From the NCBI GenBank assembly GCA_032173965.1, contig CM063292.1:884501-948500 (forward strand): DNA of 64,000 nucleotides. The letters are read 5' to 3'. A model generated the notes under the pieces. It was not told the DNA's origin. It did no database searches and saw nothing but the letters and a program-made list of their open reading frames with translations. Positions within the stretch are counted from its first letter, which is position 1. Every line of letters starts with the position of its first letter. This stretch comes from Sitta carolinensis (Eukaryota; Chordata; Aves; Passeriformes; Sittidae). The translations under genes and the position numbers were made by a program. This document shows positions 1-64,000 of this stretch, piece by piece.

Positions 1-3000
1 GCAAGGGAGCCAGCCCAGGCTGGCAGGGAGCAGGCAGCCGTGGGGATGGAGCTGCTCCGAGTGCTGGTGCCCCACGGCCTGGGCTCATCCCAGCTCAGCC
101 CCACAGCTCCAGGGACAGCAGTGCCATTGCTGACCTCACCCTGGCACACCTGCAGTGACACAGCTCAGCTGCACTGCAGCCTCCATGGAGCCAATGCAAC
201 ACCTGCACATGGTGCTCCAGTCAGCAGCACCGGACCCTTCTCCTCCCTGGAACAGGTCAGAGACACCAGTGGGTATCCCTGAGGGAGAGGACCTGCTGTG
301 TCCCTGCACCATAAGGGTGCAGCCATAAGCCAAGCCTGACATCAGCCAGTTTCCTGGTCACAAATCATGATCTTGGTCCTTCATGAGCATAAAAGCACCA
401 GGACAGGTAGAACAAGAATGCAATCTCTAAAGAGAAAATCAACACAGCTGGGTTGTCCTAAGACATGAGCAGGTCTATCCCATGAGATGGATGGCAGAAG
501 GTGCCCAGGCACTTCTAGGGAAGTGGAATTGCCCTGGACAGCTCCTCCAGTCTCATTAACAAGAGATTCTCTGATCCATATGGCTCTGAGGACTTGGAAG
601 GTACCATTCCTGTGGCTATAGAAACCAAAATTCCCATGATGAGAATTCCTCCAGGTTTCTGGATCACTCTGGGTGCACTCATGACTGCAAAGAGCCACGA
701 GGGACTGGGGACAGCTGCTGGTGGTGGCAGCTACTGCCTGATGTCCCCTGTCCCCACCTTACCCCCTGTAAAACACTGCTGAGATCACAAACTCCTCACC
801 AGCAGCTCCTGGGTGATGTGAGGAGTGAATCCGGCAGGGGCTGGCTTGCCCTGTGAGTCACTACCAGGGGTGATGAACTGTGGATCTCTGTGGGGACACT
901 GGGGACAACCCATCCTTGCTCAGACCACCTTGCCCAGCTCCACATGGCCCCCAGCATGGGAGATCTGTGGTTCTGGGAGTGCTGGATGGTGGGAGCTCTC
1001 CCCACAAGCACCACACTGCTGCCACAAAGCACCCAACATGCCATTCCCTGCCAGCTCTTCTCCAGGCTGCAGTACAGGCTCATGATGGCCATGGATGCAG
1101 GGAGCCACAGGCACTGGGAAGTGGCAGAGCTAAGGCAACCCTGCAGTCCAAACAAAACGCCCTCCTTACGTAAGAAACCTCCGCCCCACGGGCCCTGCCA
1201 GGCAGCATAAAGCACCTCTTTGTGCAGGCAGGACTGCACCACACACCCCTGCTCCAGCTGCCTGTCCCCACACAGGATCATCCCTGACAGGAGCCAGGTC
1301 AGGAGCCAGCAGCCCCCTCCCCTCCCTTCTCTGTGGATCCACTCAGAAACCCCGAGGCCTCGGGCACTGCGCACCACACACGCTCCAGCTCCGCAGGGGA
1401 GCACTGCCCAGAGGATGTGAAGGAGGTTTTGGGCACTGTTGGGGCTGGAATTACTCAGAACTCCTTCCAGCCCTCTCCAGCCCCTAGGACAGACTCCCAG
1501 TTGTGTGAGGGATGCCTCTGAGATGCCACACCTGGTGCAGATGTTGAGGCACAGAGATCTGAGCACAGCAAACGGCTCAGGATCCCCAAATGAACCCAAC
1601 CGTCTGTCACAGCCCAGAACGAGCAGGGAGGCTGGGGCCACACTCCAGAGGCTGGAGTGAGGGCTCCCCACACTCCCTGGGAAGGAAGGAGACACTCAGA
1701 GAACAGGGCAGGGCTCGGGAGGGACGTGTTTGGCAGCTCCGCAGGGGACAGTGCTCCTGGAGTGCAGAGCAGGAGCTGTCCCCATGGGCCCTGCAGTGTT
1801 CTCACAGCCATCCCAGCAAGGGGCTGTCCTGCATCCCCATCTCCCAAGCTGGGCCCCAAACCACCAGTCAGAACAATTCTGTGGTGAGGTGAGCCCGCCA
1901 AAAACCAGCCTCCCTGCATCAGGGGAGAGAGAGCTGCAGAAGCTCATTTACACCAGCCCAGGGACACAGCGTTGTGCAATCCCAGTTCAGCAAATCCCCG
2001 TTAGCCCAGAACCTGCTCTGGCAGCTCTCTGGAAGGGCTCATACCGTGGAGACCTCAATGGATTCAATTCTCTGCTCTCCTTCACCCGGGAAGCCCTTGA
2101 TCTCTGGTCCCCCCCTGCCCAGGCCAGCATAGCACAAGCACAGCACATGCTGCCCTCTTTCCCCCTGCAGATCCCACAGCCAGCTCAGAAGGTGCTAATC
2201 AAAGGTGTCTCCAGGGATCCAGATTCCAGCTCAGCCTGGAGAATGTCTCACTGCCCCTTCAATGTTCCTCTCCATTCATCTCCCAAAGCACAATAGCTTT
2301 ATCCTCCTCCCTGCTTTTACACACCCGATTCCCTGGTGTGTGAGCTCCACAGGGAGATGGGCAAGCAGGACATGGCTACCTCTCCACCTGGCTAGGCCAG
2401 GTAAACCCAGCCTGGTGTGTCTTAGAAAGCAGTGCCTGCAGCCTCCTGAACCTCTGGAATCCTGAGGTGTCTGCAGGGTTCCCCGCCCCAGCAAAGAAAC
2501 AACAGCCTGTTTCCAGCCCCAGGTGGGGAAAAGGAGACCTTCAGTCTACCTGGTAGGAGCAGAAAGCAGCATAAGCTCTGGCTGGAATAAAGGCCTTTTT
2601 GAGAGCACTGGACTTTTCCAGCTGCCTGGAAACAGGAAGCTCCCAGGCCAGGAGAACAGAAACCCTCACACACGGGCATAAAGGCACAGTGAGCCGTTAA
2701 CCCTAATTACCTGTGACTGACACGCGAGCGGGGCCCTGACCTTCCAGGCATCGACTCAGCCAAAGCAAAATAAACAGCTCCCTTCATCCCAAACACAGCC
2801 CATTCCACCCCGCCCAGAATTGAAGGGCTCTGACACAAGGGGAGAACGGTGCAGCTGCAGCACACTGCAGGCTGAGCCCACACCCTGACTGCTGCCCCCC
2901 ACCCCGAGCCAGTAGCTCCCCTTCCCTCCAGCCCCGTCCTGACGTCCCCAGGAGGAGGAGCAGGATGAGCAGGACCTGCACCAGGGAGAATGGGCACCAC

Positions 3001-3429
3001 CACTGGAGGGTTCTGCTCCCCTGTCCCCAGCAGTGGCCAGTGCCTCTGCAGTGTCCCCGGAGCGTGTCCATGCCCTCCTCCTCAGTGGGAGCTCCCTGAA
3101 AAGCCGTGCTCAGTCTCCAGGGTGTTTTCCTCTGACTGATCCCTTAAGCAGCCCCATGAGACCAGAGGGCTCTGCTGCTCCATGGGCACAGAGATGCCAC
3201 CCACTGTTCAGTGTCCCAAACATCCTGGGCAGGACAGGGGGCACGGGCTGTGCCAGGCAAGGGGCACAGGATCCCCAGCACCTGCCCCAGGCCTCCCTGT
3301 TGCCCTGAGCACCAGCATCTCCACCAGCTCCTGGGGCAGCACTTTCCCTCCCTCGAACAGCCTCTGGTCCCAGCACACAGCAGTGCCCCAGCTGGTTCCT
3401 GTCCCCTCCCCGAGGGCCACAGAGCTTAC
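1..3429 (-). other. WWP2: WWP2 intron after exon 8, running off the left edge
   Basis: GC-rich sequence with long chance open frames on both strands. None matches WW or HECT sequence, has splice sites in the right phase, or resembles a known protein. I see no confident repeat or RNA gene. The next WWP2 exon must lie to the left of the window. Confidence 0.7.
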
Positions 3430-3646
3430 CCGGGGGGCAGAGCATCCAGGGCGAGCACGGCTGCCCGGGCTGGGGGGGCACTGGGGCCCGAGGCCGCCTC
3501 CTCTGCCTCTCTGGAGCTGCCTGGGGCAGGAAGGGCAGGAGCACTGGAGCCCTGGGCCGTGCCGGCCGCCGCCGGGCTGGGAACGCTGGCACCAGCTGCT
3601 GGCCTGTCCTCATCCATGTCCACGGCTCCCGCGGCGTCCCCGTTCA
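3430..3646 (-). CDS. WWP2: WWP2 coding exon 8, end of linker
   Basis: 217 bp, acceptor TTGCAG and donor GG|GTAAGC. It begins VNGDAAGAVDMDEDRPAAGA and ends VLALDALPPG, the conserved DALPxG lead-in to the first WW domain. The middle is Ala/Ser/Pro-rich low-complexity sequence. The exon ends in phase 2, as needed for a following WW exon outside the window. Confidence 0.9.
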
Positions 3647-6600
3647 CTGCAAAGGCACAGGGCAGCAGGTCAGCACCACGGAGGGCCCAGCCTGGCTGAT
3701 CCTCCCAGGAAGCAGAGCACGTGCTGGGGGAGAACCCAAGCTCGGCACTCTCAGTGCTCCCAGCCTGCAGCAAAGGCAGCACCTGCTTCACCCACACCCC
3801 TCTGGGAACCTCTGCCATCGCCTCCATCTTGAGGCAGAAGCAGAAGGGACTTTGAATTTGTGCCCAGGGTCTCTCCTGCCCCGGGAAACATGCTGCATCT
3901 CCAATGGGAACTCAGGGAATGAGCAGGAGCTCCAAAACAGTGGGTACAGCATCTCCCCTGAGGCAGAGTGAAACCCCTAAGTCAATAGCACTGGCAAGAG
4001 TTAAACTGAACGTTTGGGAAAGGGAAGAGACAGAACAAAGGAAAACTACAAAGAAAACTTGTGAGGAGGAAAATGCAGAGCAAAAAAATGAAAGGGAATT
4101 TGTTAGAGGAGTATTTATTATATAGCCAAAACCCTGAGACCTGGCAGCCCAGCTGAGGAGAACCTTCGGTACAAGACATCCTGGCTGGAGTGGTAAAGCA
4201 AAAGCTTTATAAACCATGAACAAGGAACAAATGAGTGAGGGATGCAGACAGATTTCCATGAGTTAGAGCTGAGAAATGTAAAAAGCTGTAAGAGAAGCCC
4301 AAATATTTAGAAGAATTGTAGGAGAAAGTGTAGGAGAAAGCACTCCCACGAGTGCTGGGTCACCTGTGCCATTGGCCACGCTGTTGGCCATGCTGGTAGC
4401 CGTGCCATTGGCCATGCTGGTAGCTGTGCCATTGGCCATGCTGGTGGCCGTGCCGTTGGCCATGCTGGTGGCCACACCATTGGCTGTGCTGGTGGCCATG
4501 CTGTTGGCCATGCTGGTGGCCACGCCGTTGGCCACGCCGTTGGCCATGCTGGTGGCCACGCCGTTGGCCATGCCATTGGCTGTGCCATTGGCCATGCTGG
4601 TGGCTGTGCTGGTGTGCTGTGAGCTCTTGGCCTGTGGCCGGTGCCGGCTCCTGGCACTGGGGCTCTGCTCTCCACTGCCCGCGTTCCCCCGCGCTGCTCC
4701 GGCCGCATGTCGGTGTGTCCTGCAAGGGAAGGGAACACAGCAGCTGAGAGACAGCCCCTGCAAACCCCACTGCTGTCTCTTCACCCTGCTCTTCTGCTGC
4801 TCCCAGCCAGCACAGCCACCGGTGTCCCCTGGGAAGGGCCAGCATATGGTTCTGTGCCCCTGCTCAGGGCAGTGCCTGGAGCTTCATGCTGCCTGCTCAG
4901 ACCTGCCCACAGTCCTGGCACACACCTGCTGGTGGCAGAGACCCATGGAGGAGTCACCTGGGTGGAACCACCTTGCTTTGTTCACAGGTGGTCACTATGT
5001 GCCACAGAATGGCCCTGGACACTTGCAGCCAGACACCTGCTCACCACAGGATCCCGGCTTGCTCCGTCCACCCCTGCAGATCCCAGGAGATCCCACACCA
5101 CGGTGGGGACCCTCAGCAGTGCCTCGTGCACAGAGGCAGGTGAGGACAGTGCTCCCAGGACAGCTGTGGCCTCCAGAAAAGGAGGGAACAAGCAGCTGGG
5201 AACAATGGGAGCTGAAATCACAGCACGAGTTATGACCAGCTCAGGTGCAGCTACTCCATCTCTTGGGGGTCACTGCCACCCTGGAGCTCACCTGCCACTG
5301 CTCTCCATGGCCAGGGCAGCACAACCTTCACTGGCAGAGCACCTGCAGCTCCCCCAAGCAAACTCACCCCCTTGGACCATCCAGCACAAAGGCATTCCTG
5401 AAAAAGCTGAGTTTCACCTTAAGAATTCATTCCTGTGAGCAAGGAGGGGGACAGGGCAGGAGGGGAGATGCTCCCATGCCAAATCCAGGGGGCCTGGGGA
5501 GCAGAGGCAGAGCCCAGGCAGCAACCACAGAGGGTAGAGACTGCAGGGAAAAGGACATCGGTTTCTCCCAGCCAAAATCTACCTTAAAAGGGCAAAACCC
5601 ACAAACTGTCCCCAAGTCTCAGGGCTGGCGCTGGGAGGGGACAGCAGCTTGGCAGCAACAGGGCACAGATCAGTCATGCCACTCTCAGCAGCTCCAGCAA
5701 CTGGAACCCTCCCTCTTGCTCCAAAGCTGCTCTCCTTGGGGAGCAACTCATGGCAGGGCTGGGAGCGGGAGGAGACATGGGAAAACAGGAGATGGCTGTT
5801 GAAAATAGAGTAAATAGAGCCAGGGGCAGAGCAGGAGCTGCTGTGACCACCTGAGTGAGTCACAGACCACCAGCCAGGGGCTCCTCGAGGGGCTCCCCAG
5901 ACAGTGAACTCCCTGAAACCCCTGCTGACCCCCAGACACGGCTCTGTGCCGGGGCTTGCTTGGGCCACCAGCACCCAGGAACATCTGTGGGTACAGAAGA
6001 GGCTCCTCTTCCCCCATCAGAAGGTGAAGGGGGCCCCTCACTACCATGGCTCAGCAGGGCACACTGGTACCACCCACCTCCAAAAGCTGGCTGGGACCTC
6101 CCTACAGTTCCCCCCAAGGTGAGGCTGGAGGCAGCACAGCCCCCCGAGCCCTGGCCAGAGGGCAGCAGGCAGGTGACTCCAGCCTGTCCCACTGGGAGCA
6201 ACCTCTCTGGCACGGGATGGGTCTGCTCCCTGCCCTCCTCAGCACAGATGAGCTCAGAACTGCCCAGGGAGTTTTTAGAAACCAAAACAGGATGTTTCCA
6301 GCCGGCAGCACAGGGTTACCAGCCTGAATTAGCCAGCCCGCCGCCCAGCCCAGCCCTCCTACGAGTGCTCCCATCTGGGCATTGTCTTTTAATAGACACT
6401 GGAAACAAACCCAGCGAGGCCACAGAGCACGGCGGGATGGCAGTGTGCGCTCAAAATAGAGCAAGGAAAAAGGCAGGCAGAGCACGGATGGGAACAGAGG
6501 GTGGGATGGAGCAGGGGTGCAAGGGACCAAGGGTGGCAGCCCCTCTCCCACACTGGGGGCAAGACCCTGCTGTCCCCATCGACTTGGGGGCCTTGGCTGG

Positions 6601-9600
6601 CTGCCCCATTGCCCCTCCTGGGCTGGGACAGATGATGCCAAAGAGCAAAGTGGCACCAGCCAGGTGACATCAGCCTTTCCTCTTCCCTTCTGCCAAGGTG
6701 GAGGCTCCCAGCCACAGTGGCCAACACGGACCCCAGCCATGAAACCCAGGAATGGCCAGTTCCTGCAGCTGAGATGGCCAGAAGGGCCCTCACAAGATGC
6801 AGCAGAGGTGGCAGCATGTCTTGGTCTCACTCACACATCAGAGCACAGGCTGGAGCTGGCTGTGGGGAGCAGGGCACGATCTCCAGGACAGCCCCAGTGC
6901 CGTGAGGGCAGTGAGAGCACAGCTCCCAAAACACAGAGCTGAGAAATTCCCCCTGTCCCTGCCACCGTGGGGGAGGCAGCCACATCCCCCAGCACCCGAA
7001 CGAGAGAATCATGGATGAGTTTGGGTGTGAAGGCACCCGAAAGCTCATTCTGTTCCACCCCCTGCCAAGGGCAGGGACACCTTCCACCATCTCAGGCTGG
7101 TCCAAGCCCCAGCCTGGCCTTGGACGCTTCCAGGGGTCCAGGAGCACCACGGCTGCTCTGGACAACCTGTGCCGGAGCCTCCACAAACAGGGGTTGTGGC
7201 ACCCACGGCCCCAGCTCTCAGTCAGAGCTCCCTCTCTCCCTGCACAAAGGGCTGTGGAATTTCACACCCCATCACCAAGATTAGCAGCAAATCCCAAGAT
7301 GACATTTGTTCAGGAGAAGAAAGAGAAGCCCTGACCAAGCAATTTCCCTTGCAGGGACAGTGTAGAAATAGCTGAGGAGCAAAGAATGCCCCTTTTCTTC
7401 CCATCCTGCCACTGAGCAACTTTGCCAGCATCCATCACCAAGCCCAAGAAAATAAACAGGGCTCTGTGTATAAACACAGCAACCATCAAACAACATTCCC
7501 AAGTGCAAGGGACCCACATTCCACTCCGGAGCACACAACTGCCTCCACTGTGGGTAGGGAGAGCAGTGCTCTGCCCTCGGAGCAGCACCACATCAAACTG
7601 GGCAGGGATGTCCAGAACAACCCCCAATTCAGGTGAGTGCAGCATGGTGTGAGAACCAGCTCGGAGGTTTCCATACCAGGGCAGCCAGGGGATTTGGCTG
7701 ATGGCAGGCACACCTGGCAGGTGTCTGAAGGTGCCCTGCACAAATCCTGGCCAGACTTCACCACACTCAAGGTTACACCTGAGGCAGAAACTCCTCACAG
7801 CCGTTGGAAAGCACTGGGGAATGGGCAATAAGCAGTGCCTGGGCTCAGCCTCCCAAACCAGGATGTTCTTTGCAGATTTTCTAGCACCTCCTGAGAGCTG
7901 CTAAGTGCCTGCCAAGCACATCTCAGTCAGGTCACTGAGCACTTCCCACCCCTGGGGAGGCTCTAACACCTGGACAGCAGGAATCGACAGGAGCAGCCAC
8001 CACGAAGGGCACGATCTGTGCTCACACACTGCTCTCCCTCCTCGGGTGGGAGATGAACACACAACATGGAAAGACAAGGTCACTTTGTCCAAAAACATCA
8101 ACATTTCGAGCCAAAAACATCAACTCCGGTGTGAGACCAACAGATAAAGGAGCAGAAGAGCTCGAGGTGTGGAGCTTGTAGCTGAGAGTGTTCCTGAGCC
8201 TGGGCCACACAGAACCTCCCATGGACAGGCAGCAGGCACCCCTCCACAGCCACACTCCCACCCAGAACATCTGTACAGGCTGCTGGGCCACTGCCATGCT
8301 CTGGAAATATAAATAGGTGTTAAATTCAACTCCATGTTGACAGTGTGACACGTCTCTCAGTAACCACAGCTCCAAAAGGAGCAGGCTGAGCCACTCCAGC
8401 CCAGCAAGGAGGCAGGGCAGGGCAGGGCACAGAGCCAGGTGCAGGATGGCCTGCTGCCCAAGCTTCTCACTTCCTTTGGAAGCAGCTGTTATTTCCCTGC
8501 AGCTCTGCTTCTTCTGCTCTCCCTGCACCTTTTTAAGCATCTCCCCATGGCCGTTGCCTGGAGGGGCATTGTGCTTCTCAGCCTGTGCTGGAGGGAAGAG
8601 CTGGGGTTCCTGTGATCCCTATTTGAAGGGACCCCACTTTGCTGGTTTGCCTGGTCACAGCCTGCCCCACTCCCAGACAGACCATTTTTTCAGCTGCCAG
8701 TGGAACAACTGGTGGAAACTCTCTGAGCCATCACAGACTTGATACTCCCTGAGACACCAACAGTTTAGGAGAGGCTCAGGCCAGCCCAGCTGTACAGCCA
8801 ACTCTGTGCACTCCCAGCTCTGTGTTGTCCCCCAGCACAGGCCACCCCTGTTCCACACCTCCCGTGTGCTGCATGCCAGGGGCTCTCTGGGAGACCTGGA
8901 GTGGGGGGCACGGCACAAGGACAGCCCAGACACAGCCACAGCACCCCCTCAGTAAAGGACACACGTCACAGGACCCTCACCTCGGTCTGCTGCCAAAGCA
9001 GTTGGTACTGGGAGGTTGGTGCCGGCCCTCCGTGGCCACAGCTGTGCTGCTGGGGTCCCGTCCAGACACCTGGGGCCCTGCATGTGGGAAGAACAGGGTG
9101 AGGAAAAGGGCTGAACCACCTGGACATCTACCCTCTTTCCCACCTTCCAGAAAGGAGCTCCAAAAGCACAACAGCCCCTTCCCTTGCAGGACAGACCCCC
9201 AGTGCCCAAGGACCCCCCCCTCACACCCGGCACTGCCTGGCCCCCCCAGCACACCCCAGCTCCAAGAGAGACACAGGACTCTGCACTGCATCCACAACTC
9301 CCAGATTTCACAGGTCTTGTCTTCCAGAGACAATGAGGAGCCAATGAAAGCAATGCACCAACCCCTGTTCTGTACAAGCTTTGCTCCCCTGAGATCAGCC
9401 ACCAGCCCCCGACCCCACACATGCTCTGCCATGGGGAGCTCTGGTGAGTGGATCAGCAGACACTGACACCATTTCCCAGCCCTCACAGCCAGCGAGGGCA
9501 GGGGCTGATGTGTGTGGAAGGCTGGAGGAGGGCTGGAGAAGGGCCTGGGCTCCTCCCAGGCTGCAGGGGAGGCTGGGGTGAGCCTGTCCAGGCTCCCGTT

Positions 9601-12600
9601 CTGCTCCTGCCGGCGGGAGCCCCCGGGGCCGGGGCGGGCAGGGGCCTCACCGGGGGCGGGTGCTGGCCCGGGGACCCCGAGCCGGGGCTGCCGGGGCCGC
9701 GCTGCCCGCGCCCCGTGCGGGCCGGGCACTCACCCTCGGAGCCGGCACTGCCGTCGGGAACGCTGCCCAGAGCAACAGCCGGCCCGTCCAGGAAAACCGT
9801 CAGCTCTCCGCCCGACACAATGCTGCCTTTGTTCTCCGTCTGCAGGTCCAGGGTCAGCTGCCTGTTCTCCACTGCGGCGGCGGGACAAGGAAGAGACCCC
9901 CGGTCAGCACCGGGACACCGGCCCCGGCAGAGGGGGCTCCACTGCCCCGGCCCCCACCTCAGCCTCCCGGGCTCCCCCGGGCCTCCCCCAGCCCCAAAGG
10001 ACAATGTGCCCACTCCCTCAGGGCCACCTGTCCCAGCGAGCACCACCAGTGCTGGCCCCACACCTGCACACAGCTCCCAGCACTGCCAGAGGACCCCGGC
10101 CAGTCCCACCACCCGCTCCGGGGAAGATCCTTCTTCACCAGCCCTCGGGATCCCTTCACCCCGTTCCTGGGGCTGCAGCTGCCCCAGGGGCTGTGACACC
10201 AAGACCCCCATTGCTCACAGATCCAGGAGCTGGGGCTGTAGGGCAGATCCTGGCAGGAGAGCCAAGGGATTTCACAGAATCACCAGGTGGGAAGAGACCT
10301 TCAAGATCATCGAGTCCAACCCATGTCCTAACACCTCAACTAAACCATGGCACCAAGTGCCACATCCAGTCTTTTTTTAAACACATCCAGTGATGGTGAT
10401 TCCACCACCTCCCCAGGCTGACGATCTCAGTAATTTATCACTCTTTCCATAATAAACTCTTTCCTAACAGCCAACCTATATTTCCCTCTCATTCTGTCAG
10501 CTGCTGCCTGGAGAGAGAGACCAACCCCCCTGACTATAACCACCTTTCAGGGAGTTGTAGAGAGTGATAAGATCACCCCTGAGTCCCCTTTTCTCCAGGC
10601 TAAACACCCCCAGCTCCCTCAGCCGTTCCTCACAGGGCTTGTGTTCCCAGCCCCTCACCAGCCTTGTTGCCCTCCTCTGGATGCACTCAAGCATCTCGAC
10701 ATCCTTCCTAAACTGAGGGGCTCCTTTAAGATGACACAAGGGGCAAGAGGGGTCCTGCATGATGGTGACCATCCCTCCATCCACATCCCCATGCATCGAC
10801 TGCACGGAACGAAACCAGCACGGAGGGCTGTCCCCAGACAGGAACACTCTGCTGCAGCACTGGACCACGTTCACAGAAGGTTCTGGAGAGGGTGCCACAG
10901 GCTGGGAGGCTCCTGGAGACAGCTGCCAGCTCCACTCCCTCCTGTGTGAGCCAGTCTGGCTTCATCAGCTTCAGCAAGGTTTTGCTGGTCCCTGGGGGCA
11001 GGGGGGCACAGCACAGCCCTCAGCAGCCACCCCATCACAGCAATGCCTGCCAGTGCCAGCCAGACTGAAACACTCGGCTCCATCACAGAAGGCCAGAAAA
11101 AATTTGGCTGCACCAGCCTGGGACACTGGCCCAGACGCTTCCTGACTCATTTGCTCAAATAATATTTTTATTATACACGGATTGCTCATGACACAATGGC
11201 ACCATTTTTTAGCAACCTGCTTTGTGCCGGTGCGACGCGGGGACGGGGTGCGGCTCAGGCCAGCAGGAGCAGGATGGGAACACATCCCCATGGAGCCCTT
11301 GTCCCACCTCTAGCTGCGAGCTGTCCCGCACAGGGACTTGACACTTCCTTCTCCAAGGCCCCCCAAAACTCAGAGACACAGGGAGGGTCTGCAGAGAATG
11401 CTGAAGGGCCGCGGGACAGGCGGCACTTGAGGATCTGAGGGAAGTCTCCAGTTTTTAGAGCCAAGCAGGCAGGTGTCTCCTGCACAACAGGGGCACAGCT
11501 CTGTCACTGATCACCATCATCTGACAAGGGATTCTGCTGAGCCTGGTCCTCCCCGCTGCCTCACGGAGCTGCACTCCGCTTGCTTCCATGGGAAACCGAC
11601 CTCACAGACAGTTTTAAGAGCCTGAGACAGAAGATGCTACTGAGCACGGCCAAAAACCAGAACAAATCCAGACCCTGTTTCCCCCCTGGCTCCTCCAAGC
11701 CGTAGGAATCTGCATTTTCTCCAGGGTCCCTCCATCCCCCTCCACGCGCGCCGCGCTCCGGGGCCGCACAAGCCCTCATTGTGCGGGCGCCCAGCTGAGG
11801 CGCAAAGACAAGGTGTCTCCAAGTGGAGGATGTGAACATGAACCTCCCAGCCGGCTTCCTTCTGCCCCCCTCCGCCCCCTCCAGCTTTTTTAAAGAAAAT
11901 AAACACTCACAGAACCTTCCCCTCCCTGTCCCCGTGCAGCGTGCGGGACGCACAAAGGGACATTGCTGCTGCCCCGACGGCGGGTCCCCCGAAGGGCCCG
12001 GCACAAAGGCTGCCTCTGTCCCGATGGCTGCCAGAATGTCAGAGGGATTATTATTATTTTGGGAGGGGGTCGGGGGGTGATTTGGTCCTGAATAAGGTCT
12101 CAGTTCAGCTACTTCCAGCGCCCTGCACGCAGCATCAGAGCTCCCATTTAGCAGAGGTGAGCTGGAATTCCCACCCAGCCCATTAAGCGGATTTACGGTT
12201 CCACGAAACGAGGCTGGGAGCAGCCGGTGTGATAACAGCCCTGGGCTGAGTCCCAGCCCTGGGACCCCCAGGAACCACACGTGTCTGACCCCAGGGAGCT
12301 GCCACACGGGATGGAGAGCTCCTCTGGAAGACCCTGTGTGAGCTGGCTCCATCTGCACAGCTGCGTCCCAGAAGATTTTCAGACAGAAAGCCAAAATGAG
12401 CTTCCCAGGCTCTCAGCTTCCCAAACCCAGCGCCAGCTCTTTGCCCAGTCCCACTGGTTGCAAAGGCCAGTTCCCATTCCAACAGCTCCATGTGATCATC
12501 TGGGTTTTGTCCGGGATGAATCAAAGCTCCCTGGTGCCAAGCAGGTGAAGACTGGCTCAGCCTCTGTGCATTCCCACAGAAGGAATGACTCCATGTCATG

Positions 12601-15600
12601 ACTCCAGTGACTGCATGTCATGGCTACAGTGACTCCAGGAACAAGCAAGGGGTAAGTTAAACCTTAAACAGACAATCCCAAACCAAGAAGGAACACAGAG
12701 TCTAGGGGAAGGGGTAGTCTTCAGTGTCCCATGAAAGTCTCCTCAGGGAAGCTCTGCCTTTGCTGCTGATCCAACCTTAACCACACATCAACTGTGTCCC
12801 ACTCCATTTTTCTGCCAGGGATAACCCAGGTTTCTGTATCTTTCCTCTAAAAGGTGACAAGGATGAGCACTCTCCAATCCCCCCAGTGACCTACTGGCTG
12901 GCTGACCAGTTTTGTGGGATTACATGCTGGCTCATGCTGGGACATGCAGCACAGCACAGCTCCTTTGGCATCACAGCCACAATGGGGTGGAGCTGCAGTT
13001 TTCCAGAGGCTGGGAATTGCTGCTGGTGTCCTGGAGGATCCCAGGAGGCTGCAGTTCCATCCACTCTGCCTGGGGCACCGCAGCAGGGACTGAGGGATCT
13101 GTAAAGCCCTGGCACGTGGGCTCACAGTGGGACCAGCACAAGCAGCACGGCCCAGGATGGGCTCCCACAGAGCCCAGGATGCGAGCCCAGCCGGGGGCAG
13201 CGGCGAGGAGCTCCCGGAGCCCGGGAACAAAGAGGTGCCTCTGCAGCGGCGGCAGCTCAGGGGCCGCGGCCGGGGGCCGTGCCATGGCAAACGAGCTGTT
13301 TTATGGGAGCCCTGGGAGCAGCTCGGCTCCTGGCAGGCTCCAGCCCGTGTGGGTGATTGAGCCGGCCCTGACCCACCTCTCCCGGTCCCGGCCAATCCCG
13401 GGAAGGCGGGAGGAGCCGCCTGCCAGCGCAGAGGCCCCGCAGGAAGCGCTGCGAGTCCAGAGCCGGGCCGGACCCGGCACAGGAGCTCCTGCGGCAGCCA
13501 GGCTGTCGGCTCCAGAGGCTCTCACAGCCTTCCCGGGAGCTCCGGCCTCAGCACTGAGCCTTTTCCCCCTGAAGTGAGGCATGCTTGGCAGGAGGGCTGA
13601 CAGCAGCATCCTGGCAGGCAGGAGCCTGGCACAGACTGCCACAGGTGTCACCAGCAGTGAGGACAGTGTCCTGCCCACTGAGGAGAAGGACAGGAACATC
13701 AACCAAAGGCCACAGCTACCCTCACAAATCAGCATCTTTCATAAAGCCTCACCAAAACCATAATAAACCCAATGAAGAGAGGGTCTGGAGCCCCTCTTGG
13801 CTGAGCACATCTCAGGATGGGAGAGGAGGGCCAGGCCCCTCCAGTGGCAGAGGGCACATGCATTTCAGTGCCTTTCACATTAAGTGTCTGACTTAGAAAG
13901 CCCAGCTGCCTTCTGCATGCCCTTGCCTGACCCAGCCCCTTCCTGAGGCTGTCAGGCAGAGGGAACACACTCCCCTATTCCCAGGAGGAGAGAAGCCCCT
14001 GAGGAAGGATCTCCTAAGCTCCCATGGCAGCCCCAGCAGCCTCTGGCCACTCAGACCCGCAGCAAAGCCCGAAGGCTGAGCATGAGCCTGCAGAGAAGAG
14101 GAGGGAGCAGATGCCAGCCCAGACAAGGAGGGTAGGCAGGAGCAGACAGGCAGCACCTTCCCAGGCAGGGCAGGGCAGGCTCTGCAGCTTTAAGAGTCCT
14201 TCCTCCCTCCCAGCCCACAGTGTCAAGGAAAAATCTGACACGTTTTTTCTGGGGATGTTAACAGACAAGCTAGAACAGCCAGTTGCCTTTTCCATTCATT
14301 TTCCACACAGCCCCCCGGGATGGCTGGGAATGAAAGAGCCAATTGTGCCCCCGTGGCGGCGCAGGTAGGGCGGGAACCGCGGCGGCTCCGGGAGCCCAGC
14401 ACGGCCCCTGCACACCTCGGGAAATAACGGCTGAAGGGAGGGTGCCCAGGGACACAGCTCCCAGCCGTGGGGCTGGCTGGCAGCTACAGCCCAACAGAGC
14501 CAGCCCGAGGCACACATCCGCGTCCCCACACGTTCTTGGTGAGCAGGCAGCAGCGGCACAGCTCCCACGTGTCCCTCACAGCCACAGCACCCGGTGCCAC
14601 CCAGAGCCACCGTGGGGACACCGGTGCGGTTTCAGAGCTGGCGGCACCAGGTGAAGCAGCTCACCCCAACCCCCAGCACCGGGGAGGGTCTGACCCAGCC
14701 CCGAATCCCTCGGGGCGCAGGAGGCCCCTCTCCCCGCTCAATACCAGGTCTGTGTCTCACAAGCTTTGCTTGGAAGAGACAGAGCCAGCCTTTTCCAGCC
14801 CCGCGCGGCCGCTCGCGCCGCCCCGGCCCTGAATGGCCGCCTTTATGTGGGAGCTGCTGTCACGAGCCACGCTCTGGCAACCGCAAACGGCAGCAAATAG
14901 CAGAGGGGTTTGTGTTCCCGAGCCGGCCGCGGCGCCCGGGCTGACGCAGGTACGGCTTCCGACACGCCCGGCCCGGGCACACAACGGCACCTTGTTCCAC
15001 CACGGCCACCCCTGCCCCATCCCTGCCCCATCCCCTTGTACGTACGTTTGCCGCCGCCTTTGAGCAGGCTGCCGAGGCTGACGGAGGCGGCGCCCAGCAG
15101 CTCGTTCCTCAGCGTGTGGCAGATCCACACCTTCAGCTCCAAGTGGCTCTGAGCCGTGACATTCCTGCAGGCACCAAGGAAGAAGGCTGGCATCATGGCT
15201 TCATGCCTGCTCCATGCTTGGGGAGCAGGCAGTGCCACAGGCAAGGAGCAGAGGAAGGTGGGCAAGGACACGGGGCAATGGGAGACTCCCCCAGCCACTG
15301 CCCTTCCAGCCTGGCTGTCTCTGGCAGCGTCCTCATGCAAGGGGCAAAGCTCTGTGACACCTGAGTGTCCCCAGCCCCTGAAGGGCACACGGGGCCAGCC
15401 CCTGACCCGCCCCACAGCAGGGGTCACACAGACTCACAGGGTGAGGATCTCGTTCCACAGCAGCTCAGAGACCCCCATCTGCTTCCCCGTCTTCTTGGTC
15501 TCACTGGGCAGCCCATCACCAGCAACCTCCACGTAGCAGTTCATCCGTGCTGGGCGGCTCTGGGCCTTGGGCTTCACAGACACAACTGGGCAGGGACAGG

Positions 15601-16141
15601 CACAGGGTCAGGCCTGCGAGATACCCTGTCCCCTGCCCGGGTCCCCCACCCCACCCCTGCCAGCTCAGGGTGCCACGACTCACAGCAGAGTGCTGGGAGA
15701 GGGGCAAGGCTCCTGGTGGCAGCGATGGCTGGCACCAAGCCCTGACCATGCGTGTCCCCACCTTCACCCCTCCGAGGGTGGCAGGACTGTCACTGGGGAC
15801 ACCTCCCCACCCCAGGGCACGGGGCGAGATGGGCCGGGGCACCCGCAGGCCAGCAGAGGCAGCGGAGGGGCAGAGCTGGACGCGGCTCCGAGGGCCGCGG
15901 CTCCGGGCGCCGGGAGCCATCTCGCGGCCACGGCGGCACCAGCGCGGCCCCGGGGCCTCGGCCCGCGGCACACAGGGCCGCCCCCGGGGCCGTGTGTCAG
16001 CCCGGCGTGCGGGCAGAGCGCGCAGGACACATTCCCGGCAGGGGCAATCCCGGCGAGCCTGCAGGACCCACCTTTCACGGAGAGCAGGGACTTCTCGCAG
16101 GGCAGCCCGGGCCTGGCCCTGCTGGAGCTGGCAGCGGCCAT
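3430..16141 (-). CDS. WWP2: WWP2, NEDD4-family HECT E3 ubiquitin ligase, 5' half (seven coding exons)
   Basis: Coding exons in transcript order are 16141-16072, 15585-15438, 15164-15046, 9871-9734, 9077-8981, 4719-4364 and 3646-3430. Every junction is GT-AG and all phases agree, giving 381 residues before the left edge. The product opens MAAASSSRARPGLPCEK, followed by a C2 domain (about residues 20-135, with NVTAQSHLELKVW and CHTLRNELLGAASV), then a Ser/Thr/Pro-rich linker with the WWP2-type string RHQPPSTNCFGSR. By family knowledge the C2 domain binds membranes and restrains the HECT domain, and the WW domains bind PPxY substrates; WW and HECT exons are not in the window. The start was chosen by match to the WWP2 N-terminus and lies 14 nt inside the exon after a clean acceptor. 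The linker is about 80 residues longer than in mammals because of a tandem repeat (residues about 227-309). Promoter shared head to head with NOB1. Confidence 0.95.
4364..4719 (-). CDS. WWP2: WWP2 coding exon 7, linker carrying the octapeptide repeat
   Basis: 356 bp, 118 whole codons, acceptor TTGCAG and donor ACA G|GTGACC. The 5' part encodes the conserved THRH..GEQSPSARSRHR linker. From about 4612 down to the donor it is a 24-bp tandem repeat encoding variants of ATSMANGT, in frame throughout. The exon joins in phase to the next as ..VANGT|VNGD.., which matches the mammalian ANGTVND string. The mammalian exon has one such unit where this one has many. Confidence 0.93.
4365..4612 (-). repeat. 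WWP2: 24-bp coding minisatellite in WWP2 exon 7
   Basis: About nine full and several half units of a 24-bp tandem repeat; each half is a diverged 12-mer. On the plus strand a typical unit reads GCCATTGGCC followed by ATGCTGGTGGCCGT. On the coding strand it reads Ala-Thr-Ser-Met-Ala-Asn-Gly-Thr/Val. All length steps are multiples of 12 bp, so the WWP2 frame survives. Units differ mostly at third positions and by Val/Thr/Met swaps. Confidence 0.95.
4720..8980 (-). other. WWP2: WWP2 intron 6 (between exons 6 and 7)
   Basis: 4.3 kb, GC-rich. It contains one CR1 fragment (about 7007-7195). Flanking exon phases join directly, so no further constitutive coding exon is needed here. The long plus-strand open frames (for example around 5855-6667) look like chance frames in GC-rich sequence. 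Confidence 0.7.
7007..7195 (-). mobile_element. CR1 LINE 3' fragment
   Basis: The plus strand shows reversed CR1 tail motifs (GAATCATGGATGAGTTTGGG, GGCAGGGACACCTTCCACC). Old and diverged, within WWP2 intron 6. Confidence 0.7.
8981..9077 (-). CDS. WWP2: WWP2 coding exon 6, linker
   Basis: 97 bp, acceptor ATGCAG and donor AG|GTGAGG. It encodes PQVSGRDPSSTAVATEGRHQ and then PPSTNCFGSRPR. The last part is the diagnostic conserved block of the WWP2 linker. Confidence 0.94.
9734..9871 (-). CDS. WWP2: WWP2 coding exon 5, C2 domain end
   Basis: 138 bp, acceptor CCGCAG and donor G|GTGAGT. It encodes ENRQLTLDLQTENKGSIVSG and then GELTVFLDGPAVALGSVPDG, the final strands of the C2 domain and the start of the linker. 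It is GC-rich like the sequence around it. Confidence 0.95.
9872..15045 (-). other. WWP2: WWP2 intron 4 (between exons 4 and 5)
   Basis: 5.2 kb intron holding a long CR1 copy (10272-10730). Locally GC-rich patches lie at about 11,700-12,010, 13,190-13,560 and 14,780-15,000. Exon phases on either side join without an extra exon. I recognise no independent gene. Confidence 0.7.
10272..10730 (-). mobile_element. CR1 LINE 3' end with remnant of ORF2
   Basis: The plus strand starts TCACAGAATCACCAGGTGGG, the reverse of a CR1 tail. The minus strand encodes RRATRLVRGWEHKPCEERLR and GDLITLYNSLKGG, the typical CR1 reverse-transcriptase C-terminus. 5'-truncated, in WWP2 intron 4. Confidence 0.9.
15046..15164 (-). 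CDS. WWP2: WWP2 coding exon 4, C2 domain
   Basis: 119 bp, acceptor CTGCAG and donor C|GTACGT. It encodes NVTAQSHLELKVWICHTLRN followed by ELLGAASVSLGSLLK, a strongly conserved C2 stretch. A second GT four bases further (GTACAA) would break the phase into the next exon. Confidence 0.94.
15438..15585 (-). CDS. WWP2: WWP2 coding exon 3, C2 domain start
   Basis: 148 bp, acceptor CCCAG and donor CT|GTGAGT. It encodes SVKPKAQSRPARMNCYVEVA and then GLPSETKKTGKQMGVSELLW, the first half of the C2 sandwich and nearly residue for residue the vertebrate WWP2 sequence. Confidence 0.95.
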
Positions 16142-17620
16142 GGCATCACCCCCAGCTGGAAGCAGAGAGAGGAGACACCTCAGCAGCGCTCCCACGGCGC
16201 CCAGAGAGCCCAAACACAGCCCAACGCTGCTGCGAGTGCCCGGCACGGCAGGGACGTAGGGAAAGGGCAGGGCAACGCCCGGGACACACAGGCTCCCTCT
16301 CCTGATAAACCAGCCCTGCACCAGAGGCAACGCTGTGTCCCTGGGAGAGCAAGCCCTGCACGGCAGCACCACAGCTGAGCTGGGCTGTGCCACCTCCAGA
16401 CACCCCTCTGGGCACCTGAGCCCCTGACCCACAGGTCAGTGCTGCTGGGGGACAGAGCAGCCACCAAAGCCTGGCCCTGGGGGACACTGACCCACCACAC
16501 ATCAACGAGATGGCAAGGACATGGCAGTGGCACCGGCTGGACAGAGGAAGGCCTGGTCACAGCATGGGGACCACGTCCCTCAAGGGCAGCCCCGGTCTCA
16601 TTATGGTACCAAGCCCCACAGGATTGTCACCCCCCGCACAAGGAGACACTGTGGCACCAGGGAGGGGGGCAGGACACCAAAGGCCAGAGCCTCTGCCCAG
16701 AGCAGCGACCACGGAGCAGAGGGATGAGGTCACCCACCACGGAGGAGCACGAGCTGGGACCGCGAGTCAGCCGTGGGCCTGCCCCTGCCCCGGCCCCGGC
16801 CCCGCTCCCCGCCACTCCCCGGAGCTGCAAGGGACGGGGCCAAGGTCACGGCCCAGCCGGGAACTGCCTGGCCGAGACCACTGCCAACCTCCCCCTCCCC
16901 TGATCTGGGGAAGCAGGAAAAGAGGGAAGCAGCTCCAGCCCCTCTCCCTGTGCTGGAGCCTCTTCCCTGCCCTCTCTCTACATCCTCCTTAGACTGTACC
17001 GAGCCCCATCCCACGGCAGATTCCCTGGGAAATCCCCTCTCCCAGGGTCTCTGTTCTCCGTGCCAGCACAGCACAGCACAGCCCGGCACGCCAGGGCCCG
17101 GCTGTGCCTCGCACAGCGCCCACTCTGCCTGCGAGTCCCCGTTTGGCACTGCCCGACCGCTGTCCTGGCCCCATCCAGGGCTCCCGGGCACGGCCCGGCC
17201 TCCCGCCCCTGCCAGGGGGTCACTCACCAGCCTCACCGCTACACAGCCTCCCCCGCTCCCATTATCCCGGCCCACACATCGCCGACCTTCCCTGAGGAGA
17301 TCGGACACTCCAGTCCTCCTGTGCCCAGCTCCACATCACACGGATTCCATCGGGGCCATGCCCCTGCCGTGCCAGCCCGTGCCCAGCCCCGTCCGGCTGG
17401 GCTGGCTCCAGCCTTCTTTCACTCTTTTCCCCATTCCCTCTTTTCCCGACTCCACACCGTTCCTCTGTCACTCGCTCTGACACACCCGGTAACGTCACCA
17501 AACAGCTCCGGGCCCTCAGGAGCGCCCGGTGCCCAGCGCTCCCCCGGGCACAGCGTTCCCGTCCCGCGGCCTCTGCCCGCCCCTCAGGGCCCCTCAGCCG
17601 AGCGGGGCCGGGCCGCTCAC
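15586..17620 (-). other. WWP2: WWP2 introns flanking exon 2
   Basis: 15586-16071 is the short intron between exons 2 and 3. 16157-17620 is intron 1, reaching the putative noncoding first exon. Both are GC-rich with overlapping chance open frames and no recognisable protein. Confidence 0.6.
16072..16155 (-). CDS. WWP2: WWP2 first coding exon (exon 2)
   Basis: The acceptor CTTCCAG ends at 16156. Fourteen bases of 5'UTR follow, then ATG at 16141-16139 and 23 codons plus one base to donor G|GTGGGT. The peptide MAAASSSRARPGLPCEKSLL matches the WWP2 N-terminus. An ATG four bases upstream is in another frame and is not supported. Confidence 0.93.
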
Positions 17621-17900
17621 CTACACCGGACAGGATTCTCCTCGGCCAGGCCGAGGCCTCCCTCCCCTCGCCGGATTCCCGTTTCCCACAGCCCGGCCTG
17701 GCCGCCCGGGTCACCCGCGGGGCCGCCGCCCCGGCAGCAAACACCGAACCCGGCACCGGTACCGGCCGGGCCGGGCCGGCCCCGCACAGACCCGCGGGCA
17801 CCGCGCAGAGGAGGCGGCGGCCGAGGCCCCGCCATGGCCCCGCCGCCCCGGGCCGGTACCGGCTCAGGCTGAGCAGCTCCCGGCGGCCGGAGCGCCCCAC
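17621..17900 (-). other. WWP2: Putative noncoding first exon of WWP2
   Basis: A good donor, GTGTAG|GTGAGC, sits at 17621/17620 inside the CpG island, in the right place and orientation for a 5'UTR exon spliced to exon 2. Its 5' end cannot be read from sequence; 17900 is an estimate. A minus-strand ATG frame at 17835 leads into this donor but is not in phase with the known coding exons. Confidence 0.4.
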
Positions 17901-17955
17901 CAGGCCGTGTCCGGCGGCCGGACGGGAGAGCCCCAGTGCTGGGCCGAGAAGCGAA

Positions 17956-18020
17956 GCCCAGCCCAGCCCAGCCCAGCCCAGCCCAGCCCAGCCCAGCCCG
18001 TCCCGTCCCGTCCCGTCCCG
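17956..18020. repeat. Pentanucleotide repeat (GCCCA)n then (TCCCG)n
   Basis: About eight GCCCA units pass directly into four TCCCG units, inside the shared promoter and close to the expected WWP2 transcription start. It is likely length-polymorphic. Confidence 0.9.
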
Positions 18021-18151
18021 GTACCGGCGGCCGCTCCGCTCCCGCTCCCCGGCTCCAGCTCCCGCCGTCATGTGACCCCGGCCCGTCACGTGACCGCGCC
18101 GGCCGGAAGCGCTCCCGCGGCCCCGCCGCCGCTCCCGGCGTTCTCCCGCCG

Positions 18152-18200
18152 AACTACAACTCCCGGCGTGCCCCGTGCGCGGACACAACTCCCGGCGTGC
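18152..18200 (+). promoter_or_regulatory. Two ZNF143 (SBS)-like sites just upstream of NOB1
   Basis: AACTACAACTCCCGGCGTG at 18152-18170 and ACACAACTCCCGGCGTGC at 18183-18200 both resemble the ZNF143/THAP11 consensus ACTACAATTCCCAGCATGC. They are same-strand copies 31 bp apart, ending about 50 bp before the NOB1 start codon. Confidence 0.65.
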
Positions 18201-18250
18201 TTCCCGCGGCGCCTCGACGGCGGCCGGGGTGGGCCATGGGGCACACAGAC

Positions 18251-18313
18251 ATGGCGCGTGTTCCGCACGTCGTGGCCGACACGGGCGCGTTCCTGAGCGC
18301 GGCCCCGCTGCAG
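18251..18313 (+). CDS. NOB1: NOB1 exon 1
   Basis: 21 codons, MARVPHVVADTGAFLSAAPL then Q, donor CAG|GTACCG. It holds the first catalytic aspartate, Asp10. An in-frame ATG at 18236, also in good context, would add MGHTD. Confidence 0.93.
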
Positions 18314-20731
18314 GTACCGGGGGAGCGCCGGGGAGACACCGGAGGGGCGGGGGGGACGAGGGATCCCGGGCCGGTGTGACGGCGCTGCCCGCAGGACATC
18401 GCAGACGCGCTGTACACCGTGCCCGAGGTGCTGGCCGAGATCCGCGACCGGCCCGCCCGCCGCCGCCTCGCCGCGCTGCCCTGCGAGCTGCGCGTCCGCC
18501 GCCCGCGCCCCGAGCTGCTGCGCCTCGGTGAGTGCGGGGCAGCCCCGAGCCGCTCCTCTGCCCCGCGGCCCCGATGGTCCCCGCCGGCCCCCGCGGCCCG
18601 GCCCGGCCCGACGGCGCCGCTGTTGCCGCCCGCAGTGACCGAGTTCTCCAAGAAGACCGGGGACTACCCGAGCCTCTCGGCCGCTGACCTGCAGGTGCTC
18701 GCCCTGACGTGCCAGCTGCAGGCCGAGATCGACGGCCCCGGCTGCCTCCGCTGGGAGCCGCAGGACAAGGTAGGACGGGCGCGGGGCCGCGGTGCCGGCT
18801 CCCCGTGCCGGCTCCCCCGGTCGCTCCCCGGTATCGGCTCCCGGGCCGTCCCCGGTATCGGCTCCCCCGGTGCCGGCTCCCCCGGTGCCGGCTCCCCCGG
18901 TATCGGCTCCCCCGGTATCGGCTCCCCGGTGCCCACGCCCCGCGCTGCCCCCCAGGTGCGGCTCAGCTCCACGCCGCGGCACCCCGAGGCCCCCCTGCAC
19001 CTCGCCGGCTTCCACCTGCCCAAGGTAAGGCACGGCGGGAGGGCGAGGGCTGCGCCCCCCGAGCCCCGGCTGAGCGATGCCCGCGCTGTGTCCCCAGCAC
19101 AAGCCCGCGGGGAAGGGCCCGCACCCGCCCGGCCCCGGCCCCGGCCCGGCCCCGGCATCGGAGAGCGACGAGTTCGGATCCTTCCTGTACTGGCGGCCGC
19201 CCCTGCCCAGCATCGAGGAGGAGCTGCGGGAGCTGTTGGTGAGGATTTTCTGGAGTCTGCTCCCTGTCCTGGCTCTGCGCTTTCTGGCTGGCTTTTCCCG
19301 ACCCCTCTGTGCCACCCTGACCGTCTCCTCCCCTCGTTTGCCCCAGGCCATCTCCGGTAGCCCCGAGCCCCCCGAGGAGCACCGGAGCTCTGCAGATGGG
19401 ACCAGTGCCGGCGAAGAGGAGGAGGAGGATGAGGAGAGCGATGATGAAGGCTGGATAACTCCCAGCAATCTGAAGCAGGCCCAGCAGGACACGGGGCACT
19501 GCGACACTGCCCCCATCGGTGTCCAGGTCGGCTGTGTCACCACAGACTTTGCCATGCAGGTGGGTGCTGGGCTCAGACCTTGGGGTCCCACCAAAGCAGG
19601 GCTGAGTGCCCGGGCAGGGGAGAGCAGCTCTGGGACAGCTCCGTGTGCCAAACAGCAGGGTGTCAGTCCCAGAGAGCCTGCTGGGCTCGCAGTGGCCCAG
19701 CTGGCAGGGCCAGGTCCCAGCTGTGTCCCTGCTCTTGCAGAACGTGCTGCTGCAGATGGGGCTCCACGTGCTGGCTGTCAATGGGATGCTGATCCGCCGG
19801 GCCCGGAGCTACATCCTGCGCTGCCACGGCTGCTTCAGGTGCTGGGGCTGGGCTGAGCCCGGGCTGAGCCCCTGTCCACGGCCCCAGGAGCTCTGAACCC
19901 CTCTGTCCCACCCTCGCAGGACCACCTCAGACATGACCAAGGTGTTCTGCCCCCACTGTGGGAACAAGACCCTCAAGAAGGTGGCAGTGAGTGTCAGTGA
20001 CGATGGCAGTCTCCACATGCATTTCTCCCGCAATCCCAAGGTGCTGAACCCGCGGGGCCTCAGGGTGAGTACCCGGACAGAATCCCAGAGTCACTGAGGG
20101 TGATCAAGATCTTCGAATTCAACCTGTGACTGATCCTCACCTTGTCAGGCAGCCCAGAGCACTGACTGCCATGTCCAGTCAATTCCTTGGACACCCCCCG
20201 GGATGGGGACGGCACCACCTCCCTGGGCAGCCCCTTCCCATGTTTAACAACCCTTTCTGTGAAAAAATTCTTCCACTGGGACCCCAGGGATGGGAGCCCA
20301 GCCTGTGGCTGGCAGGCTGGAGGGAATCAAAGCCAAACAGAGAACATCCTCCAGATGTTGCACTTGGACCCCAGGGCGTTTGGGTTTCCCTGCTCAGCTC
20401 TCCGAGGGCTGTGGTGAGCTGGGAGTCCCTGGGAGCCGGGGCTGATCCCTCTCTCCCGCAGTACCCGCTGCCGGCGCCGCAGGGAGGGAAGCACGCCAAC
20501 AACCCGCACCTGGTGGAGGACCAGCGCTTCCCGCAGCAGCGCCTGTCCCGCAAGGCCCGGCAGAAAACCAACGTGTTCGACCCCGACTACCTGGCCGGGG
20601 CGTCTCCCTTCGCCGAGAACGACGTGCACAGCCGGGCTGCACAGCTGCAGCTGCGCGACGCCGCCCTGGGCGCCGGCCGCCGCCGCCTCAACCCCAACGC
20701 CGTCAGCAAGAAGTTCGGGAAGAGGAGGTGA
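18251..20731 (+). CDS. NOB1: NOB1, PIN-domain endonuclease for 18S rRNA maturation
   Basis: Complete gene with nine coding exons: 18251-18313, 18395-18527, 18636-18769, 18956-19024, 19098-19238, 19347-19559, 19741-19838, 19920-20064 and 20462-20731. All junctions are GT-AG and the phases close exactly on 421 codons plus TGA; the human protein is 412. The PIN domain opens VVADTGAFL with catalytic-type Asp10, and TEFSKKTGDYPSLSAADLQV follows. An acidic stretch lies at about residues 205-218, then GWITPSN. A zinc ribbon uses Cys279, Cys282, Cys294 and Cys297. The C-terminus LGAGRRRLNPNA..KKFGKRR is highly conserved. By family knowledge NOB1 cuts 20S pre-rRNA at the 3' end of 18S in the cytoplasmic pre-40S particle. 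Start chosen by match to MAxVxHVVAD. Poly(A) signal at 20883; convergent with NFAT5. Confidence 0.97.
18395..18527 (+). CDS. NOB1: NOB1 exon 2
   Basis: 133 bp, acceptor CCGCAG and donor G|GTGAGT. It encodes DIADALYTVPEVLAEIRDRP and more of the PIN domain, including the conserved acidic EVLAEI. Confidence 0.95.
18636..18769 (+). CDS. NOB1: NOB1 exon 3
   Basis: 134 bp, acceptor CCGCAG and donor AAG|GTAGGA. It carries TEFSKKTGDYPSLSAADLQV, the most conserved PIN segment with its aspartates. Confidence 0.96.
18820..18932 (+). repeat. 15-bp GC-rich minisatellite in NOB1 intron 3
   Basis: About six tandem copies of GGTATCGGCTCCCCC or GGTGCCGGCTCCCCC, with shorter variants on the left. They occupy most of the 186-bp intron between exons 3 and 4 and end about 25 bp before the acceptor. 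Confidence 0.88.
18956..19024 (+). CDS. NOB1: NOB1 exon 4
   Basis: 69 bp, 23 codons, acceptor CCCCAG and donor AAG|GTAAGG. It contains STPRHPEAPLHLAGFHLPK, matching the conserved HPETPLHISGFHLP of mammals. Confidence 0.95.
19098..19238 (+). CDS. NOB1: NOB1 exon 5
   Basis: 141 bp, acceptor CCCCAG and donor TTG|GTGAGG. A Pro/Gly-rich low-complexity opening precedes EFGSFLYWRPPLPSIEEELR, the conserved FxxFMFWRxPLP motif of the family. Confidence 0.95.
19347..19559 (+). CDS. NOB1: NOB1 exon 6
   Basis: 213 bp, acceptor CCCCAG and donor CAG|GTGGGT. It encodes the acidic linker (EEEEEDEESDDEG) followed by GWITPSNLKQ and VGCVTTDFAMQ. Confidence 0.96.
19741..19838 (+). CDS. NOB1: NOB1 exon 7
   Basis: 98 bp, acceptor TTGCAG and donor AG|GTGCTG. 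It encodes NVLLQMGLHVLAVNGMLIRR and the first zinc-ribbon knuckle, RCHGCF. Confidence 0.96.
19920..20064 (+). CDS. NOB1: NOB1 exon 8
   Basis: 145 bp, acceptor TCGCAG and donor AGG|GTGAGT. It encodes TTSDMTKVFCPHCGNKTLKK, the second zinc knuckle, then the LHMHFSRNPKVLNPRGLR block. Confidence 0.96.
20089..20330 (-). mobile_element. CR1 LINE 3' fragment in NOB1 intron 8
   Basis: The plus strand reads as the reverse complement of a CR1 tail, with ACCTCCCTGGGCAGCCCCTT and CAACCCTTTCTGTGAA motifs. It is truncated and diverged. Confidence 0.75.
20462..20731 (+). CDS. NOB1: NOB1 exon 9, last exon
   Basis: 89 codons plus TGA at 20729-20731, acceptor CCGCAG. It encodes YPLPAPQGGKHANNPHLVED and ends LNPNAVSKKFGKRR, the basic C-terminal tail of the family. 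Confidence 0.96.
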   Translation, partial: YPLPAPQGGKHANNPHLVEDQRFPQQRLSRKARQKTNVFDPDYLAGASPFAENDVHSRAAQLQLRDAALGAGRRRLNPNAVSKKFGKRR

Positions 20732-20882
20732 GGAGCAGCAGCGGCCGTGCCTGCCCGGGGCTGGGTGGCTCTGCCAGGGCCAGGCCGGCGGGTGCCCGCA
20801 GTGCCACCGTGACTGGGTTTGGGCAGGGCGGGGTGGTTCCCCTGCCCAGCCCCAGACACCCTGGGCAGGGGCTGTGTCACCC

Positions 20883-20888
20883 AATAAA
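20883..20888 (+). promoter_or_regulatory. NOB1: NOB1 poly(A) signal AATAAA
   Basis: A canonical AATAAA 152 bp after the stop codon, followed within about 20-30 bp by a GT-rich stretch. The transcript should end near 20,905. Confidence 0.85.
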
Positions 20889-20905
20889 CACCAAAGGCCC
20901 GTGAC

Positions 20906-21649
20906 TCTGTCCTGTTTCTTCAGCTGCCTGTGCCAGGGGGAGCCTTCCTCTGAGCCCCGAGGGGGCTGGGAGAGAGGGAGGGAGGGTTTCTTGGATTTCT
21001 TGCCCCCTGGGATAACAGCTCCATCCAGAAGGACAAAAGCCCAGGGCCGGGGGTTGTGTCCCACCCTGGTGCTGAGTGAAGCCCAGGGCTGAAGGGGGAG
21101 ACTGGGGTAAAGCTTTTTGGAAAAATCTGCCAAAATCTTTTACAACTGACTGCTGGGCCCAGCTCTTGCTGCAGTTCCTCCTTAACTCTGCTCAGATTGT
21201 TCAAAGTAAGGAAATACCTGCTAGCAGCTGTGGCCCCTGGTCCTGGGGAGGTCACAGGCTGCAGGGTAGGAGCAGGAAAGGGGAACACACCTGGGCCTCC
21301 CCAGCCCCAGGGCACTGTTAATGTCAAAGCTGCTGCTCAAGGGCAGTGGGTAGAGCACCCACACATCCTCTGCTGAGGACAGGGACATGGTACCTACTCG
21401 TGGCCTCACCTCCCTGGGGCAGACTCTGCATCTCCCCCCGTGCCTCAGAGACAGGATCCCAGGCTATGGAAGCTGTTCCCTTGGTCTCAGTTTGGGGGCT
21501 GGGTTGGGCAGCCCCCAGGCGTTACTGGGGTTCTCACACCACCAAGCCAGTGAGATTCCCAAGGACCTTTTCCTGCAGCAGCTGCAGCACCCCAGGCACT
21601 GCTCTGGAGTTGCCCTTTGAAAAGCCATCACAAGACTTTACACTGTAAA
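20906..21649. other. Intergenic spacer between convergent NOB1 and NFAT5
   Basis: About 740 bp between the NOB1 and NFAT5 3' ends. I see no conserved open frame, RNA gene or clear repeat. In mammals NQO1 occupies this position; no NQO1-like sequence is visible. Confidence 0.75.
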
Positions 21650-21665
21650 ATGAAAACTTTCATTG

Positions 21666-21671
21666 TTTATT
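21666..21671 (-). promoter_or_regulatory. NFAT5: NFAT5 distal poly(A) signal AATAAA
   Basis: TTTATT on the plus strand gives AATAAA on the minus strand, at the end of the long AT-rich UTR and before the intergenic spacer. Another candidate at 26848-26853 could give a shorter UTR. Confidence 0.7.
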
Positions 21672-22604
21672 CTCGACTGCAGCTGTTTACAGAAATATAG
21701 TTGCGAGTATACAAATGTCCCAATAGAAGCAAAATATTTTTTTTTTTTTAATATTCAACAAGTTATCACAGGAGAGCTAAAAACATAGATGCAAATAAAA
21801 TATCCCCTCATAGACAAACTGAAAACACCGGGAATCAGTGCTTGGAAAACCCACCTACTACGAAAGCCATATACACAGAACTGCACGAAGGAGTATCTGG
21901 TGCTACTTTCACATTGCAGGACACAGAAGAGGCAGCTCAGCGGTCGAGGGTGCACCCAGAACATCTGGCAGGCAGGGGAGAGCCCACCAGAGGTGCAGGG
22001 ACAGAGACAGAGGTTGGGGCTCTGCTCTGAAGGGGGTTGGAGCTTAACTCAGCATCAGCTCAGATGGAAATAATTCAAATCGCCTCCTTTCATCCAGAAT
22101 AAAAAAGCTTCAGGAATGCTGCAGGCTGCTAAGGATACCGGAATGGGATCCCAGTTCTGCAACACCCAAAGAGCCACTTCCAAAGAGGAACCTCCCCCTG
22201 GCCACGTCCAGGTCCTGCCCAGGGCACACGGGTCAGGCCCTGCTCCCCGGGGCAGCTCCAGGGCCCAGCAAAGCCAAGGCCATTTACCTGCCAGGTGAAC
22301 ACAGGTCCCTGCCCTAACCCCGGGCCTGGAGCTGGATGTGCCACAGAGGGCTGCTGGGTGTGGGAGGGGTCAGGGAATCCCTGGATTCACTGTCCCTACA
22401 CAGTGGATGTCATCAGGCAATTTAATGAAGTGTAACAGCAAAAATGACAAATCTCTGGAAAAAGCAGAGTTCAGCTCTGCAAACCTGTACCAGGACAACA
22501 CTAATCCACTCATGACAAATTCCAGTGGAACACAGATTTGGAATTGAAAGTCATGTTGGACACAATACATACTACTGATTGTATGACCTGATTTAATGCT
22601 GGAG

Positions 22605-22845
22605 CTGTGTCAGGGCAGGGTTAGGTTGGATTTTAGGGAAAGGTTCCTCCCCAGAGGGTGCTGGGCACTGCCCAGGCTGCCCAGGGAATGGGCACAGCCC
22701 CAAAGCTGCCAGAGCTCCAGGAGGGTTTGGACAATGCTCTCAGGCACAGGCTGGGATTACTGGGGAGTCTGCAGGGCCAGGGGTTGGACTGGATGATCCC
22801 TGTGGGTCCCTTCCAGCTCAGGATAGTCCACAATTCTATGATTAT
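22605..22845 (+). mobile_element. CR1 LINE 3' fragment in the NFAT5 3'UTR
   Basis: The plus strand runs in CR1 sense, ending GGTTGGACTGGATGATCCCT, CCCTTCCAGCTCAGG and ATTCTATGATT. It is antisense to NFAT5. Confidence 0.9.
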
Positions 22846-25800
22846 TAGTGTTTAATTCCTCACACAACCTGCAAGAAAGAAATCAGCACGAGTCGTGGCA
22901 GGTTCCTCACAGACAGAAGTCAAGGGGAGCCTCACTGGCTTTCAAGGAGTTCTCTAGATTTTGAGTGCTGCACTAACGAGTCAGTTAAAAAAATCAGTTT
23001 ACAGACTCCTGCCCTCATGGCAATAAAGAGAAAGGGCAGAGGAGCCTCCCCTCCCTGACCCAGCAGAACCAGGCACTTTTTGCTACACAACAACATCCAG
23101 CACAGGGGCTGGTGTCTGCCCAGCCACCACCACTCCCTGTCTGCACCTGCTGCTGCCAGACTGGGGATGGGAAAGGCTCCAGAGTGACTCGAGGGAAGCC
23201 CAGGGATGCTCAGGGCTGCAGGAAGCCCATCCTCAGCCTGGGTGTCAGTTCTATCCTAATCCACATCTGCAAGTAGGAACTAAAAGATATAAAAATACAA
23301 AAGTGGCCACAGCTGCTTCCGACCCACAGCTCCCAGCGAGGTTCCCCAGCAGAGCAAGGTCTGGAGCCACATCACCAACAGGGCCTCACGGCCAGGACTG
23401 AGAGCTGTGAGACAGCTACTCATGAGTTACTACAAAAACCTCCTACTGAGGAAAAGGAATATTATTTCATGTTTATAAAAATGTAAATATAACAGTATTC
23501 TATGTGTGTGTCTACTATTATTTATATATAATAATCTGACTCCTCTATATACATATATATAACCCTAGAATATACAGGCAGTGCATATTTACATCCCTAT
23601 ACAGACTGGGAGAGGAAAAGCCTCTCCTCCTGTGTAACCCCCCCGAGCCCCCCACTCCCCTAGAGAATTTCACCAGTTCCCTTTTGCAGGAGTTTACCCC
23701 CCTGCTGTGTTTTTCCTTGTTCCTAACACGTTGACCCCATTCCCAGTGCTGACCCTCGGTGCCGTGGCACAGCTGCTCTGCCCGGGGCACCACAGCTGCT
23801 CTGAGCAGGAACACAAAGTGCTCACAGGCTGCCACGAAAGACTAACCAAGCCCAAATTAAAACAAAGCCCCTGAACAAACACAGCATCCCACTGCTGGTT
23901 CCTTTCAGGGAGCTGGCCCGAGCCCCCTGAACACAACACTCACCACTCCCTGGAACTCAGGTCTGCACTAAGGAGAAGTCACCAGTGGCCAGAATTCCCT
24001 GTTCTCACCTTCCACCTGCAGCTTGGAGCATGCCAAGCTACGCCCTCTCCTCTCTCCTGCCTCCCTCACTCAGATCCATGGCTGTGCTCCCTCTGCTCTC
24101 CTGCAGTGGCTCTGGAAAAGGAACCCAACAGCTCGCCAAGCGGAGGCACAAAAAACAGGAATAAAATTCCATTCAGACATGTTTTCATTTAGAAATTAGA
24201 TTCTAAATCAAAGTATCAATGGAAACTTTAAAAAAATCAAGTTCAGCTTATGCAAGTAAGGGATTCCTGACACAGCTGCCCAGACTTGGTGCTTCCAGTA
24301 AAAATCTGCCAAAGTTGTTTAACTGCTCATGACTCGTTTTATCTCAAAACTACATGGGAAGCAACCACCCTGTCAGTGATTAGAAGTAATCATAATCCAG
24401 ATGGACATCCAGTGGATGTCCAGAGAGTGGACATCCACTTCAGAACAGCTAGCCTGGAATTATTTCTTGAACTAAATTTGTGTAAAAAGAGCGAAGTGTT
24501 TGGCTTGCTGCAAGATCAGGCAGTGAGGAGGCAATTATTAACAAAACTGTTAATTAAGCTGAAAGCACCACTAACTCCGTGCCAGAAGAGATGTTCTGCT
24601 CAAACTGTGCACTAAGTGTTGGCTCTGTGGGTTCTGGGTGGGCTCTGGGCACCCTCAGGGTAAAAGCTGAGGGGACATGGTGGGGGTTGGCAGCTCCATC
24701 TCCCTCAGCTCTCACCTGTGCCCACCAATGGGTGCCCTGGGACCCCCCAGGGATGCTGGATTTGCACAGGCTGGTACCTCAGGCTCCTCTCTGTCACCCA
24801 AAGGACACGATGCCAGTGTGCTGCTGCGACACAGGGGTCACAGAGAAGCTCTGCTGCCCAGCCTCAACTGTTCAGATGTCAGAAGGGAATGTCCTGGCAG
24901 GCCCCTGGTAAAACATAGCCCACGTGGCTCAGGCTGTGCCCCTGCCATGCCACCCTGCAGCCTGTTCTTGAGCTCGGGGGGCTGATTCAACCCCTGCACC
25001 CTCGGAGCCGCTGTCCAGCACGCGCCGACCGCTGAGCGACCTCTTCAGCCACACAAATACTTTTTGTAACCAAATCACATGTTCAAAGTGTTGTACATTT
25101 AAACATTGACCTAAAATGAACAGGGAAATTTAACACGAGGAAAGGAAGGTGTTTCCAGAAGGGAAAACTGGGATAGCACAGCCCTTGGTTGGTATTTTGT
25201 GTATGTTTTTAACTCTCTTCTCTTCCTAAGTGACTTCAAACACGCCCACAATTCAAACATACCCTTCCCTGGAGCTGTGGCAGGCTTGGGAGGAGGTTCT
25301 CTTCTGGGCACTCATCCTGTTCCATGGAGAATTGGTCCCTGGTGACTTGGCACTGACCAACAGACAGATAGAGCCCTTGGGAACAAGGAGCAAACTGAAG
25401 CAGCACACGGGCGAATCCATCGTTGCTGTCACTCCTGCTGTGTCCCAGGTGACAGCCAGCAGCTCATCCTGGCACACAGATCCTGCAAACACCACCAGTT
25501 CCTCTCCCAGTGGGTGGCTGTGGACTTCCACGGCCCTCTGGACGTTGTTGGGTCCATTGTTCTCAGCCTGAGCAGCCCCACACAGCACCTGGGCACTGCT
25601 GGGGGCTGCTGCTTTCGAGTTGTGAACCTTTACAAGATGTTGGTAATGTTTTGTCTTAGCAGGGGAAAAAAAAAATAAAACACAGAAAGAAAAAGTCTGG
25701 GTCGGGGTTAAAGCAGCTCTGGACACGATGCAGAGGGGAATTCTTTCTGTCCTGATTAAAATTTCCAACATTTGAGCATAATCATAAATTAGGAGTTAAA

Positions 25801-26162
25801 ACACAGAGGCGCTAATAATAAAACATTAAATAGGCAATGAGAGTGGAGAAAAGCTGAATGGCTCATTCTGAGGGAAACCCCAATATTTCATATTTTATAT
25901 AATCCTAAATGCCTCTGGGTTTCCTGGCTAGGCTGTGAGTGAGGGACACACCAAACACAGAGCGAAGCTTCTCGTGGCCAGCTGGACCAACACTGCCTGA
26001 TGGAATGGCGAGAGATGAACACGTTATTTATGTTGCAAAAAGTACTTAAATACTCAATAAAGACATAACAAACCCCACCCCACCCCACTGTTATCAGACG
26101 CCACGTTGTGGTAGAACATCAGACAAACTCACAAATTTACCACAAAAATGTGTGGCAAAAAG

Positions 26163-26206
26163 AATATTTTATATATATGTATATATATAAATTTTTTATA
26201 TTTATG
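26163..26206. repeat. AT-rich (TA)n simple repeat in the NFAT5 3'UTR
   Basis: Imperfect TATATA tract with short T runs. In the transcript it is an AU-rich stretch that could act in mRNA stability. Confidence 0.8.
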
Positions 26207-26427
26207 CCAATGTACTCACTCAGTACAAATAGCAAAATAGTTATACCATTTCCTAAATACAAAATATAGCTTTCCAAAAAAATGAAACACACATTAGATA
26301 TAAACCATCCAAAACTTGAACGATTGAAAACTGTATTCAAAATTAAATGACCCAGAGCAGGTCTCTTTCTGAAAAGTTCCCTTCATATCGGCAAGAAGCC
26401 TTACTACTGAAAACGTAATTCAATGCC

Positions 26428-26469
26428 TCTCAATGAGAGAGAGAAAGAGAGAGACAGAAAGAGAAAGTG
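26428..26469. repeat. GA-rich simple repeat in the NFAT5 3'UTR
   Basis: Imperfect (GA)n/(GAAA)n tract on the plus strand, so CU-rich (polypyrimidine) in the NFAT5 transcript. Confidence 0.8.
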
Positions 26470-26847
26470 AACGTCGTGACAGACCAACAAACGGGGAAAT
26501 CCAGGAAAACCAACAAAAACTCTACACGGCTCAACTACGCACACGAGTTAAGGGGAAAACACACAGTAAACAGACTCGAGGAACTTAAAAAAAAAAACCC
26601 ATTTACAGACTGTTCTTTTGTTATTTCAAATAACAAAAATGAAAAATGACGTGATACCAGCTACACTCTACCGAGGCGGAACGGGCGCCGCGGGAGGGCA
26701 GCGGGAGGAACACGGATCTGAGCGAGGCCGTCGGGAGAGATCACACACTGTCCCAGAGTTGAAGCACCCAAAAAATCCACATGCCTCACAACACACCTGT
26801 GTGGTCTGGAGTGGGTTGTTTTTACATTCGGTAACATCAGTCAATGG

Positions 26848-26853
26848 TTTATT
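26848..26853 (-). promoter_or_regulatory. NFAT5: Possible proximal NFAT5 poly(A) signal
   Basis: AATAAA on the minus strand about 2.1 kb after the stop, inside the long UTR. It could give a shorter transcript; only sequence supports this. Confidence 0.35.
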
Positions 26854-28936
26854 CCTTAGTTAAACATGACAATCTAGGAACCAGACGCGGGGCTCGGTGG
26901 TAGAAAAAGGAAAAAAATCACTTCAGAACTGCGATGAGCTCCATGTGCTACAAAGATGCAACAGCTCAGGATGAAGTGATGTTTTAAGAAGGCTTAAAAA
27001 TGATGCAATTTGCCCCCTACTTGGAGTAAAGCCAAGCTGAAGATTTCCATCAGTCACAGGTGGAAGTGGCGGGTTAAGGGGGATTCCTGCGTTTAGAAGG
27101 TGGTGGAGAAATTGCTCCCTCTCCTTACTCCTTGATTATTTGTCAAAGCTTCTACTGACTAAGCAATTTACTGCCAAGGATTCCTAAAAGCTGTTTCTTT
27201 AGCTTTAAAGCCAGTAGGATATTTATGTCTTTTTTTAAAAAAACACAATACAAAACTGAGGGAGAGAAGGAAAACCATGGAAAGAATGAAAGGGAGGAGG
27301 CTGGTTTGGGAACAGCTCATGAAGCTGTACAGAGCTCTAACCCATCAGTCAGAGTGAGAGACACCGAGGAGTCCCTTCCTCAGCCACACAGAATGCTCTT
27401 CTCGAGCTGAAGGTGTTTTAGAGAAGATTTTAAGATCAACTGGAAGTTTCCCTTCACTTCTTCATTTTGTAGAGCCACCAAACCCCTGCTCTATGTACAG
27501 CCCCACGTAAGGGATGTGGAAAACCGTTAATCCCATCCTCAGATGGGAACTGGTTATTTACAGCAGCAATTCTCTGCTTGGTTATTACAGTTATCAATAT
27601 TTCCAATGCATAAAGGGTGGGTTTGGCTCTCCCACTCCATGTCAATCGAGAGATCCCTTCACTTACTGACAGCTGAGTCACGGCTCGGGGCAGAGGCAGC
27701 TGCACTTTCTGCTGCACGAGCTTCCCGAGGGAAAAAAGGGATGTGAAGAAGGAATAGGAGGGAAAAAGTAAACGTTGTAACATGGATTACCTTCCAACAA
27801 CAATAATAACTGACCAGATATGCTTTAAATTCCAAGAGCCCCCACTGTAATGAGGTTTATGAACCTGGTAACAGCCCAACCCCACGCCCCAGTAACACAA
27901 AGCATAACTCCTCAGCATTATTGGCATTATGGAGCCCAAACTCCATGGTCATGGCCTCGGGTCTGCCACTGGCCACACGTGTGCTCTTAAAGAGGCCACT
28001 TTTCCACAGAAGTAATTGGTTCCACGCAGCCTAATCCAGAGCTGGAAGGTCTGAGAGGATCTGGGAAATCGTCGCTTTTTTTTCTTCACGGAATTTCTGC
28101 ATGAGAAAACAAGCAGAAAAGTCAGGCATAACTAACCACAGTCCCCTCTTCCTTGTGTGCAGTGGCTTCATCTTCAGGGTATTCCTCATAATCAGGAACT
28201 GAACTGGAGGCAAGGAGCAAGAGAAGCTCTGGAGAGACTCCAAACTCCATCTACAAACCCCTTTAGATTAAAGTGCATCACTTCAGTGAAAACTCAGGGG
28301 GATTTAGGACAAGCCCAGCCCCAAGTTACATATCACAACCTACACTGGACTCCAGAGTCCTCCTGGTCCTTGGTGCTCATTTGTAGCCAAAGGCTCTTTC
28401 CCCCCTCTGAAAAAGGCACCTTCTAAAAGCAGAATGTCTCCTAGCAACAGCTGATGCTGTCGGCTGTTTCTAACACAGCCTCAGCACATGGCACACTCAG
28501 GAGCTGCCACATTCCACCAAAACTTGTTTTCACATTACATTACTGTAACCCAGGGGAAGAGTTCACAGCAGTTCAGACTTGAGGCATTATTTACTCAGTA
28601 AGTCTTAAGTTTTTTAACCACAGTCATGTTTCATAAGGTTTTGATCTGCCAAGCTGCCAGTGATCCACTCTCCTCCCTAACAAAGTACCAGACTGTCATG
28701 GCAGATGCCAAAACATAGGAAAAATGGACAAGACGCAGTCTCAACTGCTTCATACAAGTTCAGACCTCTGACTGGTTTTAATAACTTCATTCTAGTATTA
28801 CAGTCTTAATTCAGCCTCACTGGAGTCTTAGCTGACCTCTTAAAGCACAGTCACACACTGCAAGCCACAAATGCCCCGAACAAAGCTCCTGCGTGGCAGG
28901 AAGGAGCCCAGAGACCCAAACTTACCACATGCCTGA

Positions 28937-29174
28937 TTAAAAGGAGCCAGCCATGTTGTTCCCCTGGCTCTGCAAGGACACGAGCAGGTCATCTATCTTC
29001 TCCATGTTCTGGTTGGTGGCCATGGCCGGGGGCAGCGGCGGGGTCTCGGGGAGCTGCTGGACAGGAGGGCGGGCACGGCGGGCTGCGCCTCGCCCTGCGG
29101 CTGCCCGGGCTGGCCCATGGCCATCAGCTCCTCGGGCAGCGCCGCGGGGCCGGGGGGCAGCAGCTGGCCACAGT
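28937..29174 (-). CDS. NFAT5: NFAT5 last coding exon, with an apparent 1-nt deletion
   Basis: Acceptor CCCCAG. The frame from exon 12 reads [20 protein letters not shown] and on to VPALLS. It then shifts: the conserved ending QQLPETPPL...[22 protein letters not shown] is in another frame. TCC-AGCAG stands where TCCCAGCAG would keep phase, near 29058-29064. As read, the protein stops at TAG 28995-28993; in the conserved frame it stops at TAA 28939-28937. Confidence 0.88.
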
Positions 29175-31465
29175 CTGGGGACAGAGGCACGGGTCAGTGG
29201 CTTGGCACAGGCCAGGAGTTCCCACAGCAAAGCCCACGGCCCTCCAGCAGCTGTGCTGCCCTGGGAGAGCTGCTACAACCTGCTGGAAGCAACCCCTGCA
29301 CCTCCCACTGCTGGGGCTCCCAGGCACCCACAGAGCTCTGCACACAGAGAAGGGCTCTGCAGCCCACACAAATGGCCATGGAGGCTGGGTCCAGAGAAGA
29401 GATAAGGAAAAGTGCAGGTTTGAACAGCTAAGTACACCTTAGCAAACACTTCTGTGGACTCTAGAGCTTCTAAAATCCTTGCTTTCCTTCGGTAACGTGA
29501 AGAGAGACAGCACACATATTGGGGAAACAAAAAACAGCAAGAGAAATGCTCTCTTAAGAGAGCACAGTCATTCCTGGATTAGGTATTAGGGAGACTCTTC
29601 CCTGTGATGGGGAGGCCCTGGCATAGGGCACACAGAGAAGCTGTGGCTGCCCCTGGATCCCTGGAAGTGCCAAAGGCCAGGTTGGTGTCCCTGCCCAGGG
29701 CAGGGGTGGGATGGAATGGCCTTTAAGGTCCCTTCCCACCCAAACCATTCCCTGTTTCTATGGCACTCTCTGCACTGTAAGCTCAGCATCAGGCAGGGTC
29801 ACTTACTGTTCTGGATGCCAAACAGGAAAATTCCCGATGTCTGCTGGGACGAGGCAGGGGAATTCTGCAGCTGGTTGATGGCACCTCCCGCCGTGTTATG
29901 GAACAGAGGAGCCTGCTGCTGGGGAGGAGAAGCAGTTCCTGGCATTCCTGCCATGCTGTTTTGGGAGGAGTACATGGGGGACTGCTGCAGCTCCGGCTGG
30001 CTCATGCTGTTCTGCAGGGCAGACATGGAAGCTGAGGAGATGAAGAGGGTGACTTGCTGCTCTTGAGAACTTGGGGACCCTTGGACCAGCTGGATCTGGG
30101 GTGAGTTATGGAAGATGGTTGGTTGCTGTGCTTCAGCCTGGTTGGAGCCAGGATTCTGGAGAGGAGACACTGTGGTCTGACTCTGGAATTGCATGGGCTG
30201 CTGCTCCTGATTCATCGAGGCCATGTTGGACTGTGGATGAAAAATGGACTGGCCTTGTTGCTCCTGATTGGTAACCGGGTTTTGATTTGGGTTGAAAATC
30301 ATATTCTGCTTTTGGGAGGCCATTGTACTCATTGCATTTTGATTGCTGAACATCATGTTCTGCTGCTGCTGCTGTTGCTGCTCCTGAGACGGAGGGCTGC
30401 TCTGGATAGCAACAATCGAATGCTGAGGCTGGAAGATGGCTCCTTGTTGGTTCTGAGGGATGGAGCTGGACTGGATGGAGCCCAATGACACTTGGGACTG
30501 AAACAAACCCTGCTGAGCAGGCTGAGTCTGGGGCTGCTCCTGGGGAAGCATGGAGCTCTGGATATGAGAGATCTGTGTCTGCTGCTGGAAAGAAGTCTGC
30601 TGTTCAGTGTTTGTTGCTGTCTGAAGAGGAGAAATGGGATTTGGGCTAGTAAAGAACGACATCTGCTCTTCCTGAGTGGCAGGGTTGCTCATGGAACTCT
30701 GGGAAAGGAACATGTTGGCAGACTGCTGGTCTTGAGGCACCGAGGAGCTCTGCAAGACACCCATGGCATTCTGTGAGTGGAACATCGGGGGCTGCAGTTG
30801 GTCAGAAGAATTAGTGTTGGTCTGGTTGTGGACAATGGAATTTGAGCTATGGAAAAGGGATCCTTGTGTTTCCTGGGATATATTCTGAGTGTCACCAATA
30901 GGGTTCTGAGAGTGGAAAAGCTGAGCTTGTGAGTGTGCAGACTGTTGGATGAAGCTTCCTGACTGAATGGACATCATTTCTCCACCTTGCTGGAACAGAC
31001 CCCCGCCCTGCTGCTGAGTCCCGCTGGCCTGGACGCTCATCATGCTCTTGGTAGATGAGAAGAGATTAACCTGGGACTGACTCTCCCCACTGTGCTGCAT
31101 CTGGACCATGGTCTGAAACACAGAGCTCTGCATCTGTTTGCCCTGCCCCGAGGCCTCTTCTCCCTCGGCAGAGCTGGAGGGCTGGAACATGGCGGGGCCG
31201 TTGTTGGAGACCGGGGGCTGCGCGGGGGCGGCCGCCTCGCCGCCGGACACGGCCGGGGACGAGGAGAACAGCTCACACTGCATCTGCATGTCCTCGCTGG
31301 GGGACAGCCCCCCCATCATGTGGGACGCCTGCTGGTACACTGGGGACTGCTGCAGGGCTCCGTTCCCCGCCGTGCTGGAGGAGAACAGATCCGACTGCAT
31401 CTGCGGGGCCGCGGGGCACATGTTCTGCTGCATGCCCATCACCATGGCCGCCGACGTCTCCATGG

Positions 31466-31498
<33 letters not shown>

Positions 31499-34400
31499 TG
31501 GACAGGGCACCTTCAGGCTGGGGGTGAACCGTCTCAGCTCGTCCAGGCAAAAGGTTCTCCGCTCTGGAATGGACAGCTGTGTCTGAGGAGGAGAACATCC
31601 CGGGGTTTACGCTGTTCTGGATCTGGCTGACCTGCTGGAAGATATCTGCGTTCAGCTGATCTTGGACATCCTCGCTGCTGTCTGAGCCCGAAAACAAAAC
31701 AGAGGATAACTGCTGCTGAGCTTCCAGAACCTGCTGCACCAAGTCAACGTTCCTGTTGCTGCCCGTGGCGGTGTTGGTGGGGAAGTTCCCAGCCTGGAGC
31801 TGCTGGATGGTGTTCTGGAGCTGACTCACGCCGCTGGCCGACGAGAAGATGCTGGAGGAAATCTGCTGCTGCAGGGCCTGGGCCGGCTCCGAGAGCGTCG
31901 GCTGTTGCTGCTGGGAGGCATCAGTCAGCTGGGACAGAGTCACCACGGTGCCATCCGACTGCAGCACCTCCCTGGGCTGGGAATCCCTGGCCTGGAACTG
32001 TGCAGCCTGCTGCAGCAGGGCATCGCTGTTCTGCAGCTGGCCCGGGGTGGACACTGCGGAGAAGCTGCCGGGCTGGGAAATGTCCTGGGTTTGGATGGTG
32101 CTCAGGCTCTCTGGGGTGTACACCTTGGGCTGGATTTGCTGCTGGTTTTCATTTTCAGAAGGTAAATGGGAAGCAGAAGTTGATATGCCAGACATGCTGT
32201 TTTCCAATGTTTGCTGAGTTGGTCCAACTACGTTTGAAGCCTGAAAATAGCAAGACATCCGGTAATTTATAAATTTACTGGGGTTATGTGAATATGATTT
32301 CCCAAAATCCCCAATGTCCAGGGAAGAGCCGAGGGAGATGTGAAACCCAGACACAGCCAAACCAGCAAGCAAATGATTACCAGTGGAAATGTTCTTCAAG
32401 GATGGAATCACGGCATAATTTAATGAAAGCAATGCTAGGAACTGATTAAAAGAACATTCTTACAGTAATTTACTAGTTCTGTGTCACAGGATAAACATCC
32501 CCATTACAGGGTCACCAACCCCTCAATCTGCCTGGGTGCAGGAACCAGGTGAGTTACTGAAGGGAACTATTTTACTCCTGCTCTGTGATTGCATTTTGCC
32601 CAGACTGATTCTGGATATGGCACTTACCCTGTCTACTACTCTTCTCCTCTATAAAGCATGGGCCAAGGAGCAGATGTAACTCAGAGTCTGAAAGCTGTTG
32701 CTTTTTTTCTGAAAGCTCAGCCCCCACCAAACTCTCCTGGAGCATGGGGGAGAGCATTTTTGTGCACTTACTTCCATTGGAGCCACATCCTCATTCTTGA
32801 TCATACTGCTTGGCATGAGTGGAGTTATCAAGGCACTAGGAAGAATGTTCACCTTCTCCAGGTTACAGCCCGTGGCCTTCACTGCTGCAGCCACAAACAA
32901 AACAAGAGCAAGAGGGCAATGCTAAAACCCATTGTTCCATCACTCCCTTTAAGTAAATTAAAGAATTACTCTTCAACGTAAAGCAGCAGATCTCCACCCC
33001 CTGAGCAAATTTAAATCGCACAGTAATGTGGCAGTAAAATTTCTGCACCTGTGTAGAGAGTGAGGAAGGACAGAACAGACCAAGTACATACAGTAAACAA
33101 AGTTCTCTGGCCTCAGAGTCAGCCTGGAGCAGAACAGGTACAGGAATGAAGCATCAAAGAGGAGCTGACACAGAAACCCCCATGAGAAGGTAAATTCAGA
33201 TTTATTTCATAAATTAACTGAGGATATGAAGGAACAGCAACAGCACATTGTGTTCTGAGGAGCAGCAGCTGTTCTCCTGGAGCAGTTGGGATCTTCCCTC
33301 AGTTAAGCTCCACACTAAATTAGATGGATGTCAGGCTTACCCTGTATATTAGTTTATGTATTTGCTTAAATTAACACCACAGTTTCTAACTCTTTGCATT
33401 AACTGCAATCCTAGGCTTCTTTTTTATTACTCCTTGCAAACATACTAAATAAAGATTAGACTGCAGAGCCTAATGCATGAAAAATGAAAAAAAAATTAGC
33501 ATTATTTTTTGCAATTTTTTCGTTCCATATTAGCTTGTACTAAATACTAAAATATACTGATAGGAATACTGTTATAAAGTAAAAGTTTCAGAGTCAGAAA
33601 ACAAACCTCCCTGTAAGAATAGGGCCAGATTTTATAAGCACAGACTTATCACAGGATGTCTGATTCACTTCACCAAATCTGGGTAGGAATTCATAGTTAA
33701 ATTATTAAGAACACTGATAAGAATCAATTTAGTACCTTTTATAGCCTCTTCAAAAGAACAATGTTGGGCTGGGCTGGAGATTTCCTTCTTCACATTAACA
33801 TTCAGAGTCCCAGCTGCCGAGACAAAACACATTGAGAACTTCCTTACGTTAAATCAGCAAACAAGCCAAAAAAACACAAAGCAAACCAAAACAATTCCTT
33901 ATAGCTTAAAGAAATTCAGGTTCTTTGAAACCCACACAAACCTTTGCACTGTCTATTGTGATACAGATAAATAAATAAACTAAAATACATGAAGTGGGCA
34001 AATTGCAGCTTTCCTCAGGATAAAGCCTGGTGGGATTTCTTGGTTTATTTGGTGCATTGTATGGGATATGTTGATTTTTCTTCCTGCTCAGCTTCATTTT
34101 GATCCTTAAACTAGAAATGGATGCTGCCATATAAGAAGAGCTGTCACAAGAACAGCTGGAATTTGAGGTATTTGGCACACAAATGAGAAAAGCAAAGCCT
34201 TTAGATTTTATTAACAGAGCAACACTGGCCAGCAGGACAGGCTGGAATGACCCACGTTGCTCAGCATTCCTGCTGCATGGACTGAAGGCTGTGGGGTGAG
34301 CACTTCAGAGTGAAGTGCTGAGCAGGTGGAATGGCCACTGTGCCCCCTGCCCCCCACACACCTGGCTCTGGAGTGTAGGTGAAGGGCTGCACGTCGTGGG

Positions 34401-37400
34401 ATCTCCCAGCGTTGGTCACCACATATATTCCCACAGAGACAGCTGAGGTGATCTGCTGGTCGTGATATGGTGGCACCTTCACAATAAGGTGATTCTGCAA
34501 GGCAAAAAGGTCACCTTGTATTACTACTGAGCTTAGTTCTACTTCCTCACACCAAGAGAGAGGAGCAGGCTGATAAACCACAGAAAACCCCAGGGCACTG
34601 GGGGCAATACTGCCCTTGGAGGGGGGGCCAGGATGGCACTTCCCTACCATCATCTGCAGCCAAGGAATCATTCAAGACACTTACTTGTGTCAAAAGGTAT
34701 AAATATGCTGTAAAACATTTCAAAGTGGGACAAAAATTCAGCCAGTTATAAAGGCTATGCTGTATACACAATCTCCTTCCATGGAGAACTGCTAGGAAAA
34801 CTGATTTAGGCCTTTTAATTCCATTATATATAAGGGTAAAGACCTGCTCACCAAACCCACTGTGGAATCCAAGCTCTCAGTTAGAAACTGAACAATTCTA
34901 CTGGTGTAAACCCAAAATTATATTCTACCAAAATCACAACAGACCTTATGTGAAGAAAATTAGTAATATTTCTAGAAATGCATTGAAAGATGGAAAGATT
35001 TGATTGATTTTTTCTTTGGAAACAGAGTCAGTGAATTTTTAAAATTAACAATATAATGATAATAACAGAAGTAATAATAGTAGTAACAGCAGTAGTGGTG
35101 ATAATAGCAGTAATAATAACAGCAGTACAGCAGTACCTGATGAAATAATTCCATGTCAATTTCCGCTTCTGCCTTCCAAGAATTCTCATCTAAATGAAAA
35201 TTAAAAAGTCTAAGTTATTGCACAGCCTGTGAAGCGATTTATTTCAGTGCCTTTGACTCGGCTGCTCAGTTTGCTCTCCAGGGCTGAGCTTTCCCCAGCA
35301 GTGAAACCCTGACCCCAGGCTCTGCCCAGCACCCCAGGCCAGCACTGCTTTCACACTGACCGGAAACATTCTCTTGGAAAATCACTTTTGTTCCCTTTAG
35401 GAAGTTCTTGCCAATCAGAAAAACTTCCTCTTCACCCTTCACTGAACAGCTGTGGAGACTTTTCTTTAGGATCTCTGGGACTCCTGCTGGCTGAGCTGCA
35501 AGGGGAAAAAACAGAGTCTGGAATCAAAAAAGTATCAACATCCAAACCAAACCACTTTTACTTACAGGGTTATGAAGGAAAAACTGAAACTCCTGAGTTT
35601 CTTTCTTTATGATGTATTTCATGACAAACTCTTCAGAATATAACCATTTCTGTTATTTCCTCACTAAATGAAATGAGCTCACAGAAATCACACTTTGCTC
35701 AATGATCCATTAATAATCTTTTTTTCTTTTCTCCTGCACTTATTAAATCTTCAAGACAAAACTCCCAGTGTTGGAGCCAAACCTCAACAAGTGCTCAGAA
35801 GAAAAGGAAATGTGGTTCTGTAATTCCCTGGTGCAGAGTGATTTCCAGAGACATCAACCCCTAGACACACCTGAAGCCTACCTGCAAATTCAGCTTCTGG
35901 GTCATAAAACTTTATTATTTTGTGAAAGAAATGTTCTGCTCTGCAAAACAGCAGAAGGATTAATCCCCCTATTACCTCGGGGGCTTTGCACAGTTTTTTT
36001 TTACATGACACAGTTTTCAGTGGGGCAGGAACTAACCCAGGGCTTGGAGCAACCTGGTGTCCCCTGGGCCCTGGCAGGGGTGGGATGGGATGACCTTCAA
36101 AGTCCCTTCCAAGATTCACAGCTCTGGAGCTGAGAATTTCAGCAACTTGAATCAAATGAACAAGCCAAGAGGATGTGGCTTTACAGATCCCTGGATGCCC
36201 CTGTGCCAGAGGACCAGATGATGATTTATGTCATTCTTTTCATAAACTGTCATTGCTGCAAACCTATTCTTAAACCTTAAACCAAACAGGCCAACGTGTG
36301 CTAAATGCAAATGAGCACTGCAGACAATTTCAACAGAGATACATTTTAAAACAATGTGCTCAGACAAATTTAATATGAAATAATCCCAGCTTCTAAGGAA
36401 GGTTCCTCAACCACCTTTTCTCCTCACCACAGCTCCCCAGGGCACACACCCAGACTCGTGCTTCTGCACTTGCCTGGCCCACTTTGAGTGTTTAATAACA
36501 ATATTCTCTGGGCTTACTACAGCAGAACATACATCCTGTACCACTCCAAATTATTTAATGACCTTTCAGAAAGGATTTTTCTACAACTCTGGCTGCGGGT
36601 TCCCAGGCAACCGTTACGCAACGACTGAATATGCTCAAGGCACATGAAAAGAGTAACTGGATTTAGGTTTGCTAACAAGTTAACAAAGCCTATTTAAAAC
36701 ACAGCCCTTAAATAAAGAGCCTGCAGCTCCTTAATGCCTTTTCTATGGTTTCAGGAACATTATAAAACACATGTTAAAAAGGCTCTCATGAGTGGAAATG
36801 CAAACCTTGTTGTGAAGGTACATTACACATCTGTAGTAAGGTTTATGTAGCAAACCAACCCGGTGAAACGTGCTTGAGGAGATGATTTATATTCAATAAA
36901 CAACACATTTCATGCCATTTTGATCAGCCAGTACCCATGTGCTAGCACTAGTGGCTCGGCCAAGGTCTCCTGCAAGTCCCTGTAGCTTTGGCCTAAGTTA
37001 AGACAGAAGCACAGAGTCCTGGAAGGAGCCTCAGGAATTGTCCCCTCAACCTTCACACCATGGTCAGCTTTACCCACAGATTCCCCAAAGACACAGATCT
37101 GACCAGAGGATTTTGTTTCTGTGATCTAAGACTTCCAGCAGGGGAGACACTGTAAAATTCCTGGGCAATCTCTTAGCAACTTACACAATTGACAACATTT
37201 TCTTAGCAAGTGACCAAACCCCAGCCTGCCAAAACCCAAGCCAATTTACTCTTTGCATCAAATACAGCTTTTTTTAGCTCAACAGCCTATTTTAAAATCA
37301 GTCTCTAAATGTTTCATCTCAGACTCTCAGCTTCTACTCACAATAGCAAGTTTTGGACTCTTAAAGAAAACATCAGGTGACTTCCAATCCCTTTTCTTCT

Positions 37401-40400
37401 ATGGGTGAAGTAATTTTATCTTTAACCAGAAAGTTACAAACAAAAGAGATACAGGAAGAGCTTTGAGATTTTATAGAAAAAGTTTTTATCTACAATCTGA
37501 AAATTAAAATCAGATACTTCATTACTGTGAGATACCACCGTGGTCTACTGACAGGAATGAAGCTGCAAAGATAACTGCATTTCTAAAAAATAACCCCAAA
37601 AAATCCTTTTTTATACCATAGAAAGGGCACACTACAAGTGCCCAGCAGCTTCTCTACTCTTTCCATGCATAGACAAAGCTCTCCATCTCATTCATCAAGA
37701 TAAGGGGTGGAACAAAATGAGCTTTAAGGTCTCTTCCAGCCCAAACCATTCCATGGTTCCACAATTCCCTTTTCCTGTTGGTCAGTGTAACCTCCCCAGC
37801 CAAGGCAGCCATCTGTTCTCATGCTAAACAGAGCAGTTTAATAAAGAGCTATAAAAAGTTTTGTTCTTGCACTGAACCAGAACAGATTCAGCCTCTGGCC
37901 CACACAAGGACCACAGCTGAGAGAGCCAGGCTTGCTGACTTTACTGCAAGTCCTGTCTAGCACTGAAAGCTGAGGCAAGAATGTGCCAATACAGAAGAGA
38001 ATGAAAGTAGCAACAGTCATTTTTTCAAAGCAATCACAACAAAAAACAGTGAAATTTTAGGAGGCAAAAATTCATTGAACTGAAGATCAGGAATTGTATA
38101 ACTTTTTTTCAATACTGGACAATAATTTTTAACTAATACCCCACCACAAATAAAAATCAACCCACTTGATTTTAGCTACAGCAATTCTGAAATGATCACA
38201 GATTAACATAGGGCTGGTTTTTTACACTCCCAAGGTATTCTCACAGAATCACAGCACCATTTAGGTTGGACAGGACCTTCGAGACCATCCAGTCCAAGCT
38301 GTGCCCAGTCCCCACCTTGCCCCCATGCCCAGAGTGCCACTTCCCTGGGCACCTCCAGAGCTCCCTGGGCAGCCCCTGCCACGGCCTGACCATCCTTTCC
38401 ATGCTGGGATCACACCAAAACCCAGAGCCCTCTACTCTGAGCCCTCTGGTCTGACACTCACTGCACAGGATTGGGGAGGAAGGCGTCTGCAGGGTCAGGG
38501 TGGAGCCGTCCTTGCGCGTGATGTTGACGCGAAAGACGAGCCGAGCGCGCGTGCTCTTCTTCTTGGAGCCTGCAATGCCTATCCTGGCTTCCACATCAGC
38601 ATTCCTCAGCTTCAGGATTCCCACACAATCAACCCTAACAACACAAAACACAGCAGAATGGCATAGTTTAGTAAGTTCAGCACCTTTAACAAGCTCTCAA
38701 GTAGTTTCATAAGCCAAAGTCAAAAGCCTTGAGGTAATTACAGAAATGTTATTAGATTTCTTTTTATTTACATGAAATCTATGACCTTTTTCAAGTTTTC
38801 ATTCAACCCTGCCTAATTTGGATGATGAATCATGGCAGAAAGGCATACGAAAGCATGAATAAAACAGAAAGTGCAATATAATTCTGGTAAGCATTCAATT
38901 TAGAATCACAGCTCTTCATTCTTCCATCCCCAGGGCGAGATCTCTGTTTGTAGGATTATTGCTTCAAAATATTCTGCATTCACTTAAAGAAAGCAGGAGT
39001 AGAAGAAAACTTACTGTAGTCATATTATTTATGTTCAGTGGGACTTGGAAGTGACAGATAAGTCCTCCCATAAGTGTGGTCCTAGGGGAGATGTACAGGG
39101 CCAGGTGAGTGATGCAGTGCTGGCTTTCAGACAGGCTCCATGCAAAATGATTTAAAGCAAAAAAAAAAAAAAAGAACAGCCAAAAAAACCCCAAGAACAG
39201 TAGAAGCAAACACAGCCTGATGTGTTAAAAAGAAGAATACTGCAATTTACCCAGGATTTTGGGTTCTGTGTCCCAAAAGCACAGGGACCACCTGGTATCT
39301 CCTTTGAGCACATTGAACTGCAAGCAAGAGCCGAGGAGCAGAGAGAGGAGAGCGCCGAGACGTTCACACTCCAACTAAACCCATCCAATGGAAAAAGGAA
39401 ATCGGCTCCCCAACCCGAGCCAACAAAGGAAAACCCTCCTGGGAAGAGCTACTCACGCCAGGGTCATGTTGTTGCTCGGGTCCAGCCCCACCTCGATGAC
39501 AGTGGTGCCCTCGATGTCCACCTCCTTGCAGGGCGTGGTGTTCCTGCCCGTCACCCTGCAGGCCTGGTAGAAGCCGTGCGGCTTCACGCGCCCCGAGTCG
39601 TTGCCCACGAACACCTGCAGCACCACGGGCTCGTTGTGGCCTTCCAGCTGCAGCACAACAGGAGGGCAATGAGCACAGGAATGGCTGCTTCAGCTGGCAT
39701 TATTAATAGGCTGTGTCTAGAGCGGCCTGAATGCTGCCTGCCCTCAGACAGGATTATCCCAACTGTGACCTCCTGTTCTCACCCCAACTGTGACGATTCC
39801 CCCGCTGCTGTCCCTGAAAATCAGCCTGCTGATTTGTTTTAGTATAGTGGAGTCAGTTCTCATGAATTGTAAGATAAACAAGAATCATGTTTGCATTCCT
39901 TTGTAAAAGATATCACCTGATGGACTTCTCAAGTGAGCAGTGGAGATGGAGAGGTGGGAACCTCTCTGTCCAATCTCTGATCACTGTCCAGAAACTGAGA
40001 GATACGAGGTCAACAATAAACTAGAGACTTCCTTTCTTCTTCTCTACCTGAATCCCTGTTGTGTGTGTTGCTGTGTGTTTCTGTGTCACAGCAACACCCT
40101 GCCTCTTCCCAGGATTCTCCTTCCCCCCAGCATCCACATCCACCAGCCAGCCAAGAGAACTTTTCCTGGGGCTGATTCAACAGGTGAAGAGGTTTTGCTG
40201 GTCAGTACATGTACAGCATTTTGAAATCCTCATGAAACCAGATTAGAATTGTCCAATACTTGCAAAACCCCTCAAGGAGTCAGAATAGAATGAAAGGGAA
40301 GCAGAGGGAGAAATGGGATGATTGAATGGCCCAACCATCCAACTGCATAAGACCAGCTTTCCTCCAGACACCAAAACAAAAATTAAAAATGGTAACCTGA

Positions 40401-42679
40401 CAGCTCCTACTTAAAAGGTAACAAGGTCAGGATTCACTGAAACACTTCATAAATAAGAGCAGGTCAGACATCAACATCTTCCTGCAACCCAGTGTTCAAG
40501 TCTTAATTATCCCAGAATATGTCAGTGAAAAATACATTCATTTTTGTAACATCAACACCCTGGCATGAAATGGTTTGTGCCCTCTTAATCCTTTTTTTTA
40601 TTAGAGGGATCCCATTGGTGACACAGACTAAAAATACTCTGAGGTAAAACAAGTCCTGAAGTAAACCTGGACATTGCATTACAAAGGAAATTCCCCTTCT
40701 TTTTAGGAAATAGTTAAGAAAAATACTCCAAGTGAAAATTCCAAATTCCTAGGGCAGAGATGGAAATGTCTTGCCAGAGCATTCTAGGAGATAAAATGAG
40801 TATTTTAGTGTTTCCACTGAGACATATTTGTTGCTCAAGGGTTTCTGGGTGACAGTGTTGTCTTTTGTCCCAGGCCTGGAAGCCCAGGCAACACCTGCAG
40901 CTCCAGTTTCAGTAGTGAGAAGATGCAAAGGAGAGCAGAATCCTCTGGAGAATCTCTTGGGGGACAGACACACTTAAAAAATGGAGTTCTGAAGTTCGCA
41001 GCAAGTTTGAGTCAAGGAAAAAAAATCAGTAAACCAGCAAATACTGGTAAGATCATTGTGAGCTCATGTCCAAGAGGAGCAAATAACAAATGTGAGTGTC
41101 AGAGATGAGCAGAGCCCCAAGATCTCTGGAGGTGGCCCAGCACAGGCATCCACAAGGAAGCCACAGGCACAGCTCACAACAAAGGGCTCAACAGCCAGGG
41201 CCTGGATTAAGGCTTGGCTATACAATTTTAACATTGCATACTGCTTGTAGACTCCAGTTCTAAGTCATCCAGAAGAGAGTTTTATTTAAATGCCCACTGA
41301 GCCTGCTTCTCCTCCTTGGCCTGTGTTAGGGACATGCTCCTGAGCCTCTCCCAAGTGCCAGGTCTCTGCTGAGCACCAACAGCTTTACACTCTCTTCCCC
41401 ACCTTTAAACCCCACAAACAAAACAAAAAAAAACCCTTGTCAATAACATAGTTTTTTCCCCACTAGCTCAGATTTCCTGAAGATTCACTGACTCATTTGT
41501 CTGTCCAGCCCTGGCAGAGTTTTATCTGCAGGGTATGAACTCGTCTGCCTACTGCTAAAGCAAACTGGAACTTCCAGGAATTCAGTAACAGGAGACTCTT
41601 CCAAAGAGAATTTTCACTGATGGGTGCTAAAGGGTAACTGGGAAAGGAGTTAAAAGGAAATTCAGATGCACAAAGGCCCATTAAGAAAATCCACATAAAT
41701 GAGCACTAAATCCCCATAGCAACAGGCCGATATGAATGGATTCTTTTCTTATGAAACTTTACTGGAGTTCTGCATTACTCAGGAGGACTGAGTGAAGGGC
41801 TGCTGGCATTCCTAACACTGCTGAACAGGACTTTGAAGATAAGCCTACTTCTGTATTCTGTCAGCAGCAGTCAGCACGAATTTTAAGGCTGTGTCACAAA
41901 CAAACATCTCCTTGTGGGCCTGGTAAGTTAGTTTGGGTGGAGAACTGCTTTGCTGCTTTTTCAAAGTGACATAACTAAGAAAAAATATTAAATGAAATAT
42001 CTTTCACCCTCCTCATCTATGTGATAACAAACCTAGCTGCCTACTCACTCAACCTGCTGGCCACACTCCTCCCAGTATGCCCAGTATGCCCTGGTGCAGT
42101 GCTGGCCTCGACTCAGTTCTCTGGTGACTCTTACATCACTTGTGGGAGGATATTTGACATCAGTTCTGTTTGCCCCCCTAAGTCAAGCCTAGCCTTGCTC
42201 TTGGTAAGCCTTTCTACCATTTCCAACAGGAAACCACCTCAAGTCCTCGAGTTCTCCAGTTGCTTTCCCCAGGCTACACAGGGAAGAAACAAGACCTGCA
42301 AACTCCCACCCTGTGCATTTGTGTGCAGTCCCTGGAGGACAGCCTCAGCCTTGCCTCCTGAGCAGAAATATCAAGGATCTCCTTGTAACCCTCTTGTGTT
42401 TCTACTCAGAGCAAGAGGCCTCCAGCACCTGAATTCTAAGGCACTGAAGTCCACAGAGGAAACAGTCTACAACTGTCAGTGTGCACATAAATGCTGCCTC
42501 TTTCCTTGCCAACATTCTCTAGTTCTAATCCACAGCTACCTCTACCACCTCCACCTGTGCCATGCTAAACACTCTGAGCAGTACAACCTGTAAAACACCC
42601 CAGTGAGATCTCCATGACTCTCTTGACACTGTATATACCAAATCAGATATTGCTGAATTAAGAACAAAAACCACCAAGC

Positions 42680-42723
<44 letters not shown>

Positions 42724-45700
42724 ACAAAAACCAAAACACCAAAAACACAAACAAACCCCACACAAACTGTCAAAAAAACCCCCAACAAAACAAAAACATC
42801 CCCCTTGCAATTTTTTTTTTTTTTTTAATGAAACATGGTTTTATGTCTTTACTACGACTGGACAATGATTGTCCCAGTGCCACCAGCCATCAAACAGCTA
42901 GAGCATTTCACTATCCACTTCTGCAGGTATGACATGTCTCTGTATACACACAGTGCATGGAACTGCAGCCTAACAGGACGTGCACCCCAGATTTTCTATG
43001 CCTGCCTTGGCATGCAGCCTCCTGCAGTAACTCTGTGATGCCAGTAACACTCGTGACCTGCAAGAGTCGTCCCTGTCCAGCCCAGAGACTGCAGAGCCCG
43101 CTGCCCCAGCCCTCCAGAGCCCCTGGGGCTGGGGCTGCCCTGCCCTGGGCAGGCAGTGCCCTGTGCCCAGCCTACCTTGACCGTGGGAAAGCCCTGCTGC
43201 GTGCGGTCCTTGACGGAGCCCCGGCTGCCCTCGGTCAGGTACCGAGCCCTGTGCTGGGTCTCCGGCTGCACCATGATCTTCAGCTCCTTCCCCTCACTCT
43301 TAGTCGGGTACTGACCACACAACATTGGGGTCTTCTTCCCTCCAGCTCCCTTCTGGTTCTCTGGTGCTCTGAGAAGTCAAAAGACACCATCGAGAAGATG
43401 TTAGCAGCAGCCCCCCGGTAAAAACACTCCAAATCACAGAAAAGCTAGAAAGGCAAAGAGCGCGCATTAACGGGTGGAAGGTTTGTAGTTGAGAGCAAAC
43501 TTTGGCATTCTCTTTCTGCCAGAGGAGACCTGCAGGATGAAGAGGAATGGTGCTTCCCTGCCTCCTCCATCCAGAACACATGGGAACTGCTTTTCAGAGA
43601 GCAAACATGAAGGAAGGGGAAAGCAATTAGCATTAAACGATGTTAAAGAACAGAAGGCGGCTCATAACCTGCTTTCTCAGAGTCTATGACACAGCCTGAA
43701 CAAGCTGTTTTGCTGCTGTGACAAACACACACGTACACACACACTGGATGGATTTAAGGTTAAATGACACTTCTTTAAGCAGGAAAATAGCCTCATGCCT
43801 GTCTCCACCTCAACTTGTAAATCCATGCAAACTCCAGCTCCGATTTCTGTCTAAACAGATTGACCAATTTGTGCTAAAACCCAATTAGTTATTGTAAAAG
43901 CTTGATTTTTAAAGGCATGATTGCACCAATGTTAAATCAGTGTATGTACAAGTCCTTTCTTTCCAGGTGCATTCCGTAAGATGTAGTGGCTTGTTCTCAG
44001 TTCCATAATTAAAACCAGGATGGAGGAGCCCTCCCAAGTCTAGCAGCACATGAGCCATTCTGGGTTCCTTTAGAGCACAATGGGAAATAACCCTTGGTCC
44101 TACTCAGACCAGCATTTAGTAATGAACCTAAGTCAAAGAAACTCCTTTCCCACTAGGCAATGTGAATGTGCCATAGCACCTGGTGCAGGCAGGAAAAGGG
44201 CTCCATGATTCATGCAAATGTCATATTCTTTCTTCCTAGCAAAACATGGTTGCTAACAGCTAATGCCTGGGAAGAAAGCAGTTTTAAATACCAGGTGTGG
44301 ACTGCTTAAAGAACAGATCCCGTTTCAATGTGCAAGTTACTGAATAATTTATCCAGGATTTTTTTCCTTCTTGAAAGGGGTGAAAACTGAGGTTTTTTTC
44401 AAAATCATTCCCTGGGAGCTTTGCCACTGCATAAGGCTCTCACTGACCTGCAGCTGGGGTGAGCCAGCTCCTCTCAACTACCAGGGGACAAACATGATGC
44501 ACTCCTTTCCTGGAGCTCCTGCACAGAGCAGCCTCTGGACACGTGCCCCTGATTCCAGCCCTGCCCTGCTCCTTGTCCTGCCCAGGAAAGGTTGGGACAA
44601 CATCTCACAGCCCTGAAAGCCACGGAATCACAGCACAGTGAGGGTTGGGAGAGACCTTTAGAGATCATCCAGTCCCACCTCTGCCATGGCAGGGACACCT
44701 TCTGCTAGCCCAGGCTGCTCCAAGCCCTCTCCAGCCTGGCCTGGGACACTGCCAGGGATCCAGGGCCTGCCCACCCTCCTTGTAAAAAACTTCCTCCTCT
44801 GAACTACACTACATCAACCCTCTTTTAGTTTAAAACCATCACTCTTTGCCTAATGCAACAGGTCCTATTTGTCACACTCTTATTTCCATTAAGCCTTCCA
44901 AAACCTTTCACTACACATAAAAAAAAGGGTTCAAACAAACAGAGTTGGTGCTTTGGATATTGCCATTCCCGTTTTCTGGCCATGAAGGTTAAGCACTTCA
45001 CTGTGGAGAGCCCAGCCATGGTCCTGGCTGCCTTCCACACTCATCCTCAACCAGTACCCAGCAGAGGCAGGAACTAGATAAAAACTAGCATAAAACGCTG
45101 CAAATTGATAATGATACCATCTGACAATAAAACTATCTTCCTGCCAAGCAGTCCTGATTACTCTGCTCAGTGTAGTCATTCGGGAGACTGGGATACAGTT
45201 GAATTTGGAAGGGAAACATTGGAGAGCTGGCCATCAAAATGAAATTCACCTTCACCACTCCCAGTGCCACATCTCAGCAGGGTGACATTAACACTGACCA
45301 CTGCAAGAGAACTGTATCCTCAAATCCCAACTACCTTAATTGTCAGTACATCAATATTTTATCATTATCATATTTATGCAGAGAGATGCTCCTTGTAATT
45401 ATTTCACTCCTTCCTCTATAAACTTAATTATTATTTTCAATCAATTAGGTGAACCTGGAGGTAATTTAAAGCCTTCACCAGAACTTCTCAGTGGTCTTTC
45501 TCCTCAAAATACAAGGATGAACCACTTAATACAGCCTTTCAATCAATGAATTCGTTCTAATTCAGTTTATTCATACTGCAAACATTCTCACCTGTACATT
45601 TCATATGTACATATTTATTAATCTGATTGTTACCAGACAAAATACCCTCTAATCTAGCACTTCTTTTTTATAAAAGGAATAAATGTAGGTGGCAAATCCT

Positions 45701-47795
45701 ATGAATCCCCTCAAACAGATCTCCTGAGAGGTTTGGCCTGGTCCTGCTCTGCCATTAGGGCTGCTCCCAGGGCAGTCCTGAAAGTGAAAGTGAGACCATG
45801 GAAACCTGAGTCTCTGCCCTGAATCACCATCAATTCATCCACTTCTAAAAAGGCTTTCATAAAATCCAAGTTTCCACAGGGATATATTCTTTCTCTTCCT
45901 GGCTTTTAACAACAACTGTCTCTTCAGGGGCAAATGCCATTTCCATTCACCACGGAGCACAGCAGCTTTCCTTGCTCTTTTCTTTAAGCCAGAAGTAAAT
46001 GAACTCCCTTGGCTGAGCTCCACCAGGCTGGGAAGTTTAAAAAACCCAGTCACTACGGTGACCCAGATTTGTAAGGCCAAATCCCCATATTCGAAAGGCA
46101 AAATTAAGTTTGCTAAGATCTTGGCCACTTCTTATCCCAGAGTGTTTTATGTCCAAGGACAGTTCTGTTTCCTGGGAGTTTTCCCGCAGGTCAGTCTGGC
46201 CTGTGACATGTAAGGAAAAATATTCCACTTTCTTCCCCTCTGCACTCACAGAACCCAAGGATTTCCGTGGTCAGCTCAGGGGGTTTTGGGGAAGTCTTGC
46301 TCTGTTTTCAGACCCAGATCTCACATATTCTTTCAGAGTTTACAAAACCCCCCTGAGATCACGCTTCCAGTGGCACAATTCTTGTCTCTCCATAAAGCTT
46401 CTCCCTCTGTAAGGGCAAGCCTGGTCCCTCGGAGCTGGGGGAGGCACTTCCCTCATTCCAAGCTGCCTGGGGTCTACCAGGTACTAATATTTTATTTTAT
46501 TACCATCGATTTTGGCTGGTGAAGACCCTGAGGCAGGAGGCCACCGTGCCCAGGAAGCAGCAGCACACTCAGGACATGTTCTCAGAACTGCTTTTCACAG
46601 TGAAATTTTAAGTATGGAACTGCACTGACCCTGGGAATACAGACTCCAGGCTCTTTCCCTTTGGGATATGAGAAGTTCATCATCTTTGCCATCAGTCAAA
46701 TTTTAATATTCACCGTTGCTGTGATGAACGTCAGAATGTACTGCAAGCACAGACACAAAAGTGAAACCAAAATGCACTCCTGCCCCCAAAAAAGCCCAAA
46801 ATAAAAGAGCCAAATCTATCCATTTGACCATTTAAAAAGTACTAAAGCAACAAGTTAAAAAATAAAAGAAAAAAAAAAAAGAAATGTATCAACACACTCT
46901 TGCAAACTGATGAATTGTCCTCTTTAAGCAGCTACTGGAATGCACTCAGTGAACAGTGTGAAGTGAGAGATGAGGGGCCACCACCCAGGCGTGCCCACGC
47001 AGACACACGCACACGACCCAGAAGCACAGAGAGAAACAGCATTAGAGATTTATTTCTGAAAAAATCAAATACAGAAGTGAATTCACAAGGAAAAACCAAA
47101 AACTGGTTCACCATGTTGTCTTAACATTTGATAAAAAAGTAAAGCAAGCGATAATTTAAATTGTGAGAAGTCTTAATGAGACACTAACAGTTAGCTTCTA
47201 CTCCCATCCTTATCTCTATTTGACAAATAGAGCAGCAGGTGAAGTGTACAGACTGAAATCCTCACATAAAATCCTGCAAAAAAACATTCAGGGTGCACCA
47301 ACCCCACTTTGCCTTTCTTTCTAAATACATTTTCATTGCCATTTTATAAATGGAATTGTGTGGCCTTTCTGGAGTTTCACTTAAAGAACAGATGAGCTCA
47401 TCAGCGCTGCATTTAATTGCTGCAGGAAAGTTTAGCTTTATCTTCTAAATAAAGATTAACAAGTCTAATGAGAAATTATCACAAAATCATGGAGTGGTTT
47501 GCGTCGAAAGGGACCTTCAAGAGATCCAGTTCCACCTTCTGCCAGGGGCAGGGACACCTTCCACTAGCCCCGGCTGCTCCAAGCCCCGTCCAACCTGGCC
47601 CTGGACACTGCCAGGGATGGGGCAGCCACAATTTCTGGGGGCAGGAAGAACTTATCCTGGGCTAGGCCATCAGAGGGACAGCAGAGAAGGGAGGGGTTTA
47701 TGTGAGAACCTAAGCAGAACATTTTGCCGGGGCACTTTTATTCGTTTGCGTTTACATACGGAGAAAGAATGTTTTTTTTTTTCTTTGCTTTTTTG

Positions 47796-47827
<32 letters not shown>

Positions 47828-50800
47828 GATACCAACCCATTTCCTGCTTTTGAGTTGCTTTTGCTGTCCGTGCTGAGCTGAGAAAGGACATAGTGAGGCG
47901 CTTTGGCACTGTCGGCATCAAAGATATCCATGTTGGACTCTTCGCAATCTCGGCGTTTGATCCCTGGCCTCTGCTTTGGGTTGCGCTTGCGCGATTTACG
48001 TGGCACCTCAGTGTTATCATTGTAGGAACTGGTACTCATGTTACTGAAGTTGGAGGGTGAATCCTCCATCCACATACTGCAGCTCTGCTCTGACTCCAAT
48101 CCACAGCCCTCATCCTGGCAGGACATCCGGCTGTTGTCCAGCAAGTCCTCGGGTGGTGGCGAGATGTACAGGACAGTGTGGCGCTTCGGCGTGGCCGGCT
48201 GCTGCTGGGCTGTGGCACTGGTTATGTGCTGCTCACTTACCCCTCGGGTACTTACCCCCACGGCCGCGGAGCAGCTCTCCACTTGCATAGCCTTGCTGTC
48301 GGTGACTGAGGTAGAGTAAATGGTAGGGCTGGAAGAGGTGGTAAAGGAGCTGCAAGCACCGCCCATGGAGGAAGAGGAGGGAGCTGAAGAAGCATCTGCG
48401 GTGTACAATTCACAAGTAAATACAGGACCCGTGGCGGGGCGTGCGCTGGCTATAGCAGTCCCAGTGAGATCAAGGTGATTTAGGAACCGATTGCTTTCCC
48501 CCAAGAAAGGTTTGGAATTTGGTTCAGTTTTGGAATGGAAGTGCTTAAAGCGATACGGCCTAGCCAATGCTTTGGAAATGTCCAAACGAGTTTGAGCATC
48601 GCTGTAATCAAATTTTTTTTTTAATTTTTTTTTTTTTTTTTTTTTTTTACGGCTTAATGTTAATTCGTACAAATGGCTGCGAGTAAACAGAGCTTTCATT
48701 GCCTCAGCTGGACTAATTATTGGTGTAGAAGCCATTTCATCTAAAATAGCCCCAAAGCAAAGTGCTTATAATCCACATTCGATGCCAATTAAACAATTTA
48801 TAGTTGGAAATTTTTAATTTTTTTCTTTTTTTTTTTTTTTTGAAAAAGATGGGACTGTGCTTAGCCACAAAATATTAAAATAAGTTTCTAACCTATGAAG
48901 CAGAGAACTACAGGTCATTTTTAATGCAGACACTCCCTGCTTCAGAGGCAAATCCTGGAATAAAAATATGAGAAAATAAATGAGAAAAAGAGCTGCTGAT
49001 TATTCCATCATAAATGAGAAATAAAATATAAAATCAACTGAGTTGGTAGGTAAAATGGAACTGGTATCAGTCACTATGAGCAAGCTGTTGATTCTGAAGG
49101 TTCAAAAGAGGGATGAAATATTGGAGACACACTGATCCAAGGCCTGGGAATTTCTGTAATTTGACTTTTCAGTCACTGGGACCAATTTCCCTCAGTCTTT
49201 ATTGGTCCCTTCCAGAGAGACGGCTGGGGACAGACCTCTGAAAAATTCACATTAAACAGGAGATTCCCAACATTGTGACTGCGACTTCTGCAGAGGTCCC
49301 AGAGCTCAATTTGGTTTAGAAACATGAAAATTATTAAAGCAAACCCCTGCAGATTTCTGGAGAACACCATAATCATTGCCACTGAAGAATTTTAATGGAC
49401 AAATCAATGAAATGCACAAGTTAAATATCCCAGGGGAAGCAGGCCATGCACACATGTGTATTTATTCCAATCAGCTGTAGCTCATGGAGGAATAACTGAA
49501 TTTTACAGTCTGATTTTAGCTTCCTGTGGGGAGACCCTGTTTTCTGTATTTCTGCACTGCCACCCACACCTGATAAACCAGAGCACTGAAATAACCTAAT
49601 TTTGGAAACAAATTGTACATTAAATATACACATAATATTACAATATGTTCGTTCAGCTAGTTACTGCTGTCATACAGGTAATCCCTCTTACCAAGAGGAA
49701 CAGGATGTTTCCCTTTTTGCTGCCTGGGATTTTTTAAAAATCCATAATATTATAATAGTCTCTTGAGTCTAAAAGATTTAGAGACTGTTGGACTACTCTG
49801 TACAGTTTTAATTATTTAAAAGTTAAAAGAATAAAGTATGTTCAGCCATGGTATATACATTTAATTAACAGTAAAACTCAGCCACGTTTCCTATACTGGG
49901 AATTACCGGGAGTATCAATGACTGATAATAAAAAATTTTTAAACCATTACTGTTTTCTACAGTCTTCCTGTGCTAAAGGAATGTAAAAGCAAACTTACAC
50001 CACTTCAGACTGTTGAATTTAGAGGTAATTACAGTTTATCAATAAACTATTCTGCCTTCCCCGAGCCTCCCAGTGAACCAGGAGCAGCTGAATGATACCA
50101 GTTCCATTTTCCAGCTTGTTCTTTGGCAAATACAGTGGCTGAAATTGGAGAATTCAGTCACTTTGCATTCCAATTTAAAGGCAAATTTCTCCTTTCTAGA
50201 TCATGCATTAATGCAATGCTTCTTTCAAAAACATTTACAGGATTGGCAAGAACTATTAAAATCTAGATATTCATTTCCGTGACAATATTTAGGAGCTGAT
50301 TTGCAGCCACTTTGAGTCGAGCCAGCCCGCTGCTACTGGGGCTGTGTGTGTTGGTGAGGAGGAGGAACCCATCCACCAGGTCCCCCTGCAAGGAGCAGCA
50401 CGGAGTGCCCAGGGACCCGGGGGCTGCAGGCCAGGGCACCGAGGGACCCGGGCAGAGCCCAGGGGCTGTGGGACAAGCACTCAGACCAGGGAATCGTTCC
50501 ACACACGGACCAGGCAGCAGGGCTTCCACTGCAGGGCTCCTCCTCCACCACATTAATAGCACATTTATCTTTTCCCATCAGTGCTGGGAGTGTAAGGAAA
50601 CCTTGGACACTCCAGGCTCAGCTCTGCGGGGGCCACGTGCGCCAAGCACTGGGCTCAGCTGGTGCTTCAGTGCATCTCCTGGCCAGGAATGCAAAACCTG
50701 CACTTTTCCCTCACTTTCCTAGGGAAAAAAATAAATACATCACTGAACCAAATGCTTTTCAGCACGAAGCTAAAAGAGCTGATGATGGTGGTGCTGGTTT

Positions 50801-53800
50801 AGGGTGCAGCATTGTGAAATATTATCATTATTGCAATAGCATCGTTATTGCTCTCCAAAACAATTTCTCCTCCTTTCTTTTCTAGGAGTTAAAAAGCACT
50901 TATGTGTGTGAATATGTGTATGTGGGCTTTTTATACTTTAAAAAAGTAAATAAACGTTGTTCATTATAAATTGGTTACACTCTCCTCCAGTTACCAGAGA
51001 TGCCCCTGTGTAATGGGAAGATGAGATTTTGGAAATAAATCCAAATTGAACAGCAATGGCAAGAAAACCTCTCTTTAGCCTTATATAATAAATTAATGCC
51101 ATTACCACCCATAAATAAGAAAGTATGATAAATATTACAGCAATAGAATAAACTGGCTGTATTGGAACAGTCATATACACAGATTTAATTGGGGGCATAA
51201 ATTAGATAAATTAGTAATTGCTTCGGTAACATTTTAAGTTATAAAAATAGTAAGAAACAGTGAAATCTATGTTTTCTCAGAGTATGCAGGCCTTGAGCCA
51301 ACTCATCTTCCTTTGAACTAATAAATAAATTGGATCAATCAGATAAGAATTCACCATGTTACTGCAATGCATAAACAGTGCTGTACATGGCTCCCATTTG
51401 GCTCCATCATTTTATTCCAAAGGCAGTGACATTTGTATCTGACATCCAGAAGAGACTTCTTGGATGAACGTGCTGCATTTTGGAAAATAAGTAATTTAGG
51501 AATTTTAACTTGTGTTGCTTTACAAGGTGAGAGCATACACACACCTTCCCCAGCTTTGAGCATTGCTTTTATTTTACTTTCTTCAGACACATATTAATGG
51601 GATTTGGTACAGGTGGCTCATGATTTGCAATTTAACAGTGCGTGCAATGACAAATACATCTATGTATTTTTAAGTGAGTAGGTACATTTTGAAATAGAAG
51701 ACTGAATATATTTCATTTAACACAGTCTCAAAATCAAACTTGCTTTCAGAGCAATGACACTGAACAGAAGCCAAGTGCTTGTCATGGCAAGTGTGCAGCC
51801 TCAGGAATAGAAATGAAATGTGCATCAGCATCACAAGGTGGGGGGTTTTTTTCTCCTTTTTTAAATAAAAAACAAGAGAAAAGAATATTCCACATTAGAG
51901 CAACTGTGATTACTGTTGAAACTAAACCTCCTGAATCTCTTCACTGCCATCACTGTAACATCAAAGGGTGCTGGAAGAACTAACTCAGATTTTGTTGCCC
52001 GTGCTGCAAGTTTTTCTCCCCTAAAAGAGGCAGAATTGTATTAATCAGTCCAGCACAAGGACTAAAAGTAAGGGAGCACACAGCAAAGAGTGCCCCTGTG
52101 AGCAAACCAGGGCAGGTTTTTTCTTTTCAGTGCCAGAAAAAAGACAAAAAGGAAATTTATTACCTCCTGCATTAGCAACCAAGGCAATGACATATTTTCT
52201 ATATTCTAGTCTCCTATGAAGTCAACCAAGGCATTCAGCCTCTAAAACAAAAAGGGGTTGGAAAGGCAGGAGAGAGGGAAAAAAATCACTACTTGGCATT
52301 GAGGGAGTCTTTTTAGGTAACACTTCTGTGGAGCCAATCCTGAAATCCTTGTTCACTCTTCTCAAATACCCTTAAAAACAACAAGGATTACCAAGTCCTC
52401 AAACAGAAACAGTGTCCTGATGACTCTGCTTTTTAATTGCAAAAGCAAGTCATTTCCCAGACTGGAAAGCTTAAGATTATAAAGACAAATAAATAAATTG
52501 AAGATATTTTTGGTTTCACAAGTTTTCCAGCCACCTGTGCATGGACAGCCAGGACAAGCAAAAAGCCATTAAAGAACTAATTTTTTTCTCAGAACCTCCC
52601 CTGCATCCCATGGTATCCTCTATGTTCTGTGCAGAAAACAAGTGTCAAAAAGGAAAACTCACCCAACAGGATGAGGATTAAGTGATGCATAAACTTAATA
52701 CGTGAAGTATAACTTTTACTAAATGTGTTAATTTATCTAACATGTCATGTCCTTGGTAAGATTTTTTTATGTAAATTGATTTATTTGAACCCCTGGACAC
52801 AGAAGAACAATTTCAGGACAGACCCAGAAGGAAACTGTGCAAAATTTCCACCGTCAACCTTTGTGTTGTCAAAGGTTTTAAAGGTAAAACCCAGAACTTA
52901 CAAAGTGGCTGCAAACCTGCTTTCAACACCTCACATGCCAAACTTGGGGTTCTACTTTTCTTCTTCTTGTATTACTGATGTCATGTCAAAAACTTTTCCA
53001 AAAAGTTTAGTTTCAAATCAGTATCAATCCACTATTCAGAAATAAACAAAAAAAAAAAATAAATTTAAAAAAAAATTTAAAAAAAGAAAGAAAGAAAAGA
53101 GACTTATGAAGAAGTCTGAAAACAAGACCGACCTATACCCTGGGTGAGATTGGATGGGTTAAGTGTCTCTGGCACTATTTGTCTTCACTATTGACAGACA
53201 CTGTCACACAACCCACCACTCGATGCCTGTCTCTGAATGGCGAAGCTAGAATGCAAGTTAAGTGTATTAATAGAGAAAAAAACTAGCATCCCAGCAAATA
53301 TCATAAAGCAATCCAATTCACCAGTTATTAAACACACTCAGATTCAAGATAGGTAGGTTAATTTAATTTACATTAAGCCCAACAGTGTAAATTCCCCTTT
53401 ACATTCCCATGCTGACCCAAGCAGTGTATTATTATACTTTGGGTAAATACATCAATCAATGGTTTTGTTATGACTCCCATTATTCAATTAACACTCAAGT
53501 TTAGGTTTCTAAGGAGGATTTTTGTTAGTGGCTCACACACACCAATTCCACGGATCTTAGATCCTTCCCACTCAGTGCAAAGGCTGATTCCAAGCAAGCA
53601 GAACTCTGGGACCCACAGCTGCTCTCTCCAAGCCCTGCCTGCCTCCCCTCAGCACCCTGGATGGGACAGCAGGATCGATGGATCTGGCAAAGAACACCTC
53701 CATTTAACAGACTATTTTATCTTTCAGATACAGCAGTGGGTTTTTCCTAAGCAATGAAGAACTGCTCTTGGCCTCCACGATGCTGCTGCAGAAGGAGGTG

Positions 53801-56800
53801 CCCAAGCAGTGGAACAGAAGGATTGTTCTTGCCCTCAGTGCCTTGGTTTTCCATTGCTCCTTAGGGAACAGGGAATTCTCCTGTCACAAAGCAGTTCTCA
53901 AGTCTTTCTCATCTAATAACAGCAGCCATTTAATGCAAGAAACTGCTGTAAGAAAGAAACCTCACAGAATGATGAAACAGTTTCTGTTAGAGCAGTTCTA
54001 GAAAAATTGGTGTACTGACTGTATGAAATCCATGAAGATTGAAAATAAATTTAATTTAGAAAAAAGATATGAACTAGACATGAAATGCATGAAGACTGGA
54101 AGCAAACAATTTAGAGAAAAGATATGAACTAGACATGAACACCGATATAAACATGGAATTGTAAGGAAGCTCCTGGAGCAGGACAGCCCTCAACACACAC
54201 GACTCCATACGACTGGGACATTGCAACTCCCTTTGGAGAGAACACACCTAAAACATTTCCATAAAACAGAAGCAGTAAGAAAAATCTTTCTCTCTGGCAT
54301 TTCCCAGCAGTGATGTGTCACCAGAAGCCCCTTTGGAATGATGAAGGAACCTCCCCAAGCTAAGCTGACCCTAATCACGCCCTGGCCTCTCCAGGCTGGC
54401 TCTGCCACAGCTCCTTTGGGACAGGGATGCCAGGAGGAACGCTCCAAGCCACGTCCAGCAGCAGGAGGGTGAGTTCTGAGCCAGCCTTAGGGCTGCCTGA
54501 AGTTCACTGGGGAGGACAGAAGCCCTGGGCTCGTGACTGCAGCAAGCAGGCTGCAGACAGAAATCCCCGGAAGACATCCTCCTGGAAATGACAGGAAGGC
54601 ATTTCCAGCTGCGAGGGCGGTGGGAAGAGGAAGGGAAAAGCCTACAAAGAAATGGAAGTTTTTACAGGCATCGCAGACCAACTACAAAGAATAATCTTTT
54701 TTTCTGCTCATTTGTTTACAACGTGCAATCGTAAGCCCAGGATGAGAGACCTGGGGACAGCACTGAGATCCCCTTTGAAATCTCTGGCAATTATTTCTGA
54801 ATCAACAGGAAAAACTGACTAATGACACCAGGAAGGATGACAACTGAACAAAATATTTTCAGTAAAAATAAAAATGAAGAAGCCTGAGAAGCCACTCAGG
54901 GAAAACTAAACCAAAACAAACCCATCTCCATTTTGAGGCTTCATTAGAATCTTCCACTGGAGAAGGATAAAAAAGCCTTTTTCTTGGCAGCAGAAAATAC
55001 AACTCCTTAGCACCCAGTCTCTACCCCATAGGCAATGCAGGTAACTTTATCCATGTCTCTATAGTAGCAATTCACAAGCAAAGCCTTATTTTCATAATTA
55101 AAATGACCAAAGATGCTTATGGCAACATTTCAATTACAACTCCAATCAAAAAAGCCAATTACATCAGTTTGGGCAAGTAGATTGTCCCTTTAATTGAAAA
55201 TAAGCATAAAAAGAAGCATAAAATTGCTCACAAAAAGATAATGTTTCATCATTTACCTACTCTTTTCCCAGGATGCAATCACAGGCATTTGGGAGAGAGA
55301 AGACTTCACTACATCACAGATGTACTGTATCCCAATATGGAGAATGCAAAAGAAGAGATCAGTAAATACATTTCAGTAGCAAAAAACCTGCTCCCCTTCT
55401 GCTGCAGCAAGAACACCACTGTGGAGAATTCCACTTGAGACTAAGAACTGGAAACTGGACAGCAATACGAAAAATATGGAAATAAATAGATTTGCCTCTG
55501 TGGGAAATGGAAAGCAGCTTGAGAGATCATCAACAAGATGAAGCATCTCATTCCAGGTTTTGCTGCAGGAAGAACAAGGGATGGTGAAAAGGGGAAGTGA
55601 GTTTCTCTAACAGTTCACTGGGTTCAGAAGGTTTGAGCATTCCTGGCCCAGGAGATAAAAGATGAATAAGCAACATTCATTTAAAGAATATGGTCAAAAA
55701 TACTCCTGATCGTCCCCCAAAGTCAAGAACCTTGTGCTACTTTCAAGCTGGAAAAACACCTTTGAGAAAGGACTTAAACTGGCAGAGTGAATTTTAAGCA
55801 TTTTAAGGTTCAAGGTGTCTTGATCAACACCAAAAAATTGTTCAGCCTTTTAGAACCAACTGAGAAGGGACTCGAGCATCACAACTGGAGCTCACCAACC
55901 CTGTGCTGCGAAGGCTTCAGGCACTCTCATTTCATGCAACATCTCCAGGCTGAGCACACAATGACATTTCTCCAGCATGACACCCTCATGCATTTCCAGA
56001 GTCTGGAGATGATTCATATTTAATGTGTTTATGGTGCTGCACCAGGCAAAATCCTCCTTTTCCTGTCCCCTGAACAAAGACACTGGAATTCAAGTGGTGA
56101 GCACGGAGAGCGGTTTCCAGGATAAAAACAGATCCCTTCCCTCCCTTCTGTTTTCCAGAACTACAGAATTAGAAGCTTGAGATAGCAGCTCAAAATCCCA
56201 GAGTTCTATGAAATCATACTTGTCTGTTTGATATTCAGAGTGGGTAACACCTCTTTTGTCTGGATTAATGAATAAGAGATACACATTTATTAACAAATTA
56301 ATGAAAATCCAATCAGCAACATTCCATTTTCATACTCTTACAAGTGTTCTGTAAATCACAAAATAAATTTCCAAATGGAAGAAGAACTAGAAGTCTGTCC
56401 CTGTGAGGTCATCACTGCTAAAACCAGCCTATCCTGCTCCTCCAAAAAAACCAGGAGTTAACTGCAGCAGTATTTCCAGCCTACAATATGACTTATGTGG
56501 GACACACAGCAAGGTGACAAAAAAGCCTCGAGTAAGTTGAATTTCAGCCACAGAGTGCCTTACTCTGCATTTCAGGAAGCAGAGAATAAGCTGTGTGAAC
56601 TACAAGAGGAGTGGTAAAAAGCTCTGAACACTTTGGATCAATCCCTGTCACGGAATCCTCTCATTATCCAGAGTAATCAGATCTGCAGGGGAATTCTGCA
56701 TGGTGTGGCTAGCTGTTCAAATTAGCCCATCCTTTTAAAAACAAGAGTAAATGAGATTACCTACAGCCCTGTGCAGACTGAACTATCATTTCCCTCTCAT

Positions 56801-59281
56801 TCCTAAAAAAGGAGGTTTTAAGGCAAGTAAGATCAGACAAAAAAAAAAAAAAAAAAAAAATAGAAAGACTTACACAAAACAAGGGGAAAACTTCAGATAG
56901 AGAACAAGAGGTTGCCAGTCCTTCCTCCTTACCCTGCCCCTGTACAGTGTCAGCTCCCCAAAAATCTGCCTACAGTCTGCTGTTAAACACTTGATGTATG
57001 CAAATGATAGTCAACCTTAGTCCTTTGAAATGTAAGTGTAAAATGTATGTTTGTTTCCCTGCATAAGCACCTGGCTTGCACAAAGCCCAGGATAATTTTT
57101 CTGTGAGGAAACCCCAGCCAGACCTCTCCTTACTGCTTGAGGGTAACAAAGTGTGGTAGCAACTTTTCAAAAGATGCTACAATTAAAGAAAACCCTCCCT
57201 TTTCTCTCCCAAGGGGGGGGTACAGCTACAGGAACACAGACAGAATGTGCCAAGCTCAAAGCAGCAATGGAAACAAAACAGTGTTTGGTCTTGTTGGGTG
57301 GGCAGTTTGAACAGAATTTTTAACAACTGTCACTCCAGACCCTCGTCCCAAGCCCCTCTCCAGGTCTCCTGCAGCCCCTTTGGGCACTGGAAGAGCTCTA
57401 ATGTCACCTGGACCCTTCTCCATGCTGAACAATCCCAGCTCTCAACTTGGTATCAGCTCAGTCTTTGTGCCCCTCTGTGGTCTCTGACATTGAAAAGTGT
57501 TCACAAGTGAAAGATCAGGTCTCCTTTCTGTGTTAACAAGAAGCCTCAACATTAATTTTCAGTTTTTCATTCCAGAATCTTGTGCTGCAGTTTAACCCAA
57601 ACACGCCTAATTGCATCTCAGGTTTTTTAAAGGATCTGGACTGGCTGTTGGCAGACACCAAATACCTGGAGGCAACAGACTTTTAGTTCCATTCAAGTTT
57701 AAGTCTTTTCTGTTAGGTACAGAATTAATTAGCAGTTCAGGCCTGTCTGTGGATTTAGAGTGTAACAGGGTTTGTGGGGTGTTTTTGTTCAGTTGGTTTT
57801 AGGATACATGTTTCTACAAGATTTGGTTGCTGCTGTCTATGAACCAAACCCATCATTAAGCACCTTGATTTTAGAAACAGATGCCCGAATTATTTTTTTA
57901 GTAAATGATATAAAAACAGCAAATCCTTTCAATAAAATGAAAGCATCAAATTCTTTCAGTGACTAAGTTCCACTGTGCACAGTTAAATCCACAGGTTCTC
58001 AGGAGAGGTCTGGCAAAACATGAATGTTGAGCAGTGCTGTAAAGTTTCTCTGACAAATCTACAACCACTTCAGGTTCTGATCAGGATTCCTGGACCATGC
58101 AAATCTGGGGAACATTCTCACACAAACATTTAATGCATATGAACTCAGAGAGAGAGGAAAAAGGAATAATGCAGCTACCTGAATCCTCACCCTATAGGCA
58201 TTTTTTTCTCAATCAACAATTTAACGCCAATTTGGAAAAGTGGAACATGACCTTGTAAGAAATATGGGGATCAAACTATGAAAAAAAAAACACTTATCCA
58301 GTGAAGGGAGATGCATCTATAATGGGCAAAATGATCTTTTTTTTTCCTATTGCACAGATGTGTACTAATATATACAAATTGCTGACAAGAATTCCAGATG
58401 CAAGCCAGCACTGGGGCTAATCTCCCAAATCAAAGCTGTGCCCATAGATCCTCACTTTTTTAAGGTTTAATGAAGATCAGTTAGAGTCTTTAAAGTCTAG
58501 AACGTGGCTGGGAATAAGAAAAAGATGCAGATTAAAAGGTCATTCCTCTTTTTTATATGTTGTCAATTAGAAAAATAACTAAACTGGTCATTTGCAGAGT
58601 TCCAGCTGGTATACACTATTATCCTCATTTCAGGATTTGTTACCACATCACACTAGAGACGTGTGTGAAAGGAGTTTAAATACTACACTTCCTCAGGCCC
58701 CAATGGAAAACATGACCTTTTCTTCCTCCTCACATTTTGGTAAAAGCTTCATGGCCCAAAATGTCATCTCCCATTCCGTTTTTATCCTAACTAGAATCCA
58801 CTGGTTTATAGTCAGTCAGCATTCCGCCTTAGTTCCAAACAGGGATTTACTCCCTTGGAAGACAGAGTGCATTCTAGGAGTTAATTGCCTGTGTGGCACA
58901 ACAGAATAGAGGAACAGATAATTTATTTCTCATGGAGATGCATATATGAAACACAGCAACCATTAACACAAAACACCTGACGCTTATGATCACCCGCCTG
59001 AATTATACCACCTACAGTCTCCTAGAATGAACTCTGTTACTTCTCCACAAGCTCTTTTTTTTTTTCCTCCAATCAGAACTTTGCCAGCACTGTTCATGTT
59101 GGCCAGAACGTTACAAACCTTAAGAAAACAGCAGAATAAAAGAGAGTCCTTACCAGCAGCAACTACAGCTGGAGGCGGCGAACCGGCCTCACACCACCGC
59201 TTGTTTGGCTCATGGATGCTATGGATGTTTCTCTGGAAGGTGGTAACTGCAGCTCCTTTGGGAGAAGGTCATAGACAGATT
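28937..59281 (-). CDS. NFAT5: NFAT5 (TonEBP), Rel-family osmotic-stress transcription factor, exon 2 to stop
   Basis: Coding exons in transcript order: 59281-59154, 48395-47837, 43368-43176, 39647-39457, 38634-38462, 35495-35361, 35189-35137, 34494-34362, 33813-33736, 32881-32772, 32240-29807, and 29174 to a stop at 28993 or 28937. Phases agree except at the two points below. Exon 3 has a Ser-rich region and a basic NLS ([13 protein letters not shown]). Exons 4-6 form the Rel DNA-binding domain with recognition loop [16 protein letters not shown]. Exons 7-9 form the IPT dimerisation domain. Exons 11-13 are the Gln/Ser-rich transactivation region. By family knowledge it dimerises on tonicity enhancers and drives osmolyte genes. 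Oddities: exon 2 carries 2 extra nt and the last exon lacks 1 nt, each breaking the frame. Exon 1 is outside the window. Confidence 0.95.
29584..29763 (+). mobile_element. CR1 LINE 3' fragment in NFAT5 intron 12
   Basis: Sense on the plus strand, ending GGGATGGAATGGCCTTTAAG then CCCTTCCCACCCAAACCATT. It ends about 40 bp past the exon 12 donor and is antisense to NFAT5. Confidence 0.88.
29807..32240 (-). CDS. NFAT5: NFAT5 exon 12, giant Gln/Ser-rich transactivation exon
   Basis: 2434 bp, 811 codons, acceptor TTTCAG and donor AAC A|GTAAGT. It is uninterrupted, from [13 protein letters not shown] to [11 protein letters not shown]. It has a run of about ten glutamines at 31467-31496 and a shorter one near 30360-30380. 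About 25 loose copies of a hydrophobic-Phe-x-Ser/Pro-x-x-x-Met/Ile module recur every 20-35 residues. This is the intrinsically disordered activation domain. Confidence 0.96.
31467..31496 (-). repeat. NFAT5: Coding CAG repeat (polyglutamine) in NFAT5
   Basis: Ten uninterrupted CTG units on the plus strand, read as CAG for glutamine on the coding strand. The same site is polyglutamine in mammalian NFAT5. Confidence 0.92.
32241..32771 (-). other. NFAT5: NFAT5 intron 11
   Basis: About 530 bp, AT-moderate. It holds the open continuation of exon 11 past its donor and nothing else recognisable. Confidence 0.7.
32772..32881 (-). CDS. NFAT5: NFAT5 exon 11
   Basis: 110 bp, acceptor AGCAG and donor ATGGAA|GTAAGT. 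It encodes [20 protein letters not shown] and [13 protein letters not shown]. The frame stays open past the donor into VSAQKCS, which resembles the mammalian VTAEKRS, so the exon end may have shifted or be variable. Confidence 0.88.
33736..33813 (-). CDS. NFAT5: NFAT5 exon 10
   Basis: 78 bp, acceptor CGGCAG and donor AAA G|GTACTA. It encodes [20 protein letters not shown] then EAIK, containing the VKKEISS sumoylation-type sequence known in NFAT5. Confidence 0.93.
34362..34494 (-). CDS. NFAT5: NFAT5 exon 9, IPT domain end
   Basis: 133 bp, acceptor CTGCAG and donor CCA G|GTGTGT. It encodes [20 protein letters not shown] and [20 protein letters not shown]. Confidence 0.96.
35040..35130. repeat. 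Degenerate trinucleotide repeat beside NFAT5 exon 8
   Basis: Interleaved ATA, AGT and CAG-like triplets (plus strand AATAATAACAGCAGT and variants), about 90 bp, ending 6 bp from the exon 8 donor. Confidence 0.8.
35137..35189 (-). CDS. NFAT5: NFAT5 exon 8, IPT domain micro-exon
   Basis: 53 bp, acceptor ATTTAG and donor CAG|GTACTG. It encodes [18 protein letters not shown] trinucleotide-like repeat starts a few bases past the donor. Confidence 0.94.
35361..35495 (-). CDS. NFAT5: NFAT5 exon 7, start of IPT domain
   Basis: 135 bp, acceptor TTGCAG and donor G|GTCAGT. It encodes [20 protein letters not shown] and [20 protein letters not shown] with the small shift of phase expected, opening the dimerisation domain. 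Confidence 0.95.
36010..36130 (+). mobile_element. Short CR1 LINE tail
   Basis: GGGTGGGATGGGATGACCTT followed by CAAAGTCCCTTCCAAGATTC is a CR1 3' end in plus orientation, in NFAT5 intron 6. Confidence 0.75.
37703..37768 (+). mobile_element. Very short CR1 LINE tail
   Basis: GGGGTGGAACAAAATGAGCT then TTAAGGTCTCTTCCAGCCCA, a CR1 terminal fragment in plus orientation. Confidence 0.65.
38243..38430 (-). mobile_element. CR1 LINE 3' fragment beside NFAT5 exon 6
   Basis: The plus strand begins CACAGAATCACAGCACCATT then TAGGTTGGACAGGACCTTCG, the reverse of a CR1 tail. It is sense with respect to NFAT5 and lies directly after the exon 6 donor. Confidence 0.88.
38462..38634 (-). CDS. NFAT5: NFAT5 exon 6, Rel DNA-binding domain
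   Basis: 173 bp, acceptor TGTTAG and donor TGC A|GTGAGT. It encodes [20 protein letters not shown] and [23 protein letters not shown]1 element begins within about 40 bp of the donor. Confidence 0.96.
39457..39647 (-). CDS. NFAT5: NFAT5 exon 5, Rel DNA-binding domain
   Basis: 191 bp, acceptor CTGCAG and donor GC|GTGAGT. It encodes [20 protein letters not shown] and [20 protein letters not shown], almost identical to mammals. GC-rich within an AT-rich setting. Confidence 0.96.
42684..42721. repeat. Poly(A) run of 38 on the plus strand
   Basis: Uninterrupted A run followed by A/C-rich low-complexity sequence to about 42,800 and a T run at 42811-42826. Confidence 0.95.
43176..43368 (-). CDS. 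NFAT5: NFAT5 exon 4, start of Rel domain
   Basis: 193 bp, acceptor TCTCAG and donor AAG|GTAGGC. It encodes [20 protein letters not shown] and the DNA-contact loop [20 protein letters not shown]. Confidence 0.96.
44624..44815 (-). mobile_element. CR1 LINE 3' fragment
   Basis: The plus strand reads GGAATCACAGCACAGTGAGG then GTTGGGAGAGACCTTTAGAG and CAGGGACACCTTCTGCTAG, reversed CR1. In NFAT5 intron 3. Confidence 0.88.
47480..47655 (-). mobile_element. CR1 LINE 3' fragment
   Basis: The plus strand reads CACAAAATCATGGAGTGGTT then CAGGGGCAGGGACACCTTCC, reversed CR1, about 180 bp past the exon 3 donor of NFAT5. Confidence 0.85.
47799..47824 (-). repeat. U-rich tract just downstream of NFAT5 exon 3 donor
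   Basis: 26 A on the plus strand, so 26 U in the transcript, starting about 13 bases past the weak GTTGGT donor. A second T/A-rich run follows at 47772-47798. Confidence 0.9.
47837..48395 (-). CDS. NFAT5: NFAT5 exon 3
   Basis: 559 bp, acceptor CCGCAG and a weak donor GG|GTTGGT. It contains the internal start [20 protein letters not shown] of the short isoform, then [20 protein letters not shown], the basic NLS, and [14 protein letters not shown]. The frame stays open upstream of the acceptor for more than 340 bp. Confidence 0.95.
48396..48738 (-). other. NFAT5: Open frame upstream of NFAT5 exon 3, candidate alternative first exon
   Basis: The exon 3 frame stays open upstream through the acceptor to ATG at 48735 ([20 protein letters not shown]..), interrupted only by an A-rich stretch read as lysines (48606-48650). 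The part nearest exon 3 has several CpGs within an AT-rich intron. It could be 5'UTR or coding sequence of a transcript starting here, or chance. I recognise no homologous protein. Confidence 0.35.
54024..54135 (+). repeat. Two-copy tandem duplication, 57 and 55 bp
   Basis: Both copies start TGAAAT.CATGAAGA and end AAAGATATGAACTAGACA, with a diverged middle. A partial third copy (TGAA) follows. Confidence 0.85.
57325..57475 (-). mobile_element. CR1 LINE internal fragment
   Basis: CTCCAGGTCTCCTGCAGCCC, then CTTTGGGCACTGGAAGAGCT and CTCCATGCTGAACAATCCCA, the reversed upstream part of a CR1 3' region without the terminal tail. In NFAT5 intron 2. Confidence 0.75.
59154..59281 (-). CDS. NFAT5: NFAT5 exon 2, with an apparent 2-nt insertion
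   Basis: Acceptor CCACAG, donor G|GTAAGG. It encodes [20 protein letters not shown] and then ASMSQTSGG, matching the long NFAT5 isoforms. After GGTGGT there is an extra GT before GAGGCC. This moves the expected [12 protein letters not shown] out of frame and creates a TAG at 59165-59163. Exon length 128 is also out of phase with exon 3, where 126 would fit. Confidence 0.88.
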
Positions 59282-59684
59282 CTGTGGGACAAAAAGAACT
59301 TCAGCAAAAAGTCACCCGTGGCCTACACAAGAAAAGAAATAATGTTTTTGCCTAAAAGATATGAACTATAGCCCAACCCTCGGGAAAAGTTACAGTAAGT
59401 GCTTGGAAATAACAACATGGAAAAAACTTATTTCAGAAAGCAAATAAACATTAAGATGCACATTCTAAAGACTGAAACAAAGGGCACAAACTTGTTCAAA
59501 CAAAGAAGTAATTCATGAACTTCCAGAGAAACTGTTCTCGTCCAGAATGAAGGGCTGAGGGCAGCATATCACGTGAGAATCTGAGACAAACCTGTTTTCA
59601 GAATTCCAACTGTGCAACTGACTTCCTAAGGAAAAAAAGCCTAAATTAGCACCATCATCCTAACAACATCCTATGGAGCCTTAG

Positions 59685-60125
59685 AATCAGAGACTGGATT
59701 TGGGTGGGAAGAGACCTTAAAGCCCATCTTGTTCCAGCCCCTGCCATGGCAGGGACACCTTCTGCTGTCCCAGGCTGCTCCCAGCCCTGTCCAGCCTGGC
59801 CTGGGACCCCTCCAGGGATCCAGGGGCACCACAGCTGCTCTGGGCATCCTGGGCCAGGGCCTGCCCACCCTCACAGCCAGGAATTCCTTCCCAATACCCC
59901 ATCCATCCCTGCCCTCTGGCAGTGGAAGCCACTCCCTGTGTGCTCTCCCTCCATCCCTTGTCCCCAGTCCCTCTCCAGCTCTCCTGGAGCCCCTTTAGGT
60001 GCTGGAAGGGACTCTGAGCTCTTCTTGGAGCCTTCCCTTGTCCAGGTGAGCACCCCCAGCTCTCCCAGCCTGGCTCCAGTCCTTGGATCAACTCAGTGAC
60101 CTCCTCAGGGCTTGCTCCAACAGCT
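59685..60125 (-). mobile_element. CR1 LINE 3' end, longer copy
   Basis: The plus strand starts AGAATCAGAGACTGGATTTG, with GGTGGGAAGAGACCTTAAAG and GGCAGGGACACCTTCTGCTG, and continues about 440 bp to the TCCTTGGATCAACTCAGTGA part. NFAT5 intron 1. Confidence 0.88.
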
Positions 60126-61079
60126 CCATGTCTCCCCTGCGCTGTGGTTTTGTCTCTCTTCCTCTTTGTGTGTTACCCAGGAGACCTCCCAAGGTTCCCT
60201 CCTAAGAGCTTGCTCCATCCTCTCGAGTCAGGTCCAGCCTCCTGCACACCTGCAGCCTTAGGTGTGCCCACCAGGTGTTTTAGGAGAGGGGCTGGCTGGC
60301 GTGTTTTACACCACATTTCAAGTAACTTGGTCTTTATCATTGAAGCATGAAATTAAAGATTTGCTCTTAATGGTCTTGTGATCTTTGGGAATGTGCTTCA
60401 GTTCTAATGCTGGCTTTTCCTTCCCTCCCTCTTTATCATATTGTTGGAATTATTCACAAAGATTAGAATTGTGCTGCTTGTGGATTACTGCAAAAATCAT
60501 GTGCTCCCTGGGAAAAAATTATCTTGTGGGAGTCTTGGATGTATAAGCATCCCTCTAAAGCAAAAGGCTTGACAGACCCTTTGCCACATTAGAGTTAAAA
60601 ATAAATTTCTTAAACAAAAAAAAAACCCCAGGAACACACCAAACAGACGAGATCTCAATTACCCAATAACTTGGGGTTTGGAAAGGAGCTTTTGTAGTCA
60701 ACTCTGAATATTTTATGAGTCATGACAGATGACGATGATGGCAATTCACTCCTCTCAGAGGATTTCTGGAGGAGAAAGGAATGGAAGTCTGTGTATATAT
60801 TCAACTTACACATGAAATATAAAGCCTTCTACAGTTACCTGCAGACACACACTGCTGCAATCCCTCGTTTTGGAGCCCCTCACTAAACATTTTGAGTAGC
60901 AGCAGCCCTGAACGTCTGCCTGTGATTCTCCTGTCCTGCTCCAGGTAGTAGTGCCAGTGCCAGCTGGAGTAAAGGCTGGTGCTCATTTACAAGGGCTTGT
61001 ACAAAGTGCTGCTCTCATCTCTGAGGAAAAGCAAATGCAGCTGCTCCTTGTAGTACAACAGGAGCAAAAGTGAGAACAA

Positions 61080-61128
61080 GTGTTACCTTCCACTCCCTTC
61101 CAAACCATTCTGTGAATCTATGAACTCG
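61080..61128 (+). mobile_element. Possible terminal CR1 remnant
   Basis: CTCCCTTCCAAACCATTCTG then TGAATCTATGAACT resembles the last 40 bp of a CR1 element. Confidence 0.5.
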
Positions 61129-62487
61129 TGGCACAAGTTCAGGGTCAAATCCAAGCTTTCAGAAGAGAAACAACTCTCCTGACTTTTCTCACATCAGCTG
61201 CAGCTTCCCAGCCTGAAACACAGCCCTAGTGAACTGCAGCTCAACACTCCCCAGAGCAAGCCCAAGTGCCTGGGTACCTTTAAGAACTCTTGCTGCCACA
61301 AACCTACTCCACACACATCAGACTTCAAATGAAACTTTGTGTTTTCACCTAAACACAGGCCAATGTTTATATATGCTGAACTATAAATAGCATTAAAGCA
61401 AAAACTGACAAATTCCAGAAACATGAGAGTTGTTGCAAGGAAACTAATTCTTCCTCAGAGGATACAGCTCCCTCCATGCCTCACACTGTACTAAGAGCTG
61501 AAGCTGCAGCTCAGCCCCCTCCATCACCACTTGTGTGTGCACTCACCAATACTGAGAACATGAAATTTCCTGCTAGAATTTTACGTTGATTCATGCAGAA
61601 AACACCCACTAAAGGGAAAGGCTGCTGCAGAAATGCAGTATTACATTTGGAGGCAAAAATAGCATTTCAGCATCATTACGTATTTCTACATAATTAGCAA
61701 GAAGAAAATGTGCAGACAGAATTCCTGCTTCCAGCAGCAGTGCTGAATCAATGAGAAAGTTTAAGCTGTCTGACAGCACTAAGTGTCTTGTAATTCAATG
61801 CTGATTTAAATTCCTTTGACAAATACATTGGTTGATCCCAAGTTTCTTGGGGTTTTTATTCCTGGAAGTAGCTCAATTTATGCTAAACATTTAAACACAT
61901 TTTCTATCTCCCTACAGGAAGCAAGGAACATGTGTTTCAAGATTAGTGTTATTATGAAATATAAACAAGATAACACACAAACAAGATAAGCAAACTAGTG
62001 ATCAGCCAGAAGTCCCACACACTCATTTCCCGACACAAATCCTCACCTGCATAAAGTTAATTAGTTATTAGACATATTATCTACAGTAAACTTCCAAATC
62101 TCTTATCTTTCCCCAAAATATCTCGCCTAGACAAGCCCAGCTTCATAAATTCTCCTCCCAAAACCAAGGACACACAGGGACAGGCAGATTTGCAAAAAGT
62201 ATTTTAAGTGTCAAATTTCTTCAACTGCCCTTTATCCGATTATCCTGCCCTTATAATCTCTCATCTGAGATCAGCTGCTTGGAACTTTGATCTTCCTGCC
62301 AGTTGTACTGACAGTCCAGAAAATTCTATTTCACATGGTTATATGGACCAGAACCACACCAAACATGGGATCAGGATCCAACAGCACAGCACTAGGAATC
62401 AGGAAAGAGAAGATTTTGTTGTGTGCTACTTGAACCTGCACAAAACATTCGAAATTTATACATCAGTAAAAAATAATCAAGAAATTT

Positions 62488-62700
62488 AGGAAGGAACTTC
62501 TCCCAGTGAGTGGGATCTTTTCCCAGAAACTTTTCTAGCACAGGGTACCCAGAGCAGCTGTGGCTGCCCCATCCCTAGGAGTGGAGCTGGCCGGACAGGG
62601 CTTGGAGCTCCTGGGACAGTGGAAGGTGCAGGGGGTGGAACTGGATGAGCTTTAAGGTCCCTTCCCAACCCAAACCACCCCAGGATTCTCTGGAATTGGG
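62488..62700 (+). mobile_element. CR1 LINE 3' fragment
   Basis: The plus strand is CR1 sense, with CAGAGCAGCTGTGGCTGCCC and GGATGAGCTTTAAGGTCCCT then TCCCAACCCAAACC. NFAT5 intron 1. Confidence 0.87.
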
Positions 62701-64000
62701 TCACTTTAAGTTAAAACAACTGCACAAAAGGTGTCTGTGGCAGGGCCAGACACATGACCACCAGCCCACACAAAATATGTCCTTGGGTCAACATGGACCT
62801 GGATCAGTCCCAGCAGCTGGTGACAGGATCTCTGTCTTCGAGGGGGAGAGGAGAGGCCTTGGAACGATTCAGGAAAAACAATGCTGAGGAGGTACAAAAA
62901 CCAGCGTGTGAAACTGATGTGGTGATGCTGCAGCAGGAGCACAAAAGGCTGGTGGGTCCTGATGGCAAACCAAATCCTACAAGGTCCTTCACCTCCTGCT
63001 TTACCCACTTCCCCTCAGGGCACACACACAGCTGCTCTTTTCTAGGAATGACTCTGGATTTCTACACACAACCCAACCAGGCTGAGTTACAGACCTGGGG
63101 CTACAGCAAAGTCTGCGTGCTCAGCCCTCTCCCATCCCCACCAGCAGCAATCCCTCTGGAATTCCCAGCCCATCCTCATCCTCACAGCACCACGGGGACG
63201 TTCAGAAACACAGCACACCTTGTGACCTGCAACATCACACTCCTCCATCACTAGCATGCTGTGATTCCATTTAAACTTTATTCTCAGGAACAGAGCAGTT
63301 AAGCTTACAGGAGCAAAGAGAACACGATCAGTTTCCTGTGTGGGAATGCTGAGACAACTCCAAGATTCCCTGAGGAGTCACTGCAGCTTGGACACGTCTC
63401 ATACAAAGCCCTGCTTTTCCCAAAGAGGAGCATGAGAGTGCTCTCCCTCCTCATGGAAATGTCTGCTGTAAAGCAGCACACCAAATACACAAGGATCCAC
63501 AATTCCATCACACCCAACACCTTCTTCTCCTGGGCCATGAATCCTCCATGACTTTCTGGCTGTACCTACACAGACATTTCAGCTGCACAGATTAAAAACC
63601 GTGATTTCTAGAAATGGAGTGCCCTGTTATCTCGCACTGTGCTAGGACTGGCTCAGGGTGTTGCAGAACCTCTCTCTGTCCTCAAACTTTTGTGACACAA
63701 ATTGAACTGAGATCCTTCTGGTTGGTTGGCCAAATTGCTGCTGCCTGTAACTCGGCACCTGGTGATGCTGGGAGCATAAAGACAAGGAAAAGAGCAGAGA
63801 ATACCCAATTCCAATGTTAAAAACAACAGCAGCTCACCCACGAGGAATACAGACATCCTCACTTTGCCAGGACTGTCAAACACTTCAAACACTATGGAAT
63901 TTTCCTGACATACAGAAAAGATACCCCTAAGCTTCGCTATTCCATACCAAAGCCAAGCCACAGCATCCGGAACTGGCACAGCTGGAAGCCAAGTCACAAA

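What the first reader, a model, noticed from the sequence alone, without database searches (positions are those of the whole stretch)
4365..4612. Coding minisatellite inserts an ~80-residue ATSMANGT array into the WWP2 linker
Seen: a 24-bp tandem repeat with 12-bp sub-periodicity, all in frame, inside WWP2 exon 7 between the C2 and first WW domains. Known: mammalian WWP2 has a single Ala-Asn-Gly-Thr-Val-Asn string at the same site. Inferred: lineage-specific expansion of the exon end. It gives a low-complexity Ala/Thr/Ser/Asn/Met spacer that could change C2-HECT autoinhibition or offer new phosphorylation or O-glycosylation sites. The size probably varies between individuals and species.
Basis: partly seen in the sequence, partly recalled or inferred. 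Interest (0 to 1): 0.82.

Follow-up and report, generated by a model that had tools for sequence, protein, structure and literature searches.

The report
Growing repeat inside songbird WWP2 gene
A songbird ubiquitin-ligase gene carries a stretch of 20 repeated four-amino-acid units whose number differs widely between bird species, giving the protein a longer floppy spacer; it is a real and fast-changing feature, but of a familiar kind.

Summary
On the minus strand, WWP2 exon 7 (window 4719-4364) contains 20 consecutive in-frame 12-bp units (4604-4365, no indel). They encode A-[N/T]-[G/S]-[T/M/V] tetrads and stop one base before the conserved splice donor. Seven coding exons have GT/AG sites and consistent phases. 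Orthologues settle what it is: the distance between two conserved anchors is 10 residues in two mammals and tuatara, 14 in 16 of 21 non-passerine birds, and 18-86 in 15 passerines; the window's 86 is the longest found. 38 of 40 complete models share one length class modulo 4 residues (12 bp). Growth most simply happened at least three times (passerines, pigeon, hornbills). AlphaFold2 of a relative gives nearly the whole linker pLDDT under 50. The array has no charged, Pro or aromatic residues. Published biochemistry puts WWP1/WWP2 autoinhibition in WW2, the 2,3-linker and WW3-4; deleting C2 had little effect in WWP1. This argues against the proposed change in C2-HECT autoinhibition. Best reading: a tolerated, rapidly evolving coding minisatellite acting as a passive spacer. 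Within-species variation and expression were not testable. Similar arrays occur in an unrelated gene (SLC22A6-like) of owls and a manakin.

The parts
4365..4604 (-). coding minisatellite: 20 in-frame 12-bp units encoding A-[N/T]-[G/S]-[T/M/V] tetrads
   Evidence: unit-by-unit parse, no indel; TRF score 200/239 against a shuffle maximum of 52
4605..4613 (-). worn partial unit (ACC AGC ACA = TST) preceding the array
   Evidence: sequence and translation
4364..4719 (-). WWP2 array exon (exon 7 if there is one noncoding first exon), 356 bp
   Evidence: acceptor CTTGCAG, donor CAG|GTGACC, phases match neighbours; donor scores best of the GTs in 4340-4719 by a recalled weight matrix
3430..3646 (-). 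next WWP2 exon, begins (G)TG AAC GGG GAC = VNGD, ends at the start of WW1 (LPPG)
   Evidence: acceptor and phase, donor CGG|GTAAGC
8981..9077 (-). WWP2 exon 6 (linker)
   Evidence: tblastn and splice sites
9734..9871 (-). WWP2 exon 5 (end of C2 and linker)
15046..15164 (-). WWP2 exon 4 (C2)
   Evidence: Pfam C2 hit over the spliced protein, E 2.2e-05
15438..15585 (-). WWP2 exon 3 (C2)
16072..16155 (-). WWP2 exon 2 with the ATG at 16141 (MAAASSSRARPGLPCEKSLLSVK)
   Evidence: sequence read; weak tblastn hit of an avian N-terminus there, E 0.028

Best explanation
It is a coding minisatellite at the 3' end of WWP2 exon 7. It arose from a short seed (ANGT-ANGT-VNGD, similar 12-bp units straddling the splice junction) found in 16 of the 21 non-passerine birds compared (length class 14, exact residues vary a little), and has grown and shrunk by whole 12-bp units through replication slippage or unequal exchange. 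Each step keeps the reading frame and the donor, and falls in a disordered linker between C2 and WW1, so it is tolerated. In the protein it acts as an uncharged, flexible spacer that lengthens the tether between C2 and the WW-HECT part from about 165 to 237 residues, and it should be present in both the full-length and the WWP2-N forms. Shown: anatomy, frame, orthology, stepwise length differences between species, low-confidence (disordered) prediction for a relative. Inferred: slippage or exchange as the process, near-neutrality, spacer role. The expected effect is small: a random-chain estimate gives 1.20-1.26 times the end-to-end distance and a 1.7-2.0 fold drop in the local concentration of C2 near WW-HECT.
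For: Seven coding exons with GT/AG sites and consistent phases. Orthologues with the same exon end (ANGT or a close variant, then [V/A]NGD) in birds, turtle and tuatara. Lengths between K[S/N/G] and the VNGD-type motif: 38 of 40 complete models are 2 modulo 4. The 40 come from 63 rows tabulated (the window and 62 of the 105 proteins fetched; the rest were second isoforms, near-duplicate species, fragments without this exon, further mammals, or other genes). 23 of the 63 were dropped because the model reads past the array into other sequence, splices inside or next to the array, or starts in it; 11 of those 23 could be measured apart by taking the last ANGT as the end, and 10 of the 11 are 2 modulo 4. 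15 of 15 passerines have 18 or more residues, 12 of 15 have 26 or more; 3 of 21 other birds have 18 or more (Anas acuta 18, Buceros 34, Columba 50). Relatives 93-97% identical outside the array (Junco, Passerculus, Geospiza) have 10-11 units against 20. AlphaFold2 of the Chamaea orthologue: C2 and WW1 carry the strands; all but 2 of residues 148-352 are under pLDDT 50, with no helix or strand there. Chain estimate. The published WWP1/WWP2 locks are WW2, the 2,3-linker and WW34 (PMC6639328).
Against: No DNA from other species was available, so 12-bp steps are read from proteins. No RNA or protein evidence was seen for this bird. Two complete models break the length rule (Gallus 15, Chelonia 7), and one read-through model (Zosterops 49) lacks one residue. 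The low pLDDT comes from a shallow alignment (36 rows; mean pLDDT 54, pTM 0.38), so it suggests disorder rather than proves it. Ala is kept at position 1 of 147 of 151 tetrads (117 of 118 oscine, 12 of 15 suboscine, 7 of 7 hornbill, 11 of 11 pigeon), which could mean constraint rather than neutrality. pN/pS between units is 0.64 in the true frame against 0.86 and 1.31 in the others: inconclusive. Both protein searches scored only the candidates sharing most words (7995 and 7997), so the species sample is incomplete.
Confidence: 0.78

Rival explanations
1. Functional tether: the longer spacer measurably changes WWP2 regulation, by altering C2 docking, membrane targeting or autoinhibition, and was selected for that.
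For: Growth in passerines, pigeon and hornbills at one site; the linker rises from 161-165 to 237 residues; the array is also in a WWP2-N-like model (Chamaea P0002 ends after WW1), a form which in mammals modulates SMAD2 signalling (PMC6689010 passages; PMC10988806 passages).
Against: C2 deletion has little effect on WWP1 activity and C2 does not bind HECT stably there; WWP2 uses WW2, the 2,3-linker and WW34 as locks (PMC6639328). Ostrich and chicken models have linkers of 212-213 residues without an expanded array, so length as such seems tolerated. The estimated effect is about two-fold at most.
Confidence: 0.12
2. Start-codon ladder: the array's in-frame ATGs serve as internal starts for WWP2 proteins that lack C2, and unit number sets how many starts there are.
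For: All 9 of 9 in-frame ATGs in the array have a purine at -3 and G at +4. Predicted isoforms of Alca torda (P0098) and Amazona (P0103) begin exactly at the seed's Met (MANGT...); the Alca one is an exact suffix of the full-length protein P0049.
Against: The strong context is a by-product of the unit sequence (RGCATGG). The two isoforms are predictions and come from birds with a short seed. Upstream ATGs precede the array in the normal mRNA. No full-length Amazona protein was fetched for comparison.
Confidence: 0.05
3. Not fully coding: the array is partly removed by splicing at donors inside it, or is partly an assembly or annotation artefact.
For: Several models (Junco a, Zosterops a, Serinus, Catharus, Ficedula b and c) splice inside the array or skip its end. 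In the window, unit 11 holds a fair donor in the right phase (ATG|GTGTGG at 4478, 1.95 against 3.16 bits for the true donor).
Against: Complete models from many species read through to VNGD in frame. Junco and Zosterops each also have a model with a long array (P0101, P0102). The true donor scores best of the GTs in the exon. The array's units are diverged, not a simple stuttered copy.
Confidence: 0.05

Closest known systems
WWP2 (NEDD4-family HECT E3 ligase), avian and mammalian orthologues
   Same: C2 exons, linker motifs (THRH, GEQSP, RSRHR), ANGT|V junction, neighbouring gene NOB1 head-to-head; 97.4% identity to a Junco model over 194 columns and 94.6% to Passerculus over 259 outside the array
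   Different: 20 units at the exon end instead of 1 (mammals, tuatara) or 2 (16 of 21 non-passerine birds); longest of 40 complete models compared
Coding minisatellites / protein VNTRs in disordered regions (DRD4 exon 3 recalled; MUC2 exonic minisatellites seen in a search listing)
   Same: in-frame tandem units longer than 9 bp, whole-unit length changes, product predicted disordered
   Different: sits in a regulatory ligase linker; repeated growth in several bird orders; no function or within-species polymorphism shown
RUNX2 QA repeat (proposed evolutionary tuning knob; abstracts of PMC3438065, PMC5418715, PMC7738678 read)
   Same: length-variable coding repeat in a gene needed for skull development (mice deficient in WWP2 have craniofacial malformations: PMC6620385 passages)
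   Different: polyglutamine/polyalanine tract whose variation alters transactivation; here a 12-bp minisatellite in a linker with no trait link, and even for RUNX2 no link to face length was found across 41 placental species or in marsupials
ANGT/ANSM-type array in SLC22A6-like transporters of Strix owls and Manacus candei
   Same: four-residue units of similar composition (ANGT, ANGM and the like)
   Different: unrelated gene; position in the large extracellular loop is recalled from the family's topology; separate origin presumed, DNA not available to test

Membership tests
WWP2 (C2-WW-HECT ligase) | C2 domain at the N-terminus | tested here: met
   Pfam C2 E 2.2e-05 on the spliced protein; ITCH C2 structure 2nq3 matched at 1.2e-07
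WWP2 (C2-WW-HECT ligase) | four WW domains and a HECT domain | not testable with these tools
   the last exon found stops at the first residues of WW1 (LPPG) and no WW1 exon was hit in the remaining 3.4 kb of window; many orthologues found carry WW and HECT Pfam domains
WWP2 (C2-WW-HECT ligase) | orthology rather than WWP1 or ITCH | tested here: met
   top hit is a protein named WWP2, 84% over 100% of the query; NOB1 lies head-to-head, NFAT5 beyond (vertebrate gene order recalled)
coding minisatellite | tandem units above 9 bp inside an exon, in frame | tested here: met
   20 x 12 bp, no indel, in frame with both splice junctions
coding minisatellite | whole-unit length differences between species | tested here: met
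   38 of 40 complete models 2 modulo 4, measured on proteins
coding minisatellite (VNTR) | length polymorphism among individuals | not testable with these tools
   single sequences or gene models per species; no reads available
disordered linker | no stable fold predicted | tested here: met
   AlphaFold2 pLDDT under 50 through the array of the Chamaea orthologue, 36-row alignment, mean pLDDT 54; the window's own array was not folded
evolutionary tuning-knob repeat | repeat length changes protein activity or a trait | not tested
   no trait or assay data

The most novel reading that the evidence does not exclude
The array is an evolutionary tuning knob in songbirds. Changes of one 12-bp unit at a time adjust the output of a ligase that modifies Goosecoid and SMADs, either through spacer length or by supplying in-frame starts for C2-less forms, and so feed heritable variation in skull or beak shape.
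Probability: 0.04. Interest if true: 0.85.

Novelty: new member of a known kind. Interest (0 to 1): 0.42.

Why it matters
It is a clear natural series of linker lengths (0, 1, 2, 3, 5, 7-12, 15 and 20 units among the complete models) in an otherwise conserved ubiquitin ligase, with growth in several bird lineages. That makes it a ready-made experiment on whether disordered-linker length matters in C2-WW-HECT enzymes, and a warning for annotation: a number of songbird WWP2 models are cut, spliced or run into the intron at this array.

Tried and rejected
C2-HECT autoinhibition as the main effect: rejected as leading reading because of published WWP1/WWP2 biochemistry, though the text read states the C2-deletion result for WWP1, not for WWP2, and does not test the C2-WW1 linker itself.

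DNA or RNA hairpins as the cause or function: folding of 4365-4612 is little better than shuffles (z -0.95 as DNA, -0.82 as RNA). Structured RNA: no Rfam family at gathering threshold and no tRNA in the window. Selection test by pN/pS between units: inconclusive.

Looking for the same repeat elsewhere: no exact match to a 30-base pattern in viral contigs. A protein search with the owl SLC22A6-like array gave 4 hits among 384 candidates, the query included: three Strix entries (one named only as an uncharacterized protein) and Manacus candei. That search did not return the WWP2 arrays either, so it is weak evidence that other genes lack such arrays. Whether the minisatellite is dispersed in this bird's own genome stayed unanswered.

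Literature (titles and starts of abstracts seen): no paper in the library holds both 'WWP2' and 'passerine'; none of the 10 with 'WWP2' and 'finch', the 15 listed of 51 for 'WWP2' and 'tandem repeat', the 10 for 'coding minisatellite' and 'birds' (on PRDM9 and recombination), the one, or the 15 listed of 36 is about this array. Subscription papers are not covered.

Tree: 33 rows, 315 columns, 8 of 30 inner branches well supported; some rows are poor models (Serinus, Lamprotornis, Ficedula fall outside, Corvus has a long branch). It puts the window near oscines and no closer. Order assignments of most species are recalled; four species were looked up.

Full report
WHAT IS THERE. The finding lies on the minus strand. 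Tandem Repeats Finder reports 4372-4604 at period 12 and 4373-4614 at period 24; in 100 dinucleotide shuffles of the surrounding 3 kb the best score was 52 against 239. In the WWP2 frame the array is exactly 20 units of 12 bp, 4604-4365, without an indel: 7 ATSM, 5 ANGT, 4 ANGV and one each of ANGM, ANSM, ATST and ANSV. It ends one base before the splice donor (CAG|GTGACC); the next exon starts TG AAC GGG GAC, so the mRNA reads ...ANGT-VNGD...

IS IT CODING. All three sense frames are open through the array, so an open frame is no evidence by itself. The evidence is the gene around it: WWP2 coding exons at 16155-16072 (ATG at 16141), 15585-15438, 15164-15046, 9871-9734, 9077-8981, 4719-4364 and 3646-3430, with GT/AG sites and consistent phases, a C2 domain by Pfam, and NOB1 head-to-head upstream (matches at 18251-20728). 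Orthologous proteins from other birds carry the array in the same place. No RNA or peptide evidence was available.

WHICH BIRD. Outside the array the window protein is closest to oscine songbirds: Junco 97.4% over 194 columns, Passerculus 94.6% over 259, Gymnorhina 93.8% and Geospiza 93.4%. The tree resolves no further, and some of its rows are poor gene models.

HOW IT EVOLVED. From 63 tabulated rows (the window and 62 of 105 fetched proteins) I kept 40 complete models, one per species, and measured the distance from the conserved Lys-[Ser/Asn/Gly] to the next exon's VNGD-type motif: Apus 6; turtle 7; two mammals and tuatara 10; 16 birds 14 (ostrich, kiwi, cassowary, tinamou, two ducks, swan, peafowl, bamboo partridge, falcon, owl, crane, penguin, stork, bustard, auk); chicken 15; Anas acuta, Corvus, Gymnorhina and Taeniopygia 18; Phainopepla 26; Buceros and Willisornis 34; Hirundo and Oxyruncus 38; Acridotheres and Vireo 42; Geospiza and Lamprotornis 46; Columba and Passerculus 50; Prinia 54; Chamaea 66; window 86. 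38 of 40 are 2 modulo 4 (exceptions: turtle and chicken). Of the 23 rows dropped, 11 run past ANGT into other sequence and could be measured apart by taking the last ANGT as the end (10 of 11 are 2 modulo 4; Zosterops lacks one residue); 12 splice inside the array, skip it, start in it or break off near it and were not used. So the length moves in steps of four residues. 15 of 15 passerines have 18 or more; 3 of 21 other birds do. Since falcon, owl and crane keep 14, growth in passerines, in Columba and in hornbills is most simply read as separate events (bird phylogeny recalled; the alternative is an old expansion lost many times). Apus suggests that the array can also shrink.

WHAT THE PROTEIN LOOKS LIKE. 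In the passerine, pigeon and hornbill sets 147 of 151 tetrads begin with Ala (sum of the rows: oscine 117 of 118, suboscine 12 of 15, hornbill 7 of 7, pigeon 11 of 11). The window array has no K, R, D, E, P, H, C or aromatic residue. AlphaFold2 on the Chamaea orthologue with 36 sequences places strands in C2 and WW1; all but 2 of residues 148-352, array included, lie under pLDDT 50 without helix or strand (mean pLDDT 54, so a shallow-alignment caveat applies). A full-length model (for C2-HECT contacts) was not obtained. The C2-WW1 linker has 237 residues in the window, 161 in Pongo and 165 in Falco; ostrich and chicken models reach 212-213 without an expanded array, so linker length seems generally tolerated. 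A simple chain estimate puts the rise in end-to-end distance at 1.20-1.26 fold and the fall in effective concentration at 1.7-2.0 fold (inference).

MECHANISM. In PMC6639328 (passages, part 1 of 3 of section 5, and section 11 read; [quoted passage not shown] C2 as inhibitor is described for Smurf and Nedd4 members. PMC9034101 (passages) likewise places WWP2 autoinhibition in the 2,3-linker. So a passive spacer is the best-supported role. The array should also be in the short WWP2-N form: the Chamaea model P0002 ends right after WW1 like the mammalian N-type models; in mammals that form affects SMAD2 signalling (PMC6689010 and PMC10988806, passages).

OTHER POSSIBILITIES KEPT OPEN. All nine in-frame ATGs of the array have a strong start context, and predicted C2-less isoforms of Alca torda and Amazona begin exactly at the seed's Met. 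A cryptic donor in unit 11 (4478) is in the right phase and scores not far below the true one. Mice deficient in WWP2 have craniofacial malformations like those lacking Goosecoid (PMC6620385, passages), which makes a RUNX2-like tuning-knob reading conceivable; RUNX2 itself is a caution, since no link between its repeat and face length was found across 41 placental species or in marsupials (abstracts of PMC3438065 and PMC5418715).

A PARALLEL. A similar four-residue array sits in SLC22A6-like transporters of two Strix owls and of Manacus candei. Short cryptic repeats may be good seeds in GC-rich bird exons; without DNA this stays a guess.

VERDICT. A real, well-defined and fast-evolving coding minisatellite; a new member of a known kind, with unusually clean comparative data and no demonstrated function.

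Noticed in passing
P0026-P0028 (Strix uralensis, Strix aluco), P0106 (Manacus candei), residues about 87-200: SLC22A6-like transporters carry an array of a similar four-residue type (ANGT, ANGM, ANSM and the like) after WHLL and before TEPC; 82 residues between anchors in the owl entries, 114 in the manakin.
   Followed up: partly
P0098 (Alca torda), P0103 (Amazona ochrocephala): Predicted WWP2 isoforms that lack C2 start exactly at the Met of the seed unit (MANGT...); the Alca isoform is an exact suffix of the full-length protein.
   Followed up: partly
avian WWP2 models P0066, P0075, P0078, P0082, P0088, P0092, P0096, P0097, P0099 and others: A number of songbird WWP2 gene models splice inside the array, skip it or run into the intron after it; annotation of this exon looks unreliable.
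   Followed up: partly
window 18251-20728, + strand: NOB1 exons, head-to-head with WWP2 across a GC-rich stretch (0.705-0.731 GC at 16-20 kb) that also holds several short tandem arrays (17955-17999, 18790-18933).
   Followed up: no
window 34363-43337, - strand: NFAT5 Rel-homology exons (three cleanest matches 93-97% identical to a recalled human segment); a (CTG)10 tract at 31467-31496 reads (CAG)10 on the NFAT5 strand and may be a polyglutamine tract.
   Followed up: no
window 4478, - strand: Cryptic splice donor ATG|GTGTGG in array unit 11, in the same phase as the true donor; its use would remove 114 bases (38 codons) in frame.
   Followed up: partly
P0005 (Cygnus), P0014 (Strigops), P0050 and P0051 (Ciconia): Some bird WWP2 models have about 50 extra linker residues upstream of the array exon (ECRP...SECQQPPP... 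or similar), another sign that linker length is tolerated.
   Followed up: no
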